Notes: generated from the letters alone by a model not told the origin. 64,000 bases of DNA from a bacterium (GCA_004321715.1 SGYN01000001.1:62001-126000), one strand, 5' to 3'. Shown: positions 1 through 64,000, counted from the stretch's first letter. A program made the numbers and translations.

Positions 1-143
1 CCGGTAATATCATAAAGATCTTCTCTCGAGATTTCATTTTGCTCAATATCAATTTCTTTATAGGTGACCTTCTTATCATCAAGAAGTTTTTTTGCATTTT
101 TGCATGGGACACACCATCCCGTTGAGTAAATAATTATATTCAT
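1..143 (-). CDS. Glutaredoxin-like protein, N-terminal part (cut by window edge)
   Basis: The minus strand from an ATG at 143-141 encodes a glutaredoxin-type start: a short beta strand, then STGWCVPCKNAKKLL, a thioredoxin-fold CxxC redox site (C11, C14) followed by a lysine-rich helix and the KVTYKEIDIE strand. About 47 residues are visible; the reading frame is open to base 1, so the rest lies outside. Small glutaredoxins of this kind reduce disulfides or deliver thiol electrons in the cytoplasm; no signal peptide is seen. Its ATG overlaps the TGA of the upstream C25-like gene (ATGA, 140-143), so it is probably translationally coupled as the last visible gene of the long operon. The family call is firm; the substrate is unknown. 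Confidence 0.85.
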   Translation of the reverse strand, partial: MNIIIYSTGWCVPCKNAKKLLDDKKVTYKEIDIEQNEISREDLYDIT

Positions 144-3100
144 TTAATAAATAATATCTTTTGAACTTTTCTAGTATTTAATGCTTCTAGAACTACAAAA
201 TATGTTCCAGATGATACTGATTTTCCAAATCTATCTATTCCCAACCATTGAATATTATATTTTCCAGAACGTTTTTTCTCGTTTGATAACACAACTACTT
301 CATTACCAAGTAGATCAAAAATAGAAATTTTTACATCAGAAATATTGGGTAATTGGTAACTAATAGTTGTTGATGGATTAAATGGGTTCGGATATGCTGG
401 AAATATTTGAAATCCAATAGGAAGATTACCTTCTTCATTTATTGATAAAGAGGAAACATAATTTGTTGGTGGTTCAGTAGTAAAACGAATTGAACGTTGA
501 TTCTGTAGTTGAGCAGCTCCTGGTGCATATATATTATTAAATGCATATTGAATCCCTTCATTTTTCGTATGATCCTCTATCCCAATAGTTGAATAGTTTT
601 TATCTGCATCTATATCTGCAATATCTAGATAATGAAATTCTATTACTCCATCTCCACTTTCAGTAGGTTTAGCATCTTGATTATATAAATAAATAGCGAA
701 AGTCTCTTCCGTAACTTCATCAAAACCATTTAATGCTCTCGACCATTCAATAATATATCTTCCATTATTTTGTTCATATTTTGTAAATACTCTAATTGAA
801 TCATCATTTATTACTTCTAAATCATCCCAAAATGGAGCCAAAACTGCTTTAGGACCCAAGGCCATAGGTATAGTATAGTTATAAAAATAATCAATATCGC
901 AAGGTACAAATGAAGCCCATCCATTGGAATTAATTGTTAGCTCATCATATGTCTGATTAAAATATTTAAATTGAAATGGTAATTGCACTGTTACATGATC
1001 ATCATCATCCAACCTAAATTCAGAAGCACCACTTCCACCGTACATTGGGTCTAATTCAACCCAATCAAATAATGGTGATTGTAAATAGCTTGTGTCTGTA
1101 TTATCGTATGCCCAATAACCATACCAAGTTGGCATAATTGGCTGATTATCATTAAATGTGGGTCTAAAATCTTTTTGTTCTGAGTAAACTATTATTGTAT
1201 CCTTTTTCAAAGATAATTGATAGGAAAGAGAACTTCCATGAGAAATATTTCCTATTATAAATTCATGATTTATATTATTTATTTGAATATTAGAATAAGG
1301 ATTAATAGAAAAATATTCTCTATTATTGATTAAGATAGATAGCGAATCATCTAGTGAAGTTATTTCAACAAATACGCTGTCTAAACCTGTACCTGAAAAA
1401 TTATTCACTAATAAGGACAAATCACTAATTGTATTATTGATTATTTCATTACTGTTCAATTCTGTTGTCAGCACTAATGATCGAATGGGGATTGTAAAAT
1501 CATAATTCCAATCTTGATCATCAATTTCTATATTCAAAAAAATATTATCTTTATTATTTGAATTAGGTCGTACCACTATTGGTGTAAGGCTAGAACTAGT
1601 TTCTTCAGGATTAAGATCAGGGATCACAAAATTCGATGAAATGATTTGACAATTTTGCACTAATGAAATATTAACATTTCCATTATTTGATATAATTGTG
1701 GAAGTTCCTTGATTCTTAAATATTGGGTAAATATGAGTTATTTCTCCAATATCTAGCATATTTTCATTTACAGTTTGTAATTCATACCCAATTAACACTA
1801 AATCCGATTGATCATCCGTCACTTCTAATTCTATTTTACCCTGCACAAAACCATTTTTATTAGCATATACATCTATCATTATAATTTCATGCAAGTTAAC
1901 TGAAGCATAAAACTTTCCTTCTACATCAGAATTACCCTTAAATACAATACTATCATCAACCATCAAGGATATGATTGCATCTTGTACAGGATCTCCTTCT
2001 AAATTAAATACTGACAATTCTATATAGCCATCATTATTAGAACATGGTTCAGCAATTATTGAAAATTCATTTGGTCTTGTTAAGTACATTGATACCGAAG
2101 GATCTCCAACAATATTATAAACATGGAAATAGAACTCTTGTGCTTCTCCAACGCCATTTAGATTTGGAAACTCGCGAGTTAATCCCATTAGACCTGCATT
2201 CATAGCCGGACCTAATTCTACTATATTATCATCAAACATTGCATCAAACATATATGCGTTAATTACATTATTGTATTTTGTACTGGTATGCAAGTCAGAG
2301 GGGCCAACTATAGCGATTCCACCTTTTGGATTCGATGGGGTTCCTGCTCGCACTAACGCTTCGCCAAGACAAGGATCTACATTGTTTGCAAAATCATTAG
2401 AATTGCAAACAAAACTGGTAAAGATTGGAGTCATCCATCCATTATTTAGCGCAACAACATCTCCGACATGGAATTCAGGATAATGCCAACCATTAGCATC
2501 ACCCCAACCACGGTAGTTAACAATACCTACTCCATTATTGATATAATTTTGAATCAATGATGCACCCTGTTGAATTGGAGGATAAAATACTGTATCAACT
2601 GAAGTATAACCATTATCGTATAAGAGGTCTCGGACCCAATACGATGTCCACTTCGGAGTTATTGGTATTGGCACAGTATTACTATAGTTACCAGCAACAA
2701 CAAGCGCTTTATCCAACCAACTACTATTTGTAGATAAGGGTTGACGATGATAATTGATTGTTTTTCGAATCATAACAATTAGTTCAGAAATTGAGTCAAT
2801 CGAGAAACGTCCAATAAATACATCTGGAAAAAAGTCTTCTCCTAAAATATGAGTATATTTTTGATCTGTAACATCATTCTCAGGACCATAATAAAAAGAA
2901 GGCATGGCTGCAACGCCATCTACATCTCCAATCAGCAATACATATTCCAACATAGGATCGTCTAATAGCGTATTTTCTATTAACTCCTTAATTTCTTCAG
3001 CAGTTGATCCTACAGCAGAAAGTGGTTTAAGATACACATCAAAGCCTTGTGATCTTTTAAACGATACCAGATCACCAAGGTGATCCATCATATTATCAGG

Positions 3101-3292
3101 ACTAACAATTAAATATGATCCACGTTGAGAGTTTAGTTGACTGATTGGAATATTATACCAATCTGATATAAAAGTGGAATATGCAATCGGTATTGGTCCG
3201 CTAAGGATGTGGTTTAAATCTTTTCCCCTAAAAGAGCCTTCGTTTGCGAGCAAAATTGAGAGAAATAATATTATGGCTTTAATAATATACAT
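140..3292 (-). CDS. C25 (gingipain)-like secreted protein with T9SS sorting domain, catalytic His replaced
   Basis: 1050 residues. A signal peptide (about 1-16) is followed directly by a C25-type caspase-fold domain (about 57-405) without the long propeptide of the sister gene at 14315. The family landmarks are visible: LLIGDVDG near 119-126, NYRGWGD at 259-265, the nucleophile region TSFVCNSNDF with C296, EALVRAGTP near 311-319, and IVGDPS near 394-399. Where gingipains have the catalytic His (GHG) this protein has Trp263 (GWG), so classical Cys-His proteolysis is doubtful. Ig-like segments follow, then a YGYWAYD...SNGWASF beta-sandwich shared with the 14315 protein, then a T9SS C-terminal sorting domain (about 963-1050; YPNPFNPST). 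Inferred to be exported by T9SS and surface-attached. It overlaps the M14 gene upstream by 22 bases, suggesting co-translation. Confidence 0.85.
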   Translation of the reverse strand: MYIIKAIILFLSILLANEGSFRGKDLNHILSGPIPIAYSTFISDWYNIPISQLNSQRGSYLIVSPDNMMDHLGDLVSFKRSQGFDVYLKPLSAVGSTAEEIKELIENTLLDDPMLEYVLLIGDVDGVAAMPSFYYGPENDVTDQKYTHILGEDFFPDVFIGRFSIDSISELIVMIRKTINYHRQPLSTNSSWLDKALVVAGNYSNTVPIPITPKWTSYWVRDLLYDNGYTSVDTVFYPPIQQGASLIQNYINNGVGIVNYRGWGDANGWHYPEFHVGDVVALNNGWMTPIFTSFVCNSNDFANNVDPCLGEALVRAGTPSNPKGGIAIVGPSDLHTSTKYNNVINAYMFDAMFDDNIVELGPAMNAGLMGLTREFPNLNGVGEAQEFYFHVYNIVGDPSVSMYLTRPNEFSIIAEPCSNNDGYIELSVFNLEGDPVQDAIISLMVDDSIVFKGNSDVEGKFYASVNLHEIIMIDVYANKNGFVQGKIELEVTDDQSDLVLIGYELQTVNENMLDIGEITHIYPIFKNQGTSTIISNNGNVNISLVQNCQIISSNFVIPDLNPEETSSSLTPIVVRPNSNNKDNIFLNIEIDDQDWNYDFTIPIRSLVLTTELNSNEIINNTISDLSLLVNNFSGTGLDSVFVEITSLDDSLSILINNREYFSINPYSNIQINNINHEFIIGNISHGSSLSYQLSLKKDTIIVYSEQKDFRPTFNDNQPIMPTWYGYWAYDNTDTSYLQSPLFDWVELDPMYGGSGASEFRLDDDDHVTVQLPFQFKYFNQTYDELTINSNGWASFVPCDIDYFYNYTIPMALGPKAVLAPFWDDLEVINDDSIRVFTKYEQNNGRYIIEWSRALNGFDEVTEETFAIYLYNQDAKPTESGDGVIEFHYLDIADIDADKNYSTIGIEDHTKNEGIQYAFNNIYAPGAAQLQNQRSIRFTTEPPTNYVSSLSINEEGNLPIGFQIFPAYPNPFNPSTTISYQLPNISDVKISIFDLLGNEVVVLSNEKKRSGKYNIQWLGIDRFGKSVSSGTYFVVLEALNTRKVQKILFIK

Positions 3293-5619
3293 TTTCTATA
3301 AAAAGTTTTATTCTGAGAAACAATTTTAATAAAATAAACGCCAGATACAGGGTTTCGTTGATAATCATCTAAAAAGTTGAAACGCCAAATTTTCTTTTGG
3401 TTATATTGCGCTGGAATTTCACCAGCATATACTTCCTGCCCAAGTAAATTATACACCACAATGGAAGATGACTGAAGATTATTTATAAAATCAATATGTA
3501 TCATCCCGTTCGAAGGGTTTGGATAAATTTCACTCACAGAAACTGTTGAATTATTTTGATTAAAAGGAGATTGTTCATTAATAGAACTCAATGTAACGTT
3601 ATTTCCAGCAAATAATTTAATATTATATATATTATAACCTCTATAATTTATCGTTTTATCTCTTTTTAATTCAAGTTTTACTTTAATATTGCTAATCCCA
3701 TTTGTATCGACAGCTACTAATCTGTGTCTAGCGCTTTGATCCCATTGGTGTCCAGTAAAAAACATTTGATTGATAATTTTTGTTGAGTCCATAATTGAAA
3801 CTTTAATTGAATCATTATCCCATTCTAATTCCCACTGCTGATCTATTCTTAAAACTATCATATCCATTGGCTCAGGTAAAGAATACATTTCCGATTCTAA
3901 TACAAAAATAGAATCAAGAGAATCTGCATTAGCATAGAATAATTCATTTTGAGATCGAATCATGTTATTATCAAATACCCACGGTCCCTCAATGATGTTG
4001 AATGAAGAATTATCTGTTATGGGAAAACCAAATAAAGTTTGAACCCATAAAGGCTCTTGCATATTTATACTTAATTGAATGTCTGTATTAATAGTTATAT
4101 TTTGCATCCATGGGATAAGAAAGTCCCAATATAATGTGAATTGCCAGTCTCCTTGGGGGATTTGAAGAACATGATTGTGGGAAAAGTCCATTTGAATCGT
4201 ATCTGACATTTGTGCATTTTCTATTACCAAAAAAGGGTTTTCTTCTAGAACCACAGGATATTGAAAAGAAGAAATATTTATTTCAATATTATGTGTAGGT
4301 ATTGGAGTCATGGTTGCATTTTGTATTACGGGTGAACTTGAATTAGCTGTAACTGTAAAATTTAAGGGAAAATACCCTTTTTTTCTAAAATGCAAGCTAT
4401 AGGTACCTGGCTCAACAATTCTACGATATCTTCCAAATTCATCGCTTTTACGTGGCTTTTGAACCCCACTATGAAGTTCATCTATAGTTATAACTACATT
4501 ATCTAAGGGAGATCCAGTCTCTGCATTAGATATTATACCAGTTATTTGACACGCAACTGTATTATAACCAATTGCTCTATCCAATAGATAAAGCATCCCA
4601 GGGATTAAACGGTCAATCGTATCTTCAACTAATGCGCTATCTGGTTGCAGGTTGGCTGTTCCGCATTCGATAAGATATTGAAACGTCCCTGTTGCTTGAT
4701 AAAACCAATCATGAGCGTTTCCTCTTCTGGATGTACTATAACTAGATTGATAACTTTCAGAACTATTTTCTTTAATTATCCTTTCTGCAACTTGATTACC
4801 AATAAGTTTGATTGATGCATCATCAGGAGTCTTCTTATCCCCATTCCAATTCCAAGGACTAAATACTTTTTCAGAGAACCTTCCTGAACGTGCACTATGC
4901 CAAATAATGGAAAAAAGGAAATTATTTTCTATTGCAAGGTCTCTTAAGACTCGAGTCTCAGCTTCAGACCAAGGATTTAATCCTCTGTAATAATCATAGT
5001 GCGCAGCATAATCACTTGGATCAGGCTCCATAAAGGTATCCCCAAATACCCAATTAAAGTCAAAATTTCTATTTAAATCAACCCCATCAATATCTTCTCC
5101 AACTGCAGAATCATAATCAAAATAATTGTTTGGCCATGGACCTAGAGGGGAAAAGTCCTTTTTATTTTTTCTAAAACTTATATCTAAACCATTATGCACT
5201 ACATTGAGACCCTCAGGATTTAGAGTGGGAATGATCCAAGTTTCAATATTTTGTTTAATTATGTTCATATGTTGGATTTGCTCAGGTGGTGGATCAAGCA
5301 TAAGTAGTATCAATTCTAAAACTGCTTCTACTCCTAATATTTCTTCTGCATGTAACTGACCAACAAAAAGTACCCTAGGCTCATCTTCCTTAAATTCTAC
5401 ATTATCTGAAATCTTGACTGCATAAATTGGCAACTCTTCCATTTCACTATACCCAATCTGATAAACTCTAAACTCTGAATCAAAATCATTTACCTGAGTT
5501 AATGAATCAAGAAAACTTTCTATTTCAAAATACGAATGATAACGGGGATCCAGAGATTGAGCGTTAATAAAAATAATTAAAAAATTAATTAACAACAGGT
5601 TCCTTAATGGAAATCTCAT
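3271..5619 (-). CDS. Secreted M14 zinc carboxypeptidase with T9SS sorting domain
   Basis: 782 residues with a signal peptide (about 1-20, ending INAQ). The M14 metallocarboxypeptidase domain (about 25-350) has all expected residues: zinc ligands H90 and E93 in GQLHAEE, H241 in IIWHSARS, substrate-binding R150 and N183-R184 (DLNRNFDFNW), and catalytic E318 in LIECGTANL. It is followed by a carboxypeptidase-regulatory-like beta domain (about 358-435), a further beta-rich region and a T9SS sorting domain (IYPNPSNG, VYNLLGQEV, SGVYFIKI; about 700-782). It should remove C-terminal residues from proteins or peptides at the cell surface or in the medium. It lies between the WxDxR-repeat protein (21-base gap) and a C25-like protein (22-base overlap), so two protease-fold proteins are made together. 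The M14 call is firm; specificity is unknown. Confidence 0.93.
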   Translation of the reverse strand: MRFPLRNLLLINFLIIFINAQSLDPRYHSYFEIESFLDSLTQVNDFDSEFRVYQIGYSEMEELPIYAVKISDNVEFKEDEPRVLFVGQLHAEEILGVEAVLELILLMLDPPPEQIQHMNIIKQNIETWIIPTLNPEGLNVVHNGLDISFRKNKKDFSPLGPWPNNYFDYDSAVGEDIDGVDLNRNFDFNWVFGDTFMEPDPSDYAAHYDYYRGLNPWSEAETRVLRDLAIENNFLFSIIWHSARSGRFSEKVFSPWNWNGDKKTPDDASIKLIGNQVAERIIKENSSESYQSSYSTSRRGNAHDWFYQATGTFQYLIECGTANLQPDSALVEDTIDRLIPGMLYLLDRAIGYNTVACQITGIISNAETGSPLDNVVITIDELHSGVQKPRKSDEFGRYRRIVEPGTYSLHFRKKGYFPLNFTVTANSSSPVIQNATMTPIPTHNIEINISSFQYPVVLEENPFLVIENAQMSDTIQMDFSHNHVLQIPQGDWQFTLYWDFLIPWMQNITINTDIQLSINMQEPLWVQTLFGFPITDNSSFNIIEGPWVFDNNMIRSQNELFYANADSLDSIFVLESEMYSLPEPMDMIVLRIDQQWELEWDNDSIKVSIMDSTKIINQMFFTGHQWDQSARHRLVAVDTNGISNIKVKLELKRDKTINYRGYNIYNIKLFAGNNVTLSSINEQSPFNQNNSTVSVSEIYPNPSNGMIHIDFINNLQSSSIVVYNLLGQEVYAGEIPAQYNQKKIWRFNFLDDYQRNPVSGVYFIKIVSQNKTFYRKCILLKP

Positions 5620-5640
5620 AACAATTTTATAAATATTAGT

Positions 5641-8600
5641 TTATTTGAGATAAGTAATTTTTCTATTTGCTTGGTGGTTCAATGAATTGAATTGAAGAAA
5701 ATAGATTCCACTTGATAAATCCTGGCCATAATTGTTTTTAGCCATCCACGCAAATGAATGAATCCCATTACCATAGGGCATGATTTTCTCACTATATACC
5801 ATTTCACCCTTGATATTGAACACTGAAAAATTAATAGGTTCAAGATTTTTAACTTCGATTTCGATACTAATAGAATTATTAAAAGGATTCGGAAAAGCCT
5901 CACTAATAACAAATGATGTTGGCTGAAAATTTGATCTCTCTATACTCATTGGCTCAGAAAGACGTATTGCCTGACCATATAGATTTGCAAGATCAGCTTT
6001 TCCTGAACTACGCATATCTATCCAGTGTACAAACCATAAATTCTGTAAATTATCTTGACTCTCTTTTATCAGAGAAATCTTTGGATCTTTCTGATCGTGA
6101 TATTCCTGACATAATAAAATACCATTTTCTGAATAGATAATCCCATCCTCATAATGAATAACTTGCGCATAGATATCTAATCCACCTGAAAGTACGGGGT
6201 TATCACTTGAAAAGCCTCTCTCATCCTCCCATGCAACTAAATAATGCCCGCCATTGACATCCTTTAATGTAGGAGATTGCTGATATAATTCATTATTACA
6301 AATAATTACATTTTCATTTAGAAGAGTGTTATTTGATAAATCAATAAATTGACCAACAATATTTAAATCACTACCATTTTGAAAATCCTCCCATATAACT
6401 AAACTAGTCTGACTCGATTCATCAATAGCCAATTCTAAATTAATCTGATCATTTTCAGCTGATGTCAATAACAATCCGTTTGTCCACTCTAATGTCCCAT
6501 CCCAGTGAATAATATTTGCTTTAATATTTTTATTAAAATTGTATGATTCCTCCCATGCTACTAAAATCCCATTATCTGAATTAATAACTTGACCCTTTAA
6601 TTTTTCTGGATCACCAATCGATGATAGTGTGTAGCCTTCATTAGGCCAACCAGTTGCAATCTCTCCATTTAAATTATATTTTTGAAATTTTAAAGAACCA
6701 GCGCCCCAAATATCATCTACCCAAACCAATATAAAATTACTATCTGGTGTAGAATAGATCCCTTCAACATAATTATCTGTCCAGACTCCATCTAAAAGAG
6801 TTATACCAGAACTATCAAATTGTATCTGACCTTCCAAATCAAATTTCTGATAAAATAAATCAAAATCCACCTCATCCCGTATCTCTGACCATACAATACC
6901 TATACCATTATGAGCATTAAATAAATTAACTTTTCTTTGATCAGCTGTGCTTTGGTAGACTACAATACCTTCATTAGGCCATTGTGATTCAAAATCTAAA
7001 TTAAACTTATTGATCCTAATCAATTTTGCTCCGCTTTGGGCATCAAATGCTGCCGTAAAAAGATTGTTATCTGCTATAATAGATACTGGTTCATTCTCTA
7101 ACTGAAACGTATAACTATCAAATTGAGTTAATTCTTGACCATTTACTAGTGATGCGTTCAAACCATCCTCTTCAATATTTAAGCCAAAAACTTTTTTACC
7201 ATTTCTAGCATCGACCCAACTCATTACTACATTTTCATTTACATAATGCGCTTTTGGATATTCTACATCACCATCAAGCCCATTCATAGCAATAAGACCA
7301 TTATACTCAAAAGATATTGCATCTGAACTTGTTCGCTGAACTTTTAAATCTATACTACCATTTGATTCATCTGCAAAGACAACAAATGAGCCATTACTGT
7401 TATCACTTATTGAGTTTGGCATTGATTGATATCCGCTTGCATTAGATACATATTGAGCACTATCAAGAAGCAATGATCCCTCAGTCTGAATCGCCTGATA
7501 CATAATATCTACATTAGGAAAAGTACCACGCTCCCAATAAATAAATAACTCTCCGTTCACCCCTGCCGAAAACCTTGCGTTACGATCGTCACCGTTAAGA
7601 TCAAGTTGAATCCCATTTTGATCCCATAAAATATTTCCACTGGTAGAAATTTTTTGATAAAAATGATTACCTTCAGTTAGGTTGTTTCTGTAATCAGTCC
7701 ATTGAATAAATACTTGCCCTAACTGATTTCTTTTTACTCTTGGAGATGACTTGGAAGAATTATATGTACATAATTGTACTGGTTCTGTAAAAACCAATCC
7801 TTCGCTAGTTAAAAAATTAAAGTATATATCTGTGTTTTCAGTTCCTGACTGCCAAATAATGAATGAGGTATCATTATTCATATAAGTAGTTCTTGGTGTC
7901 GTTTCAAGCTCAGAAGTAGCAGAAACCTCAAGTCCTTCCTCTGCAAATATTTTTTCCATATTCATATTTATTTTTTGACAATATATATCATTCCCGCTTC
8001 CACTTCTTGTATCAGACCATATTATGGTTGCTTCATTATTTCCAGCATACTCTAAGCTCTTTGCTCCTTGATTTCCGTTCATTTGAATTATTGAAACACC
8101 ACTAGAGGGAGCAATAATTTCATAACTTGAAGATACGTGTGTACCGTAAATATCATCATCAAGAAAGTTTCTCTTATCTTGCCAAGTAACAAATACACCT
8201 CCAAGGCTATCTGTGCACATATTGATTGTCAAATGCCTTCCATCTATTCTAGCTAGCGCCTCTCCATTATCGTCCATCATTACGTTACCTTGATTATTAA
8301 TATGCTGAATAAAGATATCTCCTTCTTCATCAAAACGATAATCAACCCATGCAATAAAAGCACCCCCATTCCCATCCGTTATAGCAACAGGATCTTCCTG
8401 CCTACCCGGTAAATTTGTCACAGCAGCCCCTTCTGTACCCCATAATAATGATCCAGTGGAGTCTACTTTTTGGGCAAAAACATTTCTACTTCCATATCGT
8501 GTATCAGACCAAACAAATATCATGCTTCCTGCCTCACCTGGACATAAAGTACGTTGCCATTCAATATGGTCTCCCTGTCGTATTGGTATACCATTTTCCT

Positions 8601-8664
8601 GCCATATCATTTCCTGAGCAATCATTAATGATGAAATAACAAATAATATATAAAATATTCTCAT
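5641..8664 (-). CDS. T9SS-exported protein with repeated WxDxR beta-propeller-like units
   Basis: 1007 residues, signal peptide about 1-16 (ending IAQ). Most of the chain is built from a recurring unit in which a strand such as FVWSDTRYG or FIQWTDYRN is followed by a DIYxQKI-like strand and often by GxxLWGxxG. At least eight copies can be picked out by eye, spaced about 45-100 residues, which suggests one or two beta-propellers. The C-terminus is a T9SS sorting domain (AFPNPFNNS, VFNIKGEMV, SSGIYFLQF; about 918-1007). No catalytic motif is recognised, so I infer an extracellular binding or scaffold protein. It sits between the propeller lipoprotein (13-base gap) and the M14 peptidase. The hydrophobic start and sorting domain make the export call strong; the function is open. 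Confidence 0.8.
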   Translation of the reverse strand: MRIFYILFVISSLMIAQEMIWQENGIPIRQGDHIEWQRTLCPGEAGSMIFVWSDTRYGSRNVFAQKVDSTGSLLWGTEGAAVTNLPGRQEDPVAITDGNGGAFIAWVDYRFDEEGDIFIQHINNQGNVMMDDNGEALARIDGRHLTINMCTDSLGGVFVTWQDKRNFLDDDIYGTHVSSSYEIIAPSSGVSIIQMNGNQGAKSLEYAGNNEATIIWSDTRSGSGNDIYCQKINMNMEKIFAEEGLEVSATSELETTPRTTYMNNDTSFIIWQSGTENTDIYFNFLTSEGLVFTEPVQLCTYNSSKSSPRVKRNQLGQVFIQWTDYRNNLTEGNHFYQKISTSGNILWDQNGIQLDLNGDDRNARFSAGVNGELFIYWERGTFPNVDIMYQAIQTEGSLLLDSAQYVSNASGYQSMPNSISDNSNGSFVVFADESNGSIDLKVQRTSSDAISFEYNGLIAMNGLDGDVEYPKAHYVNENVVMSWVDARNGKKVFGLNIEEDGLNASLVNGQELTQFDSYTFQLENEPVSIIADNNLFTAAFDAQSGAKLIRINKFNLDFESQWPNEGIVVYQSTADQRKVNLFNAHNGIGIVWSEIRDEVDFDLFYQKFDLEGQIQFDSSGITLLDGVWTDNYVEGIYSTPDSNFILVWVDDIWGAGSLKFQKYNLNGEIATGWPNEGYTLSSIGDPEKLKGQVINSDNGILVAWEESYNFNKNIKANIIHWDGTLEWTNGLLLTSAENDQINLELAIDESSQTSLVIWEDFQNGSDLNIVGQFIDLSNNTLLNENVIICNNELYQQSPTLKDVNGGHYLVAWEDERGFSSDNPVLSGGLDIYAQVIHYEDGIIYSENGILLCQEYHDQKDPKISLIKESQDNLQNLWFVHWIDMRSSGKADLANLYGQAIRLSEPMSIERSNFQPTSFVISEAFPNPFNNSISIEIEVKNLEPINFSVFNIKGEMVYSEKIMPYGNGIHSFAWMAKNNYGQDLSSGIYFLQFNSLNHQANRKITYLK

Positions 8665-8677
8665 ATCCGTCCTTTAA

Positions 8678-9670
8678 TTAATCAATTTGAAAGATTTGAA
8701 GCCCTTCTCTAGTTGCCGCAAATAGATAATTATTATAAAACTCCGCATGATAAACATATCCAATATTATGGATCCCTTTCGATTCAATTTTCCCATTACT
8801 TATTCTATTATATAAGGACAAGCCATTTGCTGCACAAGATAAGACTATTTGATTACCTGATACTGTTACATGTGTCACAAAAAGATCTTTTCCAAACTGC
8901 ACTTTTTCCGGAGGATGATCAGGGTAATGTATTTCTAATTTATAGGCACCTTCTTCTTCGCATGCCACATAATATTCATTGTCCTTAAAAATAGTAATTG
9001 CTCTGGAATTCCCTGGAAGGTCTTCATGATATAAGCTACTTATAATGTTATCATTATTTTCAAAAACTTGTATCCCAAGTTGATCTATAGTTACTACAAT
9101 TAGATTTGAAAGAATATCTATTCCATTAGGATTACCTATAGTGGAAATTTCTATTCCAGAGGTATTAAACCAAAGGTTATAAAGCGAATCAAATTCAAAT
9201 GTACTTAGTTTGAGGCCATCATCATTATCCGCTGCATAGACAGTAAATGAATTGATACCGCTTGTAACAACACGAATTTCTTTTGTCTTCTCACTTGAAA
9301 ATTGACCTAAAATATTTACTGAATCAGGTGTAGATAAATCAATATGAATGGGGCGCTCATTACTTTCAAGTGCAAATAGTTGACCAATCGATGATTTAAA
9401 TTCTACCTGGGATATCTCTTTACTTACACCAAGATCTGATAATGATTTTTTCCACACCAATCTTGGAGATGTAATAGTAGAAATATCCCAAAGCTGAATA
9501 CCAGCTTGTCCTGCTGCCACAAAAACAGAGTCACCCACAACATAAACATCTCTACAATATCCCTCAGTATCAATCTCTACTATTCTATTTAGATTCCACA
9601 AACCCTCATCATTTGGTTCCATACAACTACAAAATAGAACAAGAGATAATATATAAATATAATTTTTCAT
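8678..9670 (-). CDS. Outer-surface lipoprotein with LVIVD-like beta-propeller
   Basis: 330 residues from the chosen ATG at 9670. An in-frame ATG seven codons upstream (9691) would add a short extension and overlap the previous gene by 14 bases; the internal start gives a compact lipoprotein signal (MKNYIYILSLVLF then CSC, with the lipid-modified Cys about residue 16) and is preferred. The mature part has repeats of the type VYVVGDSVFVAAGQAGIQLWDIS and NYLFAATREGLQIFQID, the pattern of LVIVD-type propellers: a strand, a glycine turn, then hydrophobic-xx-aspartate. This family is usually seen as surface-exposed binding proteins; no enzyme motif is visible. It lies between the outer-membrane barrel gene and the T9SS repeat protein. 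The lipoprotein call is good, the propeller call moderate. Confidence 0.72.
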   Translation of the reverse strand: MKNYIYILSLVLFCSCMEPNDEGLWNLNRIVEIDTEGYCRDVYVVGDSVFVAAGQAGIQLWDISTITSPRLVWKKSLSDLGVSKEISQVEFKSSIGQLFALESNERPIHIDLSTPDSVNILGQFSSEKTKEIRVVTSGINSFTVYAADNDDGLKLSTFEFDSLYNLWFNTSGIEISTIGNPNGIDILSNLIVVTIDQLGIQVFENNDNIISSLYHEDLPGNSRAITIFKDNEYYVACEEEGAYKLEIHYPDHPPEKVQFGKDLFVTHVTVSGNQIVLSCAANGLSLYNRISNGKIESKGIHNIGYVYHAEFYNNYLFAATREGLQIFQID

Positions 9671-9677
9671 TATAATA

Positions 9678-10718
9678 TTAATAACGATCATAAACTATCT
9701 TCCACTCAATAGATATCCAAGCTTGCCACTGATTAAAGGTCTTTAATTCTGAAACCCAATCAAATTGAGATTCTGTTTCACGGACACGATATCGTAGTGA
9801 AGACTTAATAAGAAATTGCTCACTAAAATTATATTCTGCCCAAAAATCTATTTTTTTATCTCTATGGCTTCGGCCACTATGAAGAGGGTCTCCCATCAAC
9901 TCCGCAACATAATATCTATGATCTTGTCTAATGGAAAAACCAAGTTTATTGATTATACCAATATCTTCATTATAAATAAGTGGTATATACCACTCAAAAT
10001 TTTTATAGGAACGATCTAACGAACTTGCTTTGGCCGTATTTCCATATGTTATGTTCTTCGCATCACCGTATGTTAAAGCAAATGCAATAGTTCCAAAATC
10101 ACTTAATTTTCTACTTATTTTAAAATACGATGATACAATATCAAGATCAAATTCTGTGAATGGTATATCAAAATATCTCTGATTATAACTAAGCTGCATA
10201 GTCAACCATTGTCCTTTTTTAAATGGATGTGTTAATTCTAATAGCTGCTCTCTATCGCTAAAGCTACAAGGCATTAAACTATCATTTGATATATCTCGAT
10301 CAATATAGTGTCGTATATAATATTTATTTAGGTGTCGTAATGAAAGGGATATTCTTTTATATGAACCCCATCTATATACACCTTTGATATTCCCACTCCA
10401 ATGCTGGCGGTTCTTATTATTTGAATAATTAGAGAAATTAGTTCTTGAGTAAATTTGAATGTATCGTCCACTTCGCGCTAATTGGAATTGTTTTTGTCCA
10501 ATGATGAAGAACCTTGAAAAATGAGAGTCAAAAGTATTTGTGCCTCCCATAATGTTTTTATTTGTGGACGCTTGACTTTTTTCTGTTTCAGATAAGCGCA
10601 ATACATTATCATCATAACCATTGATTAATCCTATTCTAAATGTTATAGGACCACTTAGATAATCTAAAAGATTCTGACCATTTAAAAATGAAATAAGCAG
10701 GATTATAATGATTTTCAT
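9678..10718 (-). CDS. Predicted outer-membrane beta-barrel protein downstream of pgs genes
   Basis: 346 residues, cleavable signal about 1-14 (ISFLNG then QN). After a strand containing GLINGYDDNVLRLSE, the chain alternates polar and aromatic residues in many strands (SGNIKGVYRWGSY, ISLSLRHLNKYY, TMQLSYNQRYF, TIAFALTYGDA, IKSSLRYRVRE) and ends WISIEWKIVYDRY, typical of Gram-negative barrels. I do not recognise a named family. Its start overlaps the stop of the 290-residue periplasmic gene (ATGA, 10715-10718), and that gene follows pgsW, so it may be the outer-membrane exit or anchor for the poly-gamma-glutamate made by PgsBC. That role is inference; the barrel topology is a pattern judgement. 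Confidence 0.68.
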   Translation of the reverse strand: MKIIIILLISFLNGQNLLDYLSGPITFRIGLINGYDDNVLRLSETEKSQASTNKNIMGGTNTFDSHFSRFFIIGQKQFQLARSGRYIQIYSRTNFSNYSNNKNRQHWSGNIKGVYRWGSYKRISLSLRHLNKYYIRHYIDRDISNDSLMPCSFSDREQLLELTHPFKKGQWLTMQLSYNQRYFDIPFTEFDLDIVSSYFKISRKLSDFGTIAFALTYGDAKNITYGNTAKASSLDRSYKNFEWYIPLIYNEDIGIINKLGFSIRQDHRYYVAELMGDPLHSGRSHRDKKIDFWAEYNFSEQFLIKSSLRYRVRETESQFDWVSELKTFNQWQAWISIEWKIVYDRY

Positions 10719-11587
10719 TTATACTCTTGAAACCTGGTTAGAACGTTTTTATTCTTATCAACAACTTCTACTGTAATCACCTGATTTCCATGAGGGATAT
10801 CTATTTCACAGGTCCGCCATTTTCCTGGAACTTTATCTTTAATATCTTCAATATAAGAGGTTGAGGATCTTTCCGATGAAAGAATAAATGTACCTAGAAC
10901 TTTTATTCCACTCTTTACACGCAATCTATAACTATCATTCGAACCCATATATTCATCAAAAATCAGACGGGAAAGAATCCGTAATTTCTTGGGTCCTTTT
11001 AAATCCAGTTGTAAAGGTCGATTGTTTTTTAACTCATAATAAGAAACAGGCTTTTCACCAACTATCACTTTATGATTTGATTGAAACACCATGGGTTTCA
11101 ATTCACTCCTATTCTTGTTTGGTCTTTCAAAATCTTTTTTGAGAAAACGCACCAATACTGGATAATCATTACTTTCTAAGGACTTTAATAATATCCTATG
11201 ATTACCTTCTGAGATATTGAAAAAATAGTTACCCGAATAAGTATAATAATGATTTGGATGTTGCACTGAACGAATGGACTTTTGAATTTTATATCTATGG
11301 TTTATCACTATAGGATCTTCATCATCTATTAATAATAAATATGAAAACTTCTGACTCTTTTTTGTTTTTTTGTTTGATGGGTATCTAGCAATCAATTCTA
11401 ATCTAGCAGGTCCATAAATTTCATAAACCAATGAATCTTCTGATAGTACCGTATAGGCTCTTCTCTTATCTGAAATTTTGAGTATTTCTTTTTTCTCTCC
11501 ACCGTGACTAGGCTTTAAAAGCTCAGCATACGCTGTTGAATAAAGAAAAATAAAGAAAAATATTTTAAATAATACTTTCGGGATCAT
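10715..11587 (-). CDS. Periplasmic protein with two tandem copies of an unknown beta domain
   Basis: 290 residues with a signal peptide (about 1-21, ending TAYA). Two halves align by eye: residues 44-148 and 182-286. Anchors are YEIYGPARLELIAR (55-68) against LDLKGPKKLRILSR (194-207), and ISEGNHRILLKSLESND (125-141) against IPHGNQVITVEVVDKNK (264-280), with VRF and TRF closing each copy. Each half looks like an all-beta sandwich, possibly carbohydrate- or polymer-binding, but I do not recognise it. It starts inside the 3' end of pgsW (23-base overlap) and overlaps the barrel gene by 4 bases, so it is tightly tied to the poly-gamma-glutamate genes. A periplasmic chaperone or adaptor for the polymer is inference. 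Confidence 0.65.
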   Translation of the reverse strand: MIPKVLFKIFFFIFLYSTAYAELLKPSHGGEKKEILKISDKRRAYTVLSEDSLVYEIYGPARLELIARYPSNKKTKKSQKFSYLLLIDDEDPIVINHRYKIQKSIRSVQHPNHYYTYSGNYFFNISEGNHRILLKSLESNDYPVLVRFLKKDFERPNKNRSELKPMVFQSNHKVIVGEKPVSYYELKNNRPLQLDLKGPKKLRILSRLIFDEYMGSNDSYRLRVKSGIKVLGTFILSSERSSTSYIEDIKDKVPGKWRTCEIDIPHGNQVITVEVVDKNKNVLTRFQEYK

Positions 11588-12698
11588 GATTTGTCATTAT
11601 TTCTTTAATTTGTTGCTTGCTTTTCCATCCAGCAAATACCACAGATAATAATACAATTAATAAACTCAAGATTGTTATCTTTAGATCAAATTTTTCAATA
11701 GCATATAAAGGTCCTACCCCTATATCTGGTAATGGTATTGGTGCATATATCATACCTAAATCATCTGTTAATTTTTGAATATTTAGAATATGAATAAGGG
11801 GAATATCTTTTTTAGAAAATCTTACAACGGCTCCATTGATTCCATCCCCTCTCGTTATCTGCTCAATATCTTTTCTATATACAATTCCTGGCTGTAATAA
11901 TCGTAAGTTAAAACTTGTTCCTAGACTAGCAACTCCTCCTCCAATATTTACCACCGCCTTATAATTATTATTACCAAAATATTTCATTCTCTGATCAATA
12001 TTATTTTCTAATCCCTCACCAGATATCAAAGGTAATTTATTCTTATTAATATTTTCTCGAATTAATTCTCTACCTCTAGGACTTAATAATCTACCCTGAT
12101 CATTCCTTCCTCCTATAGAAGCTGCAATAGACCTAGTCGATATATAACCGCTATTAAACAAAATTGTTTCCATATCTAACCAGGTCATATTGGGATCATT
12201 TGCGCCCCACTGTGAAGCTCCTATTGAAGAAATAATAAAAGGATGAATATTCATAGCATTACAAGCAATCAACATTGCCATATTAGCACCGGGCATAGAG
12301 CCAGTTACCATTACCGCAATTGTATCTCCACTATTAAGATTTGCTCGATCTAATAATTCTACCATTGCAGCAGCAAAATTTGGATCCAAAGTAGTTAATT
12401 TTGCATCCACATCGCCTTCGTCTGTGGTTATTAAACTAAATTGAGAACCAACAAGACCAGTTTCATTTGGATCATTCTCTTGATCAATAAATACACCTTT
12501 TTCCATTCTAAAATCTTTTAGCATATTCATTGATTCTCGCATTTTTATTGCAGCATTTATTTTTGTCTCATATGTATTTGAAACAAATTCTTTTCTAGAA
12601 AAATAAGCAAATGCGTATGCAGTAATAGAAATAACTGCAAGTAATACAAGAGTTGTTGTTTTCTGAATTACAGGTTTAAATGGTTTATCAGGTTTCAA
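11565..12698 (-). CDS. pgsW: PgsW-type poly-gamma-glutamate system protein
   Basis: 377 residues. An N-terminal membrane segment (about 16-34), a large alpha/beta domain outside the membrane and a C-terminal membrane segment (about 335-357) match the PgsW family, known from its consistent pairing with pgsB and pgsC in several Gram-negative phyla. Recognisable stretches are VMVTGSMPGANMAML, SSIGASQWGAN, a glycine cluster in VVNIGGGVASLGTS, and GDGINGAVVRF. The biochemical role of PgsW is not established. It starts within the last 11 bases of pgsC and is followed by an overlapping periplasmic protein gene. The family call rests on the motifs plus position after pgsBC. Confidence 0.82.
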   Translation of the reverse strand: MKPDKPFKPVIQKTTTLVLLAVISITAYAFAYFSRKEFVSNTYETKINAAIKMRESMNMLKDFRMEKGVFIDQENDPNETGLVGSQFSLITTDEGDVDAKLTTLDPNFAAAMVELLDRANLNSGDTIAVMVTGSMPGANMAMLIACNAMNIHPFIISSIGASQWGANDPNMTWLDMETILFNSGYISTRSIAASIGGRNDQGRLLSPRGRELIRENINKNKLPLISGEGLENNIDQRMKYFGNNNYKAVVNIGGGVASLGTSFNLRLLQPGIVYRKDIEQITRGDGINGAVVRFSKKDIPLIHILNIQKLTDDLGMIYAPIPLPDIGVGPLYAIEKFDLKITILSLLIVLLSVVFAGWKSKQQIKEIMTNHDPESII

Positions 12699-13131
12699 TT
12701 ACACCTCCCGATATTACCATAATAGTTAATTTTACTAAAACTGAAGTAATCATAATAGCCGATATTGTTCTTATGATACCTTGTCTATCCATCCAACTAG
12801 CTATTAAACCAGGAATAATATTACCAATAACTTCATATGAAAAGGTGTCGATTGGTGAAAAAAAATAGTTTCGGGATAAATATCCTATTATAAAACCAAG
12901 CAATAAAGTTAATACTAATCGTCTTTTGCCATATATAAATATAAAATTTCCTAATGCTCTAATTATAATAATGACAATTATCGAAGCAATAAATGTCATT
13001 ATTATTTGATCTGGATTTTGCAAATGTAAAGCAATGTATCCAGGTACAATTACACCTCCTGCAGTCACTCCAAGTGTCTCAGTAAGTATTAAGCTTAATG
13101 CAATTCCTAGACCAACTGTAATCTCAATCAT
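12688..13131 (-). CDS. pgsC: Poly-gamma-glutamate synthase membrane subunit PgsC/CapC
   Basis: 147 residues, almost entirely hydrophobic, with four or five membrane helices (about 3-20, 22-40, 44-62, 70-88, 95-145). The starting MIEITVGLGIALSLILTE and GVTAGGVIVPGYIAL are the hallmark of PgsC/CapC, the integral membrane partner of PgsB in ATP-dependent gamma-glutamate polymerisation. Length matches the family (about 150). Its ATG overlaps the end of pgsB by 8 bases and its end overlaps pgsW by 11 bases, a strongly coupled trio. The PgsA/CapA subunit usual in Bacillus is absent from this window. Confidence 0.93.
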   Translation of the reverse strand: MIEITVGLGIALSLILTETLGVTAGGVIVPGYIALHLQNPDQIIMTFIASIIVIIIIRALGNFIFIYGKRRLVLTLLLGFIIGYLSRNYFFSPIDTFSYEVIGNIIPGLIASWMDRQGIIRTISAIMITSVLVKLTIMVISGGVIET

Positions 13132-14305
13132 TTGATTTGAGCTCCATAAGTGTATTAATTAAACCTTGACCAAACCCTACTTGATTTCCAATTGCAAATA
13201 TAAGCGATTCAGAAGGAAGCTCTCTAAACTTATCAATAGATGAGTCTATTGGTTCATCTTCTTGGACTAATTCCGTAATTGTATTGGGCGAAAAACTAAT
13301 AATTTTATTTACAAGAGCTTCTATTTTTTTCCCTCTAATTATTGCTTTTTGAGGTTTGATTTCCTTATAAATTAGTTCCAATAATTGATGTGTTCTACTT
13401 CGACGATCCTGTCGACAGTTTAAATAAATAGTAAAATAGTTTTTTGATGAAAACATACTTTTGATAATATTCCAAATTTGTAAAGTAGAAACTGGATCAT
13501 TAGCTGCCATAGAATTAATAAAATAGATTTTACCTTTACCGAAATCAATATTATTAACAACTAAAGCACCAGGATCAGGCTGTGAGTTCTGCATACCCTC
13601 TAGAGCAGTCTTTTTATTTATGCCTAATTCATTGCACACCTTTAGTGCTACAGCAATATTTTGAGGATGCTCAATGTACGGAAACCCTTCTAAATGAGTA
13701 CTTTTAACTGTGTTTTCATCTGCAATAATATATTCAGTGTCTCTAACCTCAGAAATATGGGAAACTGCACTAACTATATTTTTTTCTCCAAACACTACCT
13801 TACCATTGTATGGAATAGTATTTCCTAATGATTTCTTAACATCATCTATAGTTGGTCCCATTTCTTCAAGATGATCAGGTCTCGCATTTGTGATAACCCC
13901 AATATGTGATTGTATCATTTGGTGTTCTGATATCCATTGATATTCTGGCTGAACTGCCATGCATTCCATTACAACAGCATCAGGTTTTTCCTTAGAAAAT
14001 AATTGCATTAGTTTGATTTGCTCCCCTATTGATGCAGATCGCAATCTATGAATAACTCTGTCTCTACCTTTGGAATCAATAATTCTTGGTGCAGTACCTG
14101 TTGTTTTAGCAAAGGTTCGAATACCGCCTGCACGCAATCCAGCAGCAATTAGACGAGTTACACTTGATTTACCTCGAGTCCCATTCACATGCACTCTTAA
14201 TGGGATACTAGAAATTGCACGCTGATGATTCACTCTTTCTAAATATCCTATTAGAATTAAAATTAAAACAATAGTTCCAAGAAAAAAAGGGGGCGATATG
14301 ATCAT
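13124..14305 (-). CDS. pgsB: Poly-gamma-glutamate synthase ligase subunit PgsB/CapB
   Basis: 393 residues. An N-terminal membrane anchor (about 5-21) precedes a Mur-ligase-like amide ligase domain. The P-loop is VNGTRGKSSVTRL (about 40-52), then KTTGTAPRII and RSASIGEQ, then MECMAVQPEYQW and ITNARPDHLEEMG, all typical of PgsB. The enzyme activates the gamma-carboxyl of glutamate with ATP and extends poly-gamma-glutamate at the inner membrane with PgsC. Length fits the family (about 390). The start has AGGAA six bases upstream and lies nine bases after the C25-like gene, so it is probably transcribed with that gene and possibly with the pilus genes. Identification is firm. Confidence 0.95.
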   Translation of the reverse strand: MIISPPFFLGTIVLILILIGYLERVNHQRAISSIPLRVHVNGTRGKSSVTRLIAAGLRAGGIRTFAKTTGTAPRIIDSKGRDRVIHRLRSASIGEQIKLMQLFSKEKPDAVVMECMAVQPEYQWISEHQMIQSHIGVITNARPDHLEEMGPTIDDVKKSLGNTIPYNGKVVFGEKNIVSAVSHISEVRDTEYIIADENTVKSTHLEGFPYIEHPQNIAVALKVCNELGINKKTALEGMQNSQPDPGALVVNNIDFGKGKIYFINSMAANDPVSTLQIWNIIKSMFSSKNYFTIYLNCRQDRRSRTHQLLELIYKEIKPQKAIIRGKKIEALVNKIISFSPNTITELVQEDEPIDSSIDKFRELPSESLIFAIGNQVGFGQGLINTLMELKSND

Positions 14306-14314
14306 GAGAATTTC

Positions 14315-17300
14315 CTAATAACCCATTATTTCCCGAACAATACTTATCATGTCCAGAAAATTTATGATTTCGTCAGCATTCACGTCTGCAAGATAAGGAT
14401 TTAATCCTCCTGTATCACTTGATTGGACAAAATCAACGAGGGTAAGTACATCTGTAATATTTAATAATCCATCCTGATTTATATCTCCACGCTGGAGAAT
14501 ATTTGCTCCTCTCGTAGTAAATAGTATTGCAGTAGAATCTTGAAGAGGCATGGCTGAGATAGGATAAGTATTATTAAAAGTATATTCAAGCCCAATTGTC
14601 TCACTTTGATCTTCCAGACCTATGGTACAGTAGTTTCCATGTACTTGACCCCAACCATAATTACCGGTTGAAGTATTATTAAAATCTGCATATTGCATCA
14701 CTATCTCTCCATCACCTGTGGGCGTGAAATAATGTTGAGAATCCTTAAGAATCAACTGGAAATTTTCCAGACTATTATTATCATATGTTCTAAGATGCGA
14801 CCACTGAATGACAAACTGATGGTTCAATTCATCATACCATTTATAAACACGTCCCCCACTAGTTGTTGTATTTAGGTCATCCCAAAATACAGCTATCATC
14901 GGCGATGGCCCACCTGGACCAGGTATAGGATAATTCCTAAATGATTTCATATCTGTAGAACCCATAGATACCCACCCATTACTGGAAACACTAATTTGGT
15001 CATAATCTATACCATAAAATTTAAATGTAAATGGTAGGTTCACTGTAGTTACATCATCTTGATTATCTCCATAATCACTCAATGATAACTGAGTACCAGG
15101 TCCATCATACAATGGGTCAATTTCTATCCAATTAAAATAGGGTGCATTTGAATATAGTATATCTCCACTATCATATGCATAATATCCATATGAATCTGGG
15201 CCAAGTGGGTCATCTACCTCTTTAACACCAATCCGTAATGGAATATTTGTACTCTGTACTGCACCATCAGAAGATTCCAGATCTATAAATAATTCAATTA
15301 CAGTTCCTGGAATTACATCTTCTGCAGCAATAACTTCAAATTTATCATTAGTATTAATTGAAAAATTATTTTGTACAATTAATGGCCAAAATCCTTGGTC
15401 ATCTATAATTTCTAAACCAGCATAATTTGAATATAAACGACCATTTACATTGTTTGCCATCATTGAGCCAATATTTGAAATCTCTATTGAAATTTCAGCA
15501 GTTTCACCAGGATCAAGATGATCATTACCAAAAACTGGATCATCATGTACATATACTTTATCTGCAAGTAATCTAGTTCCTGAAATAGAAAGTTGAATTT
15601 GACTTAACCAAGAGGAACCATTTATATCTTTAATTAATAATCGTAGTGGGAAATCTTCATTTTCCAATATTCCTGATTCTACTTCAAAGACAAATGACTG
15701 TCCTTCATTTCCCGTCATTCCACTTATCAAAGTTCCAATATATATGCTATCAATACTATAATTGATGAATCCATCACCACCAATTAGCTTACAATAGACA
15801 CCTTCAGCATCATCTATACCATAATTATATATAGGAATAGTTAACTCAATAGTCTCTCCACCATCGATCATGCCATTGGAATTTCCTGCGGATAAATCAT
15901 TCATGTCATCATCAATGGTATATCCACCTTCAATAGAATTTACATTTACACTTTGTTCGTTGATCTGAAATTGCCCTTGATACGGAACAAAGTTTCTTTT
16001 TATAACTGTCAGATTAACGCCACCTAATAAAGTAGAGCCTACCGGTAACGTAACATGACCATTATTATCAGTATAACCAGATTCAAATATAATATCATTT
16101 CCTTTTAAGATCGTAACGTAGGCATCTTCTACTGGTTCATTAAAATAATCCATCACTTCCACATCGTAATAATTAGTCCCTGATGAAATCACGTTTTCAT
16201 GAGATACTGTAAAAGATTGTGGGGTATCTGTCCACATCTGCAAAGCAGGGTCACCTATAAGGTTATTCCAATGAGTAAAAATAGTTACCCAATCATTTGG
16301 ATTATCTGGATAATTAAGATACAAATTTAATTTACCTCTTGCTAAAGCAGCTCCTGCAGTTTCCATTTTATCAACGAAAACACCATAATAAAAACCCATA
16401 TCAACAGCATTATTAAACATCGTATGTGTGCCAATTGTTGCAGTACCAATGGAAGCCACTGCACCCTTAGGCTGAGTTGGGGTTCCTGCTCTAACAAAAG
16501 TTTCTGATAAAGCGGTACCAGAAGAAAAAGAACCAGTCCCGCAAGTAATAACAGTAGCAATTGGTAATTTAAATCCATTTGAAAGACTATTTATATTACC
16601 AGAATTAAAACCACTGACTCCATAATATCCGCGATAATTGAAAAAAGTTAAGCCTGCATTTAAATCCGCAACCATCTGCGAGGGAAATGGTGAATTATAA
16701 ATTGTTCGCACATCATCGTACCCATGGTATTCCATTAACTCTTTAATATTTTCACTCGTTATAACACAAGACACTCCTGATGTTGACGCATCCCCTACGA
16801 GCGATGCACTATGAAACCAATTTTGACTTAAATATGGATTACTTTCATATTGAACAGTTTTATTTATGATTGTAGCAAGTTCTGTTGTTGAACTAAACGA
16901 TAATCTACCAATAATAACCTCAGGTAATATATCATTACCAACTAATTGAGAATACGGGTGATCTCCTTCTCCATTATAGCTACTTAAACTCTCAAAATAT
17001 GTTGGTATTGAATAGCTTCCATTAGCATCTCCCACTAAGGCAATATATTCTGGAGGATTGTCCCAAGTACTATATGCATTACTAATATAGTTTTTAATGG
17101 AACTAGTACTATTTCCAGTTGTACTTGTTGAAACATGATTGACTACATATCCAGTTCGATGTCGCCAATCGAATAAAATTTCAAGATTCGCCATCAAATT
17201 TGATGAATTACTTGGTAAAATATATAGTATTGATGGTTTCTGATAATCATCATCATTTGTTGATCGGCTATAATTCACAACTAAAGCTTCGTATAACGGC

Positions 17301-17911
17301 TCAAAAACTCGAGAGATTCTATCTGGGGTTTGAACGGGTTCAATTTCATCAACCTCTATTAATTCAATATCTGCTGATGTTATAATCTCTAGTCTACGAG
17401 ATAATGGATAATATTTAAATGGAGTAATAGAAGCTTTAACTACTGGTATATCTCTAAAAACAAATGTATTGGATACTTCTCCTTGATTTTCAGGATATTT
17501 CATATCTGAAGTATATAATTCTATATTTCTTTTGAATAAGGCGTTCGTCTCATCCGATGGTCTATCCCAAGTTTGATGTGGCAATATATCTATATTATTA
17601 ATCCACTCTGAAGAAACAACATTTACATTAATAGCATAAGACTTATTCGGAGCTACCTGATAAAATGTTGTTATAGTTGGAAGGGTTGGATCACCTTCCT
17701 CTGATTTTAATCCACCAAATGGAATGACTGGCTCTTTAAATATTTGCCCATCAATAGTTACATCTTTTATTTCATAACTATCTAAAGAAAAATGTATTCT
17801 ATCATCATCCAAAATAGAAAATCCACTTGGAGACTTTCTTATTTCATCTTGACTAAATAATAAAGATGAAGTTGTTAGTAGTGATAATATTATTTTATTA
17901 ATAGTTCCCAT
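14315..17911 (-). CDS. C25 (gingipain)-like secreted protein ending in a dockerin domain, catalytic His replaced
   Basis: 1198 residues, signal peptide about 1-20. Unlike the protein at 140-3292 it keeps an N-terminal gingipain-type propeptide region (about 30-215). The C25 domain follows (about 225-560): YIALVGDANGSY, NYRGYYG (425-431), VITCGTGSF with the presumed nucleophile C457, and ETFVRAGTP. The catalytic His of GHG is replaced by Tyr (GYY). Ig-like regions and the YGYYAYD...SNGWVSMG beta-sandwich come next. The last 58 residues (1141-1198) are a type I dockerin-like pair of calcium loops (GDINQDGLLNITD and ADVNADEIINFLD). No T9SS sorting domain is present, so its retention may rely on dockerin binding. 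It lies between pilD and pgsB with gaps of 18 and 9 bases. Confidence 0.83.
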   Translation of the reverse strand: MGTINKIILSLLTTSSLLFSQDEIRKSPSGFSILDDDRIHFSLDSYEIKDVTIDGQIFKEPVIPFGGLKSEEGDPTLPTITTFYQVAPNKSYAINVNVVSSEWINNIDILPHQTWDRPSDETNALFKRNIELYTSDMKYPENQGEVSNTFVFRDIPVVKASITPFKYYPLSRRLEIITSADIELIEVDEIEPVQTPDRISRVFEPLYEALVVNYSRSTNDDDYQKPSILYILPSNSSNLMANLEILFDWRHRTGYVVNHVSTSTTGNSTSSIKNYISNAYSTWDNPPEYIALVGDANGSYSIPTYFESLSSYNGEGDHPYSQLVGNDILPEVIIGRLSFSSTTELATIINKTVQYESNPYLSQNWFHSASLVGDASTSGVSCVITSENIKELMEYHGYDDVRTIYNSPFPSQMVADLNAGLTFFNYRGYYGVSGFNSGNINSLSNGFKLPIATVITCGTGSFSSGTALSETFVRAGTPTQPKGAVASIGTATIGTHTMFNNAVDMGFYYGVFVDKMETAGAALARGKLNLYLNYPDNPNDWVTIFTHWNNLIGDPALQMWTDTPQSFTVSHENVISSGTNYYDVEVMDYFNEPVEDAYVTILKGNDIIFESGYTDNNGHVTLPVGSTLLGGVNLTVIKRNFVPYQGQFQINEQSVNVNSIEGGYTIDDDMNDLSAGNSNGMIDGGETIELTIPIYNYGIDDAEGVYCKLIGGDGFINYSIDSIYIGTLISGMTGNEGQSFVFEVESGILENEDFPLRLLIKDINGSSWLSQIQLSISGTRLLADKVYVHDDPVFGNDHLDPGETAEISIEISNIGSMMANNVNGRLYSNYAGLEIIDDQGFWPLIVQNNFSINTNDKFEVIAAEDVIPGTVIELFIDLESSDGAVQSTNIPLRIGVKEVDDPLGPDSYGYYAYDSGDILYSNAPYFNWIEIDPLYDGPGTQLSLSDYGDNQDDVTTVNLPFTFKFYGIDYDQISVSSNGWVSMGSTDMKSFRNYPIPGPGGPSPMIAVFWDDLNTTTSGGRVYKWYDELNHQFVIQWSHLRTYDNNSLENFQLILKDSQHYFTPTGDGEIVMQYADFNNTSTGNYGWGQVHGNYCTIGLEDQSETIGLEYTFNNTYPISAMPLQDSTAILFTTRGANILQRGDINQDGLLNITDVLTLVDFVQSSDTGGLNPYLADVNADEIINFLDMISIVREIMGY

Positions 17912-17929
17912 TTTTCTCTTATAATCTCT

Positions 17930-18688
17930 TTATACCATTATTAAACGATCAATTAATGTAGTGGAATAATTGCTAAGAATAAAAATACTAATTGCACTAA
18001 ATGCAAGATAAGGAGCAAATGGTAATGGTCTATTTCTATCCATACCTTGGAACATAGAAATTAATATCCATACTATTAACCCTAATAGTGAAGCAAAAAA
18101 CAGAGTTAAGATCATCAATATTGGTCCTAGCCATGCACCAAGAATAAATCCTAACTGCAGATCTCCAAATCCCATACCTTGTCGCCTTGTAAAGATCCAA
18201 GTTAATCCCATCATTGCTCCAGGAAAAAAGACTCCAGCTACAATACCTAACAAAGCCTGATGTAAGGACAATACTCCAAAAATTATAGAAAAACTTATTA
18301 TTATCACCCCAACTATTATTAAATCTAATGGAATCATATAAATTCTATAGTCTATCCAAGCAATAGCTATAAGTATAGAAAATAGCAGCGAAACAGTTAT
18401 GGCCTCAGGAAATAATAAATTTTTAAAGGCCCAACCCCATAATAGGCCATTTATTAATTCAACAGTTGGATATTGTATTGAAATACGCTGCTTACAATTC
18501 GCACATCTACCCAGCTGAATAATAAATGAGATAATAGGCACATTTCTATAAAATGGAATAGGCTTCTTACAATTAGGACAGTGCGATCTTGGTTTAATTA
18601 CCGATTCATCTCTTGGAAGACGATAAATAACCACATTAAAGAAACTGCCAATAAAAGCCCCTATTATAAAAAAAATAACAAAATCCAT
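17930..18688 (-). CDS. pilD: Type IV prepilin peptidase / N-methyltransferase
   Basis: 252 residues, polytopic membrane protein. The N-terminal methyltransferase-associated cytoplasmic loop holds the zinc tetracysteine C37, C40, C62 and C65 (SHCPNC and RCANC). The two aspartates of the aspartyl peptidase are D113 (AWIDYR) and D176 in GMGFGD. It cleaves the short positively charged leader of prepilins after Gly and methylates the new N-terminal residue; the substrates are the pilins encoded at 29917-32477. The gene shares one base with the pilC stop (TAATG). Length and motifs are standard. Confidence 0.96.
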   Translation of the reverse strand: MDFVIFFIIGAFIGSFFNVVIYRLPRDESVIKPRSHCPNCKKPIPFYRNVPIISFIIQLGRCANCKQRISIQYPTVELINGLLWGWAFKNLLFPEAITVSLLFSILIAIAWIDYRIYMIPLDLIIVGVIIISFSIIFGVLSLHQALLGIVAGVFFPGAMMGLTWIFTRRQGMGFGDLQLGFILGAWLGPILMILTLFFASLLGLIVWILISMFQGMDRNRPLPFAPYLAFSAISIFILSNYSTTLIDRLIMV

Positions 18689-19935
18689 TATAGACCTGAC
18701 TGTAAAGCTGCACCTAAGTAAAATACAGGTAAATATGTTATTACAACCATTACAGCAATAATAATTCCAACCAAAAGAATTAAAATTGGCTCAATTAAAG
18801 TTGTCATCCGCTCAACTAATGCATTGACTTGCTTATAATAATAATCGGCAGTTCTATCTAAAAGAGAGTCTAGCTCACCTGTTTCTTCACCCGTTGCAGT
18901 CAACTGTAATAATATTGGAGGGAAAATCTCAGTCCTCCGCAAAGCAGATGTAATATTAAAGCCATCTCTAATATATTCCGTTGCATCTCCAATAGCAACC
19001 TCGTATACACGATTGCTTACTATTCTTCCTATCAGATTCATTGATTCAATGACAGGAACACCAGCATTCAATAAAATACCAGCAGTTTTAGCAAATTTAT
19101 TTAGTATTGATTGATTCAGTAATGATCCAAAAACAGGCACCTTTAACTTAATTGAATCAAGAACATATCCACCTCTTTGTGTCTTTGAAATAAGCCAAAG
19201 TCCAGCTATAAATCCAAATAATGAAAAAATCACCGTATTGAAATTAATACTTATCCACTCACTTAGTGATACAAGTTGCCTTGTTGCTGCAGGCAAATTT
19301 GCACCTAATTGCACGTACACATCAGAAAACATTGGAATAATCCACATAAACATTGCACTCATCATTGCAAAAAGGAATAAGACCATAAATATTGGATAAG
19401 TCATAGCTGATCTTACTTTTCTTCTTACATCATCTAAGTTCTCCAGGTATGTTGCTAATTCATCCAAAATTTCGTCCAAATTCCCACTAACCTCTCCAGC
19501 TTTAGTTAAAGATACAAATAAAGTTGAAAATACTCCTGGATGTCTTTGCAATGCCTCAGATAAAGACAATCCTTTTCGAATATTTTCTCCTACATTTGTT
19601 AAAACTTTCTTTAGTTTAGGATGACGTTCTTCACTAGCAAGTCCTTGAATAGCGCGCTCGAGAGTCAAACCCGCAGAATACATTGTAGCCAATTGTCTAG
19701 TGAAAAAAACTAAATTACTTAAAGGTATTCTATTTTTGAAACGCTCGATTGATAAGTTTATTTCATCAATAAATGGACCAATGAAATCCCACGTAGTATC
19801 TATCTCTTCTAATTTGACTATAATTTGATTATCAGCCGATAGTTTTTGCATGGCAATATCTAGATTATCAGCTTTTATCTGCCCTTCACTTCTTCCGCCG
19901 GAATCATCTTTAATTAAATAGGTATATGCAGGCAT
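18688..19935 (-). CDS. pilC: Type IV pilus inner-membrane platform protein PilC
   Basis: 415 residues with the duplicated GspF/PilC architecture: an N-terminal cytoplasmic segment, two T2SSF domains (about 75-200 and 277-400) and three membrane helices (around 175-200, 228-248 and 382-405). Family stretches include FFTRQLATMYSAGLTLERAI, SGNLDEIL and its repeat in TGEETGELDSLLDRTADYY. It couples the PilB and PilT motors to pilin polymerisation and depolymerisation. It shares single bases with pilB upstream and pilD downstream, so the three are co-translated. Confidence 0.95.
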   Translation of the reverse strand: MPAYTYLIKDDSGGRSEGQIKADNLDIAMQKLSADNQIIVKLEEIDTTWDFIGPFIDEINLSIERFKNRIPLSNLVFFTRQLATMYSAGLTLERAIQGLASEERHPKLKKVLTNVGENIRKGLSLSEALQRHPGVFSTLFVSLTKAGEVSGNLDEILDELATYLENLDDVRRKVRSAMTYPIFMVLFLFAMMSAMFMWIIPMFSDVYVQLGANLPAATRQLVSLSEWISINFNTVIFSLFGFIAGLWLISKTQRGGYVLDSIKLKVPVFGSLLNQSILNKFAKTAGILLNAGVPVIESMNLIGRIVSNRVYEVAIGDATEYIRDGFNITSALRRTEIFPPILLQLTATGEETGELDSLLDRTADYYYKQVNALVERMTTLIEPILILLVGIIIAVMVVITYLPVFYLGAALQSGL

Positions 19936-21659
19936 TAATAATCCTCAACTGTTGAACGCAATACTTCAGCTATGGTTGTCGATCCTTTTAACACTTTATC
20001 AATGCCACTCTCTCGAAGAGTAATCATACCTTCATCTAAAGCTTTTTGTCGAATTTCATCCTCATTTGAATTATCAAAAACCATTCCCCTAATATCACGT
20101 GACATTGGAATAAGTTCGAATATACCTGTTCTACCATGATATCCTGTATTACGGCACTGGCTACATCCTTTTCCTTGAAAAAGCTTTTTGCCCTTCACTT
20201 TAGATTCTTCAAGATTAATTCTACTTAATTCCTCATTGGTGGGTGTGTACTCTTCTTTGCAATTATCGCAAATAGTCCTTACTAATCTCTGAGCCATTAC
20301 TAGGTTTAGACATGATCCAACTAGAAATGGTTTTATACCTATGTCTAATAATCTTGTTATAGTTGATGCAGCATCATTGGCATGAACCGTAGAAAAAACA
20401 AGATGTCCCGTTAATGAAAACTTTACTGCGATATCTGCAGTTTCTTCGTCTCTAATCTCACCAATTAATAAAATATCTGGGTCTTGTCTTAATATTGATC
20501 TGAGCGAAGAACCAAATGATAAGCCTATTTTATCATGAACCTGAACTTGATTAATTCCCTCAAGCTGGTATTCAACAGGATCTTCTACCGTAGTAATATT
20601 TGTAGATTCATTTTTTATTTCTTTTAACGAAGCATATAAGGAAGTTGATTTTCCAGAACCCGTTGGACCTGACACTACAACCATACCATAAGGTTGAGAG
20701 ATAACTCTTCGAAAAATAGAATGCATTTTTTCTTCAAATCCTAGGCTTTTTAGATTAAAACCAAATCCTGATTTATCAAGTAGCCTGAGAACAGTTTTTT
20801 CACCATGAACAGTTGGAAGTATTGAAACACGAACATCAATTTCTTTATTGGAAGCCTTTATAGTGAACCTACCATCCTGCGGAAGCCTTCTTTCAGCAAT
20901 ATTTAGATTTGATAAAATCTTAATTCTGGTTACCAAGCCACTCAACGATGAAGTAGGTGGCGTCATAATTGTCTGCAAGACACCATCAATTCTGATACGA
21001 ACTATCACTACATTTTGCTGAGGCTCTAGATGAATATCCGTTGCTCTTTCCTTAATAGCTTCCTGTAAAATTAAATTTACGAGTTTAACAATTGGAGCAT
21101 CTTCACTAGAAACCTTATCTGGTGAAAGATCTACTTCTTCTTGATTATCATCATCTCCTGATATAACCTTTATACTTTCAACCGCTTCTTCTACTTCCCC
21201 TGCTTGACGTATTTTTCCATAAATCTGATCTAATGCACGATTTAATGCGGATGGGCCAGCTACAAGTACTTCTGGATTTAAATTTGTTAAGCGTTTTAGA
21301 GAATCAATAGCCACTAGGTCTTCAGGATCTTCCATTGCAACTACTATAGTACTTGACGATTTACGTAAAGCAAGCATCATATTTTGTCTTGCGAAATCTT
21401 CTGGTATAGACTCTACCACATCTGGTTCTGCAGAAAATAAATCTTCATCAGTAGCTAAATCATAACCTAATTGCATTGAATACACTTTTATAAGGTCATC
21501 CTCAGAGATTATTCCTTGATCTAGCAGAACTACTCCTAATTTATCCTTACGAACCTTTTGTTCTGCAAGCGCGGAGTTCAACTGGCTTTCACTTATTTTA
21601 CCTTCGTGGACTAAAATATCCCCGATCTTTTGAAATTGTGGATTGAATTCTTGCGTCAT
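19935..21659 (-). CDS. pilB: Type IV pilus extension ATPase PilB with MshEN-type N-terminus
   Basis: 574 residues. The N-terminal T2SSE/MshEN region (about 10-150) has two KxGxxL-type repeats (KIGDILVHEG and KLGVVLLDQG), the site where related ATPases bind cyclic di-GMP; here Lys stands where Arg is common. The motor domain has Walker A GPTGSGKST (331-339), an Asp box, Walker B LLIGEIRDEETA (397-408) and a His box. A zinc tetracysteine is formed by C464, C467, C499 and C502. It powers pilin polymerisation. Upstream is the Ig-like lipoprotein with a 3-base gap, an unusual insertion between pilQ and pilB. Confidence 0.96.
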   Translation of the reverse strand: MTQEFNPQFQKIGDILVHEGKISESQLNSALAEQKVRKDKLGVVLLDQGIISEDDLIKVYSMQLGYDLATDEDLFSAEPDVVESIPEDFARQNMMLALRKSSSTIVVAMEDPEDLVAIDSLKRLTNLNPEVLVAGPSALNRALDQIYGKIRQAGEVEEAVESIKVISGDDDNQEEVDLSPDKVSSEDAPIVKLVNLILQEAIKERATDIHLEPQQNVVIVRIRIDGVLQTIMTPPTSSLSGLVTRIKILSNLNIAERRLPQDGRFTIKASNKEIDVRVSILPTVHGEKTVLRLLDKSGFGFNLKSLGFEEKMHSIFRRVISQPYGMVVVSGPTGSGKSTSLYASLKEIKNESTNITTVEDPVEYQLEGINQVQVHDKIGLSFGSSLRSILRQDPDILLIGEIRDEETADIAVKFSLTGHLVFSTVHANDAASTITRLLDIGIKPFLVGSCLNLVMAQRLVRTICDNCKEEYTPTNEELSRINLEESKVKGKKLFQGKGCSQCRNTGYHGRTGIFELIPMSRDIRGMVFDNSNEDEIRQKALDEGMITLRESGIDKVLKGSTTIAEVLRSTVEDY

Positions 21660-21662
21660 GTT

Positions 21663-23615
21663 TTATGGTCCTTGATAGGTTCGAACAAATAATACTTCTA
21701 ATGGATCACTTGTAACTTGTTGTGGAATCAATAAAAATGCAGTGATGCTTGATGTGAAGTCTTCATAAACTTGTGGATCTGAATTTGGTATTGGTGCACA
21801 TATTCCTTGTGCATATTCTATAACAAAAGTTACTTGACCATCAGTATTTGTTACTCCTTGATTTGCCACTACAGGCGCTACAGGCCAATAAATATTCTGG
21901 GCTCCTGTTGCAGTAATCATTATAGGCGCTTCAGCAACAGCATTACCATAAAAATCTATCAAAGTACCTGTTACCTCTAGCTGAGCAGTTGCCCCCATTG
22001 TAGAAAAATCCCAATATTGTGTTGGCGAACCAAGCGTAAGTTGCCCAGGAACAAAAAACATGATTGCCTCACCTTCGTCTTCATTTATTCGTTGCGTTAT
22101 CGTATCGCCATTTGTTCCAAAGGTAAGTGCTGAAATTTGGCCTAAGCTACCTATTGCATCTGTGGAGTAAGTTATCGTTGTATATGCTACTCCAGGGAAA
22201 TTATCTCCATTTAAATTTTCATTACCAGTAAAGCTAACGCCTTCTACAAAAGCATCAATTAACGTATCGGGAAACTGTGGTTCCATGGACCAGTATACAT
22301 AGGTACTATCTGAAACAGGATTATACCAACGATCATAAACAATTGCGGCCGCTTCTGTCTGATAAAATCCTCCACCGATTGGTTGACTTTCCTGTGGGTT
22401 ATAATCTGGCTCAATAAAATACGGAGGACCAGTTGCAATAATCACAGGGGTAGACGTTGCACTAATAACTTCACCAGAATCAGTAACAACTGATGCTGTA
22501 ACCCGTACCGGACCTGGACCAGTACCACTATTAATGGACACGCATGCTTCACCATTTGCTGTAAATGCTGAATCAACAACACCTGCATTACTAAGATTAG
22601 CGCCTGATGGAATATTTGGCCCAAGAGTAAAAGTAACATTTACGGGTTCATTCACAAGAACACCATTTTCGTCATATACTCTAGCGCAAATCTGGGTGGC
22701 CTCTAACCCACCTCCACTAACTACCATAATTTCGCCTGGATAAGAAGAGGGGATTTCTACATATGCTGGCGTACCTGAATATGAGGTATCTAATATAGTA
22801 ATTTGCACAGAATCTATAAGCGTACCAAATACAGGGTGCAAGTAGCGCGCAACGATAGTAGAAACACCAGCTTCATTTGGATCACCCGTATCTTTGAAAT
22901 TAACCAATGCAATACCTAATGAATCTGTATACTTACTTAATTCACTAAGACTGCCATTCGTACTCTCAAAATATACTTCAAGATCTTGTATTGCTTGACC
23001 ATATTGTCTCGAAGAGATTTTTGTAGATAACTCCGCACTTGTTGCACCATCATCTACTTTTATAGAACTTGTATTTGAACTTAAATTAAATTGATATGGC
23101 CATAATTGAACTGCAGTTGTATCAAAGACATTGAATCGTATCGTAGTTGAAAAATCTTGACTGCTAACGACATGTTTTGCTTCTATAGTAACTCCCTCAT
23201 ATGTTGGTGTAGCCGCATTATCATAAGCAGATTGATCTTCATCTGAAAATTTAACGGTGGCAAGTCCATCTGCGTTTGTATAAGAGGAACTTAAATTAAA
23301 TTTCCCAAAATTTTCTCCACCGACAGTTGCTGTAAACTCAATTAATTTATTAGATAACACATTGCCTGTTGAGTCTTTTAAGATGACATCAATTCTAGTT
23401 TTTACAAAATCACCAATAATATCTTCGCCTACAATGACATCATTTCCTCCAATATCTGTTGCAAATGGTTGGGCTGCAATTTCTAAGGTATAATTGGAAC
23501 TCGAAGTAGAACCTGTATCTGATTTCGTTGGAGTTCGATCATCGCACCCAAGTAAAAGCAATGTTAAACTAATTGTTAATAATAACTTTTTCTTAAATAA
23601 GAGATTAATTATCAT
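21663..23615 (-). CDS. Large lipoprotein with bacterial Ig-like (BIG1) domains inside the pilus operon
   Basis: 650 residues from the chosen ATG at 23615. An in-frame ATG 19 codons upstream would add a lysine-rich stretch that is only the antisense of the acidic tail of PilQ and would overlap pilQ by 68 bases; the later start gives a clean lipoprotein signal (LLLTISLTLLLLGC, Cys about residue 23) and an 11-base overlap. The mature chain has several invasin-type Ig-like domains with the pattern xLSNKLIEFTATVGG...TNADGLATVKF and LVNEPVNVTFTLGP. No catalytic motif is seen. Between pilQ and pilB, it could be a secretin-associated or surface adhesion component; that is inference. No standard pil gene corresponds to it. 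Confidence 0.8.
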   Translation of the reverse strand: MIINLLFKKKLLLTISLTLLLLGCDDRTPTKSDTGSTSSSNYTLEIAAQPFATDIGGNDVIVGEDIIGDFVKTRIDVILKDSTGNVLSNKLIEFTATVGGENFGKFNLSSSYTNADGLATVKFSDEDQSAYDNAATPTYEGVTIEAKHVVSSQDFSTTIRFNVFDTTAVQLWPYQFNLSSNTSSIKVDDGATSAELSTKISSRQYGQAIQDLEVYFESTNGSLSELSKYTDSLGIALVNFKDTGDPNEAGVSTIVARYLHPVFGTLIDSVQITILDTSYSGTPAYVEIPSSYPGEIMVVSGGGLEATQICARVYDENGVLVNEPVNVTFTLGPNIPSGANLSNAGVVDSAFTANGEACVSINSGTGPGPVRVTASVVTDSGEVISATSTPVIIATGPPYFIEPDYNPQESQPIGGGFYQTEAAAIVYDRWYNPVSDSTYVYWSMEPQFPDTLIDAFVEGVSFTGNENLNGDNFPGVAYTTITYSTDAIGSLGQISALTFGTNGDTITQRINEDEGEAIMFFVPGQLTLGSPTQYWDFSTMGATAQLEVTGTLIDFYGNAVAEAPIMITATGAQNIYWPVAPVVANQGVTNTDGQVTFVIEYAQGICAPIPNSDPQVYEDFTSSITAFLLIPQQVTSDPLEVLFVRTYQGP

Positions 23616-25071
23616 TGTTCTCTCCTTCCATTTCTTCTTGAGTTTCTTCTTCAGCTTCTTCTTTGTTATCATCGATGATAGTCTTTTCTAAATCATACAT
23701 TGCTTTTGTTTTTGTTATACCTGCGACTTCATTTTTAACCACTGAAGGTGTGATTTGGATAATCAAATCCATTTTCTTTTCTAAAATATCTTTACTTGTA
23801 AATAATTTCTCACCCAAAACTGGAATTTTATGCAATAGTGGAAATTTATATTCTGTATTTTTTCTATCTCTACTGATTAATCCACCTATTACAATTGTTT
23901 CACTATCCTTAACTCTAATAACTGTTGAAGATGATCTTCTTTTTACTCTTGGAATATTTTTATCCGGACCGATAAACTCAAAGATTGAAGAAACCTCAGG
24001 TTCTACTTTAACTGTAATATCTCCGTCCATATTAACAGAGGGCTGTACACGCATTTTTATCCCGACCTCCTCTTTCTGGACTTGTACTTGGCCACCAACT
24101 CCACCTGAACTCAATATGTATGGAACTACATCAACCATTTCAATATAGGCATCTCTTCCATTCAAAGTTACTAGCTTAGAATCAGCTAATATTTCAGCTT
24201 GATTATCTTTCAAAAGCAAATCAACCGTAAAATCAAATGCTGTCATCTGCCTACTAAATTTATTTGGAATTATATTACTTCCGCTTAAACGATTAAAAAT
24301 CATTTCAGTTGGGTTTTCCTCAAAAGGGAGACCCGCATAAGTTTCCACTACACCATCTCCTGCTTCATTTGCATTTTGCGTAAGACCTGGAACAGAACTA
24401 CCAGCACCTACTAATCCGGACGGAGCATTACCATTTTCTGCAAAAATATTTGTATAGTGCGCCAGCTTAGACCAATCAATACCTAATTTTTCCTCAGCAT
24501 CTACAGCAACTTCTATTAATCGTACTTCTAAAAGTATCTGTAAAGCAGGGACATCTATTTCTTTAATCGCATCTTCTATTTCAGCAATTCTTTTTGGAGA
24601 AGCATTGATTAATAGTTTATTTCCTGAGACATCAACTTGAATCTTATCCGTTAAATCCTGTAATAGATCTTTTAATTCCGCAGCATCCGCATATTTTAAT
24701 TCAACAACATGCGATGTTATTCCAACCTCTTCTGCAAGCTTCTTTGGCTCAGCAATTAGAAAAGAATTCCCTACAATCTCATAACTTAATCCTACAGCTC
24801 GAACGACTAAGTTTATAGCTTGCTGAATTGGGACATCATCCAAATGAATTGTCAATTGCTCTTGTCGGTTAACATTTGGATCAGTTACAATATTGTATCC
24901 ACTTTCCCTAGCCAAGATTGATAGGATGCTTGGTAAGTAAGCATCTTCAGCATGAATAGTGACAAGTTTTTCATCATTTATATTACCTACATTTAGATTA
25001 TCAGACCCTTGTGATATAGCTATCTGGTTCAAAATAAATATAGAAAAAATGAAAACTATTATATTTCTCAT
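23605..25071 (-). CDS. pilQ: Type IV pilus secretin PilQ (short form)
   Basis: 488 residues, shorter than proteobacterial PilQ (about 700) because AMIN domains are missing. Signal peptide about 1-20 (AISQ). An STN/N0 domain spans about 36-107 (ILARESGYNIVTDPNV), an N1 domain about 118-175, and the secretin pore about 178-455, including VPYILSSGG, the VKRRSSSTVIRVKDSETIVIGGL segment and KIPVLGEKLF. It forms the outer-membrane gate for the pilus. The C-terminus is an acidic Glu/Asp tail of about 25 residues. It follows the pilP-like gene with a 2-base gap. Confidence 0.95.
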   Translation of the reverse strand: MRNIIVFIFSIFILNQIAISQGSDNLNVGNINDEKLVTIHAEDAYLPSILSILARESGYNIVTDPNVNRQEQLTIHLDDVPIQQAINLVVRAVGLSYEIVGNSFLIAEPKKLAEEVGITSHVVELKYADAAELKDLLQDLTDKIQVDVSGNKLLINASPKRIAEIEDAIKEIDVPALQILLEVRLIEVAVDAEEKLGIDWSKLAHYTNIFAENGNAPSGLVGAGSSVPGLTQNANEAGDGVVETYAGLPFEENPTEMIFNRLSGSNIIPNKFSRQMTAFDFTVDLLLKDNQAEILADSKLVTLNGRDAYIEMVDVVPYILSSGGVGGQVQVQKEEVGIKMRVQPSVNMDGDITVKVEPEVSSIFEFIGPDKNIPRVKRRSSSTVIRVKDSETIVIGGLISRDRKNTEYKFPLLHKIPVLGEKLFTSKDILEKKMDLIIQITPSVVKNEVAGITKTKAMYDLEKTIIDDNKEEAEEETQEEMEGENNDN

Positions 25072-25073
25072 CT

Positions 25074-25610
25074 TTAATTCTCTCTCCTTCTTCCATTATC
25101 GTTAGCAGACATATCGTCTTCGATTTCTAGCCCAGCTACGGGATAATGAAATTCTTTATCTTCCTTTGCGATAACAATTTCTGTGGGATCAATTAAAACA
25201 ACCTTTCCCCCTGCAATTGAATCTCCAATTACAACTGTATAATTTTTATCCTTATAGTTAATTCCAGCATACTTTTGGATGCCATCAATAATATGAGTTA
25301 CTCTAAGTTTTCCTCGATTACGATAACGAAGAGAACGACCCTTAGAATCCGTAAGATAAAGGACGTTCGTTAAACGCATCGGCTCTTCCTCCAGAATAAA
25401 TTGATAATTATCACGATCCTTAATACGAATTTCAAGATATTCGATGACGCCTTCTAATTCTTTATCAGTTCCAAATTGGATATTCTTTGCACGTTCTTTG
25501 GCCTTAGACCACTCTTTGTTTGCAGGTAAAAGCTTAATTCCTGCTGCAATAATTGAAACCAAGGAAAACAAAATTAATAAAACCCAAATTGTATTTTGTC
25601 TGGAATTCAT
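25074..25610 (-). CDS. PilP-like inner-membrane pilus assembly protein
   Basis: 178 residues. One N-terminal membrane helix (about 8-28) is followed by a periplasmic region that ends in a short beta domain (about 110-165) with GDSIAGGKVVLIDPTEIVIAK, reminiscent of the homology region of GspC/PilP that contacts the secretin. It overlaps the pilO-like gene by 4 bases and lies directly before pilQ, the usual place of pilP. Sequence similarity is weak, so the call rests on position, topology and the C-terminal motif. Confidence 0.68.
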   Translation of the reverse strand: MNSRQNTIWVLLILFSLVSIIAAGIKLLPANKEWSKAKERAKNIQFGTDKELEGVIEYLEIRIKDRDNYQFILEEEPMRLTNVLYLTDSKGRSLRYRNRGKLRVTHIIDGIQKYAGINYKDKNYTVVIGDSIAGGKVVLIDPTEIVIAKEDKEFHYPVAGLEIEDDMSANDNGRRREN

Positions 25611-26182
25611 ACAGAAACCTTTATACTGGATTTGACCATCGTTAATGTTGATAAATGTATTTCTATTATTTGTTCACGTAGATCCATTTCACTTGCATTA
25701 CTTTTAATCCTTTCAATACCATTTTTTACATTGAACTCATCAACCGTAACTAATCTAGGAGACTTTTCCAAATCAGACATAAATTTCCCTAATTGTTCAT
25801 AGGTACACTGCATAATAACTTCATATGGTGCCGCAATGTATTTTGACTTTTCCACTCTTGGCTTAGGTTTGATATTTAACAGTGTTATACCATGAAGATT
25901 TACCATCTCCATCAAATTTTTCATAAAAGGTAAACTAGCATCATCCGCTAATGAATCTTGTTTTGAAAGAGCAAGGTTTTCTTCAAATAGTGTATACACC
26001 TCTTCTACTCTACTTGCTAATATCTGAGCACTAATTAATTGCTCATTTAATTCAATCAACTCATCCTCTAAATCAAGAAGATATGTAGGCTTATCACTAA
26101 TCATCCATGTATTATTCACCCAAAACCCTACACTAAATAACATAGTTAATAAAGCAAGAATTGCATTTCGTTTAGCCATCAT
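25607..26182 (-). CDS. pilO: PilO-like pilus assembly protein
   Basis: 191 residues: a short cytoplasmic start, one membrane helix (about 8-25), a coiled-coil stretch (about 35-75) and a ferredoxin-like periplasmic domain (about 85-185) with YEVIMQCTYEQLGKFMSDLEKSPRLVTVDEF, the typical PilO pattern. PilO pairs with PilN to form the periplasmic alignment complex under the secretin. It is separated by 2 bases from pilN and overlaps the pilP-like gene by 4 bases. Confidence 0.85.
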   Translation of the reverse strand: MMAKRNAILALLTMLFSVGFWVNNTWMISDKPTYLLDLEDELIELNEQLISAQILASRVEEVYTLFEENLALSKQDSLADDASLPFMKNLMEMVNLHGITLLNIKPKPRVEKSKYIAAPYEVIMQCTYEQLGKFMSDLEKSPRLVTVDEFNVKNGIERIKSNASEMDLREQIIEIHLSTLTMVKSSIKVSV

Positions 26183-26184
26183 GA

Positions 26185-26784
26185 TTATTTCTTCCTTTTT
26201 CTTTTAGCGCTAGGTTTTAAAGATGCTTCTACTTCAAAATGAACTATTTCTTGACCACGCACCTTTTTCAATGAACCCTGGCGAAATTTTATCTTTGGAA
26301 ATTTTTTTGAGAAATCAGAATTACGTTTCATCCTTTTGATATAATCATGAACTACTTCGTATTCCTCTTCGTCCTTATAAACAACAGAAATTCCTTCAAT
26401 ATATAGCTTTTTGTTCCTTTTATTAAATTTCAAACCAGTCAAGGCCATGTCATCTGGAGTCATTTTACCAAGCAATTCAAAATTCTTTGCCCATAACGTT
26501 CTACCTGATTCCAAATCAGCAAATGACATTATATCTTGTTTAGATAAATTCTTTCCCTTTGCCTGTAGATCAAATATTTGTTTTTTTACATTAGAAATCT
26601 CATTTTTTTTCTGCTCTATTAAATCATTGTAACCTGAACCAATCAAAAAGATTATACTATTTGCAGTGAACAAAAAGAGTATAATAACTGAAAATATGGC
26701 CCAACGCCCTCGTTCTTTCCAACGTTGAGTTCTAACTTCTTTACTGTCAGTTTTATTTAAATTAATTTTTATAAAGCTGTTCAT
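26185..26784 (-). CDS. pilN: PilN-like pilus assembly protein
   Basis: 199 residues. It starts with a short cytoplasmic PilN peptide (FIKINLNK, normally the PilM-binding motif), then one membrane helix (about 29-50), a coiled coil (about 55-80) and a small alpha/beta periplasmic domain (LTGLKFNKRNKKLYIEGIS). The C-terminus is very basic (KPSAKRKRKK), which is unusual for PilN. Its ATG overlaps the pilM stop (4 bases). Position between pilM and pilO supports the assignment. Confidence 0.87.
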   Translation of the reverse strand: MNSFIKINLNKTDSKEVRTQRWKERGRWAIFSVIILFLFTANSIIFLIGSGYNDLIEQKKNEISNVKKQIFDLQAKGKNLSKQDIMSFADLESGRTLWAKNFELLGKMTPDDMALTGLKFNKRNKKLYIEGISVVYKDEEEYEVVHDYIKRMKRNSDFSKKFPKIKFRQGSLKKVRGQEIVHFEVEASLKPSAKRKRKK

Positions 26785-27833
26785 TCTTCTAATAATCCTC
26801 TTACTGCTAACCCTGTAGAAACAGCATATTGCTCTGGGTTAGAAATATCAATATTTTCAAATCCAGCCAACGATTGGAACGGATTAAATAATTCCGTATT
26901 GAGACTAAGCTTTTGCTCTATCATTTCTTTTAACCCTTGAGTACTTGCTCCTCCACCACTTATCATTATTTTTGTAAAAAAACTTTGATTCGTAGTTTTT
27001 GCATAATACCGAAGAGATCTTCTAACATCTTCAACAAGGTTATCAAAAACATTTTTTTCTGCAACAGAAATATTATCTAAATCACTATCAATATTATTTT
27101 GAAAACTATTTATACCATCTTTCATCATTTTATCTTCAGCCGAAACATAATCTATATCTAATTTCTCTGCGAGAGATGAAACAAAATGATACCCACCAAT
27201 AGGAATATCTCTTGTAAAAAACTGATCTTTTCTGCCCCATACAACTAAAGATGAAGAAACAGAACCAATATCAAGCAAAACCACAGCCCCTTCTTCTGGA
27301 AATTCACTTAAATTTGCAAATGCATTAGAAAGAGCTATTGGGTCTGCATCAATAATGCCTGGAGAGAATCCAATCTCTTTAAGTAATTCAAGATGAGAGT
27401 TTGATACTTTTTTTGTACAGGCAACTAATCCAATATCTATTTTATCTACTTCCTTGGGATTTGGTCCAAAAACCTGAAAATCAATAACCGCATCTGACCC
27501 ATCCATTGGAATATGTTTCCTTGCTTCAAATGTCATAGATGAAAAAAGTTCATCTTCCGGCATATCCATTGTTGTAATCTGTTTCACGCTTACGCTTGTT
27601 CCATTCAAGCTACTAACCAAACTTTTGACTCTCTTTGGATTTATGCTCATTTCACGCATTAACTCACGAATTGCCATTACCCACATGGGCTTTGTTATAG
27701 ATTCTGGGTCGTAAGTTTTATTTTGATCTGGAATAAGCCTAATCCCTGTATTAACGATTTTAGTTCCACCACGATTTTTTTCTAAAAGAACCGCTTTAAC
27801 AAATTGTCTTCCAATATCTAATCCAAGATTCAT
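26781..27833 (-). CDS. pilM: Type IV pilus assembly ATP-binding protein PilM
   Basis: 350 residues, cytoplasmic actin/FtsA-like fold. The nucleotide-binding phosphate motifs are visible: LGLDIGRQFVKAV at 3-15, VVLLDIGSVSSSLVVW at about 184-199, and the glycine-rich ISGGGASTQGL near 293-303. The IDADPIAL segment is typical of PilM. It binds the N-terminal peptide of PilN and organises the inner-membrane complex. It overlaps its neighbours on both sides by 4 bases (ATGA). Confidence 0.94.
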   Translation of the reverse strand: MNLGLDIGRQFVKAVLLEKNRGGTKIVNTGIRLIPDQNKTYDPESITKPMWVMAIRELMREMSINPKRVKSLVSSLNGTSVSVKQITTMDMPEDELFSSMTFEARKHIPMDGSDAVIDFQVFGPNPKEVDKIDIGLVACTKKVSNSHLELLKEIGFSPGIIDADPIALSNAFANLSEFPEEGAVVLLDIGSVSSSLVVWGRKDQFFTRDIPIGGYHFVSSLAEKLDIDYVSAEDKMMKDGINSFQNNIDSDLDNISVAEKNVFDNLVEDVRRSLRYYAKTTNQSFFTKIMISGGGASTQGLKEMIEQKLSLNTELFNPFQSLAGFENIDISNPEQYAVSTGLAVRGLLEE

Positions 27834-29920
27834 TTTGATTCCTTATAAGCTATGTGATCTAATTCTCCATATGATTTTATAATTAAAATTGCCCCACCTG
27901 ATGAACTACTACTTGTAGGATACATTGGAGGTGGACCAAAATCGCTAAAATTATAATCGTAATGATAGTCTTTATCGTAACCAATTCCTGGAGAAACAGG
28001 ATACGGACCAGGAGCATTTCTTTTCATATAGCCCCTTTTATTTTGAGTCACTGATCCCCAAAGTATCATTTGTCCTCTAATATCGCTATTCCCAGTTACC
28101 TGTGGAAATGCAGAGGTAGGGTTTCGAAATGGACCTCTACCATCTGCTTTTGAATTTACTGGACTAGAGAATTCTGGTCCATTTAGAGAATTATTGTTAA
28201 TTGAGTTTTGCCAATAATGCGCCACAAAAGAATCATTCATGGCTAAAAGAGCTCCATTAATAATTATATCGGATCCATTTGACTGGTTTTTTGCACCATT
28301 TTCTGCAGTATTAGCAATAATAATATTTGCACCAGATATAAGCCCTAACCTATTTCTTGTACCATAAACAATTTCTCCAGTTAAAGTATTAGAATCATCA
28401 TATAAAATATCATCCATCAACCAAATATTTCCCCAGACTCTATCAACAATAGAAATATCATCATGCCTTCTATATTCAGTATAATTATCTGTTACAATGC
28501 TATATTTTCCATCGACTGTACCTCGAACTCTAACCTGACCTCCTTTAATGTATATAACGGCAAAATCAGTGAAAAAAGTCGTAGGAGGAAGAATATCTGG
28601 CGTATTATTTATAGGTTCAAAATCAAAGTGATGAAAGCCACTCGATTGACAAACGCTTGATCCATCGTTTGGATGATTATGATAATTTGCAAAATTATTA
28701 AATGGAACAGTATTATCTAGACCTCCTTGAAAAGCTAACGTGACTTCTTCTCCAGATCTAAAAGGATTTTCAAAAAATTGACCTAAATTTTGAACGCCAA
28801 AAACAAATACTCCATTAATCTGATCTGTTGAGTTCATTACCCCTATCCAACCTTTATTTGAATCAGGATCAGCAGATCGCACTAAAACAGTATCTCCAAT
28901 ATCATACATTTCTAATGTATTGATGGCATCATTACCTTCTATATCCTCTGAATCAATAAATAACGTATCCATCAAATATATTTGTAAAGTGGAATCAAAG
29001 GGACCATCAAAAGCAATACTTTCATTACTTAATTCTTCAAAATTAAAATCAATATCCCATTGGAAGTTTGTTGGTGGGGGTCCAGACTCTCCAACAGGAG
29101 GAATTAGATAAGTCCACTGCGAAGCAATAAAACCACCATTAATAAATTCAATCTCAGTCATAATTAAAGTATCTTTACCAGTACTACGCCATAACATATC
29201 ATCTGCTGTAAAAACATAATTAGCATTTTCTTTCGCTCGTTGTGTCGCATCATATGGTGGATAAACTCTTACTTCAGCTGAATCATCTACAGAGGCCCAG
29301 TTTTGGTCATTACAGTTATTTAAATTTATTCCTTGGGATGCTGAAACGCTAGCCTGAGTAAAATCTGGACATCCAAATTGACTCATAGTCATCTGACCGT
29401 TTGTATGGACCACTCCCTCAAGAATATCGCTCCCACCAAATGAAACATAGCTACCTAGCTGAGGACCTCCTCCTGGCTCTTCTGAGTTCGTAAAATACAT
29501 AAATTTTGAAAAATCTTCTGCAACAAGGTTCATCTCAGCCATACGTTCTATTCGAACTGGCTTGCCAAGAGTATTGCGAAATTCACTAACCCCTGATCCT
29601 CTAGCATAAAAAATGGTTCTACCATCTTCTTGATTAACAAATGTTGAACAAATTATATTACGATAAAAGCCCATTCCTTCTAATAGCACTCCATCTGCAG
29701 CAAGAACAACCGACTGATCAACCAACTTTGGTAGAACTGGTAAAGCCTCTGTATTTAAGCCTGTCTCAGCCATAAGTAATGCTTTTGCCTCTTCAAAACG
29801 GTACTTTTGAGTTACAGATGCTGACATTGCATATTTCAAATAACCGGCAGTAATTAGCATACTTACCATAGTAAAAATTACCGCTGTTGGTGTAGCCATC
29901 CCTCTAGAGGACCTCATCAT
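27830..29920 (-). CDS. PilX-like pilus protein with very large C-terminal domain
   Basis: 696 residues. The first 60 residues resemble PilX-type minor pilins: a basic start with RGMATP, a hydrophobic helix (about 10-33) and a helical stretch ending EEAKALLMAETGLNTEAL. The expected Gly-Phe/Leu-xxx-Glu prepilin cleavage box is not clear, so it may stay uncleaved. Residues about 150-660 form a large extracellular-type region (FGGSDILEGVVHTNGQMTM, LAFQGGLDN, YIKGGQVRVRGTVDGKYSIVTDNY) that looks like a beta-helix or similar repeat and is far longer than PilX (about 150-200). It lies between the pilW-like gene and pilM. A pilus-tip adhesin or assembly factor is inference. Confidence 0.72.
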   Translation of the reverse strand: MMRSSRGMATPTAVIFTMVSMLITAGYLKYAMSASVTQKYRFEEAKALLMAETGLNTEALPVLPKLVDQSVVLAADGVLLEGMGFYRNIICSTFVNQEDGRTIFYARGSGVSEFRNTLGKPVRIERMAEMNLVAEDFSKFMYFTNSEEPGGGPQLGSYVSFGGSDILEGVVHTNGQMTMSQFGCPDFTQASVSASQGINLNNCNDQNWASVDDSAEVRVYPPYDATQRAKENANYVFTADDMLWRSTGKDTLIMTEIEFINGGFIASQWTYLIPPVGESGPPPTNFQWDIDFNFEELSNESIAFDGPFDSTLQIYLMDTLFIDSEDIEGNDAINTLEMYDIGDTVLVRSADPDSNKGWIGVMNSTDQINGVFVFGVQNLGQFFENPFRSGEEVTLAFQGGLDNTVPFNNFANYHNHPNDGSSVCQSSGFHHFDFEPINNTPDILPPTTFFTDFAVIYIKGGQVRVRGTVDGKYSIVTDNYTEYRRHDDISIVDRVWGNIWLMDDILYDDSNTLTGEIVYGTRNRLGLISGANIIIANTAENGAKNQSNGSDIIINGALLAMNDSFVAHYWQNSINNNSLNGPEFSSPVNSKADGRGPFRNPTSAFPQVTGNSDIRGQMILWGSVTQNKRGYMKRNAPGPYPVSPGIGYDKDYHYDYNFSDFGPPPMYPTSSSSSGGAILIIKSYGELDHIAYKESK

Positions 29921-30549
29921 AAGCTACCTGCCTGATTACCTACAAGAGATCTAGGACTTATATAACGATTAGGCATAAAAGCTATTCGTTCAAATTGCAC
30001 TAATTCTTTTATTGACCCTACCGATGATACAAAGGACTCAACCTCAATATCTAAATTTATTTCCCAAGTTGAATTAGCATATCTTGCCAAATTGGGCCTT
30101 ATAAATTCAACTTCTTCAGCATAAAATTCTTTTAATGTAATATTTCTTTGATTATTATTTCTGAATCTTCCTTTTGTTGGAAAACGTAAATTCCCATCCA
30201 ATGGATTTTGATAATTGAACAATATACCTTCCGATGCATTTGCTGTAATTACGGTCGAAGTTTCATTCCCAAAAGTATCATATTTTTTTAAAGATATTCT
30301 TGAATAGCCATTAATCTGTTCTTTATTGATTATTCTAGCTAAACTGATTTCTTTCATTATTTCACGCATGACAGTATTTCCATAATTATGAACTTCAAGC
30401 AAGACACTATCATCTTGATAATGATATGTAACTGTTCGCAAACTGAGGCCCAAACCAATCATTATTATCCCCAAGATAACTATTGTAGAAACCAACTCAA
30501 TTAATGTTAATCCAGAAGACCACCTTGTAACATTTTCTATTTTTTTCAT
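29917..30549 (-). CDS. Prepilin-like minor pilin (PilW/GspJ type)
   Basis: 210 residues. A 13-residue basic leader ends in Gly, followed by the prepilin N-terminus LTLIELVSTIVILGIIMIGLGL with Glu at +5, so PilD should cleave after G13. The rest is a pseudopilin-like globular domain of GspJ/PilW size. It probably joins the tip complex that primes pilus assembly. It overlaps the pilV-like gene and the large PilX-like gene by 4 bases each. Confidence 0.85.
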   Translation of the reverse strand: MKKIENVTRWSSGLTLIELVSTIVILGIIMIGLGLSLRTVTYHYQDDSVLLEVHNYGNTVMREIMKEISLARIINKEQINGYSRISLKKYDTFGNETSTVITANASEGILFNYQNPLDGNLRFPTKGRFRNNNQRNITLKEFYAEEVEFIRPNLARYANSTWEINLDIEVESFVSSVGSIKELVQFERIAFMPNRYISPRSLVGNQAGSL

Positions 30550-31013
30550 AGTGGAAATTCCATCATAACCATTTCAACTTCCTCTCTTTTGACAACATTT
30601 CGAGAGGGCGTGGAAAAGTCTTCCCACTCTATCCATGATTTCAATAAATAACGATCAACATTGCTTGTAGAATCAGTTATTAATCTTGTCACTGGATCAT
30701 AAAATATCTTCGCAGCAAGTTTTGTTTGGCTATGTTGATTACCAAAAAGATATATTGTTTCACCCTGCAAATTACCCGATCTTTCTGTTATTGATAATTT
30801 TCCATCTGCTATTCTCCCTTTCATACTTTCAACAAAACTCAATAATTCTTGTGTAGCTCGTTCTTTTACAGCAATCGCCCGCAATTCACCACGAGCATGT
30901 GTTGCACCAACCACCATTCCATACGCAGCAATACTTACAATAAGAACCCCAATCATTACTTCAATAAATGAAAAACCAGATTGATATTTCTTTTTATAAT
31001 TTTTAGAGGACAT
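30546..31013 (-). CDS. Prepilin-like minor pilin (PilV/GspI type)
   Basis: 155 residues from the chosen ATG at 31013; an earlier in-frame ATG at 31043 would lengthen the leader to 23 residues and overlap pilT by 41 bases. With the later start the leader is MSSKNYKKKYQSG, then FSFIEVMIGVLIVSIAAYG with Glu at +5, as PilD requires. GGAAG lies just upstream of this ATG. The globular part fits GspI/PilV minor pilins. It overlaps the end of pilT by 11 bases. Confidence 0.85.
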   Translation of the reverse strand: MSSKNYKKKYQSGFSFIEVMIGVLIVSIAAYGMVVGATHARGELRAIAVKERATQELLSFVESMKGRIADGKLSITERSGNLQGETIYLFGNQHSQTKLAAKIFYDPVTRLITDSTSNVDRYLLKSWIEWEDFSTPSRNVVKREEVEMVMMEFPL

Positions 31014-32055
31014 TGCTTCCAAATAATTTTGGATTTTCTGCAATATGGGCCGCCGCGCTTCGTTGAATCTTTCCTTGAGAGACTAAACGCTGTAAATCTT
31101 GATCCAAGGTTTGCATCCCTTCTACACCACCTGCTTGCATCACTGATGGTATTTGATAAATACGATCCTCGCGGATCAAGTTTCTAATCGCTGTAGTTGC
31201 AATCATAATCTCAAGAGCAGGTATTCTAGTTTTCTTATCTTTAGTTTGAAGTAGTTTTTGTGCAATGACCGCCTCCAAACTTTCTGACATCATTGAACGT
31301 ATTTGTCCCTTTTGACTTGAAGGAAAAATATCAATAATCCTATCAACAGCTTTGACAGCACTTGAAGTATGTAAGGTTGATAGTACTAAATGACCTGTTT
31401 CAGCAGCCGTAAGCGCTAATGAGATTGTTTCTAAATCTCTCATTTCGCCAACAAGGATCACATCTGGATCTTCGCGAAGTGCTGAGCGGAGGGCATTTGC
31501 AAAACTGTGTGTTGAGGCGCCTAATTCACGTTGATTAATCATACATTGATTGGATGAATGAAAATATTCAACTGGATCCTCAACAGTTATAATATGACAT
31601 TCTCTATTTTGATTAATATGGTCAACCATTGCAGCAAGGGTTGTACTCTTACCAGAACCTGTAGGGCCTGTTAACAACACTAAACCTCTATCAAGCATTG
31701 ATAAATTTTCTAAAACTGGTGGTAAAGAAAGTTCATCAAAACCCTTAGGTATTTCAGGAATTGCCCGAAAAACTGCTGCAAGCCCTCGAATCTGATGAAA
31801 AAAGTTTACTCTAAATCTTCCCTTTCCTTCTAAACGACTACTAAAATCAATTTCTTTGTTTTCATGAAAGCTTTCTATCTGATCTTCATTCATTACTTGA
31901 GGCATAATTGATTTCATATCATCATTTGTTGAAGATGACATATTTAATGGCTTCATAACGCCATTTATTCTGACCATTGGTATAGATCCTGAACTTAAAT
32001 GCAAATCCGAAGCACCTGATTCAAGTGAATATGATAGTAGTTTATTTATATCCAT
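31003..32055 (-). CDS. pilT: Type IV pilus retraction ATPase PilT
   Basis: 350 residues. Walker A is GPTGSGKST (130-138), then the Asp box (TVEDPVEY), Walker B DVILVGEMRDLETI and the His box STLHTSS. The retraction-specific AIRNLIRE motif is intact (289-296), which separates PilT from PilB. It powers pilus retraction, twitching and DNA uptake in systems that have it. It starts on the last base of the pilA stop (shared base 32055), so the motor is translated directly after the major pilin. Confidence 0.96.
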   Translation of the reverse strand: MDINKLLSYSLESGASDLHLSSGSIPMVRINGVMKPLNMSSSTNDDMKSIMPQVMNEDQIESFHENKEIDFSSRLEGKGRFRVNFFHQIRGLAAVFRAIPEIPKGFDELSLPPVLENLSMLDRGLVLLTGPTGSGKSTTLAAMVDHINQNRECHIITVEDPVEYFHSSNQCMINQRELGASTHSFANALRSALREDPDVILVGEMRDLETISLALTAAETGHLVLSTLHTSSAVKAVDRIIDIFPSSQKGQIRSMMSESLEAVIAQKLLQTKDKKTRIPALEIMIATTAIRNLIREDRIYQIPSVMQAGGVEGMQTLDQDLQRLVSQGKIQRSAAAHIAENPKLFGSNVL

Positions 32056-32477
32056 TAACTTTCTCTTTCAGCAGTCCCATAGCCTCTATATGATCCGGCC
32101 TCTCTATCAAATTCAACCACGCGTCCTTCACCACCATTCATATCGCCTGTACTTGTTGCAATAATTCTACCACCCTGGTCTGATAATTGGAGCTCAAAAA
32201 TCCATTTACGTTTTGTTGACCTATCAACTTCAAGTTGGCCTGAATTCTCAAGCTCTTCTACATCAGTGGGCCACTCCCCGTAAGTCTGATAATACATTTT
32301 TGCTGCATTATCAATATTTCCAATAACACTTTTAGCTTCAGATGCCCTTGCACTCTCAACATATCGTACGTATGTAGGAACAGCAATTGCAGCTAGAATA
32401 GCAACTATAACTACTACAACCATGATTTCAATCATTGTAAAACCAGATGATTCTCTTTTTATCTTGTTTCGATTCAT
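32055..32477 (-). CDS. pilA: Major type IV pilin (type IVa)
   Basis: 140 residues from the ATG at 32477. An upstream in-frame ATG (32492) is part of the ribosome binding site for the chosen start (GGAGAG, 7-base spacing) and would give a longer leader, so it is rejected. The leader MNRNKIKRESSG precedes FTMIEIMVVVVIVAILAAIA with Glu at +5, then the long helix VPTYVRYVESARASEAKS and a compact C-terminal domain with an ASTGDMNGGEGR-like turn; there is no obvious cysteine pair. Length fits a type IVa or pseudopilin-like major subunit. It is the first gene of the pilus run and should be the most expressed. Confidence 0.93.
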   Translation of the reverse strand: MNRNKIKRESSGFTMIEIMVVVVIVAILAAIAVPTYVRYVESARASEAKSVIGNIDNAAKMYYQTYGEWPTDVEELENSGQLEVDRSTKRKWIFELQLSDQGGRIIATSTGDMNGGEGRVVEFDREAGSYRGYGTAERES

Positions 32478-32484
32478 GAATAAT

Positions 32485-32490
32485 CTCTCC
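32485..32490 (-). promoter_or_regulatory. Shine-Dalgarno site of pilA
   Basis: The minus strand reads GGAGAG here, seven bases before the ATG at 32477. It lies inside the alternative upstream ATG (32492-32490), so both starts can hardly be used together, and it decides the annotated pilin start. Confidence 0.7.
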
Positions 32491-32498
32491 ATTAATTA

Positions 32499-32526
32499 TT
32501 TATATAGTGAAATTGATCTTTACCAA
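32499..32526 (-). promoter_or_regulatory. Candidate sigma70-type promoter for the pilus operon
   Basis: On the minus strand TTGGTA (526-521) and TATAAA (504-499) are 16 bases apart, and the predicted transcript start would fall about 15 bases before the pilA ATG. The 200-base gap between pntB and pilA is the only space in the region large enough for a promoter. Matches of this quality occur by chance in AT-rich DNA, so this is a candidate only. Confidence 0.33.
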
Positions 32527-32677
32527 ATCTTCCTCTGTAAAACCAATGTGATACGATGGAAAACTAGTCTTTTAATTAAATTATTACCCAAAGCATTTAT
32601 GCTTTATATAAAAAAAACGTTTTATTGAGGGATATTACTTACAAAAAAAATGAGAATAATTTGAAAATTTTGGATTG

Positions 32678-34054
32678 CTATTTAAGCTCAGACACAAGCT
32701 TTGAAACAGTATCTTTTGCATCACCAAAAATCATAATAGTATTATCTTTATAAAATAACTCATTTTCAATACCTGCAAAACCAGGATTCATACTACGTTT
32801 TAATACAAATACCGTTTGACTTTTATCCACATCAAGAATGGGCATACCAAAAATTGGACTATTTGTATCATGTCGAGCAGCAGGGTTTACAACATCATTT
32901 GCACCAATAACCAAGGTTACGTCTGTTTCTTCAAATTCTGGATTAATTTGATCAAGATCATATAGACTATCGTAAGGTACATTCGCTTCTGCAAGCAGTA
33001 CATTCATATGTCCAGGCATTCGACCAGCAACAGGATGAATTGCATATTTTACAACCACACCTTTCCCTTCTAATAGTTTTTGTAATTCATGGACCATATG
33101 CTGAGCTTGTGCAACAGCAAGCCCGTAACCTGGTACAATAACAACTTGCTTTGCATTTTCAAAAATTACCACTGTATCCTCAGGTTCATATGATTTTATA
33201 GATTTCATTGGATCGACCTGTAGGTTATCTGTATTTGTATCAGTAGCACCAACACCAGCAAATAGCACATTCCAAATTGTACGATTCATTCCTTTACACA
33301 TTATATCGGTTAAAATAATTCCACTTGCACCAACAAGGGATCCACTTATAATGAGCGCATCATTTTGAATAACAAATCCAGTTGCGCAAGCAGCAAGTCC
33401 TGAAAAGGAGTTTAACAAAGAAATGACAACAGGCATATCTGCACCACCAATTGGTAGTACAAAAAGAATCCCTAACAACAATGAAGCCCCAATAATTATC
33501 AAAAACATTGAACTCAGTTGTGAAGAATTTAATATTCCATACAATGACGATAATATTACAAGTACAACTAACAATCCATTAAATACATGCTGACCTTTAA
33601 ACTGTACAGGCGAACCTCGCATGATACCTTGCAATTTTAAAAATGCAATAAAACTACCAGAGAATGTTACCGAACCAATTAACACACTAAGCGTGATTAT
33701 AAAAAAAATAAATGTTGGGAACGCACCTCCACGATAAAACTCTGCTGCAGCAACTAATAATGATGCAGCACCACCAAAACCATTAAATAGTGCAACTAAT
33801 TGAGGCATGGAGGTCATTTCTACTTTCTTCGCTAAAAGAGCACCTATTGCGCTTCCAATTAGAATAGCAATAAATATTGATTGAAAATCAAGTATTTGGT
33901 TATTTAATAAGGTGGCAATAATTGCAAGGAGCATCCCAATAGACGCTGTTTTGTTACCCTTAAGCGCTGTTCTTGGATGTGAAAGCTGCCTTAAACCAAG
34001 AATAAAGAATACTGCAGAAAGAAGATAAATTATTGGTATGACTAAATCTTGCAA
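32678..34054 (-). CDS. pntB: NAD(P) transhydrogenase subunit beta
   Basis: 458 residues. The N-terminal half has eight or nine membrane helices (domain II); the C-terminal half (about 280-458) is the NADP(H)-binding domain III with VVIVPGYGLAVAQAQH, YAIHPVAGRMPGHMNVLLAEA, DVTLVIGANDVVNPAA and a final VFVLKRSMNPGFAGIENELFY region. It forms the proton channel and NADPH site of the transhydrogenase. It follows pntAB by 7 bases. Identification is firm. Confidence 0.97.
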   Translation of the reverse strand: MQDLVIPIIYLLSAVFFILGLRQLSHPRTALKGNKTASIGMLLAIIATLLNNQILDFQSIFIAILIGSAIGALLAKKVEMTSMPQLVALFNGFGGAASLLVAAAEFYRGGAFPTFIFFIITLSVLIGSVTFSGSFIAFLKLQGIMRGSPVQFKGQHVFNGLLVVLVILSSLYGILNSSQLSSMFLIIIGASLLLGILFVLPIGGADMPVVISLLNSFSGLAACATGFVIQNDALIISGSLVGASGIILTDIMCKGMNRTIWNVLFAGVGATDTNTDNLQVDPMKSIKSYEPEDTVVIFENAKQVVIVPGYGLAVAQAQHMVHELQKLLEGKGVVVKYAIHPVAGRMPGHMNVLLAEANVPYDSLYDLDQINPEFEETDVTLVIGANDVVNPAARHDTNSPIFGMPILDVDKSQTVFVLKRSMNPGFAGIENELFYKDNTIMIFGDAKDTVSKLVSELK

Positions 34055-34061
34055 AATAATA

Positions 34062-34343
34062 CTATTTTTTAAACATCTTTAACATTCTTCCAGTTACCAT
34101 AAACCCGCCAACTACATTTATCATAGCTAAAATAATTGCTATCATACCTAGAGTTGCACTTATGGTTCCAGGCATTGATCCAGTTGCTAAAATAGCACCT
34201 ACAATTGTAATACCTGATATAGCATTTGATCCAGACATAAGGGGGGTATGTAGTGTTGGTGGAACTTTAGAAATCACTTCGAAACCAACAAATACAGCTA
34301 AAACAAATACATAAATTTCTATTAATAATTGTCCTGACATCAA
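34062..34343 (-). CDS. pntAB: NAD(P) transhydrogenase subunit alpha, membrane part
   Basis: 93 residues with three membrane helices and the conserved HTPLMSGSNAISGI stretch of the alpha-2 subunit (PntAB). The alpha chain is split here into a soluble and a membrane polypeptide, as in Rhodospirillum and many other bacteria, unlike Escherichia coli. Its ATG overlaps the pntAA stop by 4 bases. Confidence 0.95.
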   Translation of the reverse strand: MMSGQLLIEIYVFVLAVFVGFEVISKVPPTLHTPLMSGSNAISGITIVGAILATGSMPGTISATLGMIAIILAMINVVGGFMVTGRMLKMFKK

Positions 34344-35503
34344 TTCTCCTCCTTCTCCCTATCGAGTAAATCAATTACATGTTGATTTAAAACCTTACCT
34401 TCATGAGTTAAAATGGTCCCTGATACAACTTCATCATCGAGATCAATATTAAGTTCACCAGCATCTAGCATTTCTATCAATAGCGCTGTGACATTGCGAC
34501 TAAACATTTCACTTGTATGATAAGATAAACTAGATGGTAAATCGAGGGGTGACAAAATATTAACACCATGTCTCTCTACATTCTTTCCAGGAACAGTAAG
34601 TTCACAATTCCCACCTTGTTCAGCTGCAAGATCAACAATTACGGATCCAAATCGCATGGATTGAACCATTTCTTCAGTGATGAGTAATGGCGCTCTCTTA
34701 CCAAAAATTTGTGCAGTTGTAATAACAGCATCAGTTGTAGAAAGATGCTCTCCAATAATTGCATGCTCATGCTGATAAAAATCTTCAGACATTTCTTCAG
34801 CATACCCACTGCTAGTTTGAGCTTCATCACTTGTTTCTAGAGAAATAAATTCTGCACCTAAACTCTCAACCTGTTCTTTCACAATTGGTCTTGTATCAAA
34901 AGCCTTCACTCGAGCTCCCAGCCTTTTTGCGGTAGCAATTGCTTGTAAACCCGCTACACCCGCACCTATCACAAGTACATTTGCAGGAGAGATTGTTCCT
35001 GCAGCAGTCATCATTAATGGAAAAAACTTATTTAAAGTACTTCCAGCTAATAGCACTGCCTTATAACCAGCAGCTGAACTCATGGCACTTAATGCATCCA
35101 TGCGTTGAGCGCGAGAGATTCGGGGAACTAACTCCATGGAGAAAGTAGTAATCTCTCTATCAGCAAGAGATTGTATGTTCTGAATATATTTAAAGGGACT
35201 CATGAATCCGATTATAATAGACCCTTTTTTAAGTGGATCTACTAGATCCAACATGCCATCTTGAAGACAAACAACCTGTACTTTTAAAAATACATTCCCA
35301 TCATTAAGTAATTCATCATAATTTGACACTATGGCAGCACCTGCTGCTTCATAATCACTTGGTCTGAAACCAGCCTCAACACCTGCTCCCTCTTGGACAA
35401 GTATCGAAATACCCTGTTTAGCTAGTCGTTTAACACTCTCTGGTACTAAAGCAACTCTCTTCTCACCATCAACAGATTCTTTTAAAACACTTATTGTCAA
35501 CAT
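34340..35503 (-). CDS. pntAA: NAD(P) transhydrogenase subunit alpha, soluble NAD-binding part
   Basis: 387 residues, cytoplasmic. The alanine dehydrogenase-like domain starts KESVDGEKRVALVPESVKRL; the NAD-binding Rossmann motif is VLVIGAGVAGLQAIATAKRLGA (about 182-203), followed by the mobile-loop region and IVDLAAEQGGNCELT. With PntAB and PntB it transfers hydride from NADH to NADP+ using the proton gradient, supplying NADPH for biosynthesis and thiol repair. It is the first gene of a three-gene minus-strand operon; no clear Shine-Dalgarno sequence is seen. The 116-base divergent space to msrA must hold its promoter. Confidence 0.96.
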   Translation of the reverse strand: MLTISVLKESVDGEKRVALVPESVKRLAKQGISILVQEGAGVEAGFRPSDYEAAGAAIVSNYDELLNDGNVFLKVQVVCLQDGMLDLVDPLKKGSIIIGFMSPFKYIQNIQSLADREITTFSMELVPRISRAQRMDALSAMSSAAGYKAVLLAGSTLNKFFPLMMTAAGTISPANVLVIGAGVAGLQAIATAKRLGARVKAFDTRPIVKEQVESLGAEFISLETSDEAQTSSGYAEEMSEDFYQHEHAIIGEHLSTTDAVITTAQIFGKRAPLLITEEMVQSMRFGSVIVDLAAEQGGNCELTVPGKNVERHGVNILSPLDLPSSLSYHTSEMFSRNVTALLIEMLDAGELNIDLDDEVVSGTILTHEGKVLNQHVIDLLDREKEEN

Positions 35504-35619
35504 TTTATATCAAACATACTGTTTTATAGTTCGCGAAATTACAATACAATTTCAAAAAACCTATATCAATTGAATAATTATATTAATTGCTATATTTACT
35601 ATTTGTAATATCGTTATAA

Positions 35620-36198
35620 GTGAAAAATAGTATATTATTAATATTTGGTTTATTCCTTTCAATCCTATTCGGAGAAAAATCAATGAAAGAAACGCAAAAA
35701 GCAACATTTGGCTCTGGATGTTTTTGGTGTGTAGAGGCAGTCTTTGAGCGACTAGATGGTGTAATTGACGTTATTCCCGGCTACTCTGGTGGTCATAAAA
35801 AGAATCCTACATACAGAGAAATCTGCACTGGAACAACCGGGCACGCTGAAGTTACCCAGATAACCTTTGACCCAAAAATAATTGGGTTTAATGATCTATT
35901 AAATATGTTTTGGAAATCGCATGATCCAACTACTAGAAATCGCCAAGGTAACGATGTTGGAACACAGTATAGATCTGCTATTTTTTACCATAATAATGAA
36001 CAAAGAATAGAAGCTGAAAATTCTAAAATTAAGGTGGATAATTCAAATATATTTTTAAATCCTATCGTTACGGAAATAACTAAGCTAGATAAGTTTTGGC
36101 CTGCAGAAGATTATCATAACAATTACTACATTAACAATATGGATCAACCATATTGTAGGATCGTAATTAAACCAAAACTAGATAAACTATTTAAATAA
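35620..36198 (+). CDS. msrA: Peptide methionine sulfoxide reductase MsrA
   Basis: 192 residues from a GTG at 35620. The catalytic motif GSGCFWC gives C34 as the attacking cysteine, and GYSGG, GTTGHAE and the FWPAEDYHNNYY region are all MsrA-typical. The GTG start adds a hydrophobic leader (ILLIFGLFLSILFG) that looks like a true signal peptide, giving a periplasmic enzyme. An internal ATG at 35683 (M22, just before the domain) has GGAG eight bases upstream and would give a cytoplasmic form; both may be used. It reduces methionine-S-sulfoxide in proteins or free methionine. It ends two bases from the convergent serC stop, with no terminator between them. Confidence 0.95.
   Translation: MKNSILLIFGLFLSILFGEKSMKETQKATFGSGCFWCVEAVFERLDGVIDVIPGYSGGHKKNPTYREICTGTTGHAEVTQITFDPKIIGFNDLLNMFWKSHDPTTRNRQGNDVGTQYRSAIFYHNNEQRIEAENSKIKVDNSNIFLNPIVTEITKLDKFWPAEDYHNNYYINNMDQPYCRIVIKPKLDKLFK
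35671..35674 (+). promoter_or_regulatory. Internal Shine-Dalgarno site for an alternative msrA start
   Basis: GGAG lies eight bases before the internal ATG at 35683. No comparable site precedes the GTG at 35620. This supports, but does not prove, translation of a leaderless cytoplasmic MsrA from the same transcript. Confidence 0.45.
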
Positions 36199-36200
36199 TA

Positions 36201-37283
36201 TTAAGATAGCATAGACTCATAGTCTTGCATCGCAGAAATCAATGCATCTACTCCTTCAACAGGCATTGCATTGTAAATAGAAGCACGAAAACCACCGACG
36301 GATCTGTGTCCCTTCAAAGTTATTAAACCTCTATTCGAACAAAATTTCAAAAATTCATTTTCATCTCTTTCTTCGATAAAAATAAATGGAACATTCATTT
36401 GAGATCTATCCTCTTTTCTAATTGGAGAAGTAAAAACAGAGCTTCTTTCTATCTCACCATAGAGTTTATCTGATTTAATTTTATTTTTTTCCTCAATGAC
36501 AGCTACACCACCAATTTTATGTAACCATTCTAGAGTTTTATAAACAACAAATATTGCTGAAACTGGAGGCGTATTATATGCTGAACTTTTATTGATATGC
36601 GTGCTATAGTTAAACATAGTAGGAATATGTCTTTTCATTTTACCTAAAATATCATCGCGAATAATTACCATAGTGACTCCGGCAGGTCCCATGTTTTTTT
36701 GCGCCCCTGCATAAATTAATCCAAAAGAATTAAAATCAATTTTTCGACTGAATATATCTGACGACATATCTGAAATAATAAATCCATTAGGATTTAAGAC
36801 CTTTGGAAACCTCTTCCATTGTGTCCCATATATAGTATTATTACTCGTTATATGTAAATAGATAGCTTTAGGTGTTTGCCTTAAGTCCTTATTTATTAAA
36901 TTATACATTGAATCTTTAGATGAGGAAACTATATTTATATTGCCAAATGCTTTTGCTTCATCAATTGCCTTTGCAGCCCATAAACCTGTATCAGTGTAGT
37001 CTGCAGTTTCTTCATCTGGAAGTAGATTCATAGGAATCATGGAAAATTGCGTTGAAGCTCCTCCTTGTAACCACAGGATATGAAAATTATCTGGTATTAA
37101 TAGTAATTCCCTAGCTAAAGAAGAAGTCTTATTCATTAAATCAATAACAGGCTGAGAGCGGTGACTCATTTCAAGAATGCTTATACCATTATTATTATAA
37201 TCTATAACTGCCTCTGAAGCAGCATCAAGCGCATCTTGAGGCAAGATACCAGGCCCTGCACTAAAATTATATATTCTTTTCAT
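36201..37283 (-). CDS. serC: Phosphoserine aminotransferase
   Basis: 360 residues, class V aminotransferase fold. The start MKRIYNFSAGPGILP is diagnostic of SerC; the phosphate-binding stretch WLQGGASTQFSMIPMNLL and the PLP lysine K196 in YAGAQKNMGPAG are present, as is the C-terminal GHRSVGGFRASIYNAMP. It makes 3-phosphoserine from 3-phosphohydroxypyruvate and glutamate in serine synthesis and the analogous step in pyridoxal phosphate synthesis. It stands alone on the minus strand; serA and serB are not in the window. Confidence 0.97.
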   Translation of the reverse strand: MKRIYNFSAGPGILPQDALDAASEAVIDYNNNGISILEMSHRSQPVIDLMNKTSSLARELLLIPDNFHILWLQGGASTQFSMIPMNLLPDEETADYTDTGLWAAKAIDEAKAFGNINIVSSSKDSMYNLINKDLRQTPKAIYLHITSNNTIYGTQWKRFPKVLNPNGFIISDMSSDIFSRKIDFNSFGLIYAGAQKNMGPAGVTMVIIRDDILGKMKRHIPTMFNYSTHINKSSAYNTPPVSAIFVVYKTLEWLHKIGGVAVIEEKNKIKSDKLYGEIERSSVFTSPIRKEDRSQMNVPFIFIEERDENEFLKFCSNRGLITLKGHRSVGGFRASIYNAMPVEGVDALISAMQDYESMLS

Positions 37284-37315
37284 ACTTTTATTAATTATTG
37301 ATTAGGACGAAGTTA

Positions 37316-37343
37316 TCTATAAATAATTGTTTACGACAAACAA
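37316..37343 (-). promoter_or_regulatory. Candidate sigma70-type promoter of serC
   Basis: On the minus strand TTGTTT (343-338) and TATAGA (321-316) are separated by 16 bases and lie just after the terminator hairpin of the upstream operon, about 33 bases before the serC ATG. Match quality is moderate in AT-rich DNA. Confidence 0.35.
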
Positions 37344-37371
37344 CAAAAATGCCCGATAATAATCGGGCATT
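37344..37371 (-). terminator. Intrinsic terminator of the ECF sigma operon
   Basis: A perfect inverted repeat, AATGCCCGAT (348-357) and ATCGGGCATT (362-371) with a 4-base loop, is followed on the minus strand by a T run. It lies 24 bases after the stop of the Spy-like gene and ends the three-gene sigma cassette before the serC promoter. On the plus strand no T run follows, so it acts in one direction. Confidence 0.85.
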
Positions 37372-37395
37372 GAATAATTACTGTTATTCAAATCT

Positions 37396-37905
37396 CTACC
37401 AGCGTTTACGTTTCCCTTTAAATCCGCCCATATTCTTTCCTCTCTTACGCTGATCTCGCATCCTTTCTTTAGCTTCTCCTAACATTTCTCTTCCAAAAAC
37501 ATGATATAGAACAATCTGATCATTATTAAGGACGTCACTTAACCCATTAGAAAATTTCTCTTTTTCAGCAATAATTTTCTTATCAAAGGATCGATCCTTA
37601 TTTAAGACTTCTTGTAATTCTTTATCAGTAATTGCGCCTCCTTTTTTAGCCTTATCCACAATATCTTTCCAATTTCCTTTTCTATCTCTTTGGATGCCTT
37701 TCATTTTATCTTTATGTGTGTTTAGTTTTGGAAAAAATACCTCAGCTTGCTTTTCAGTGAGATTAAGAGTTTCTGTAAGCTTCCAGATTGCATACATTTC
37801 CATTCTACCACGACCCTCATCTTTCGCATCATCCCAAGGATCAGACTGTGCAATTAAAGTAGCGCCTAATATACAATTTATCATAAAAAAATGAGTTATT
37901 CTCAT
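37396..37905 (-). CDS. Spy/CpxP-like periplasmic protein with basic tail
   Basis: 169 residues with a signal peptide (about 1-20, ATLIAQ). The helical body contains LNLTEKQAEVFFPKLNTHKDKM, the LTxxQ pattern of the Spy/CpxP stress chaperone superfamily, followed by more charged helices. The last 25 residues are strikingly basic (12 Lys/Arg against 2 acidic residues, ending KGKRKRW). It overlaps the acidic membrane protein gene by 4 bases and ends the ECF operon, so it is probably an envelope-stress sensor or effector controlled by that sigma factor. The superfamily call is moderate. Confidence 0.7.
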   Translation of the reverse strand: MRITHFFMINCILGATLIAQSDPWDDAKDEGRGRMEMYAIWKLTETLNLTEKQAEVFFPKLNTHKDKMKGIQRDRKGNWKDIVDKAKKGGAITDKELQEVLNKDRSFDKKIIAEKEKFSNGLSDVLNNDQIVLYHVFGREMLGEAKERMRDQRKRGKNMGGFKGKRKRW

Positions 37906-38306
37906 GACTCTTCCTCCATATAGTTAATAAAATTATCAAATTCTATTTCATCTAAAAAGGTAAATGCTGTCCAAATATCATCTTCCTCTTCCATAATATA
38001 AATAACAAGATCATCTAATAAATAATCATTATCAATAAAATTATCTTGATCAAATTCTGAATGAAACATATTGCCATCACTAAAATAATAATTACCGCTC
38101 GAATGAATAATTCCTTGATCTAATTCGAAATAACTTGTTAGGCTAACAGCCATAATCAAACATATAGCTAAAACACTTGAAATAGACTGACTACGCTTTA
38201 ATTGATGCTTGTATCTGACTTTAGTTAGATTATTAATGAATTGTTCTTTATCAATGGTTCTATCTGAATCAGATAGTATTTGTCTGATTTTTGATTCAAA
38301 ATTCAT
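37902..38306 (-). CDS. Probable anti-sigma factor, single-pass membrane protein with acidic tail
   Basis: 134 residues. A cytoplasmic N-terminal part (1-42, with no zinc-finger HxxxCxxC motif), one membrane helix (about 43-60) and a periplasmic tail. The tail (61-134) has 22 Asp/Glu and no Lys or Arg. I recognise no family; position directly after an ECF sigma gene (4-base overlap) and topology support an anti-sigma role, which is inference. The next gene product has an equally extreme basic tail, hinting at a direct contact. Confidence 0.6.
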   Translation of the reverse strand: MNFESKIRQILSDSDRTIDKEQFINNLTKVRYKHQLKRSQSISSVLAICLIMAVSLTSYFELDQGIIHSSGNYYFSDGNMFHSEFDQDNFIDNDYLLDDLVIYIMEEEDDIWTAFTFLDEIEFDNFINYMEEES

Positions 38307-38830
38307 TCAATTATTCCTAATAATACTTTAATACGCTTGATACCATGGTGAAAGTTGACTTTGGCTGTACCCTCTGACATGTCAAGAATATTTCCTATAT
38401 CTTTAAAAGGAAGCATTTCTGAAATTCTCATCATAACGACTGATCGTTGCTTCTTTGGTAATCTGCTAATAGCGCTCCAAAGTTCCTCTTTTTTCCATTC
38501 TCTATCCTGTTGATTATCATCAAATGACGGCTCAACCATTTGGTCCAAATGAAGAATATTTCGCCATTTATTCCTTTTAAAGTAAGTATTTGCAGTATTT
38601 GCATTCACACGGTATAAATAAGTATTGAATTCTGATTCAAAACGAAACTTCTTAAGAGACTTAAACAATTTAATAAATACAGTTTGCGCCAAATCTTCTG
38701 CCTCCATCTCATCATTCGTAAGTTTTTGAAAGAATCCATGGACCAAATCCAAATATCTTCGAACCAGTTCATTAAATGCCTCTTCATTTCCATTTTGAAA
38801 GTCTTGTATGAGTTCTTGATCTTTTTTCAT
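38303..38830 (-). CDS. ECF-type RNA polymerase sigma factor
   Basis: 175 residues. Region 2 (about 10-85) has FNELVRRYLDLVHGFFQKLT, AEDLAQTVFIKLFKSL and FNTYLYRVNANTANTYFKR; region 4 (about 115-172) has LWSAISRLPKKQRSVVMMR and FKDIGNILDMSEGTAKVNFHHGIKRIK as the helix-turn-helix for the -35 element. It directs RNA polymerase to a stress regulon, probably including its own operon. GGTGAG precedes its ATG. The gene is divergent from the helicase across about 100 bases, and is followed by the probable anti-sigma and Spy-like genes. Confidence 0.95.
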   Translation of the reverse strand: MKKDQELIQDFQNGNEEAFNELVRRYLDLVHGFFQKLTNDEMEAEDLAQTVFIKLFKSLKKFRFESEFNTYLYRVNANTANTYFKRNKWRNILHLDQMVEPSFDDNQQDREWKKEELWSAISRLPKKQRSVVMMRISEMLPFKDIGNILDMSEGTAKVNFHHGIKRIKVLLGIIE

Positions 38831-38865
38831 TCATTCTCACCATTTTAGACGCTTAAAACCATAAA

Positions 38866-38909
38866 AGGTTAAATATTAAAATACGAAACTTGTTCACTGA
38901 TATTAACCT
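38866..38909. repeat. Inverted repeat in the ECF sigma / helicase divergent intergenic region
   Basis: AGGTTAAATAT (866-876) and ATATTAACCT (900-909) are inverted copies with one extra base, 23 bases apart, midway between the two divergent starts (38830 and 38931). It could be a regulator-binding site for one or both genes. I could not see a convincing ECF-type -35/-10 pair nearby, and short AT-rich repeats can be chance. Confidence 0.4.
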
Positions 38910-38930
38910 GATTAATGTCTAATTTTATAT

Positions 38931-41900
38931 ATGGAATCAAGCGCTACTACATTTAATCCAAATATTGCTCAAAAAGAAGCCATTTTACATAAACCTGCTC
39001 CGTTAATGATTCTTGCTGGAGCTGGAACTGGAAAAACAACCACATTGCTTAATCGTATAAGCCATTTAATCCACAATGAAAATATCCCTCCAGAAAATAT
39101 ACTACTTCTTACTTTCACGGATAAAACTACATTAGAAATATCAACTAGAATTAAAAAAATAATTGGTAGTACTGCAGATAAAATTACCATTAGTACGTTC
39201 CATGGATTTTGTAATGCATTAGTACGTGATCAAAATAGTAGTCCCAATGCTGAAAAAATACTTTGGCAAAAAGATGATATCATATATTATTTTATAAATC
39301 ATTTTGATAAATTAAAATTTATAAGCTCCTCTTCATTTTTAGCTTCTCCCTATACAGCTATTACAAAATCTTTCATACCCTTTATTGATCGAGTGCGTGA
39401 TGAGCTTCTTACACCAGATCAACTTAATGAACTTTATCAGTCAACAAATATTTTTGAGGAAAATTTCCATCAAATTTTTCCAAATTTGCATAAGGATTGT
39501 GATTACGATGACTGCATGAATCAACTTTCTGACTTGTTAAAGGTTTTTGACCATTTTCAAAGAGAAAAAAACAAGATGGGCGTTGTAGATTATGGTGATA
39601 TGATTCTTGATTGTTGGAATATGCTTAATTCCAATTCTACCGTATTAAATAATACCAGAAAAAAGTATAAACACATTTTTATTGATGAGTATCAGGATAA
39701 TAACTATGCACTAAATAAAATAATCAATTTTATCGCAGGTGATAAACCAAGTATAACTGTTGTTGGAGATGAAGACCAATGTATTTATAGCTTTCGGGGA
39801 GCTAATTATTATAATATAAAAGATTTTGAAAAAAGGTACTCTTATTCCTCTGATTATAAAATGGTAAAACTAGTTGAAAACTATCGTTCATCCAGTGAAA
39901 TACTAGATTTAGCAAATGGATCAATAGAACAGAATACACAAAGAGAAAAAAAAACACTTATTAGACCGAAAGAACTTCCAAAAACTGGACCAACACCAAA
40001 ATGGTATGTTTCTGAATCTAAAGAAAGCATGAAACATATTCCTCAATTAGTACATGATATGGTAGAAACAAACAATCGTGTATTTGGAGATATAGCTATT
40101 ATATGTAGATCATGGGGGCATATAAAAAACCTCGCTTCTGTTTTACAAGAATCAGCAATACCTGTAGATATTCATATTGAGAAATTTTTTAACGTACCTA
40201 TTGTAAAAGATGTATTGGCTTGGGGTCATTTAGTTATTTCTGATGAAAGATCTGAAGCCGCTTTATTTCGAATTTTAAAAGAAAGAATGGGATATGAATG
40301 GACATCAAAATTCTATAGTGAGTCTAATCAATCATCTATTCAGGATCGATTAGAAGCATTAGATAAATTATCAATAAAATTTCCAGATGTTGTATGGGTT
40401 TTATCAACAAGAGAAAAAATCTTAACATCTTATAAGAAGAAACAACGTGCTGATGAAATAGTTTGGGATATATTAACGCATTTAAAAGATTCTGATGAAA
40501 TACAATATTTGCGGAAGCGTTATCGATACAAGCAACGTCTAAACTTGGCAAATATGGCGAAATTAATGTTAATCGCTGAGCGATTTAATGCAATAGAAGA
40601 AAACTCTACCTTAAAAAGCTGGCTTCAATATATGAATATTCTACAAAGAAATATGAATATTGAAGCGGCCCAACCAAAAGAATATAATAAAAATGCTGCA
40701 GTTCAAATCTTAACAGTACATCAATCAAAAGGGTCAGAATATCCAATAGTAATCATCCCTTTTTTAAGATCTGGAAGCTTTCCTATTCGTTTTAACAAAC
40801 CAAAAATTATAGATGAGTTACCTATATCATGGAAACATTGGTTTGCGGAAAATCCTATACCTGTAGAAGAGTTCCATCTTCAAGAGGAACGGAGAATTTT
40901 TCATGTAGCTTGCACCAGAGCAAAAGATGAATTGTATTTATTTGGCCCATCCAAAGCTCAATCTATTTTTACAAAAGAATTAGAAAATTTAGAACCAAAA
41001 ATAATGGAGAGTTCTATTATGAAAATGAACAATGAAGCTGTAACACAGCCTGAGTTAAATTCAGAAAAACAACGACTGCTTGTTGATCTTAGTCACGAAA
41101 TAGCTGCTAATCATTATGATAACGCTAGTGAAATCTTATCAAAAATGAAAAATTTAAATGAGAGCCCAACAATAGAAGACTCAAATAAATTAGATTCAAG
41201 ATATCTATTAAAATTATCAGCAAGTAGTATTAATGATTATGAAACTTGTCCCTATAAATATCGTCTCAAACATATTGATAAAGTTCCTGAGAGAAAAACA
41301 CGTGCCACAATGGAATTTGGAATAATTATCCATAACGTATTAGATGAATTTCACTGCAAGACTGATCAAAGTCTTGAAATAATGATGGATTTATTAGATA
41401 AACATTGGAGAAAAGATGCATTTGAATATTTATTACGGGAAGAAGAGTTTAAAAAACAAGCTATAGAACTGGTTGAAGCATATTACAGTTATAGCAAAGA
41501 ACATCCTTCTACAGTTATCGCTCGGGAAAAAATGTTCAATTTTACTATTGATGACTTGCAAGTGGTAATATCTGGTAAAATAGATCGAATTGATCAAGAA
41601 GGAAATTCTTTATCTGTTATTGATTATAAGACTAGTAAAAATAAAGAAAAGGCAAAAGGCAATCTCCAGCTTGCACTATATACCGAAGCCCTAAAAAGAG
41701 ATGCTGTTGAAGATGTGAAAGGTAAACCGGGTACCACAATTCTTCATTTTTTGCGTCATTATGAAGATCCTATTGAAAGTTATACATTTACATCTGATGA
41801 CCTAAGTAAAGAATTAGAAAAAGTTTCTAAAGTAGCCCAAGGAATAAGAAAAAATGAATTCCCAACTAAGCCTGGGGACTTCAATTGCCAACATTGTGAC

Positions 41901-41939
41901 TATAGATATTTCTTATGTCCTGCCTGGGAAGAAGATTAG
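38931..41939 (+). CDS. UvrD-type helicase fused to RecB/AddB-type nuclease
   Basis: 1002 residues. An SF1A helicase core starts with the Q motif (FNPNIAQKEAI), Walker A AGAGTGKTT (29-37), motif Ia (LLLTFTDKTTLEI), DEYQD Walker B (252-256), motif III GDEDQCIYSFRGA (279-291), motif V VHQSKGSEYPIVII and motif VI RRIFHVACTRAKDELYL. The C-terminal third is a PD-(D/E)xK nuclease (about 760-1002): C773 in YETCPYKYR, KIDRID, VIDYKTSK, and CQHCDYRYFLC near the end (C986, C989, C996), which together with C773 fit the four-cysteine iron-sulfur staple of AddB-type nucleases. It likely processes DNA ends in repair. It ends 10 bases from the convergent EamA gene. Confidence 0.92.
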   Translation: MESSATTFNPNIAQKEAILHKPAPLMILAGAGTGKTTTLLNRISHLIHNENIPPENILLLTFTDKTTLEISTRIKKIIGSTADKITISTFHGFCNALVRDQNSSPNAEKILWQKDDIIYYFINHFDKLKFISSSSFLASPYTAITKSFIPFIDRVRDELLTPDQLNELYQSTNIFEENFHQIFPNLHKDCDYDDCMNQLSDLLKVFDHFQREKNKMGVVDYGDMILDCWNMLNSNSTVLNNTRKKYKHIFIDEYQDNNYALNKIINFIAGDKPSITVVGDEDQCIYSFRGANYYNIKDFEKRYSYSSDYKMVKLVENYRSSSEILDLANGSIEQNTQREKKTLIRPKELPKTGPTPKWYVSESKESMKHIPQLVHDMVETNNRVFGDIAIICRSWGHIKNLASVLQESAIPVDIHIEKFFNVPIVKDVLAWGHLVISDERSEAALFRILKERMGYEWTSKFYSESNQSSIQDRLEALDKLSIKFPDVVWVLSTREKILTSYKKKQRADEIVWDILTHLKDSDEIQYLRKRYRYKQRLNLANMAKLMLIAERFNAIEENSTLKSWLQYMNILQRNMNIEAAQPKEYNKNAAVQILTVHQSKGSEYPIVIIPFLRSGSFPIRFNKPKIIDELPISWKHWFAENPIPVEEFHLQEERRIFHVACTRAKDELYLFGPSKAQSIFTKELENLEPKIMESSIMKMNNEAVTQPELNSEKQRLLVDLSHEIAANHYDNASEILSKMKNLNESPTIEDSNKLDSRYLLKLSASSINDYETCPYKYRLKHIDKVPERKTRATMEFGIIIHNVLDEFHCKTDQSLEIMMDLLDKHWRKDAFEYLLREEEFKKQAIELVEAYYSYSKEHPSTVIAREKMFNFTIDDLQVVISGKIDRIDQEGNSLSVIDYKTSKNKEKAKGNLQLALYTEALKRDAVEDVKGKPGTTILHFLRHYEDPIESYTFTSDDLSKELEKVSKVAQGIRKNEFPTKPGDFNCQHCDYRYFLCPAWEED

Positions 41940-41949
41940 GGATACGTTA

Positions 41950-42837
41950 TTATGCAGTACTTACTAAAATAGCGCCAGACAATGCACAACAAACGGCAAA
42001 CCACTTTCTTTTATTCATCTTCTCTTTCAAAAATAAAGCAGCCATTAAAATAATTAATATTGTTGATAATTGATTGTAAATAGCTGCACGACCTGCCAAA
42101 GTATATTTATAACCAGCAAGCCAAAAGATAACGGAAAGAAAAGTCCCAAAAAAAGCTCCAAGAACCAAAGGAGCATGACTAAATCCTTTTTTATACGTCT
42201 TAATTAAGTTATTAGTCCCTTCCATATAATACAGAAAAAGGACTCCTAATAGGGCTCCAATGCCAAATCGAATCAAGGCGATTGGAACCACTGGATGCAC
42301 TGCCATCACTGGCTTGATCATTAATACAGAAAAGGCTGTAAGAACCTGAGCAATAAGTCCAAAGATTATTCCCTGAGTTATATCCTTTCTACTTTTGTTT
42401 TTGGGTATTTCTACCGTTGCAATAACAATACCGCTTATTACTAAGATACCACCGAAATACCCTCGCAAAGCAATAACTTCTCCAAACATAAGATATGATA
42501 GAATAAAAATTGAAATTGAAAATGTTGTACCAACAATCGCATTCAACCCCGCTCCTAGGTTTCGCAATGCAGATAAATAAAAATAATCTCCAATTGCAAC
42601 TCCCAATACTGCACTAACTGTAAGAATTGCCATTTCATTGTAAGTAAAAATTGGAAAGCTATGTCCTTGAATAATTAGGAATAAAATAAAACCAATTACA
42701 CCAATTGTATTTTTGACAACATTTATATGCATGCTTCCAAGTATTCGTCCTGATACTTGAAACAAGATTACTCCTGAGGCCCAACAAAAAGACGTTAGAA
42801 TAGCATATAAATCTCCGGTATTTAATTGAAATTCCAA
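41950..42837 (-). CDS. EamA/DMT-family transporter
   Basis: 295 residues with about ten membrane helices in two EamA repeats (about 8-138 and 155-293). Typical stretches are YAILTSFCWASGVILFQ, GVAIGDYFYLSALRNLGAG, and LVLGAFFGTFLSVIFWLAGYKYT. Members export amino acids, nucleotides or drugs; the substrate here is unknown. It is the last gene of a minus-strand group (rmuC, lipoprotein, this gene), 20 bases after the lipoprotein gene, and converges on the helicase. Confidence 0.9.
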   Translation of the reverse strand: MEFQLNTGDLYAILTSFCWASGVILFQVSGRILGSMHINVVKNTIGVIGFILFLIIQGHSFPIFTYNEMAILTVSAVLGVAIGDYFYLSALRNLGAGLNAIVGTTFSISIFILSYLMFGEVIALRGYFGGILVISGIVIATVEIPKNKSRKDITQGIIFGLIAQVLTAFSVLMIKPVMAVHPVVPIALIRFGIGALLGVLFLYYMEGTNNLIKTYKKGFSHAPLVLGAFFGTFLSVIFWLAGYKYTLAGRAAIYNQLSTILIILMAALFLKEKMNKRKWFAVCCALSGAILVSTA

Positions 42838-42857
42838 GGCTACTATTTTAGTTGAAA

Positions 42858-43277
42858 TTATTGTTTAATAATTTGAAAATCGACCACACCATTAAATTGC
42901 GTTCCTACAACATTGATTTTCTCTGGATAGCTTAAAGGATCGCCTGACATGGTATCAGATCGGGTATAGACACTATTTCCCAACACCAAATACCAATACA
43001 GTGTTGAGTCTAAACTATTTTTCAAAAAAATAGATGTGGTATCATTTCCTGAAAATTCATTAATAATTAATGCTGTTGATAAAACAGAATTAGAGTCTAA
43101 ATAGAATGATAGATCATATGATTCATTAAAATCATACTTATCACCTCTAAGAGAAAAACTAAAAACATCTGATGTATTAATTATGGAAGGCAAATTATCA
43201 ATTAATCCATCATCTGGTTCAGGTGGACCTACACATCCAAAAATTGAAAGTAATATAATGGCTATGTATTTAATCAT
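42858..43277 (-). CDS. Small lipoprotein of unknown function
   Basis: 139 residues. A lipoprotein signal ends IFGC (Cys 15), followed by GPPEPDDG and a beta-rich domain (YDLSFYLDSNSVLSTALIIN, TLYWYLVLGNSVYT, INVVGTQFNGVVDFQIIKQ). I recognise no family. It overlaps rmuC by 4 bases. It looks like a single Ig- or lipocalin-sized beta domain anchored to a membrane. Confidence 0.65.
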   Translation of the reverse strand: MIKYIAIILLSIFGCVGPPEPDDGLIDNLPSIINTSDVFSFSLRGDKYDFNESYDLSFYLDSNSVLSTALIINEFSGNDTTSIFLKNSLDSTLYWYLVLGNSVYTRSDTMSGDPLSYPEKINVVGTQFNGVVDFQIIKQ

Positions 43278-44377
43278 GCTGCATCATTCTCTATTTGATC
43301 ATCATCATTACTTTTTAATTCTAAATCAATAATCTTTTCCATTGGTTTTTCTAATTGACGAACTCTTGTTCCACTTAATTCATCGAAATGTTTTTGTATT
43401 GTACCTATACTCTTACCAAGCGCATTAAGCTTTTCTACAAATTTTTCCCATTGTTCTTTGAAGGCACTAACCATTGCCTGCATATCTCCTGCCCTTTGCT
43501 CCAAGGAAAAATTAGATACTGCCTGTCGAATGAGTGATAAAATAGCATACAGTGTAATTGGTGAGCAAAGTAGAATTCTTTTAGATAAAGAAAAATCGAT
43601 AAGATCCTTATCTTCTTGATTCAAAAAAGAATAAATGCTTTCATTTGGAATAAACATCAAAACATAATCAACTGTTCCTGCTTCTGGATTAATATAATTG
43701 CGTTTAGCAATTTCCTTAACATGATTGCGTACATCAGAAAGAAAAGCCTTCTTTTCGCTTATCTTATCGTTTTCATTATCAGCAGCAAGAAAATTCTCAT
43801 AATGATTCAGAGGAAACTTTACATCCATATTAATATGACGATCTTTAGGTAGATAAAAGGTAAAATCCGGTCTGCCCTTTCCTTCCTGTGTCTGTTTCGT
43901 ATAATTAACACCATCAATCAGTCCAATAAAGCTCAATATATCTTCAACCATTCTTTCTCCCCATTGACCTCGCGCTTGAGAACTTGATAGTATCTGTCTT
44001 AATTGGGAGGTAGTATCAGATAATTCAGTTATGCCTTTTCGAGAGGCTTCCATCTGACCTTTTAGTTCTGAGGTTTGTTTACCAAGACCTTCTAAGTGAT
44101 TTTTCATTTCTTTTATACTTTGATCAATGAGCTTTTTCTTTTCATCTAATTGCCCATCAGAGGATTTCAATAATTCACTAAACCTACTCTCGGCCATTTT
44201 CAGAAATGTTTCTATATTCTGATCTAAAGCTTGTCTAGATATATTTCCAAAAATTTCTTTTAGGCCATCCTCTCTTAAACGATTAGAATCCAATTCTTTT
44301 TGTCGCATAAACCAAACAATTAATGATCCGACAACAAATCCAATTAGAAAAAGAATAATTCCGCTAATAAAGTCCAT
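43274..44377 (-). CDS. rmuC: DNA recombination protein RmuC
   Basis: 367 residues: an N-terminal membrane helix (about 4-24), a long coiled coil (about 60-125), then the RmuC domain with QARGQWGERMVEDILSFIGLIDG, GRPDFTFYLPKDRHINMDVKFPL, DYVLMFIPNESIYSFL and ILCSPITLYAILSLIRQA. RmuC limits inversion at short inverted repeats and has a predicted restriction-like nuclease fold. It lies 61 bases after the SDR gene and overlaps the lipoprotein. Confidence 0.95.
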   Translation of the reverse strand: MDFISGIILFLIGFVVGSLIVWFMRQKELDSNRLREDGLKEIFGNISRQALDQNIETFLKMAESRFSELLKSSDGQLDEKKKLIDQSIKEMKNHLEGLGKQTSELKGQMEASRKGITELSDTTSQLRQILSSSQARGQWGERMVEDILSFIGLIDGVNYTKQTQEGKGRPDFTFYLPKDRHINMDVKFPLNHYENFLAADNENDKISEKKAFLSDVRNHVKEIAKRNYINPEAGTVDYVLMFIPNESIYSFLNQEDKDLIDFSLSKRILLCSPITLYAILSLIRQAVSNFSLEQRAGDMQAMVSAFKEQWEKFVEKLNALGKSIGTIQKHFDELSGTRVRQLEKPMEKIIDLELKSNDDDQIENDAA

Positions 44378-44438
44378 TATTAAAAGTACGTAAAATTTTT
44401 GTTTGCATTAACTATAAGATTAGTCTTCAATAAAAAGA

Positions 44439-45134
44439 TTATATTGACCTCCCTAATCCACCATCAACACGAATATTCTGTCCATTAACATAACTTGACT
44501 TATTCGATAATAAAAAAACCACTGTATTCGCTATTTCATCAACCTTTCCTTCTCGTTTTGATGGAATCATTGAACGAACTTCGTCACTTACATCAAAACT
44601 ATCAACAAACCCAGGTAATATATTATTCATACGAATACCATCTTTTGCATATTGATCAGCGAATAACTTAACAAAAGCTGAAAGTCCTGCTCGAATCGTT
44701 GATGATGTTGGAAATAGCACATTAGGATCCTTCGCACTGTATGATGATATATTTACTATTGATCCACCTTTTTTTTTCATAATGGGAACTACTAATTTTG
44801 ACATTCGAACTACATTTAAAAATAGTAGATCAAAAGCCTCTTTCCATTCAGAATCCGTAATTTCTAAAAGATCTCCCTTTGGTGGATGGCCTGTATTATT
44901 TACTATAGCATCAATTTGACCATATGTATCCATTGCTAAGTCTACAACTTTTCTTATATCATCTTGCTCTTTGACGCTTCCAACCATTCCAATTGCACCC
45001 AATTCTTTAGCAAGGTCCAGCACGCGGTCTGTCCTCGACATTAAAACTAGATTATATTTTTCTTTAATAAGTGCATGGGCACATGCAGCACCCATTCCCT
45101 TACTAGCAGCGGTTATGATAGCAACTTTATTCAA
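44439..45134 (-). CDS. Short-chain dehydrogenase/reductase-fold protein lacking the YxxxK pair
   Basis: 231 residues, Rossmann fold. The cofactor motif is TAASKGMG (8-15), and NNTG (79-82) and NISS (128-131) are present. Thirteen residues after S131, where the catalytic Tyr should be, is S144, and the catalytic Lys is R148 (PTSSTIRAGLSAF). A clade of FabG-like SDRs with such changes exists, so this may be a genuine enzyme with altered chemistry rather than an inactive one. It is 9 bases downstream of pepA and starts with MNKVAIITAA. Substrate unknown. Confidence 0.87.
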   Translation of the reverse strand: MNKVAIITAASKGMGAACAHALIKEKYNLVLMSRTDRVLDLAKELGAIGMVGSVKEQDDIRKVVDLAMDTYGQIDAIVNNTGHPPKGDLLEITDSEWKEAFDLLFLNVVRMSKLVVPIMKKKGGSIVNISSYSAKDPNVLFPTSSTIRAGLSAFVKLFADQYAKDGIRMNNILPGFVDSFDVSDEVRSMIPSKREGKVDEIANTVVFLLSNKSSYVNGQNIRVDGGLGRSI

Positions 45135-45143
45135 AAAAGATAA

Positions 45144-46637
45144 TCATGCATCAATTAAATCTAATACTAATCTAATTATATTACCTGAGGCCCCTTCAAT
45201 AGGAGTGTACGGCTTTTCTCTAATTACACCTCCCTTATCTGTTTCAGAATCATTCCATGCAGTTCCAGCAATATCAAAATGACACCATGGAATTCCATCC
45301 TTAACAAATTCTTTCAAGAAAGCACCTGCAGCAATAGTGCCAGCCTGCATCGGAGCTCCAATGTTTTTCACATCTGCAATCTTTGATCGAATTTGATGAC
45401 AATATTCTTTCCAAAGTGGTAGTTCCCAAACTCTTTCTGCTGTTGTCTTGGAGGAAGATTTAACTTTTTTAATTAGAGTATCATCAGTACCCATAATACC
45501 TGTAGCTACATATCCAAGAGCAACAACAACTGCTCCGGTTAGTGTCGCAAAATCAAGGATGTATTCAGGTTTATAATGTTTACTTGCATAGGATAAAGCA
45601 TCTGCTAAAATTAATCGTCCTTCCGCATCCGTATTTAACACTTCAATAGTTTTACCATTATATGCTTTTAAGATATCTCCAGGCTTATATGCTTTTGCTC
45701 CGTTTAGATTTTCTGTTGAAGGGACTATCGCAACTACATTAACCTTAGGTTTTAAATCTGCAATAGCATGCATTGCTCCTAAAACTACGGCAGAACCACA
45801 CATATCGAATTTCATTTCATCCATTTTAGATGCTGGCTTTATAGAAATCCCTCCCGAATCAAAAGTAAGACCTTTTCCAACGAGCACTTTAGGCTTCTCA
45901 GTTTTCTTTGTACCCCAATATTCCATTAAAATAAATTTGGGAGGCTCATCCGTTCCCGCTGCAACGCCGGCAAGTCCCCCCATACCCATTTTGATAATTT
46001 TTGCGCGATCAAAAACACGTACTCGCATCTTTCCACGTTTTCCAATTTTTCGAGCTTCTTGTGCTAATTTTGTTGGAGTCGCAACATTCCCTGGATGATT
46101 CCCAAGATCTCTTGCAAAACAAACAGCATTCGCTATCAAAGAACCTTTCTTTAAACCAGATCTATCCCACGTTCGAACAGTTACCTTCTTCAACATGAAA
46201 TTATTTTGTTTATTCATCGTTTTATAATCTAGGAATTGGTAAGAAGCTAAAATGGCGCCCTCTGCTTGCGCCTGAGCTGCTCCATCTTTATCTTGTGCAA
46301 ATTCTTCCATAAATATATTAGCAAGTTTATTTCTTATAGCGGTTTTGACTGCTGTTCCACTTGCACGTCTAATCTGCTCTAAATCCAAGTTTTTCTTTTC
46401 TCCCAATCCAACTGCTAATAAGCGATGTTTCTCACTATAAAAAATCATTGATTCACCTTTGCGACCAGTTATGTCTCCATTTTTAATGGAAATTTGTAAC
46501 TGCCCTCCTAAAGTTTTATCAACATCTTTTGCCATTGGAGATAATTCTCCTTTGGAAAATACACCAACAGCTATCACATCTGCTGGTAGTTCAGACCAAT
46601 TTTTTGTTGTGGCTGAAACTGTTTTTAAATGTGCCAT
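45144..46637 (-). CDS. pepA: Leucyl aminopeptidase (M17)
   Basis: 497 residues. The M17 catalytic domain has the zinc and substrate residues K255, D260 (VGKGLTFDSGG), K267, D278 and the signature NTDAEGR (335-341, with bicarbonate-binding R341), then DFATLTGA. The N-terminal domain (about 1-160) is standard. It releases N-terminal amino acids from cytoplasmic peptides as a hexamer. AGGAGAT stands five bases before the ATG. It follows acs by 26 bases, probably in one transcript. Confidence 0.97.
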   Translation of the reverse strand: MAHLKTVSATTKNWSELPADVIAVGVFSKGELSPMAKDVDKTLGGQLQISIKNGDITGRKGESMIFYSEKHRLLAVGLGEKKNLDLEQIRRASGTAVKTAIRNKLANIFMEEFAQDKDGAAQAQAEGAILASYQFLDYKTMNKQNNFMLKKVTVRTWDRSGLKKGSLIANAVCFARDLGNHPGNVATPTKLAQEARKIGKRGKMRVRVFDRAKIIKMGMGGLAGVAAGTDEPPKFILMEYWGTKKTEKPKVLVGKGLTFDSGGISIKPASKMDEMKFDMCGSAVVLGAMHAIADLKPKVNVVAIVPSTENLNGAKAYKPGDILKAYNGKTIEVLNTDAEGRLILADALSYASKHYKPEYILDFATLTGAVVVALGYVATGIMGTDDTLIKKVKSSSKTTAERVWELPLWKEYCHQIRSKIADVKNIGAPMQAGTIAAGAFLKEFVKDGIPWCHFDIAGTAWNDSETDKGGVIREKPYTPIEGASGNIIRLVLDLIDA

Positions 46638-46663
46638 ATAATCTCCTGTCTAATAAGTTAAAT

Positions 46664-48601
46664 TTATTTTTTTCCTATAATAAGCTCTTCAACAACACTA
46701 GGATCTGCAAGCGTTGATGTATCACCCAAATTCTCCATATCGCCTTCTGCTATCTTTCTTAAAATTCGTCGCATAATCTTTCCAGAACGGGTTTTTGGTA
46801 AAGCGGGTGTGTATTGTATTTTATCCGGTTTTGCATGAGGACCAATAATTTTAGTTACATTATCCAAGATTCCTTGACTTACTTCCGAATTATGTACTGT
46901 ACCTGTCATTAATGTTACATATGCATATATCCCTTGGCCTTTTATTTCATGTGGAAAGCCAACTACAGCAGCTTCTGCAACGCCAGTAGCTTTTCCAATA
47001 GCACCTTCAACCTCTGCCGTACCAATACGATGACCAGAAATATTAAGTACATCATCTACTCTTCCAGTTATCCAATAATAACCATCTTTATCTCGACGCG
47101 CCCCATCACCAGTGAAATAGTAACCAGGTACCTGTGAAAAATATGTATTAATGAAACGTTGATGATCACCATAAACCGTTCTCATTTGACCCGGCCAGGA
47201 CTGCTTGATTGCTAGAAGACCTTGAACATCATTGCCTTCAATTTCTTTTCCATCATCTGATAGTAGAACAGGTTCTATACCAAAAAAAGGGTTTGTTGCT
47301 GACCCAGGTTTAGTAGGTGTAGCACCTGGAAGTGGAGAAATTAATATTCCACCTGTCTCCGTCTGCCACCAAGTATCAACGATTGGACATTTCCCTTTTC
47401 CTATAATATTATAATACCACATCCATTCAGGCTCTTTAATTGGCTCTCCTACTGTACCTAACAATTGTAAGCTCGAAAGATTTCGAGTGGTTACATGTTT
47501 ATCACCCTCTTTCATTAAGGCTCGTAGTGCAGTAGGAGCTGTATAAAACTGTTTTACTTTATGTTTATCAACAACATCCCAAAACCTTCCAAAGTCTGGA
47601 TAATTAGGAACGCCTTCAAACATTATAGTTACTGCTTGATTCGCTAAAGGACCATATACAATATATGAATGTCCTGTAATCCACCCTATATCTGCTGTAC
47701 ACCAATAAATATCACCAGGTTTATAATCAAATATTTTTTCATGCGTAAATGAAGTATAAACTAGATATCCACCTGTTGTATGCATCACGCCTTTTGGTGT
47801 TCCTGTGGAGCCAGATGTATACAATATAAAAAGAGGATCCTCTGCATTCATTTCTTCAGGTATACATTCCAGATCCGCCTTTGCCATCATTTCATGCCAC
47901 CATAGATCACGATCACTTTTAATACTGACATCAACGCCAGTTCTTTTCACAACGATTACATGTTGTATAGAAGGTGTTTCAGATACTGCTTTATCAGCAT
48001 TCGCTTTCATTGGAATATTCTTTTTTATTCCCCGAACTCCAGTGTCTTGTGTAACCAATACTTTACATGAAGAATCATTAATACGATCTCGAAGAGATTC
48101 TGGACTAAATGCGCCAAATACAACCGAATGCACTGCTCCTATCCTTGCGCATGCAAGCATTGCAATGGGTAATTGAGGAACCATTTGCATATAGAGGCAT
48201 ACCCGATCACCTTTTTCAACTCCAATACTTTTTAAAACATTAGCAAATTTTTTCACCTCTAAAAGCAACTCACTATAGGTAAATGATTGGTCTTCTTGAG
48301 GATTATTTCCTTCCCATATAATAGCATTTTGATCGCCAAAACCATTTTCAACATGACGATCTAAACAGTTATAGCTTACATTAAGCTTTGCACCATCAAA
48401 CCACTTAATTGATCCTTTAACAAAATCATATTCCCGGACTTGATCCCATTTTTTAAACCAGGTGATACGTTCTGCAACTTCAGTCCAAAAATTTTCTGGA
48501 TCTAAAATAGATTTTTTATATAATTCTTGGTATTCACTAATAGAATTGATGTGAGCATTATTTGAAAATTCTTCATTCGGAGAAAATAGATTATCTGACA
48601 T
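46664..48601 (-). CDS. acs: Acetyl-CoA synthetase
   Basis: 645 residues, AMP-forming acyl-CoA ligase. Motif A3 is [20 protein letters not shown], the acetate-pocket and [13 protein letters not shown] stretches are present, A8 is [17 protein letters not shown], and the acetylatable lysine lies in [16 protein letters not shown]. It activates acetate to acetyl-CoA. AAGGA nine bases before the ATG serves as Shine-Dalgarno. It begins a minus-strand group with pepA and the SDR gene. The 107-base upstream gap holds its promoter and a weak terminator for the giant gene. Confidence 0.97.
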
Positions 48602-48643
48602 TTTTAGATTTCCTTAAATATTAAATTGTTTATAGTATCCTCC

Positions 48644-48664
48644 AAAAATCTCTATAAAAGAGAT
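48644..48664 (-). terminator. Candidate weak terminator after the giant surface protein gene
   Basis: ATCTCT (648-653) and AGAGAT (659-664) form a 6-base stem with a 5-base loop, and the minus strand then runs TTTT. It lies 45 bases after the stop of the giant gene and before acs. The stem is short and AT-rich, so efficiency is doubtful. Confidence 0.4.
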
Positions 48665-48708
48665 GTTGCAATTTATATTAAGGAAATTATTTTTGAATGG
48701 TTTTTTGT

Positions 48709-51700
48709 CTATTTTAGAAACACTAATTTTCGTGTACTACTAAAACCATTTGTATCCATACGATATAAATACATACCCGAAGGAATAGTCCTGCCAAATG
48801 TATCTTTTCCATTCCATATCACTTCATGATAACCCGCCGAGTATATTTCATTCACAAGTTGTATTAGTTCTCTTCCTAATAGATCATATATAGCTATCTG
48901 CGTATAAGATTCTTCTGGCAGTTGAAACTGAATTGTCGTTGATGGATTGAAAGGGTTTGGATAGTTTTGCCCTAATGCATATTGATTAGGTATTGGAATA
49001 ATTTTTAAAATAGTTGAACCATGAAGTATTTCTTTCCCATCAATATCATAAAATCTAGCTTGCATTTCTTGATAATAGTCTTTTTTTGAATTTAAATCCA
49101 AGGTAATGGAAAAAACTGAATCTATATTTTCTCCTAATGATGCAAAAGTATATGTTTTTATAAACGATAAAGTATCTTCATTTACAAACACAAGGTTATT
49201 AGATGTGTTTTTTACCTCAGATAATTCCATAATTTGATTATCTAAATCAGTAAAAGTTATCTGGCCTGCGCTAGTGAATGGAGGCAAATCAATCTTCAAT
49301 TGTCCATTATGATATGTTGCATCCAAAAATATTTGATTTCCTGTGTTCACAAGATATGTCGGTATATATGTACTATAATACCAATTCCACATTCGTGAAA
49401 AAACAGCAAGATCTCGTAAATTTGCTTCACCATCAAGATCTGGAGCATAATGAGGTGGATTAAAAGATACTGGAGCAAGATCTATATTCGGCCATAAAGT
49501 ATTGAAACGTACAACGTCAAGCACATCCAAAACTTTATTACTATCTAAGTCACCCCAGAGCGTACTATACATTATAACGGAATCTGTCATAGATAAACGA
49601 TTTAAACTCATGATACTATCAAAATAAAATACAAGAGTGTCTGCAGTGAGCAATTGCTCAGTTAAGTTGATTGTAACAACACTATCAGAATAACTTAAAT
49701 CATACGGAATTGTATCTGTACCAATATTTTTTAAACTAAATGATAATTGTGTTAAATCTTTATTAAACTTAAAACTAATTTGCTCTGTTGAAGTAACATC
49801 GAGATAATTTTCTATAGCTGGTATGATTGTATCAATTTTAGCTGGTAAATTATCAAAATAAATTCCATCTGTACGCACTGAATCAGATTTATTACCAGCC
49901 ATATCTATTGCTCGAATTGCTACAAAATATTGCATATATTTTTTTAAACTCAAATTTGTGATTGTTGTTGAGTCCGATAGAGTATCTACTAAAAACCAAT
50001 CTAAGACTTTAGAGGTATCAGGCTCATCGAGAACACTTAACTCATAATTACCTATAATAAAATTATCAGTGAACTCTTGCCATTTGACATCTAACGAAGT
50101 GGAATCAATCGTCCAATCAAGTTCATCGCTGGAATCAAAACCATCATTAATACTTCCAATAGAAGGAGCGATAACATCAACAACAAAACCATCTCCTAAA
50201 ATTGTATCAGATATATTACCTGCCCAATCAACAGCATATGCACTTGCGAAATACTGAAAATTCGGTTGTAATGTCAACCCCTCTAATAGCGTATCTGCAA
50301 TACCATTTGTTTCAGCCCAAGGTATTACATTTCCTACCCCAGGTGAAGTACCTACAGCAAAACCAAAACGCAACACACCAGAAAGTAAATCTCCACCATC
50401 CATACCCAAGCGTAAAGAATCGGTACTAGGAGTAAAATCCTTATCTTCTAAAATACTACATTCATACAAATAATTGATAAATGGAGATGAATTATCAAGA
50501 ATCACCCTAGAATTATTAGTCGATTGTGTACTGGCGCCCCCTGGATTACCAGCTAAATCAAAAGGAGTAAAATTAAATGATATGACCCCTTCCACATCTG
50601 TTACTTGCATTGTTCTTGTAGCAATCCAATTATCTCCAATTCGTGTAATATTATCAGCCGTATCACCTGAAATTATAACAAATGGTGTCATAATTTCTTC
50701 TTGTGGACGAAATGTTACAGATACATCATCACCATATTTTGCTCCTTGATTTGAGTATAGGTTATCTGATTCAATGGCAATACTATCAAGAATCGGCCCT
50801 GTCTGATCTATTTTTATCTGATTGGCACTAGCACCTCCGATTCTTGTGTACCCTGCAAAATCATTAATGCGAGCTGTAAACAAAGCTAACGCACCCTCAG
50901 CATAATTTTCTGAATTAATAAACTCTATTCTACTAATTGATACCGTGATAGTATCATTTACATCTGATTCTGCAATGGTGTTGAAGTCACCTATTTCTAA
51001 GGTATCACCTCCATCAAAACTAACTAGGATCTGTACTCCGCCATCAATTAAACTAATATCATTATCTATAGGAACAGTAACTAATATATTCTGATTTGTA
51101 CTATTCCAAAATCCATTCACAACTGTACCACCACTACTAATAACCTGTCCTACCGTAAAGCTTGATGGTGGAGTTTGATCAAAAAGGACATATGAATTAT
51201 TGGAAGTACTATCAATACTAGAACTATTTCCAACCAAGTCAACAGCATTAATCGTAAAACTAACCCTTCCTTCACTTTCTGCACCAGTTAACCCGTATTT
51301 TGCTCGAAAATAATTATTATTTAATGCCGTTATTGAATTTGCTGGATTATTTAATATTATTACTGAAGAATCAGAAACGCGTTCATGAACACGAAATGTT
51401 AATAGTATTGTATCATTTGCACCTGCCAAAGATGAATCAGCCGCATTGGATGAAATTGATACAATAGGAAATACTGGATCAGTACCATCAAATCTAACGT
51501 AACTAGTATCTGTTGTTGTTGTTATTTCCCCATAATCATTTCCATTTAAGTCTGTATAATCTATAGCAAATGGAACAATCCCATCTTGATCCTCATTCCC
51601 AGCAATAATGTGATATAAATAACGATTATTTGCTGGGGATTCATCTTCTGCTGTTCTAGAATTAATCTCAGAGCTAGTTAAATTAATTGGCATGTCTGTT

Positions 51701-54700
51701 CTTAATTCTACAATAATTGAATCGCCTGGCCCTGCTAATGAATCTCCATAGATACTATTAGATTTAATTTTTGATAATAAAACTTCTGGACCTGCAGCGC
51801 TAAAATCAACACTACTCCCATCATCAACAGAATTATAATTTGAACTCATATTTCTGGCTGTATCACCTGCAGATAAAATATATGGCAACACACCTTCAGT
51901 CTCTGCACCTGTCATTCGTCTGAAAACTCTTGAAGAGAAACCGTTAATATGCTCATACCCATCAAAGGACTGTCCTCCAATTGTACCTGAAACTGTATCA
52001 ATGCCTTCCAGTTGCCCAGTGAATTGAAGATAAACCGTGTCTCCAAGTATTGCTCTTGTAGGATCATTATTTGTAGAAAAAATTGTCTTTCCTACTAAAG
52101 TTGGACTAGTTTGATCAATCTTTAAAATTGAAGAACTTGTATCGCCTGTAGTTGAATTATGTGGAGCATCATAAATAATACTATATATTTCTACAGATGC
52201 ATTTTCTGCAAAACCAGTTAATCCTTCAAAAATAGAATCTGGAAAAGTAATTGTATAATCTGTTCCAATATGATTTGCTGCTATATTATAAGAAGGAGAA
52301 GATAATTGACGAGACGGTGGAGCGTTAAATATAACATTGGGATATGCAATGCCTTCCACTAAAGTTAGATCATTATCAATAGGGATTGTGATACTTAGTC
52401 CAGTATTTGTATTATTCCAAAAACGCTGAGCTACCGTACCTCCTGTAGAGACTACTAATCCTGTAGTATACGTTGAAGGATTAGTCATGTCACATATTAC
52501 ATTAGAACTATTATCGGTTGATGATCTTGTATCTGAATTACCTGAAAAATCTTGATAGTTAAATGTGAAATTAATTGTCCCTTCCTGATCACTATCCTCA
52601 ATTACAATACTTGCTATAAACGTTGAATCATCATTACTACTTACAATCGATGCTACTTTATTTAGAATATTTGCATTCACTGCAGCAGAACGAAGTTTTT
52701 CATTTGACTGGAGTTTTACAAAAACACTATCACCAAGTTTTGCATAACCATTATTATAGCTATTATTAGAATACGTAGAAATAAATACACTAGGAGTCAC
52801 ATCATCGTAGATTACGGTTGAACTATTTGTCACATTAATAAGTGTATCAGGATTGCCAAATGTATCATGATAGGGAATAGAAAAGACAACTAGACCATTT
52901 GTTTCGCCACCAGCAAATGTATATGCTGCAGAATACTCATTTCCACTAAGGTCAGTAACCGTAGCATTATTTGTTTGAATAGTTGCTGTTGGTGTAAGCA
53001 CCGCTTCTGCTGTAGTAAAAGATACGATAACAGTATTACTGATTTTTGCATATGTTGAATCTGCATTATCTGATAAAATCGATATTGGGTTTGCATTATT
53101 TAATACTTGTTTTACTAGCAACGTGTCAACAGAACGATTTCCTATAGTTTCATTTCCCGCATTATCGATTAATTTTGTTGTTATTTTTAAACGTGCGCCC
53201 TCTGCAAATCCGGGAACATTTTCTAAAAAGTCTGCACTACTAATTGTACTCATTGAATCCACTAAATCATTAGCAGTGATTGTATGCTCTTCACCAAAAT
53301 CAGTAAATACCCCATCATTGATACTAATTCTCATTTTCACATTTGCCCCTAATAGAGCATTGGGATCATATATTGGATCTAAAAGAGTTGGATTAATTAA
53401 TGTTGTAGGTGCATTATTAGTCCATCCGGCTGCATCGCATGTTCCATTACTATTTCCAGTTGCATCATTTAATGTGGTCCCAGTGCCTTCCCCCATTTTC
53501 CAGTAACTAACTAAACCTGTTTCGTCACCATTTAGCGTCCAAGATCGAAAACCTGCTATCTCTGATTCACTTCTTGCATAGTTCCACAATCTGACGTCAC
53601 AAACCTGACCATTGAAAAAATTAAAGTTTGCATCATTCTTAAATTTACCTATAAAAAACTCTGATCCTGAAACATGATCATAATCTATATTTCCTGTACG
53701 ATTAACCGAACTAACCAACACCCCATCTTTATAAATTTTTATTTCAGAACCATCATATGTACCAGCTAAATGAGTCCATACTCCATTCTGAATGCTTGTT
53801 GAAGGATTCGATTCCCATTGGTCTTGAGGAGAACTATCTGTCACAAGAAAAAATCTCCATAATCCATTAAAATAAACAAAACCATATCCCGATTCATTTC
53901 CAGCAACAGCTTGTCCATATGATATCATCCCATCATATGTATCTGCAGATTGAACTTTGGCCCATACCTCCAGAGTTAGTGTATTCAATTGTAAACCATT
54001 GGTTCCATGACTCGTAACACTGGTTGAATTATCATTATAAAATCGACTCCATCCATCAAGGACATTAAAATCTGAAATAGCAGTATCTGGAGGTAATGTT
54101 AAAAACACCTCCAGGTTTGTATTGATACTATTCCAGACTTGATCCCTTGTCCAAGGTTCTCCTCCTCTAGGAAAAATATGCCCAGTGTTATATGCGGTTG
54201 GACCAATTCGGTCTACAATGACTTTTGAACTATTTGTTGTTTGTGTTACAGTTTGGCCTGAAATATTATCTGAACTAATAAAATCAATTGAGAATAACAA
54301 AGGTCCCTCGGCATCATTTGCCGAAATTATTTTGGTTGCAGTGTAGTCTGTTCCACTTCCTGCGCTAGTAATAAATTCCCCATTCATTATCACAGTAGGC
54401 GGGGCAATTAAATCAGTATTGGAAGTCATGGATAATGTTACCTCATCATTATTAACTGCACCCGTTGGATTATCAACAGGTCCCGCAATATTTACAGTGT
54501 TAAGTACAGGAGCACCATAAATCTTAACGTTGTCAAGATACCAAAAGTTAATATTATATGAATACGTACCATGAGATCTAAAACGGATTTGTAATGAATC
54601 GATATCTCTTAATCCAGTTAAGAAAAAACTATTTGTTCCCCAGGGAATATCTACTGCACCCAAAGAAGCATCTGCGAGAAATGTTAAGGCATTTTCCCAT

Positions 54701-55263
54701 CCTGAACCAGTGCAATACTCCACTTCAAGATACTCATTCGTTGTTGTACTCTCCCAAGCATCAAAATACATATCAAATGATATTTTTATATCGGAAAATT
54801 CTGAAATATTAATCAATGGGGAGTACATTGCTGTTGAGTAATCTCTTGTGTGAGAATATCTAAATATAGCCACTGGAGCAGAAGACCAATTTGGTGCAGA
54901 TGCATTTTTTTTCCATACTTCTACGCTACTTTGCCCATCTAAATAAAATGAATCTGGCGGAGTAAAAGATGAATAATATTGGTCGTCATTTCCACAAGAG
55001 CCATCTACACAATCATAATCATCAGTGGTGCTGCTAAAATTAAAACTATTACCTGCGCTATGAGTAACTTGTGCTGATACCCATTTATCAAAATTCGACC
55101 CTGATCCCCCAGAAAATGTTTCAATAAATGGGAGGTTTTCATAAGTAGTAGTCCCATTTTTTACAACAAAATCTCCAGGATCAGTATCGGTACTATATAT
55201 TATGCTAAAAGGGAAAAAAACTATTATAAAAAAAAACATATTTTTATCAATTATAGATTTCAT
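48709..55263 (-). CDS. Giant T9SS-exported surface protein with LamG, Ig-like repeats and dockerin-like segment
   Basis: 2184 residues, signal peptide about 1-25. An N-terminal beta domain (about 30-250) resembles MAM-like jelly rolls, a LamG/concanavalin domain spans about 420-610 (TLEVWAKV, GVWTHLAGTYDGSEIKIYKDG, GKFKND), and many Ig-like modules of about 100 residues follow, each ending in a phrase such as NSSKVIVDRIGP or NSYVLFDQTPPS. A module of about 45 residues containing GGTVxxxFWNxTNxxL and PIDND recurs three times. A dockerin-like pair of calcium loops (GDLDSNKVLDVLD and APDLDGEANLRDLA) lies near 1900-1962. The T9SS sorting domain is 2095-2184 (YPNPFNPST). It is probably a large cell-surface adhesin or glycan-binding fibre. 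It overlaps the cohesin-like gene by 4 bases. Confidence 0.88.
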   Translation of the reverse strand: MKSIIDKNMFFFIIVFFPFSIIYSTDTDPGDFVVKNGTTTYENLPFIETFSGGSGSNFDKWVSAQVTHSAGNSFNFSSTTDDYDCVDGSCGNDDQYYSSFTPPDSFYLDGQSSVEVWKKNASAPNWSSAPVAIFRYSHTRDYSTAMYSPLINISEFSDIKISFDMYFDAWESTTTNEYLEVEYCTGSGWENALTFLADASLGAVDIPWGTNSFFLTGLRDIDSLQIRFRSHGTYSYNINFWYLDNVKIYGAPVLNTVNIAGPVDNPTGAVNNDEVTLSMTSNTDLIAPPTVIMNGEFITSAGSGTDYTATKIISANDAEGPLLFSIDFISSDNISGQTVTQTTNSSKVIVDRIGPTAYNTGHIFPRGGEPWTRDQVWNSINTNLEVFLTLPPDTAISDFNVLDGWSRFYNDNSTSVTSHGTNGLQLNTLTLEVWAKVQSADTYDGMISYGQAVAGNESGYGFVYFNGLWRFFLVTDSSPQDQWESNPSTSIQNGVWTHLAGTYDGSEIKIYKDGVLVSSVNRTGNIDYDHVSGSEFFIGKFKNDANFNFFNGQVCDVRLWNYARSESEIAGFRSWTLNGDETGLVSYWKMGEGTGTTLNDATGNSNGTCDAAGWTNNAPTTLINPTLLDPIYDPNALLGANVKMRISINDGVFTDFGEEHTITANDLVDSMSTISSADFLENVPGFAEGARLKITTKLIDNAGNETIGNRSVDTLLVKQVLNNANPISILSDNADSTYAKISNTVIVSFTTAEAVLTPTATIQTNNATVTDLSGNEYSAAYTFAGGETNGLVVFSIPYHDTFGNPDTLINVTNSSTVIYDDVTPSVFISTYSNNSYNNGYAKLGDSVFVKLQSNEKLRSAAVNANILNKVASIVSSNDDSTFIASIVIEDSDQEGTINFTFNYQDFSGNSDTRSSTDNSSNVICDMTNPSTYTTGLVVSTGGTVAQRFWNNTNTGLSITIPIDNDLTLVEGIAYPNVIFNAPPSRQLSSPSYNIAANHIGTDYTITFPDSIFEGLTGFAENASVEIYSIIYDAPHNSTTGDTSSSILKIDQTSPTLVGKTIFSTNNDPTRAILGDTVYLQFTGQLEGIDTVSGTIGGQSFDGYEHINGFSSRVFRRMTGAETEGVLPYILSAGDTARNMSSNYNSVDDGSSVDFSAAGPEVLLSKIKSNSIYGDSLAGPGDSIIVELRTDMPINLTSSEINSRTAEDESPANNRYLYHIIAGNEDQDGIVPFAIDYTDLNGNDYGEITTTTDTSYVRFDGTDPVFPIVSISSNAADSSLAGANDTILLTFRVHERVSDSSVIILNNPANSITALNNNYFRAKYGLTGAESEGRVSFTINAVDLVGNSSSIDSTSNNSYVLFDQTPPSSFTVGQVISSGGTVVNGFWNSTNQNILVTVPIDNDISLIDGGVQILVSFDGGDTLEIGDFNTIAESDVNDTITVSISRIEFINSENYAEGALALFTARINDFAGYTRIGGASANQIKIDQTGPILDSIAIESDNLYSNQGAKYGDDVSVTFRPQEEIMTPFVIISGDTADNITRIGDNWIATRTMQVTDVEGVISFNFTPFDLAGNPGGASTQSTNNSRVILDNSSPFINYLYECSILEDKDFTPSTDSLRLGMDGGDLLSGVLRFGFAVGTSPGVGNVIPWAETNGIADTLLEGLTLQPNFQYFASAYAVDWAGNISDTILGDGFVVDVIAPSIGSINDGFDSSDELDWTIDSTSLDVKWQEFTDNFIIGNYELSVLDEPDTSKVLDWFLVDTLSDSTTITNLSLKKYMQYFVAIRAIDMAGNKSDSVRTDGIYFDNLPAKIDTIIPAIENYLDVTSTEQISFKFNKDLTQLSFSLKNIGTDTIPYDLSYSDSVVTINLTEQLLTADTLVFYFDSIMSLNRLSMTDSVIMYSTLWGDLDSNKVLDVLDVVRFNTLWPNIDLAPVSFNPPHYAPDLDGEANLRDLAVFSRMWNWYYSTYIPTYLVNTGNQIFLDATYHNGQLKIDLPPFTSAGQITFTDLDNQIMELSEVKNTSNNLVFVNEDTLSFIKTYTFASLGENIDSVFSITLDLNSKKDYYQEMQARFYDIDGKEILHGSTILKIIPIPNQYALGQNYPNPFNPSTTIQFQLPEESYTQIAIYDLLGRELIQLVNEIYSAGYHEVIWNGKDTFGRTIPSGMYLYRMDTNGFSSTRKLVFLK

Positions 55264-55850
55264 TGGATTGTAATAGAAGCGTTTCTAATTCCTTGAATAG
55301 AAATTATTTCATCTAATGGAGTAACTAATTCACACTGCGTTGTATCATACTCTACAAGTGTTTCACCACTATTAAGCGCCGTAAAATATAATTCAGCAAT
55401 GTGTCCTGTCTCAGTAACATAGGACAATGCGCCTTCTCCTCCCAAGTACCAAGCAAATATATCAATTGTTCCAAAAACAACTGTATAAGTAAATAAAGGC
55501 GTATTTGCACCATTATTAGTCAATAATACACCTGGAAGAATTGTGTCAAGCTGTATTAACTCCGCATTATATGTTATATGAGCATGTACTCCCGCTAAGG
55601 TGGTATCATGATCAATAATGTATGTTCCTATTGTAATAGAATCACCATTGGAGACTGTCTGAGTAAGGGGATGCATTGTTAGAGCTGGAGGAAAAACTCC
55701 AGCAATAGAATCTGCTATCGCATCTATTGGATTATCTAATTTTATTTCATATGTCTTACAAGAAAAAAAAATAATAATACCTAGGAAGCCAATAGAAATA
55801 AGCTCAAGTCTAATTATTTTTTGATAAAGAAGTGTAAAAATTTTCTTCAA
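55260..55850 (-). CDS. Cohesin-like lipoprotein
   Basis: 196 residues. A long basic start and hydrophobic segment end in a plausible lipobox (IIFFSC, Cys 31). The mature domain (about 57-196) has the cohesin pattern: NGDSITIGTYII, GVHAHITYNAELIQLDTI, a glycine-rich middle, GHIAELYFTALNSGETLVEYD and a final strand. Cohesins bind dockerins and also occur outside cellulosomes. The next gene, coupled by a 4-base overlap, encodes the giant protein with a dockerin-like segment. The lipobox is weak and the cohesin call rests on pattern and context. Confidence 0.55.
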   Translation of the reverse strand: MKKIFTLLYQKIIRLELISIGFLGIIIFFSCKTYEIKLDNPIDAIADSIAGVFPPALTMHPLTQTVSNGDSITIGTYIIDHDTTLAGVHAHITYNAELIQLDTILPGVLLTNNGANTPLFTYTVVFGTIDIFAWYLGGEGALSYVTETGHIAELYFTALNSGETLVEYDTTQCELVTPLDEIISIQGIRNASITIQ

Positions 55851-55902
55851 AATGCTGATAACGATTATACCATCTGCTTGAAATCCACTTTAACCACTTT
55901 AT

Positions 55903-64000: not shown

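What the first reader, a model, noticed from the sequence alone, without database searches (positions are those of the whole stretch)
9678..14305. Gram-negative pgsB-pgsC-pgsW module with its own periplasmic protein and outer-membrane barrel but no PgsA
PgsBC make poly-gamma-glutamate at the inner membrane; a Gram-negative producer needs a route across the outer membrane. Directly coupled genes encode a signal-peptide protein with a duplicated unknown domain and a predicted barrel. The usual PgsA/CapA is absent. This could be an undescribed export or anchoring pathway for the polymer, though it might also serve an unrelated role.
Basis: partly seen in the sequence, partly recalled or inferred. 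Interest (0 to 1): 0.7.

Follow-up and report, generated by a model that had tools for sequence, protein, structure and literature searches.

The report
Polyglutamate synthesis operon with outer-membrane barrel
Marine Marinimicrobia bacteria carry a strictly conserved gene set that appears to make the polymer polyglutamate and pass it through both cell membranes; the two predicted export proteins belong to undescribed families, although neither the product nor the export has been shown.

Summary
The window lies in a Candidatus Neomarinimicrobiota MAG. On the minus strand, overlapping genes encode PgsB, PgsC and PgsW (NCBIfam matches above cut-off), then a 290-aa signal-peptide protein (PER) and a 346-aa barrel (OMB) that match no Pfam, NCBIfam or PDB sequence. 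Among 245 genomes of the phylum, PER and PgsW co-occur in 93 and are both missing from 144; the other eight are contig ends, one divergent PER, three real PER losses, or a second pgsBCW type. No complete OMB gene was found without pgs genes. PER folds as two duplicated, strongly basic jelly rolls; OMB as a 14-strand porin-sized barrel with an arginine-rich lumen. CapA is absent from this genome and from all 14 module-bearing genomes of its family. An upstream C25 peptidase-like gene and a downstream lipoprotein largely travel with the module. Best reading: PgsBCW makes poly-gamma-glutamate and PER plus OMB carry it across the periplasm and outer membrane. Synthesis is inferred from homology; export from linkage, fold and charge. 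A second pgsBCW type lacks PER and OMB, so these are an added module, not universal partners.

The parts
13124..14305 (-). pgsB, Mur-ligase-like poly-gamma-glutamate synthase (P-loop VNGTRGKSS)
   Evidence: TIGR04012 417 bits, cut-off 222.7; Mur_ligase_M
12688..13131 (-). pgsC, membrane subunit
   Evidence: TIGR04011 128 bits, cut-off 96.45; Caps_synth_CapC
11565..12698 (-). pgsW, inner-membrane protein with a large middle domain between N- and C-terminal hydrophobic stretches
   Evidence: TIGR04332 309 bits, cut-off 100; no solved relative
10715..11587 (-). PER: signal-peptide periplasmic protein, two duplicated jelly-roll domains, strongly basic
   Evidence: no family match; model pLDDT 88.7, Foldseek CBM51/CBM22-like; duplication hhalign 96.9%; charge +17
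9678..10718 (-). OMB: 14-strand outer-membrane barrel with arginine-rich lumen
   Evidence: model pLDDT 88.2, pTM 0.82; Foldseek CymA, OprD, OmpG; lumen charges; no family match
8678..9691 (-). predicted lipoprotein (weak LVIVD-repeat match), overlaps the end of OMB; probable accessory part
   Evidence: present next to OMB in 20 of 22 long loci; in relatives found almost only in module-bearing genomes; LVIVD E 0.02, below cut-off
14315..17911 (-). C25 (gingipain-like) peptidase homologue with propeptide and C-terminal dockerin-like domain; probable accessory part
   Evidence: Peptidase_C25 173 bits, Propeptide_C25; next to pgsB in 21 of 22 long loci; the close orthologue is missing from module-less genomes of the family

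Best explanation
PgsB with PgsC polymerises glutamate into a gamma-linked polyglutamate at the inner membrane and passes it outward, with PgsW taking the extracytoplasmic place that PgsA/CapA has in Bacillus (inferred from family membership). PER, a basic periplasmic protein of two tandem jelly rolls, binds the anionic chain and guides it through the periplasm. OMB, a monomeric 14-strand barrel with an arginine-rich lumen, lets it cross the outer membrane to form a capsule or surface layer. The coupled lipoprotein and the secreted C25 protein probably act on the outer surface. Shown here: genes, coupling, co-inheritance, predicted folds and charge. Inferred: product, direction of transport and surface role.
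For: Family matches for PgsB, PgsC, PgsW. Overlapping genes conserved in 48 to 56 relatives. Co-occurrence of PgsW and PER in 245 genomes, 93 both, 144 neither, and of OMB with them. All 56 named PER loci have pgsW upstream, 55 directly next to PER. PER jelly rolls resemble carbohydrate-binding modules; its charge is +17 in the window and +16.5 on average in 47 homologues. OMB has 14 strands, CymA/OmpG-like, with 21 Lys/Arg to 12 Asp/Glu on the inward-facing strand positions and invariant R136, R268, R311, R313.
Against: No polymer has been measured. Three genomes (G173-G175) keep pgsBCW and OMB but have no recognisable PER, so PER is not strictly needed. A second pgsBCW type in the same phylum and in Cetobacterium, which also has an outer membrane, has neither PER nor OMB, so pgsBCW does not always need them. 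CymA- and OmpG-like barrels mostly serve uptake (own knowledge). No control was run for the lumen-charge estimate, and Foldseek TM-scores are modest (about 0.25 for PER, 0.5 for OMB). Neighbouring genes include type IX cargo with no evident link to polyglutamate.
Confidence: 0.6

Rival explanations
1. The polymer stays in the periplasm or is recycled: PER holds it there and OMB is an uptake porin for polyglutamate fragments or other anionic oligomers.
For: Nearest solved barrels (CymA, OprD family) are uptake channels. The second pgsBCW type sits with gamma-glutamyltransferase and deacylase/peptidase-like genes, and in Cetobacterium with a TRAP permease, so turnover does occur with this enzyme set.
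Against: Main-type loci show no polyglutamate hydrolase, gamma-glutamyltransferase or inner-membrane transporter among the conserved neighbours.
Confidence: 0.17
2. The polymer serves as a surface handle for type IX secreted proteins, comparable in role to A-LPS in Porphyromonas: the C25 homologue, the lipoprotein and the type IX cargo genes downstream are the attached or attaching parts.
For: C25 gene next to pgsB in 21 of 22 long loci, and type A sorting-domain genes downstream conserved in all 22. C25 orthologue and module are present and absent together in the family. The type IX translocon SprA is in 60 of 61 relatives.
Against: SprA occurs equally in genomes without the module, so the module is not needed for type IX secretion. 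The C25 protein is far below the PorU cut-off (30.6 of 420 bits).
Confidence: 0.1
3. PgsBCW makes a different product (another gamma-peptide or a glutamylated envelope component), and PER-OMB handles that.
For: PgsB belongs to the Mur-ligase superfamily, with weak matches to MurE, MurD and FolC; no racemase or hydrolase marks the main-type locus.
Against: PgsB, PgsC and PgsW all exceed curated cut-offs, and loci of the second type carry glutamate-racemase-like and gamma-glutamyltransferase genes.
Confidence: 0.1
4. PER and OMB are unrelated envelope genes that merely share an operon.
For: Gene order is conserved over about 18 kb, including type IV pilus genes, so neighbourhood alone is weak evidence.
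Against: Joint presence and absence across the phylum, and flanks that differ between families while pgsBCW-PER-OMB stays together.
Confidence: 0.03

Closest known systems
PgsBCA(E)/CapBCA(E) polyglutamate synthetase of Bacillus
   Same: PgsB and PgsC above curated cut-offs; membrane-bound polymerase genes in one operon
   Different: No PgsA/CapA found; PgsW instead; added periplasmic protein and outer-membrane barrel
pgsBCW loci of Fusobacteriota (Cetobacterium somerae plasmid p1)
   Same: pgsB-pgsC-pgsW order, no CapA among the neighbouring genes, diderm host
   Different: No PER or OMB; flanked by gamma-glutamyltransferase, TRAP permease and succinylglutamate desuccinylase genes
Synthase-dependent exopolysaccharide export (alginate AlgE/AlgK, PNAG PgaA, cellulose BcsC)
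   Same: Inner-membrane synthase plus periplasmic protein plus outer-membrane barrel in one operon (comparison from own knowledge)
   Different: Amide-linked amino-acid polymer expected; all-beta jelly rolls, not a TPR scaffold; 14 strands, not 16 to 18; no sequence similarity found
CymA / OmpG / OprD monomeric porins
   Same: Barrel architecture and size (Foldseek E down to 9.5e-9)
   Different: About 10% identity, no family match; TM-score about 0.5; conserved arginine-rich lumen and obligate linkage to pgs genes

Membership tests
Poly-gamma-glutamate synthetase (Pgs/Cap) | PgsB and PgsC above curated cut-offs, adjacent | tested here: met
   417.5 of 222.7 and 127.9 of 96.45 bits; overlapping genes
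Poly-gamma-glutamate synthetase (Pgs/Cap) | PgsA/CapA (PF09587) in the operon or genome | tested here: not met
   None in this genome or in the 14 module-bearing genomes of the family; where other families have PF09587 it was on other contigs than pgsW in the cases compared
Poly-gamma-glutamate synthetase (Pgs/Cap) | Makes gamma-linked polyglutamate | not testable with these tools
   Needs chemistry
pgsBCW type | PgsW (TIGR04332) next to pgsB and pgsC | tested here: met
   309 of 100 bits
Synthase-dependent exopolysaccharide secretion | Inner-membrane synthase and outer-membrane barrel in one operon | tested here: met
   (barrel by prediction)
Synthase-dependent exopolysaccharide secretion | Periplasmic TPR scaffold | tested here: not met
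   PER model is all beta apart from the signal helix; no TPR domain in the neighbours scanned
Synthase-dependent exopolysaccharide secretion | c-di-GMP control of the synthase | not tested
   -
CymA/OmpG-like monomeric porins | 14-strand barrel | tested here: met
   14 strands in the model
CymA/OmpG-like monomeric porins | Sequence homology to the family | tested here: not met
   No Pfam/NCBIfam match; profile against PDB sequences gives only one chance match at E 0.29
PorU type IX sortase (for the C25 neighbour) | NF033707 above cut-off | tested here: not met
   30.6 bits against a cut-off of 420

The most novel reading that the evidence does not exclude
The module is a surface-assembly system in which exported polyglutamate is not just a capsule but the anchor for type IX secreted proteins, with the C25 homologue, the lipoprotein and the downstream cargo genes as its working parts: a polyamide counterpart of A-LPS attachment.
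Probability: 0.08. Interest if true: 0.85.

Novelty: new variant of a known kind. Interest (0 to 1): 0.62.

Why it matters
How a diderm bacterium moves polyglutamate across its outer membrane has no described answer that I could find; reviews name Fusobacterium nucleatum as the Gram-negative producer (PMC3815933, PMC4928254) and describe PgsBCAE. This locus names two candidate proteins from undescribed families with a plausible division of labour and phylum-wide co-inheritance, so the question becomes a simple co-expression and gene-removal test. It also predicts an anionic, nitrogen-rich amino-acid polymer at the surface of uncultivated marine bacteria.

Tried and rejected
No empty insertion site could be shown: module-less genomes lack a close orthologue of the flanking prepilin peptidase. 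That the module is a part of type IX secretion was rejected because SprA is in 60 of 61 relatives whether or not they carry it. That the C25 protein is PorU was rejected: 30.6 of 420 bits. No solved relative of PgsW, PER or OMB was found by sequence. Paper searches for PgsW, for Marinimicrobia with polyglutamate, and for Marinimicrobia with type IX secretion and capsule found nothing. No lumen-charge control with unrelated barrels was made.

Full report
What is there. The window lies in a metagenome-assembled genome of Candidatus Neomarinimicrobiota (phylum inferred from the named relatives; G000 has 1.63 Mb in 46 contigs and is 67% complete). On the minus strand five overlapping genes run pgsB, pgsC, pgsW, PER, OMB. 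PgsB, PgsC and PgsW exceed the curated NCBIfam cut-offs; PER (290 aa) and OMB (346 aa) match no Pfam or NCBIfam family at useful E-values and no PDB sequence even as profiles, apart from one chance match.

Co-inheritance. In 61 relatives PER and OMB occur in the same 26 genomes; PgsB over its cut-off is in 25 of these, and in the 26th (G058) the contig ends inside pgsW. The other genomes have none of the three, except G013, whose contig holds a pgsB fragment at its end next to the C25 gene. Across the 245 genomes of the phylum PgsW is in 100 and PER in 94; 93 have both and 144 neither. Seven genomes have PgsW without a PER match. G141 ends right after pgsW. G164 has a divergent PER (E 4e-22) and an OMB. 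G173 to G175 keep OMB but no recognisable PER (locus of G173 read). G079 and G235 carry a different, second pgsBCW type. The one with PER only (G233) ends at the contig edge. OMB is found in 97 genomes; the one among them without PgsW or PER (G149) is a 44-residue match. A scan of 84,980 species found 56 PER loci, titled Marinimicrobia, FCB group or unnamed bacteria, all with pgsW upstream, 55 of them directly next to PER. The scan does not exclude divergent relatives in other phyla.

Coupling and extent. Gene overlaps are conserved: median spacing -8, -8, -23 and -1 nt. In 22 relatives with long flanks the order C25, pgsB, pgsC, pgsW, PER, OMB, lipoprotein, 1007-aa type IX cargo, M14 carboxypeptidase is nearly invariant. 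In the window's family the close C25 orthologue and the lipoprotein track the module. In G232, G233, G237 and G205 a C25-like gene lies downstream of OMB instead. Flanks thus move while pgsBCW-PER-OMB stays together.

Folds. PER was modelled from 47 sequences with pLDDT 88.7: a signal helix and two all-beta domains. The best PDB matches are tandem CBM51 and CBM22 modules and other jelly rolls; full-length TM-scores are low (about 0.25), so only the domain type is claimed. The two halves are homologous to each other (96.9%, E 1.8e-10). OMB was modelled from 42 sequences with pLDDT 88.2 and pTM 0.82: 14 strands, nearest CymA, OprD and OmpG.

Charge. PER carries +17 after the signal peptide, with a mean of +16.5 in 47 homologues. 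Thirteen other predicted secreted proteins of the window range from -160 to +10 with a median of -31. In OMB the inward-facing strand positions hold on average 21 Lys/Arg and 12 Asp/Glu, with R136, R268, R311 and R313 invariant. This is what a path for a polyanion would need, but inward-facing was assigned from hydrophobic alternation on a model, and no control barrel was run.

CapA. No PF09587 match in this genome or in any of the 14 module-bearing genomes of its family, eight of them at least 90% complete, though 7 of 14 control genomes ring. Elsewhere in the phylum PF09587 proteins occur, often as domains of proteins of about 1600 aa, on other contigs than pgsW in the cases compared. The missing PgsA is real in this family.

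Second pgsBCW type. L194, L195 and L196 hold divergent pgsBCW without PER or OMB. Their neighbours are gamma-glutamyltransferase and aspartoacylase-like genes, in L195 and L196 also a glutamate-racemase-like lipoprotein and a secreted protein, which in L195 has an N-formylglutamate amidohydrolase-like domain. The Cetobacterium plasmid locus has the same flavour. This supports glutamate-polymer chemistry for PgsBCW and shows that PER and OMB are an addition specific to the main type.

Mechanism. Most likely PgsBC makes and extrudes polyglutamate, PgsW stands in for PgsA, PER binds the chain in the periplasm and OMB conducts it outward. Direction is inferred from the biosynthetic context. The loss of PER in G173 to G175 with OMB kept suggests that OMB is the core and PER an aid.

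Known context. Reviews describe PgsBCAE and list F. nucleatum as the Gram-negative producer, without an outer-membrane route in the passages read (PMC3815933; PMC4928254). No paper on PgsW was found. I rate this a new variant of a known kind: known synthase, unknown export proteins.

Noticed in passing
L194 5709-9959, L195 6601-13985, L196 847-8330; L190 1400-8807: A second, divergent pgsBCW type without PER or OMB, grouped with gamma-glutamyltransferase and aspartoacylase-like genes, and in two loci with a racemase-like lipoprotein and a further secreted protein (N-formylglutamate amidohydrolase-like in L195); similar to the Cetobacterium plasmid locus.
   Followed up: partly
window 14315-17911: The C25 homologue next to pgsB keeps a conserved Cys (TCGTGSF) in 13 relatives, but the segment where gingipains are expected to have their His reads NYRG(Y/W/F) (His position from own knowledge); it may be inactive. 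It ends in a dockerin-like domain, with no type IX tail found.
   Followed up: partly
window 143-8664: Three neighbouring genes (C25, M14 carboxypeptidase, 1007-aa protein) carry type IX sorting domains and the last two are conserved downstream of the module; SprA is in 60 of 61 relatives.
   Followed up: partly
L193 3386-5804 (G173): PgsW is enlarged to about 460 aa with an acidic insertion and PER is missing, while OMB follows directly.
   Followed up: partly
G047 C81:2109-4586: A second pgsB/pgsW copy, weaker but over both cut-offs, in a genome that also has the main module.
   Followed up: no
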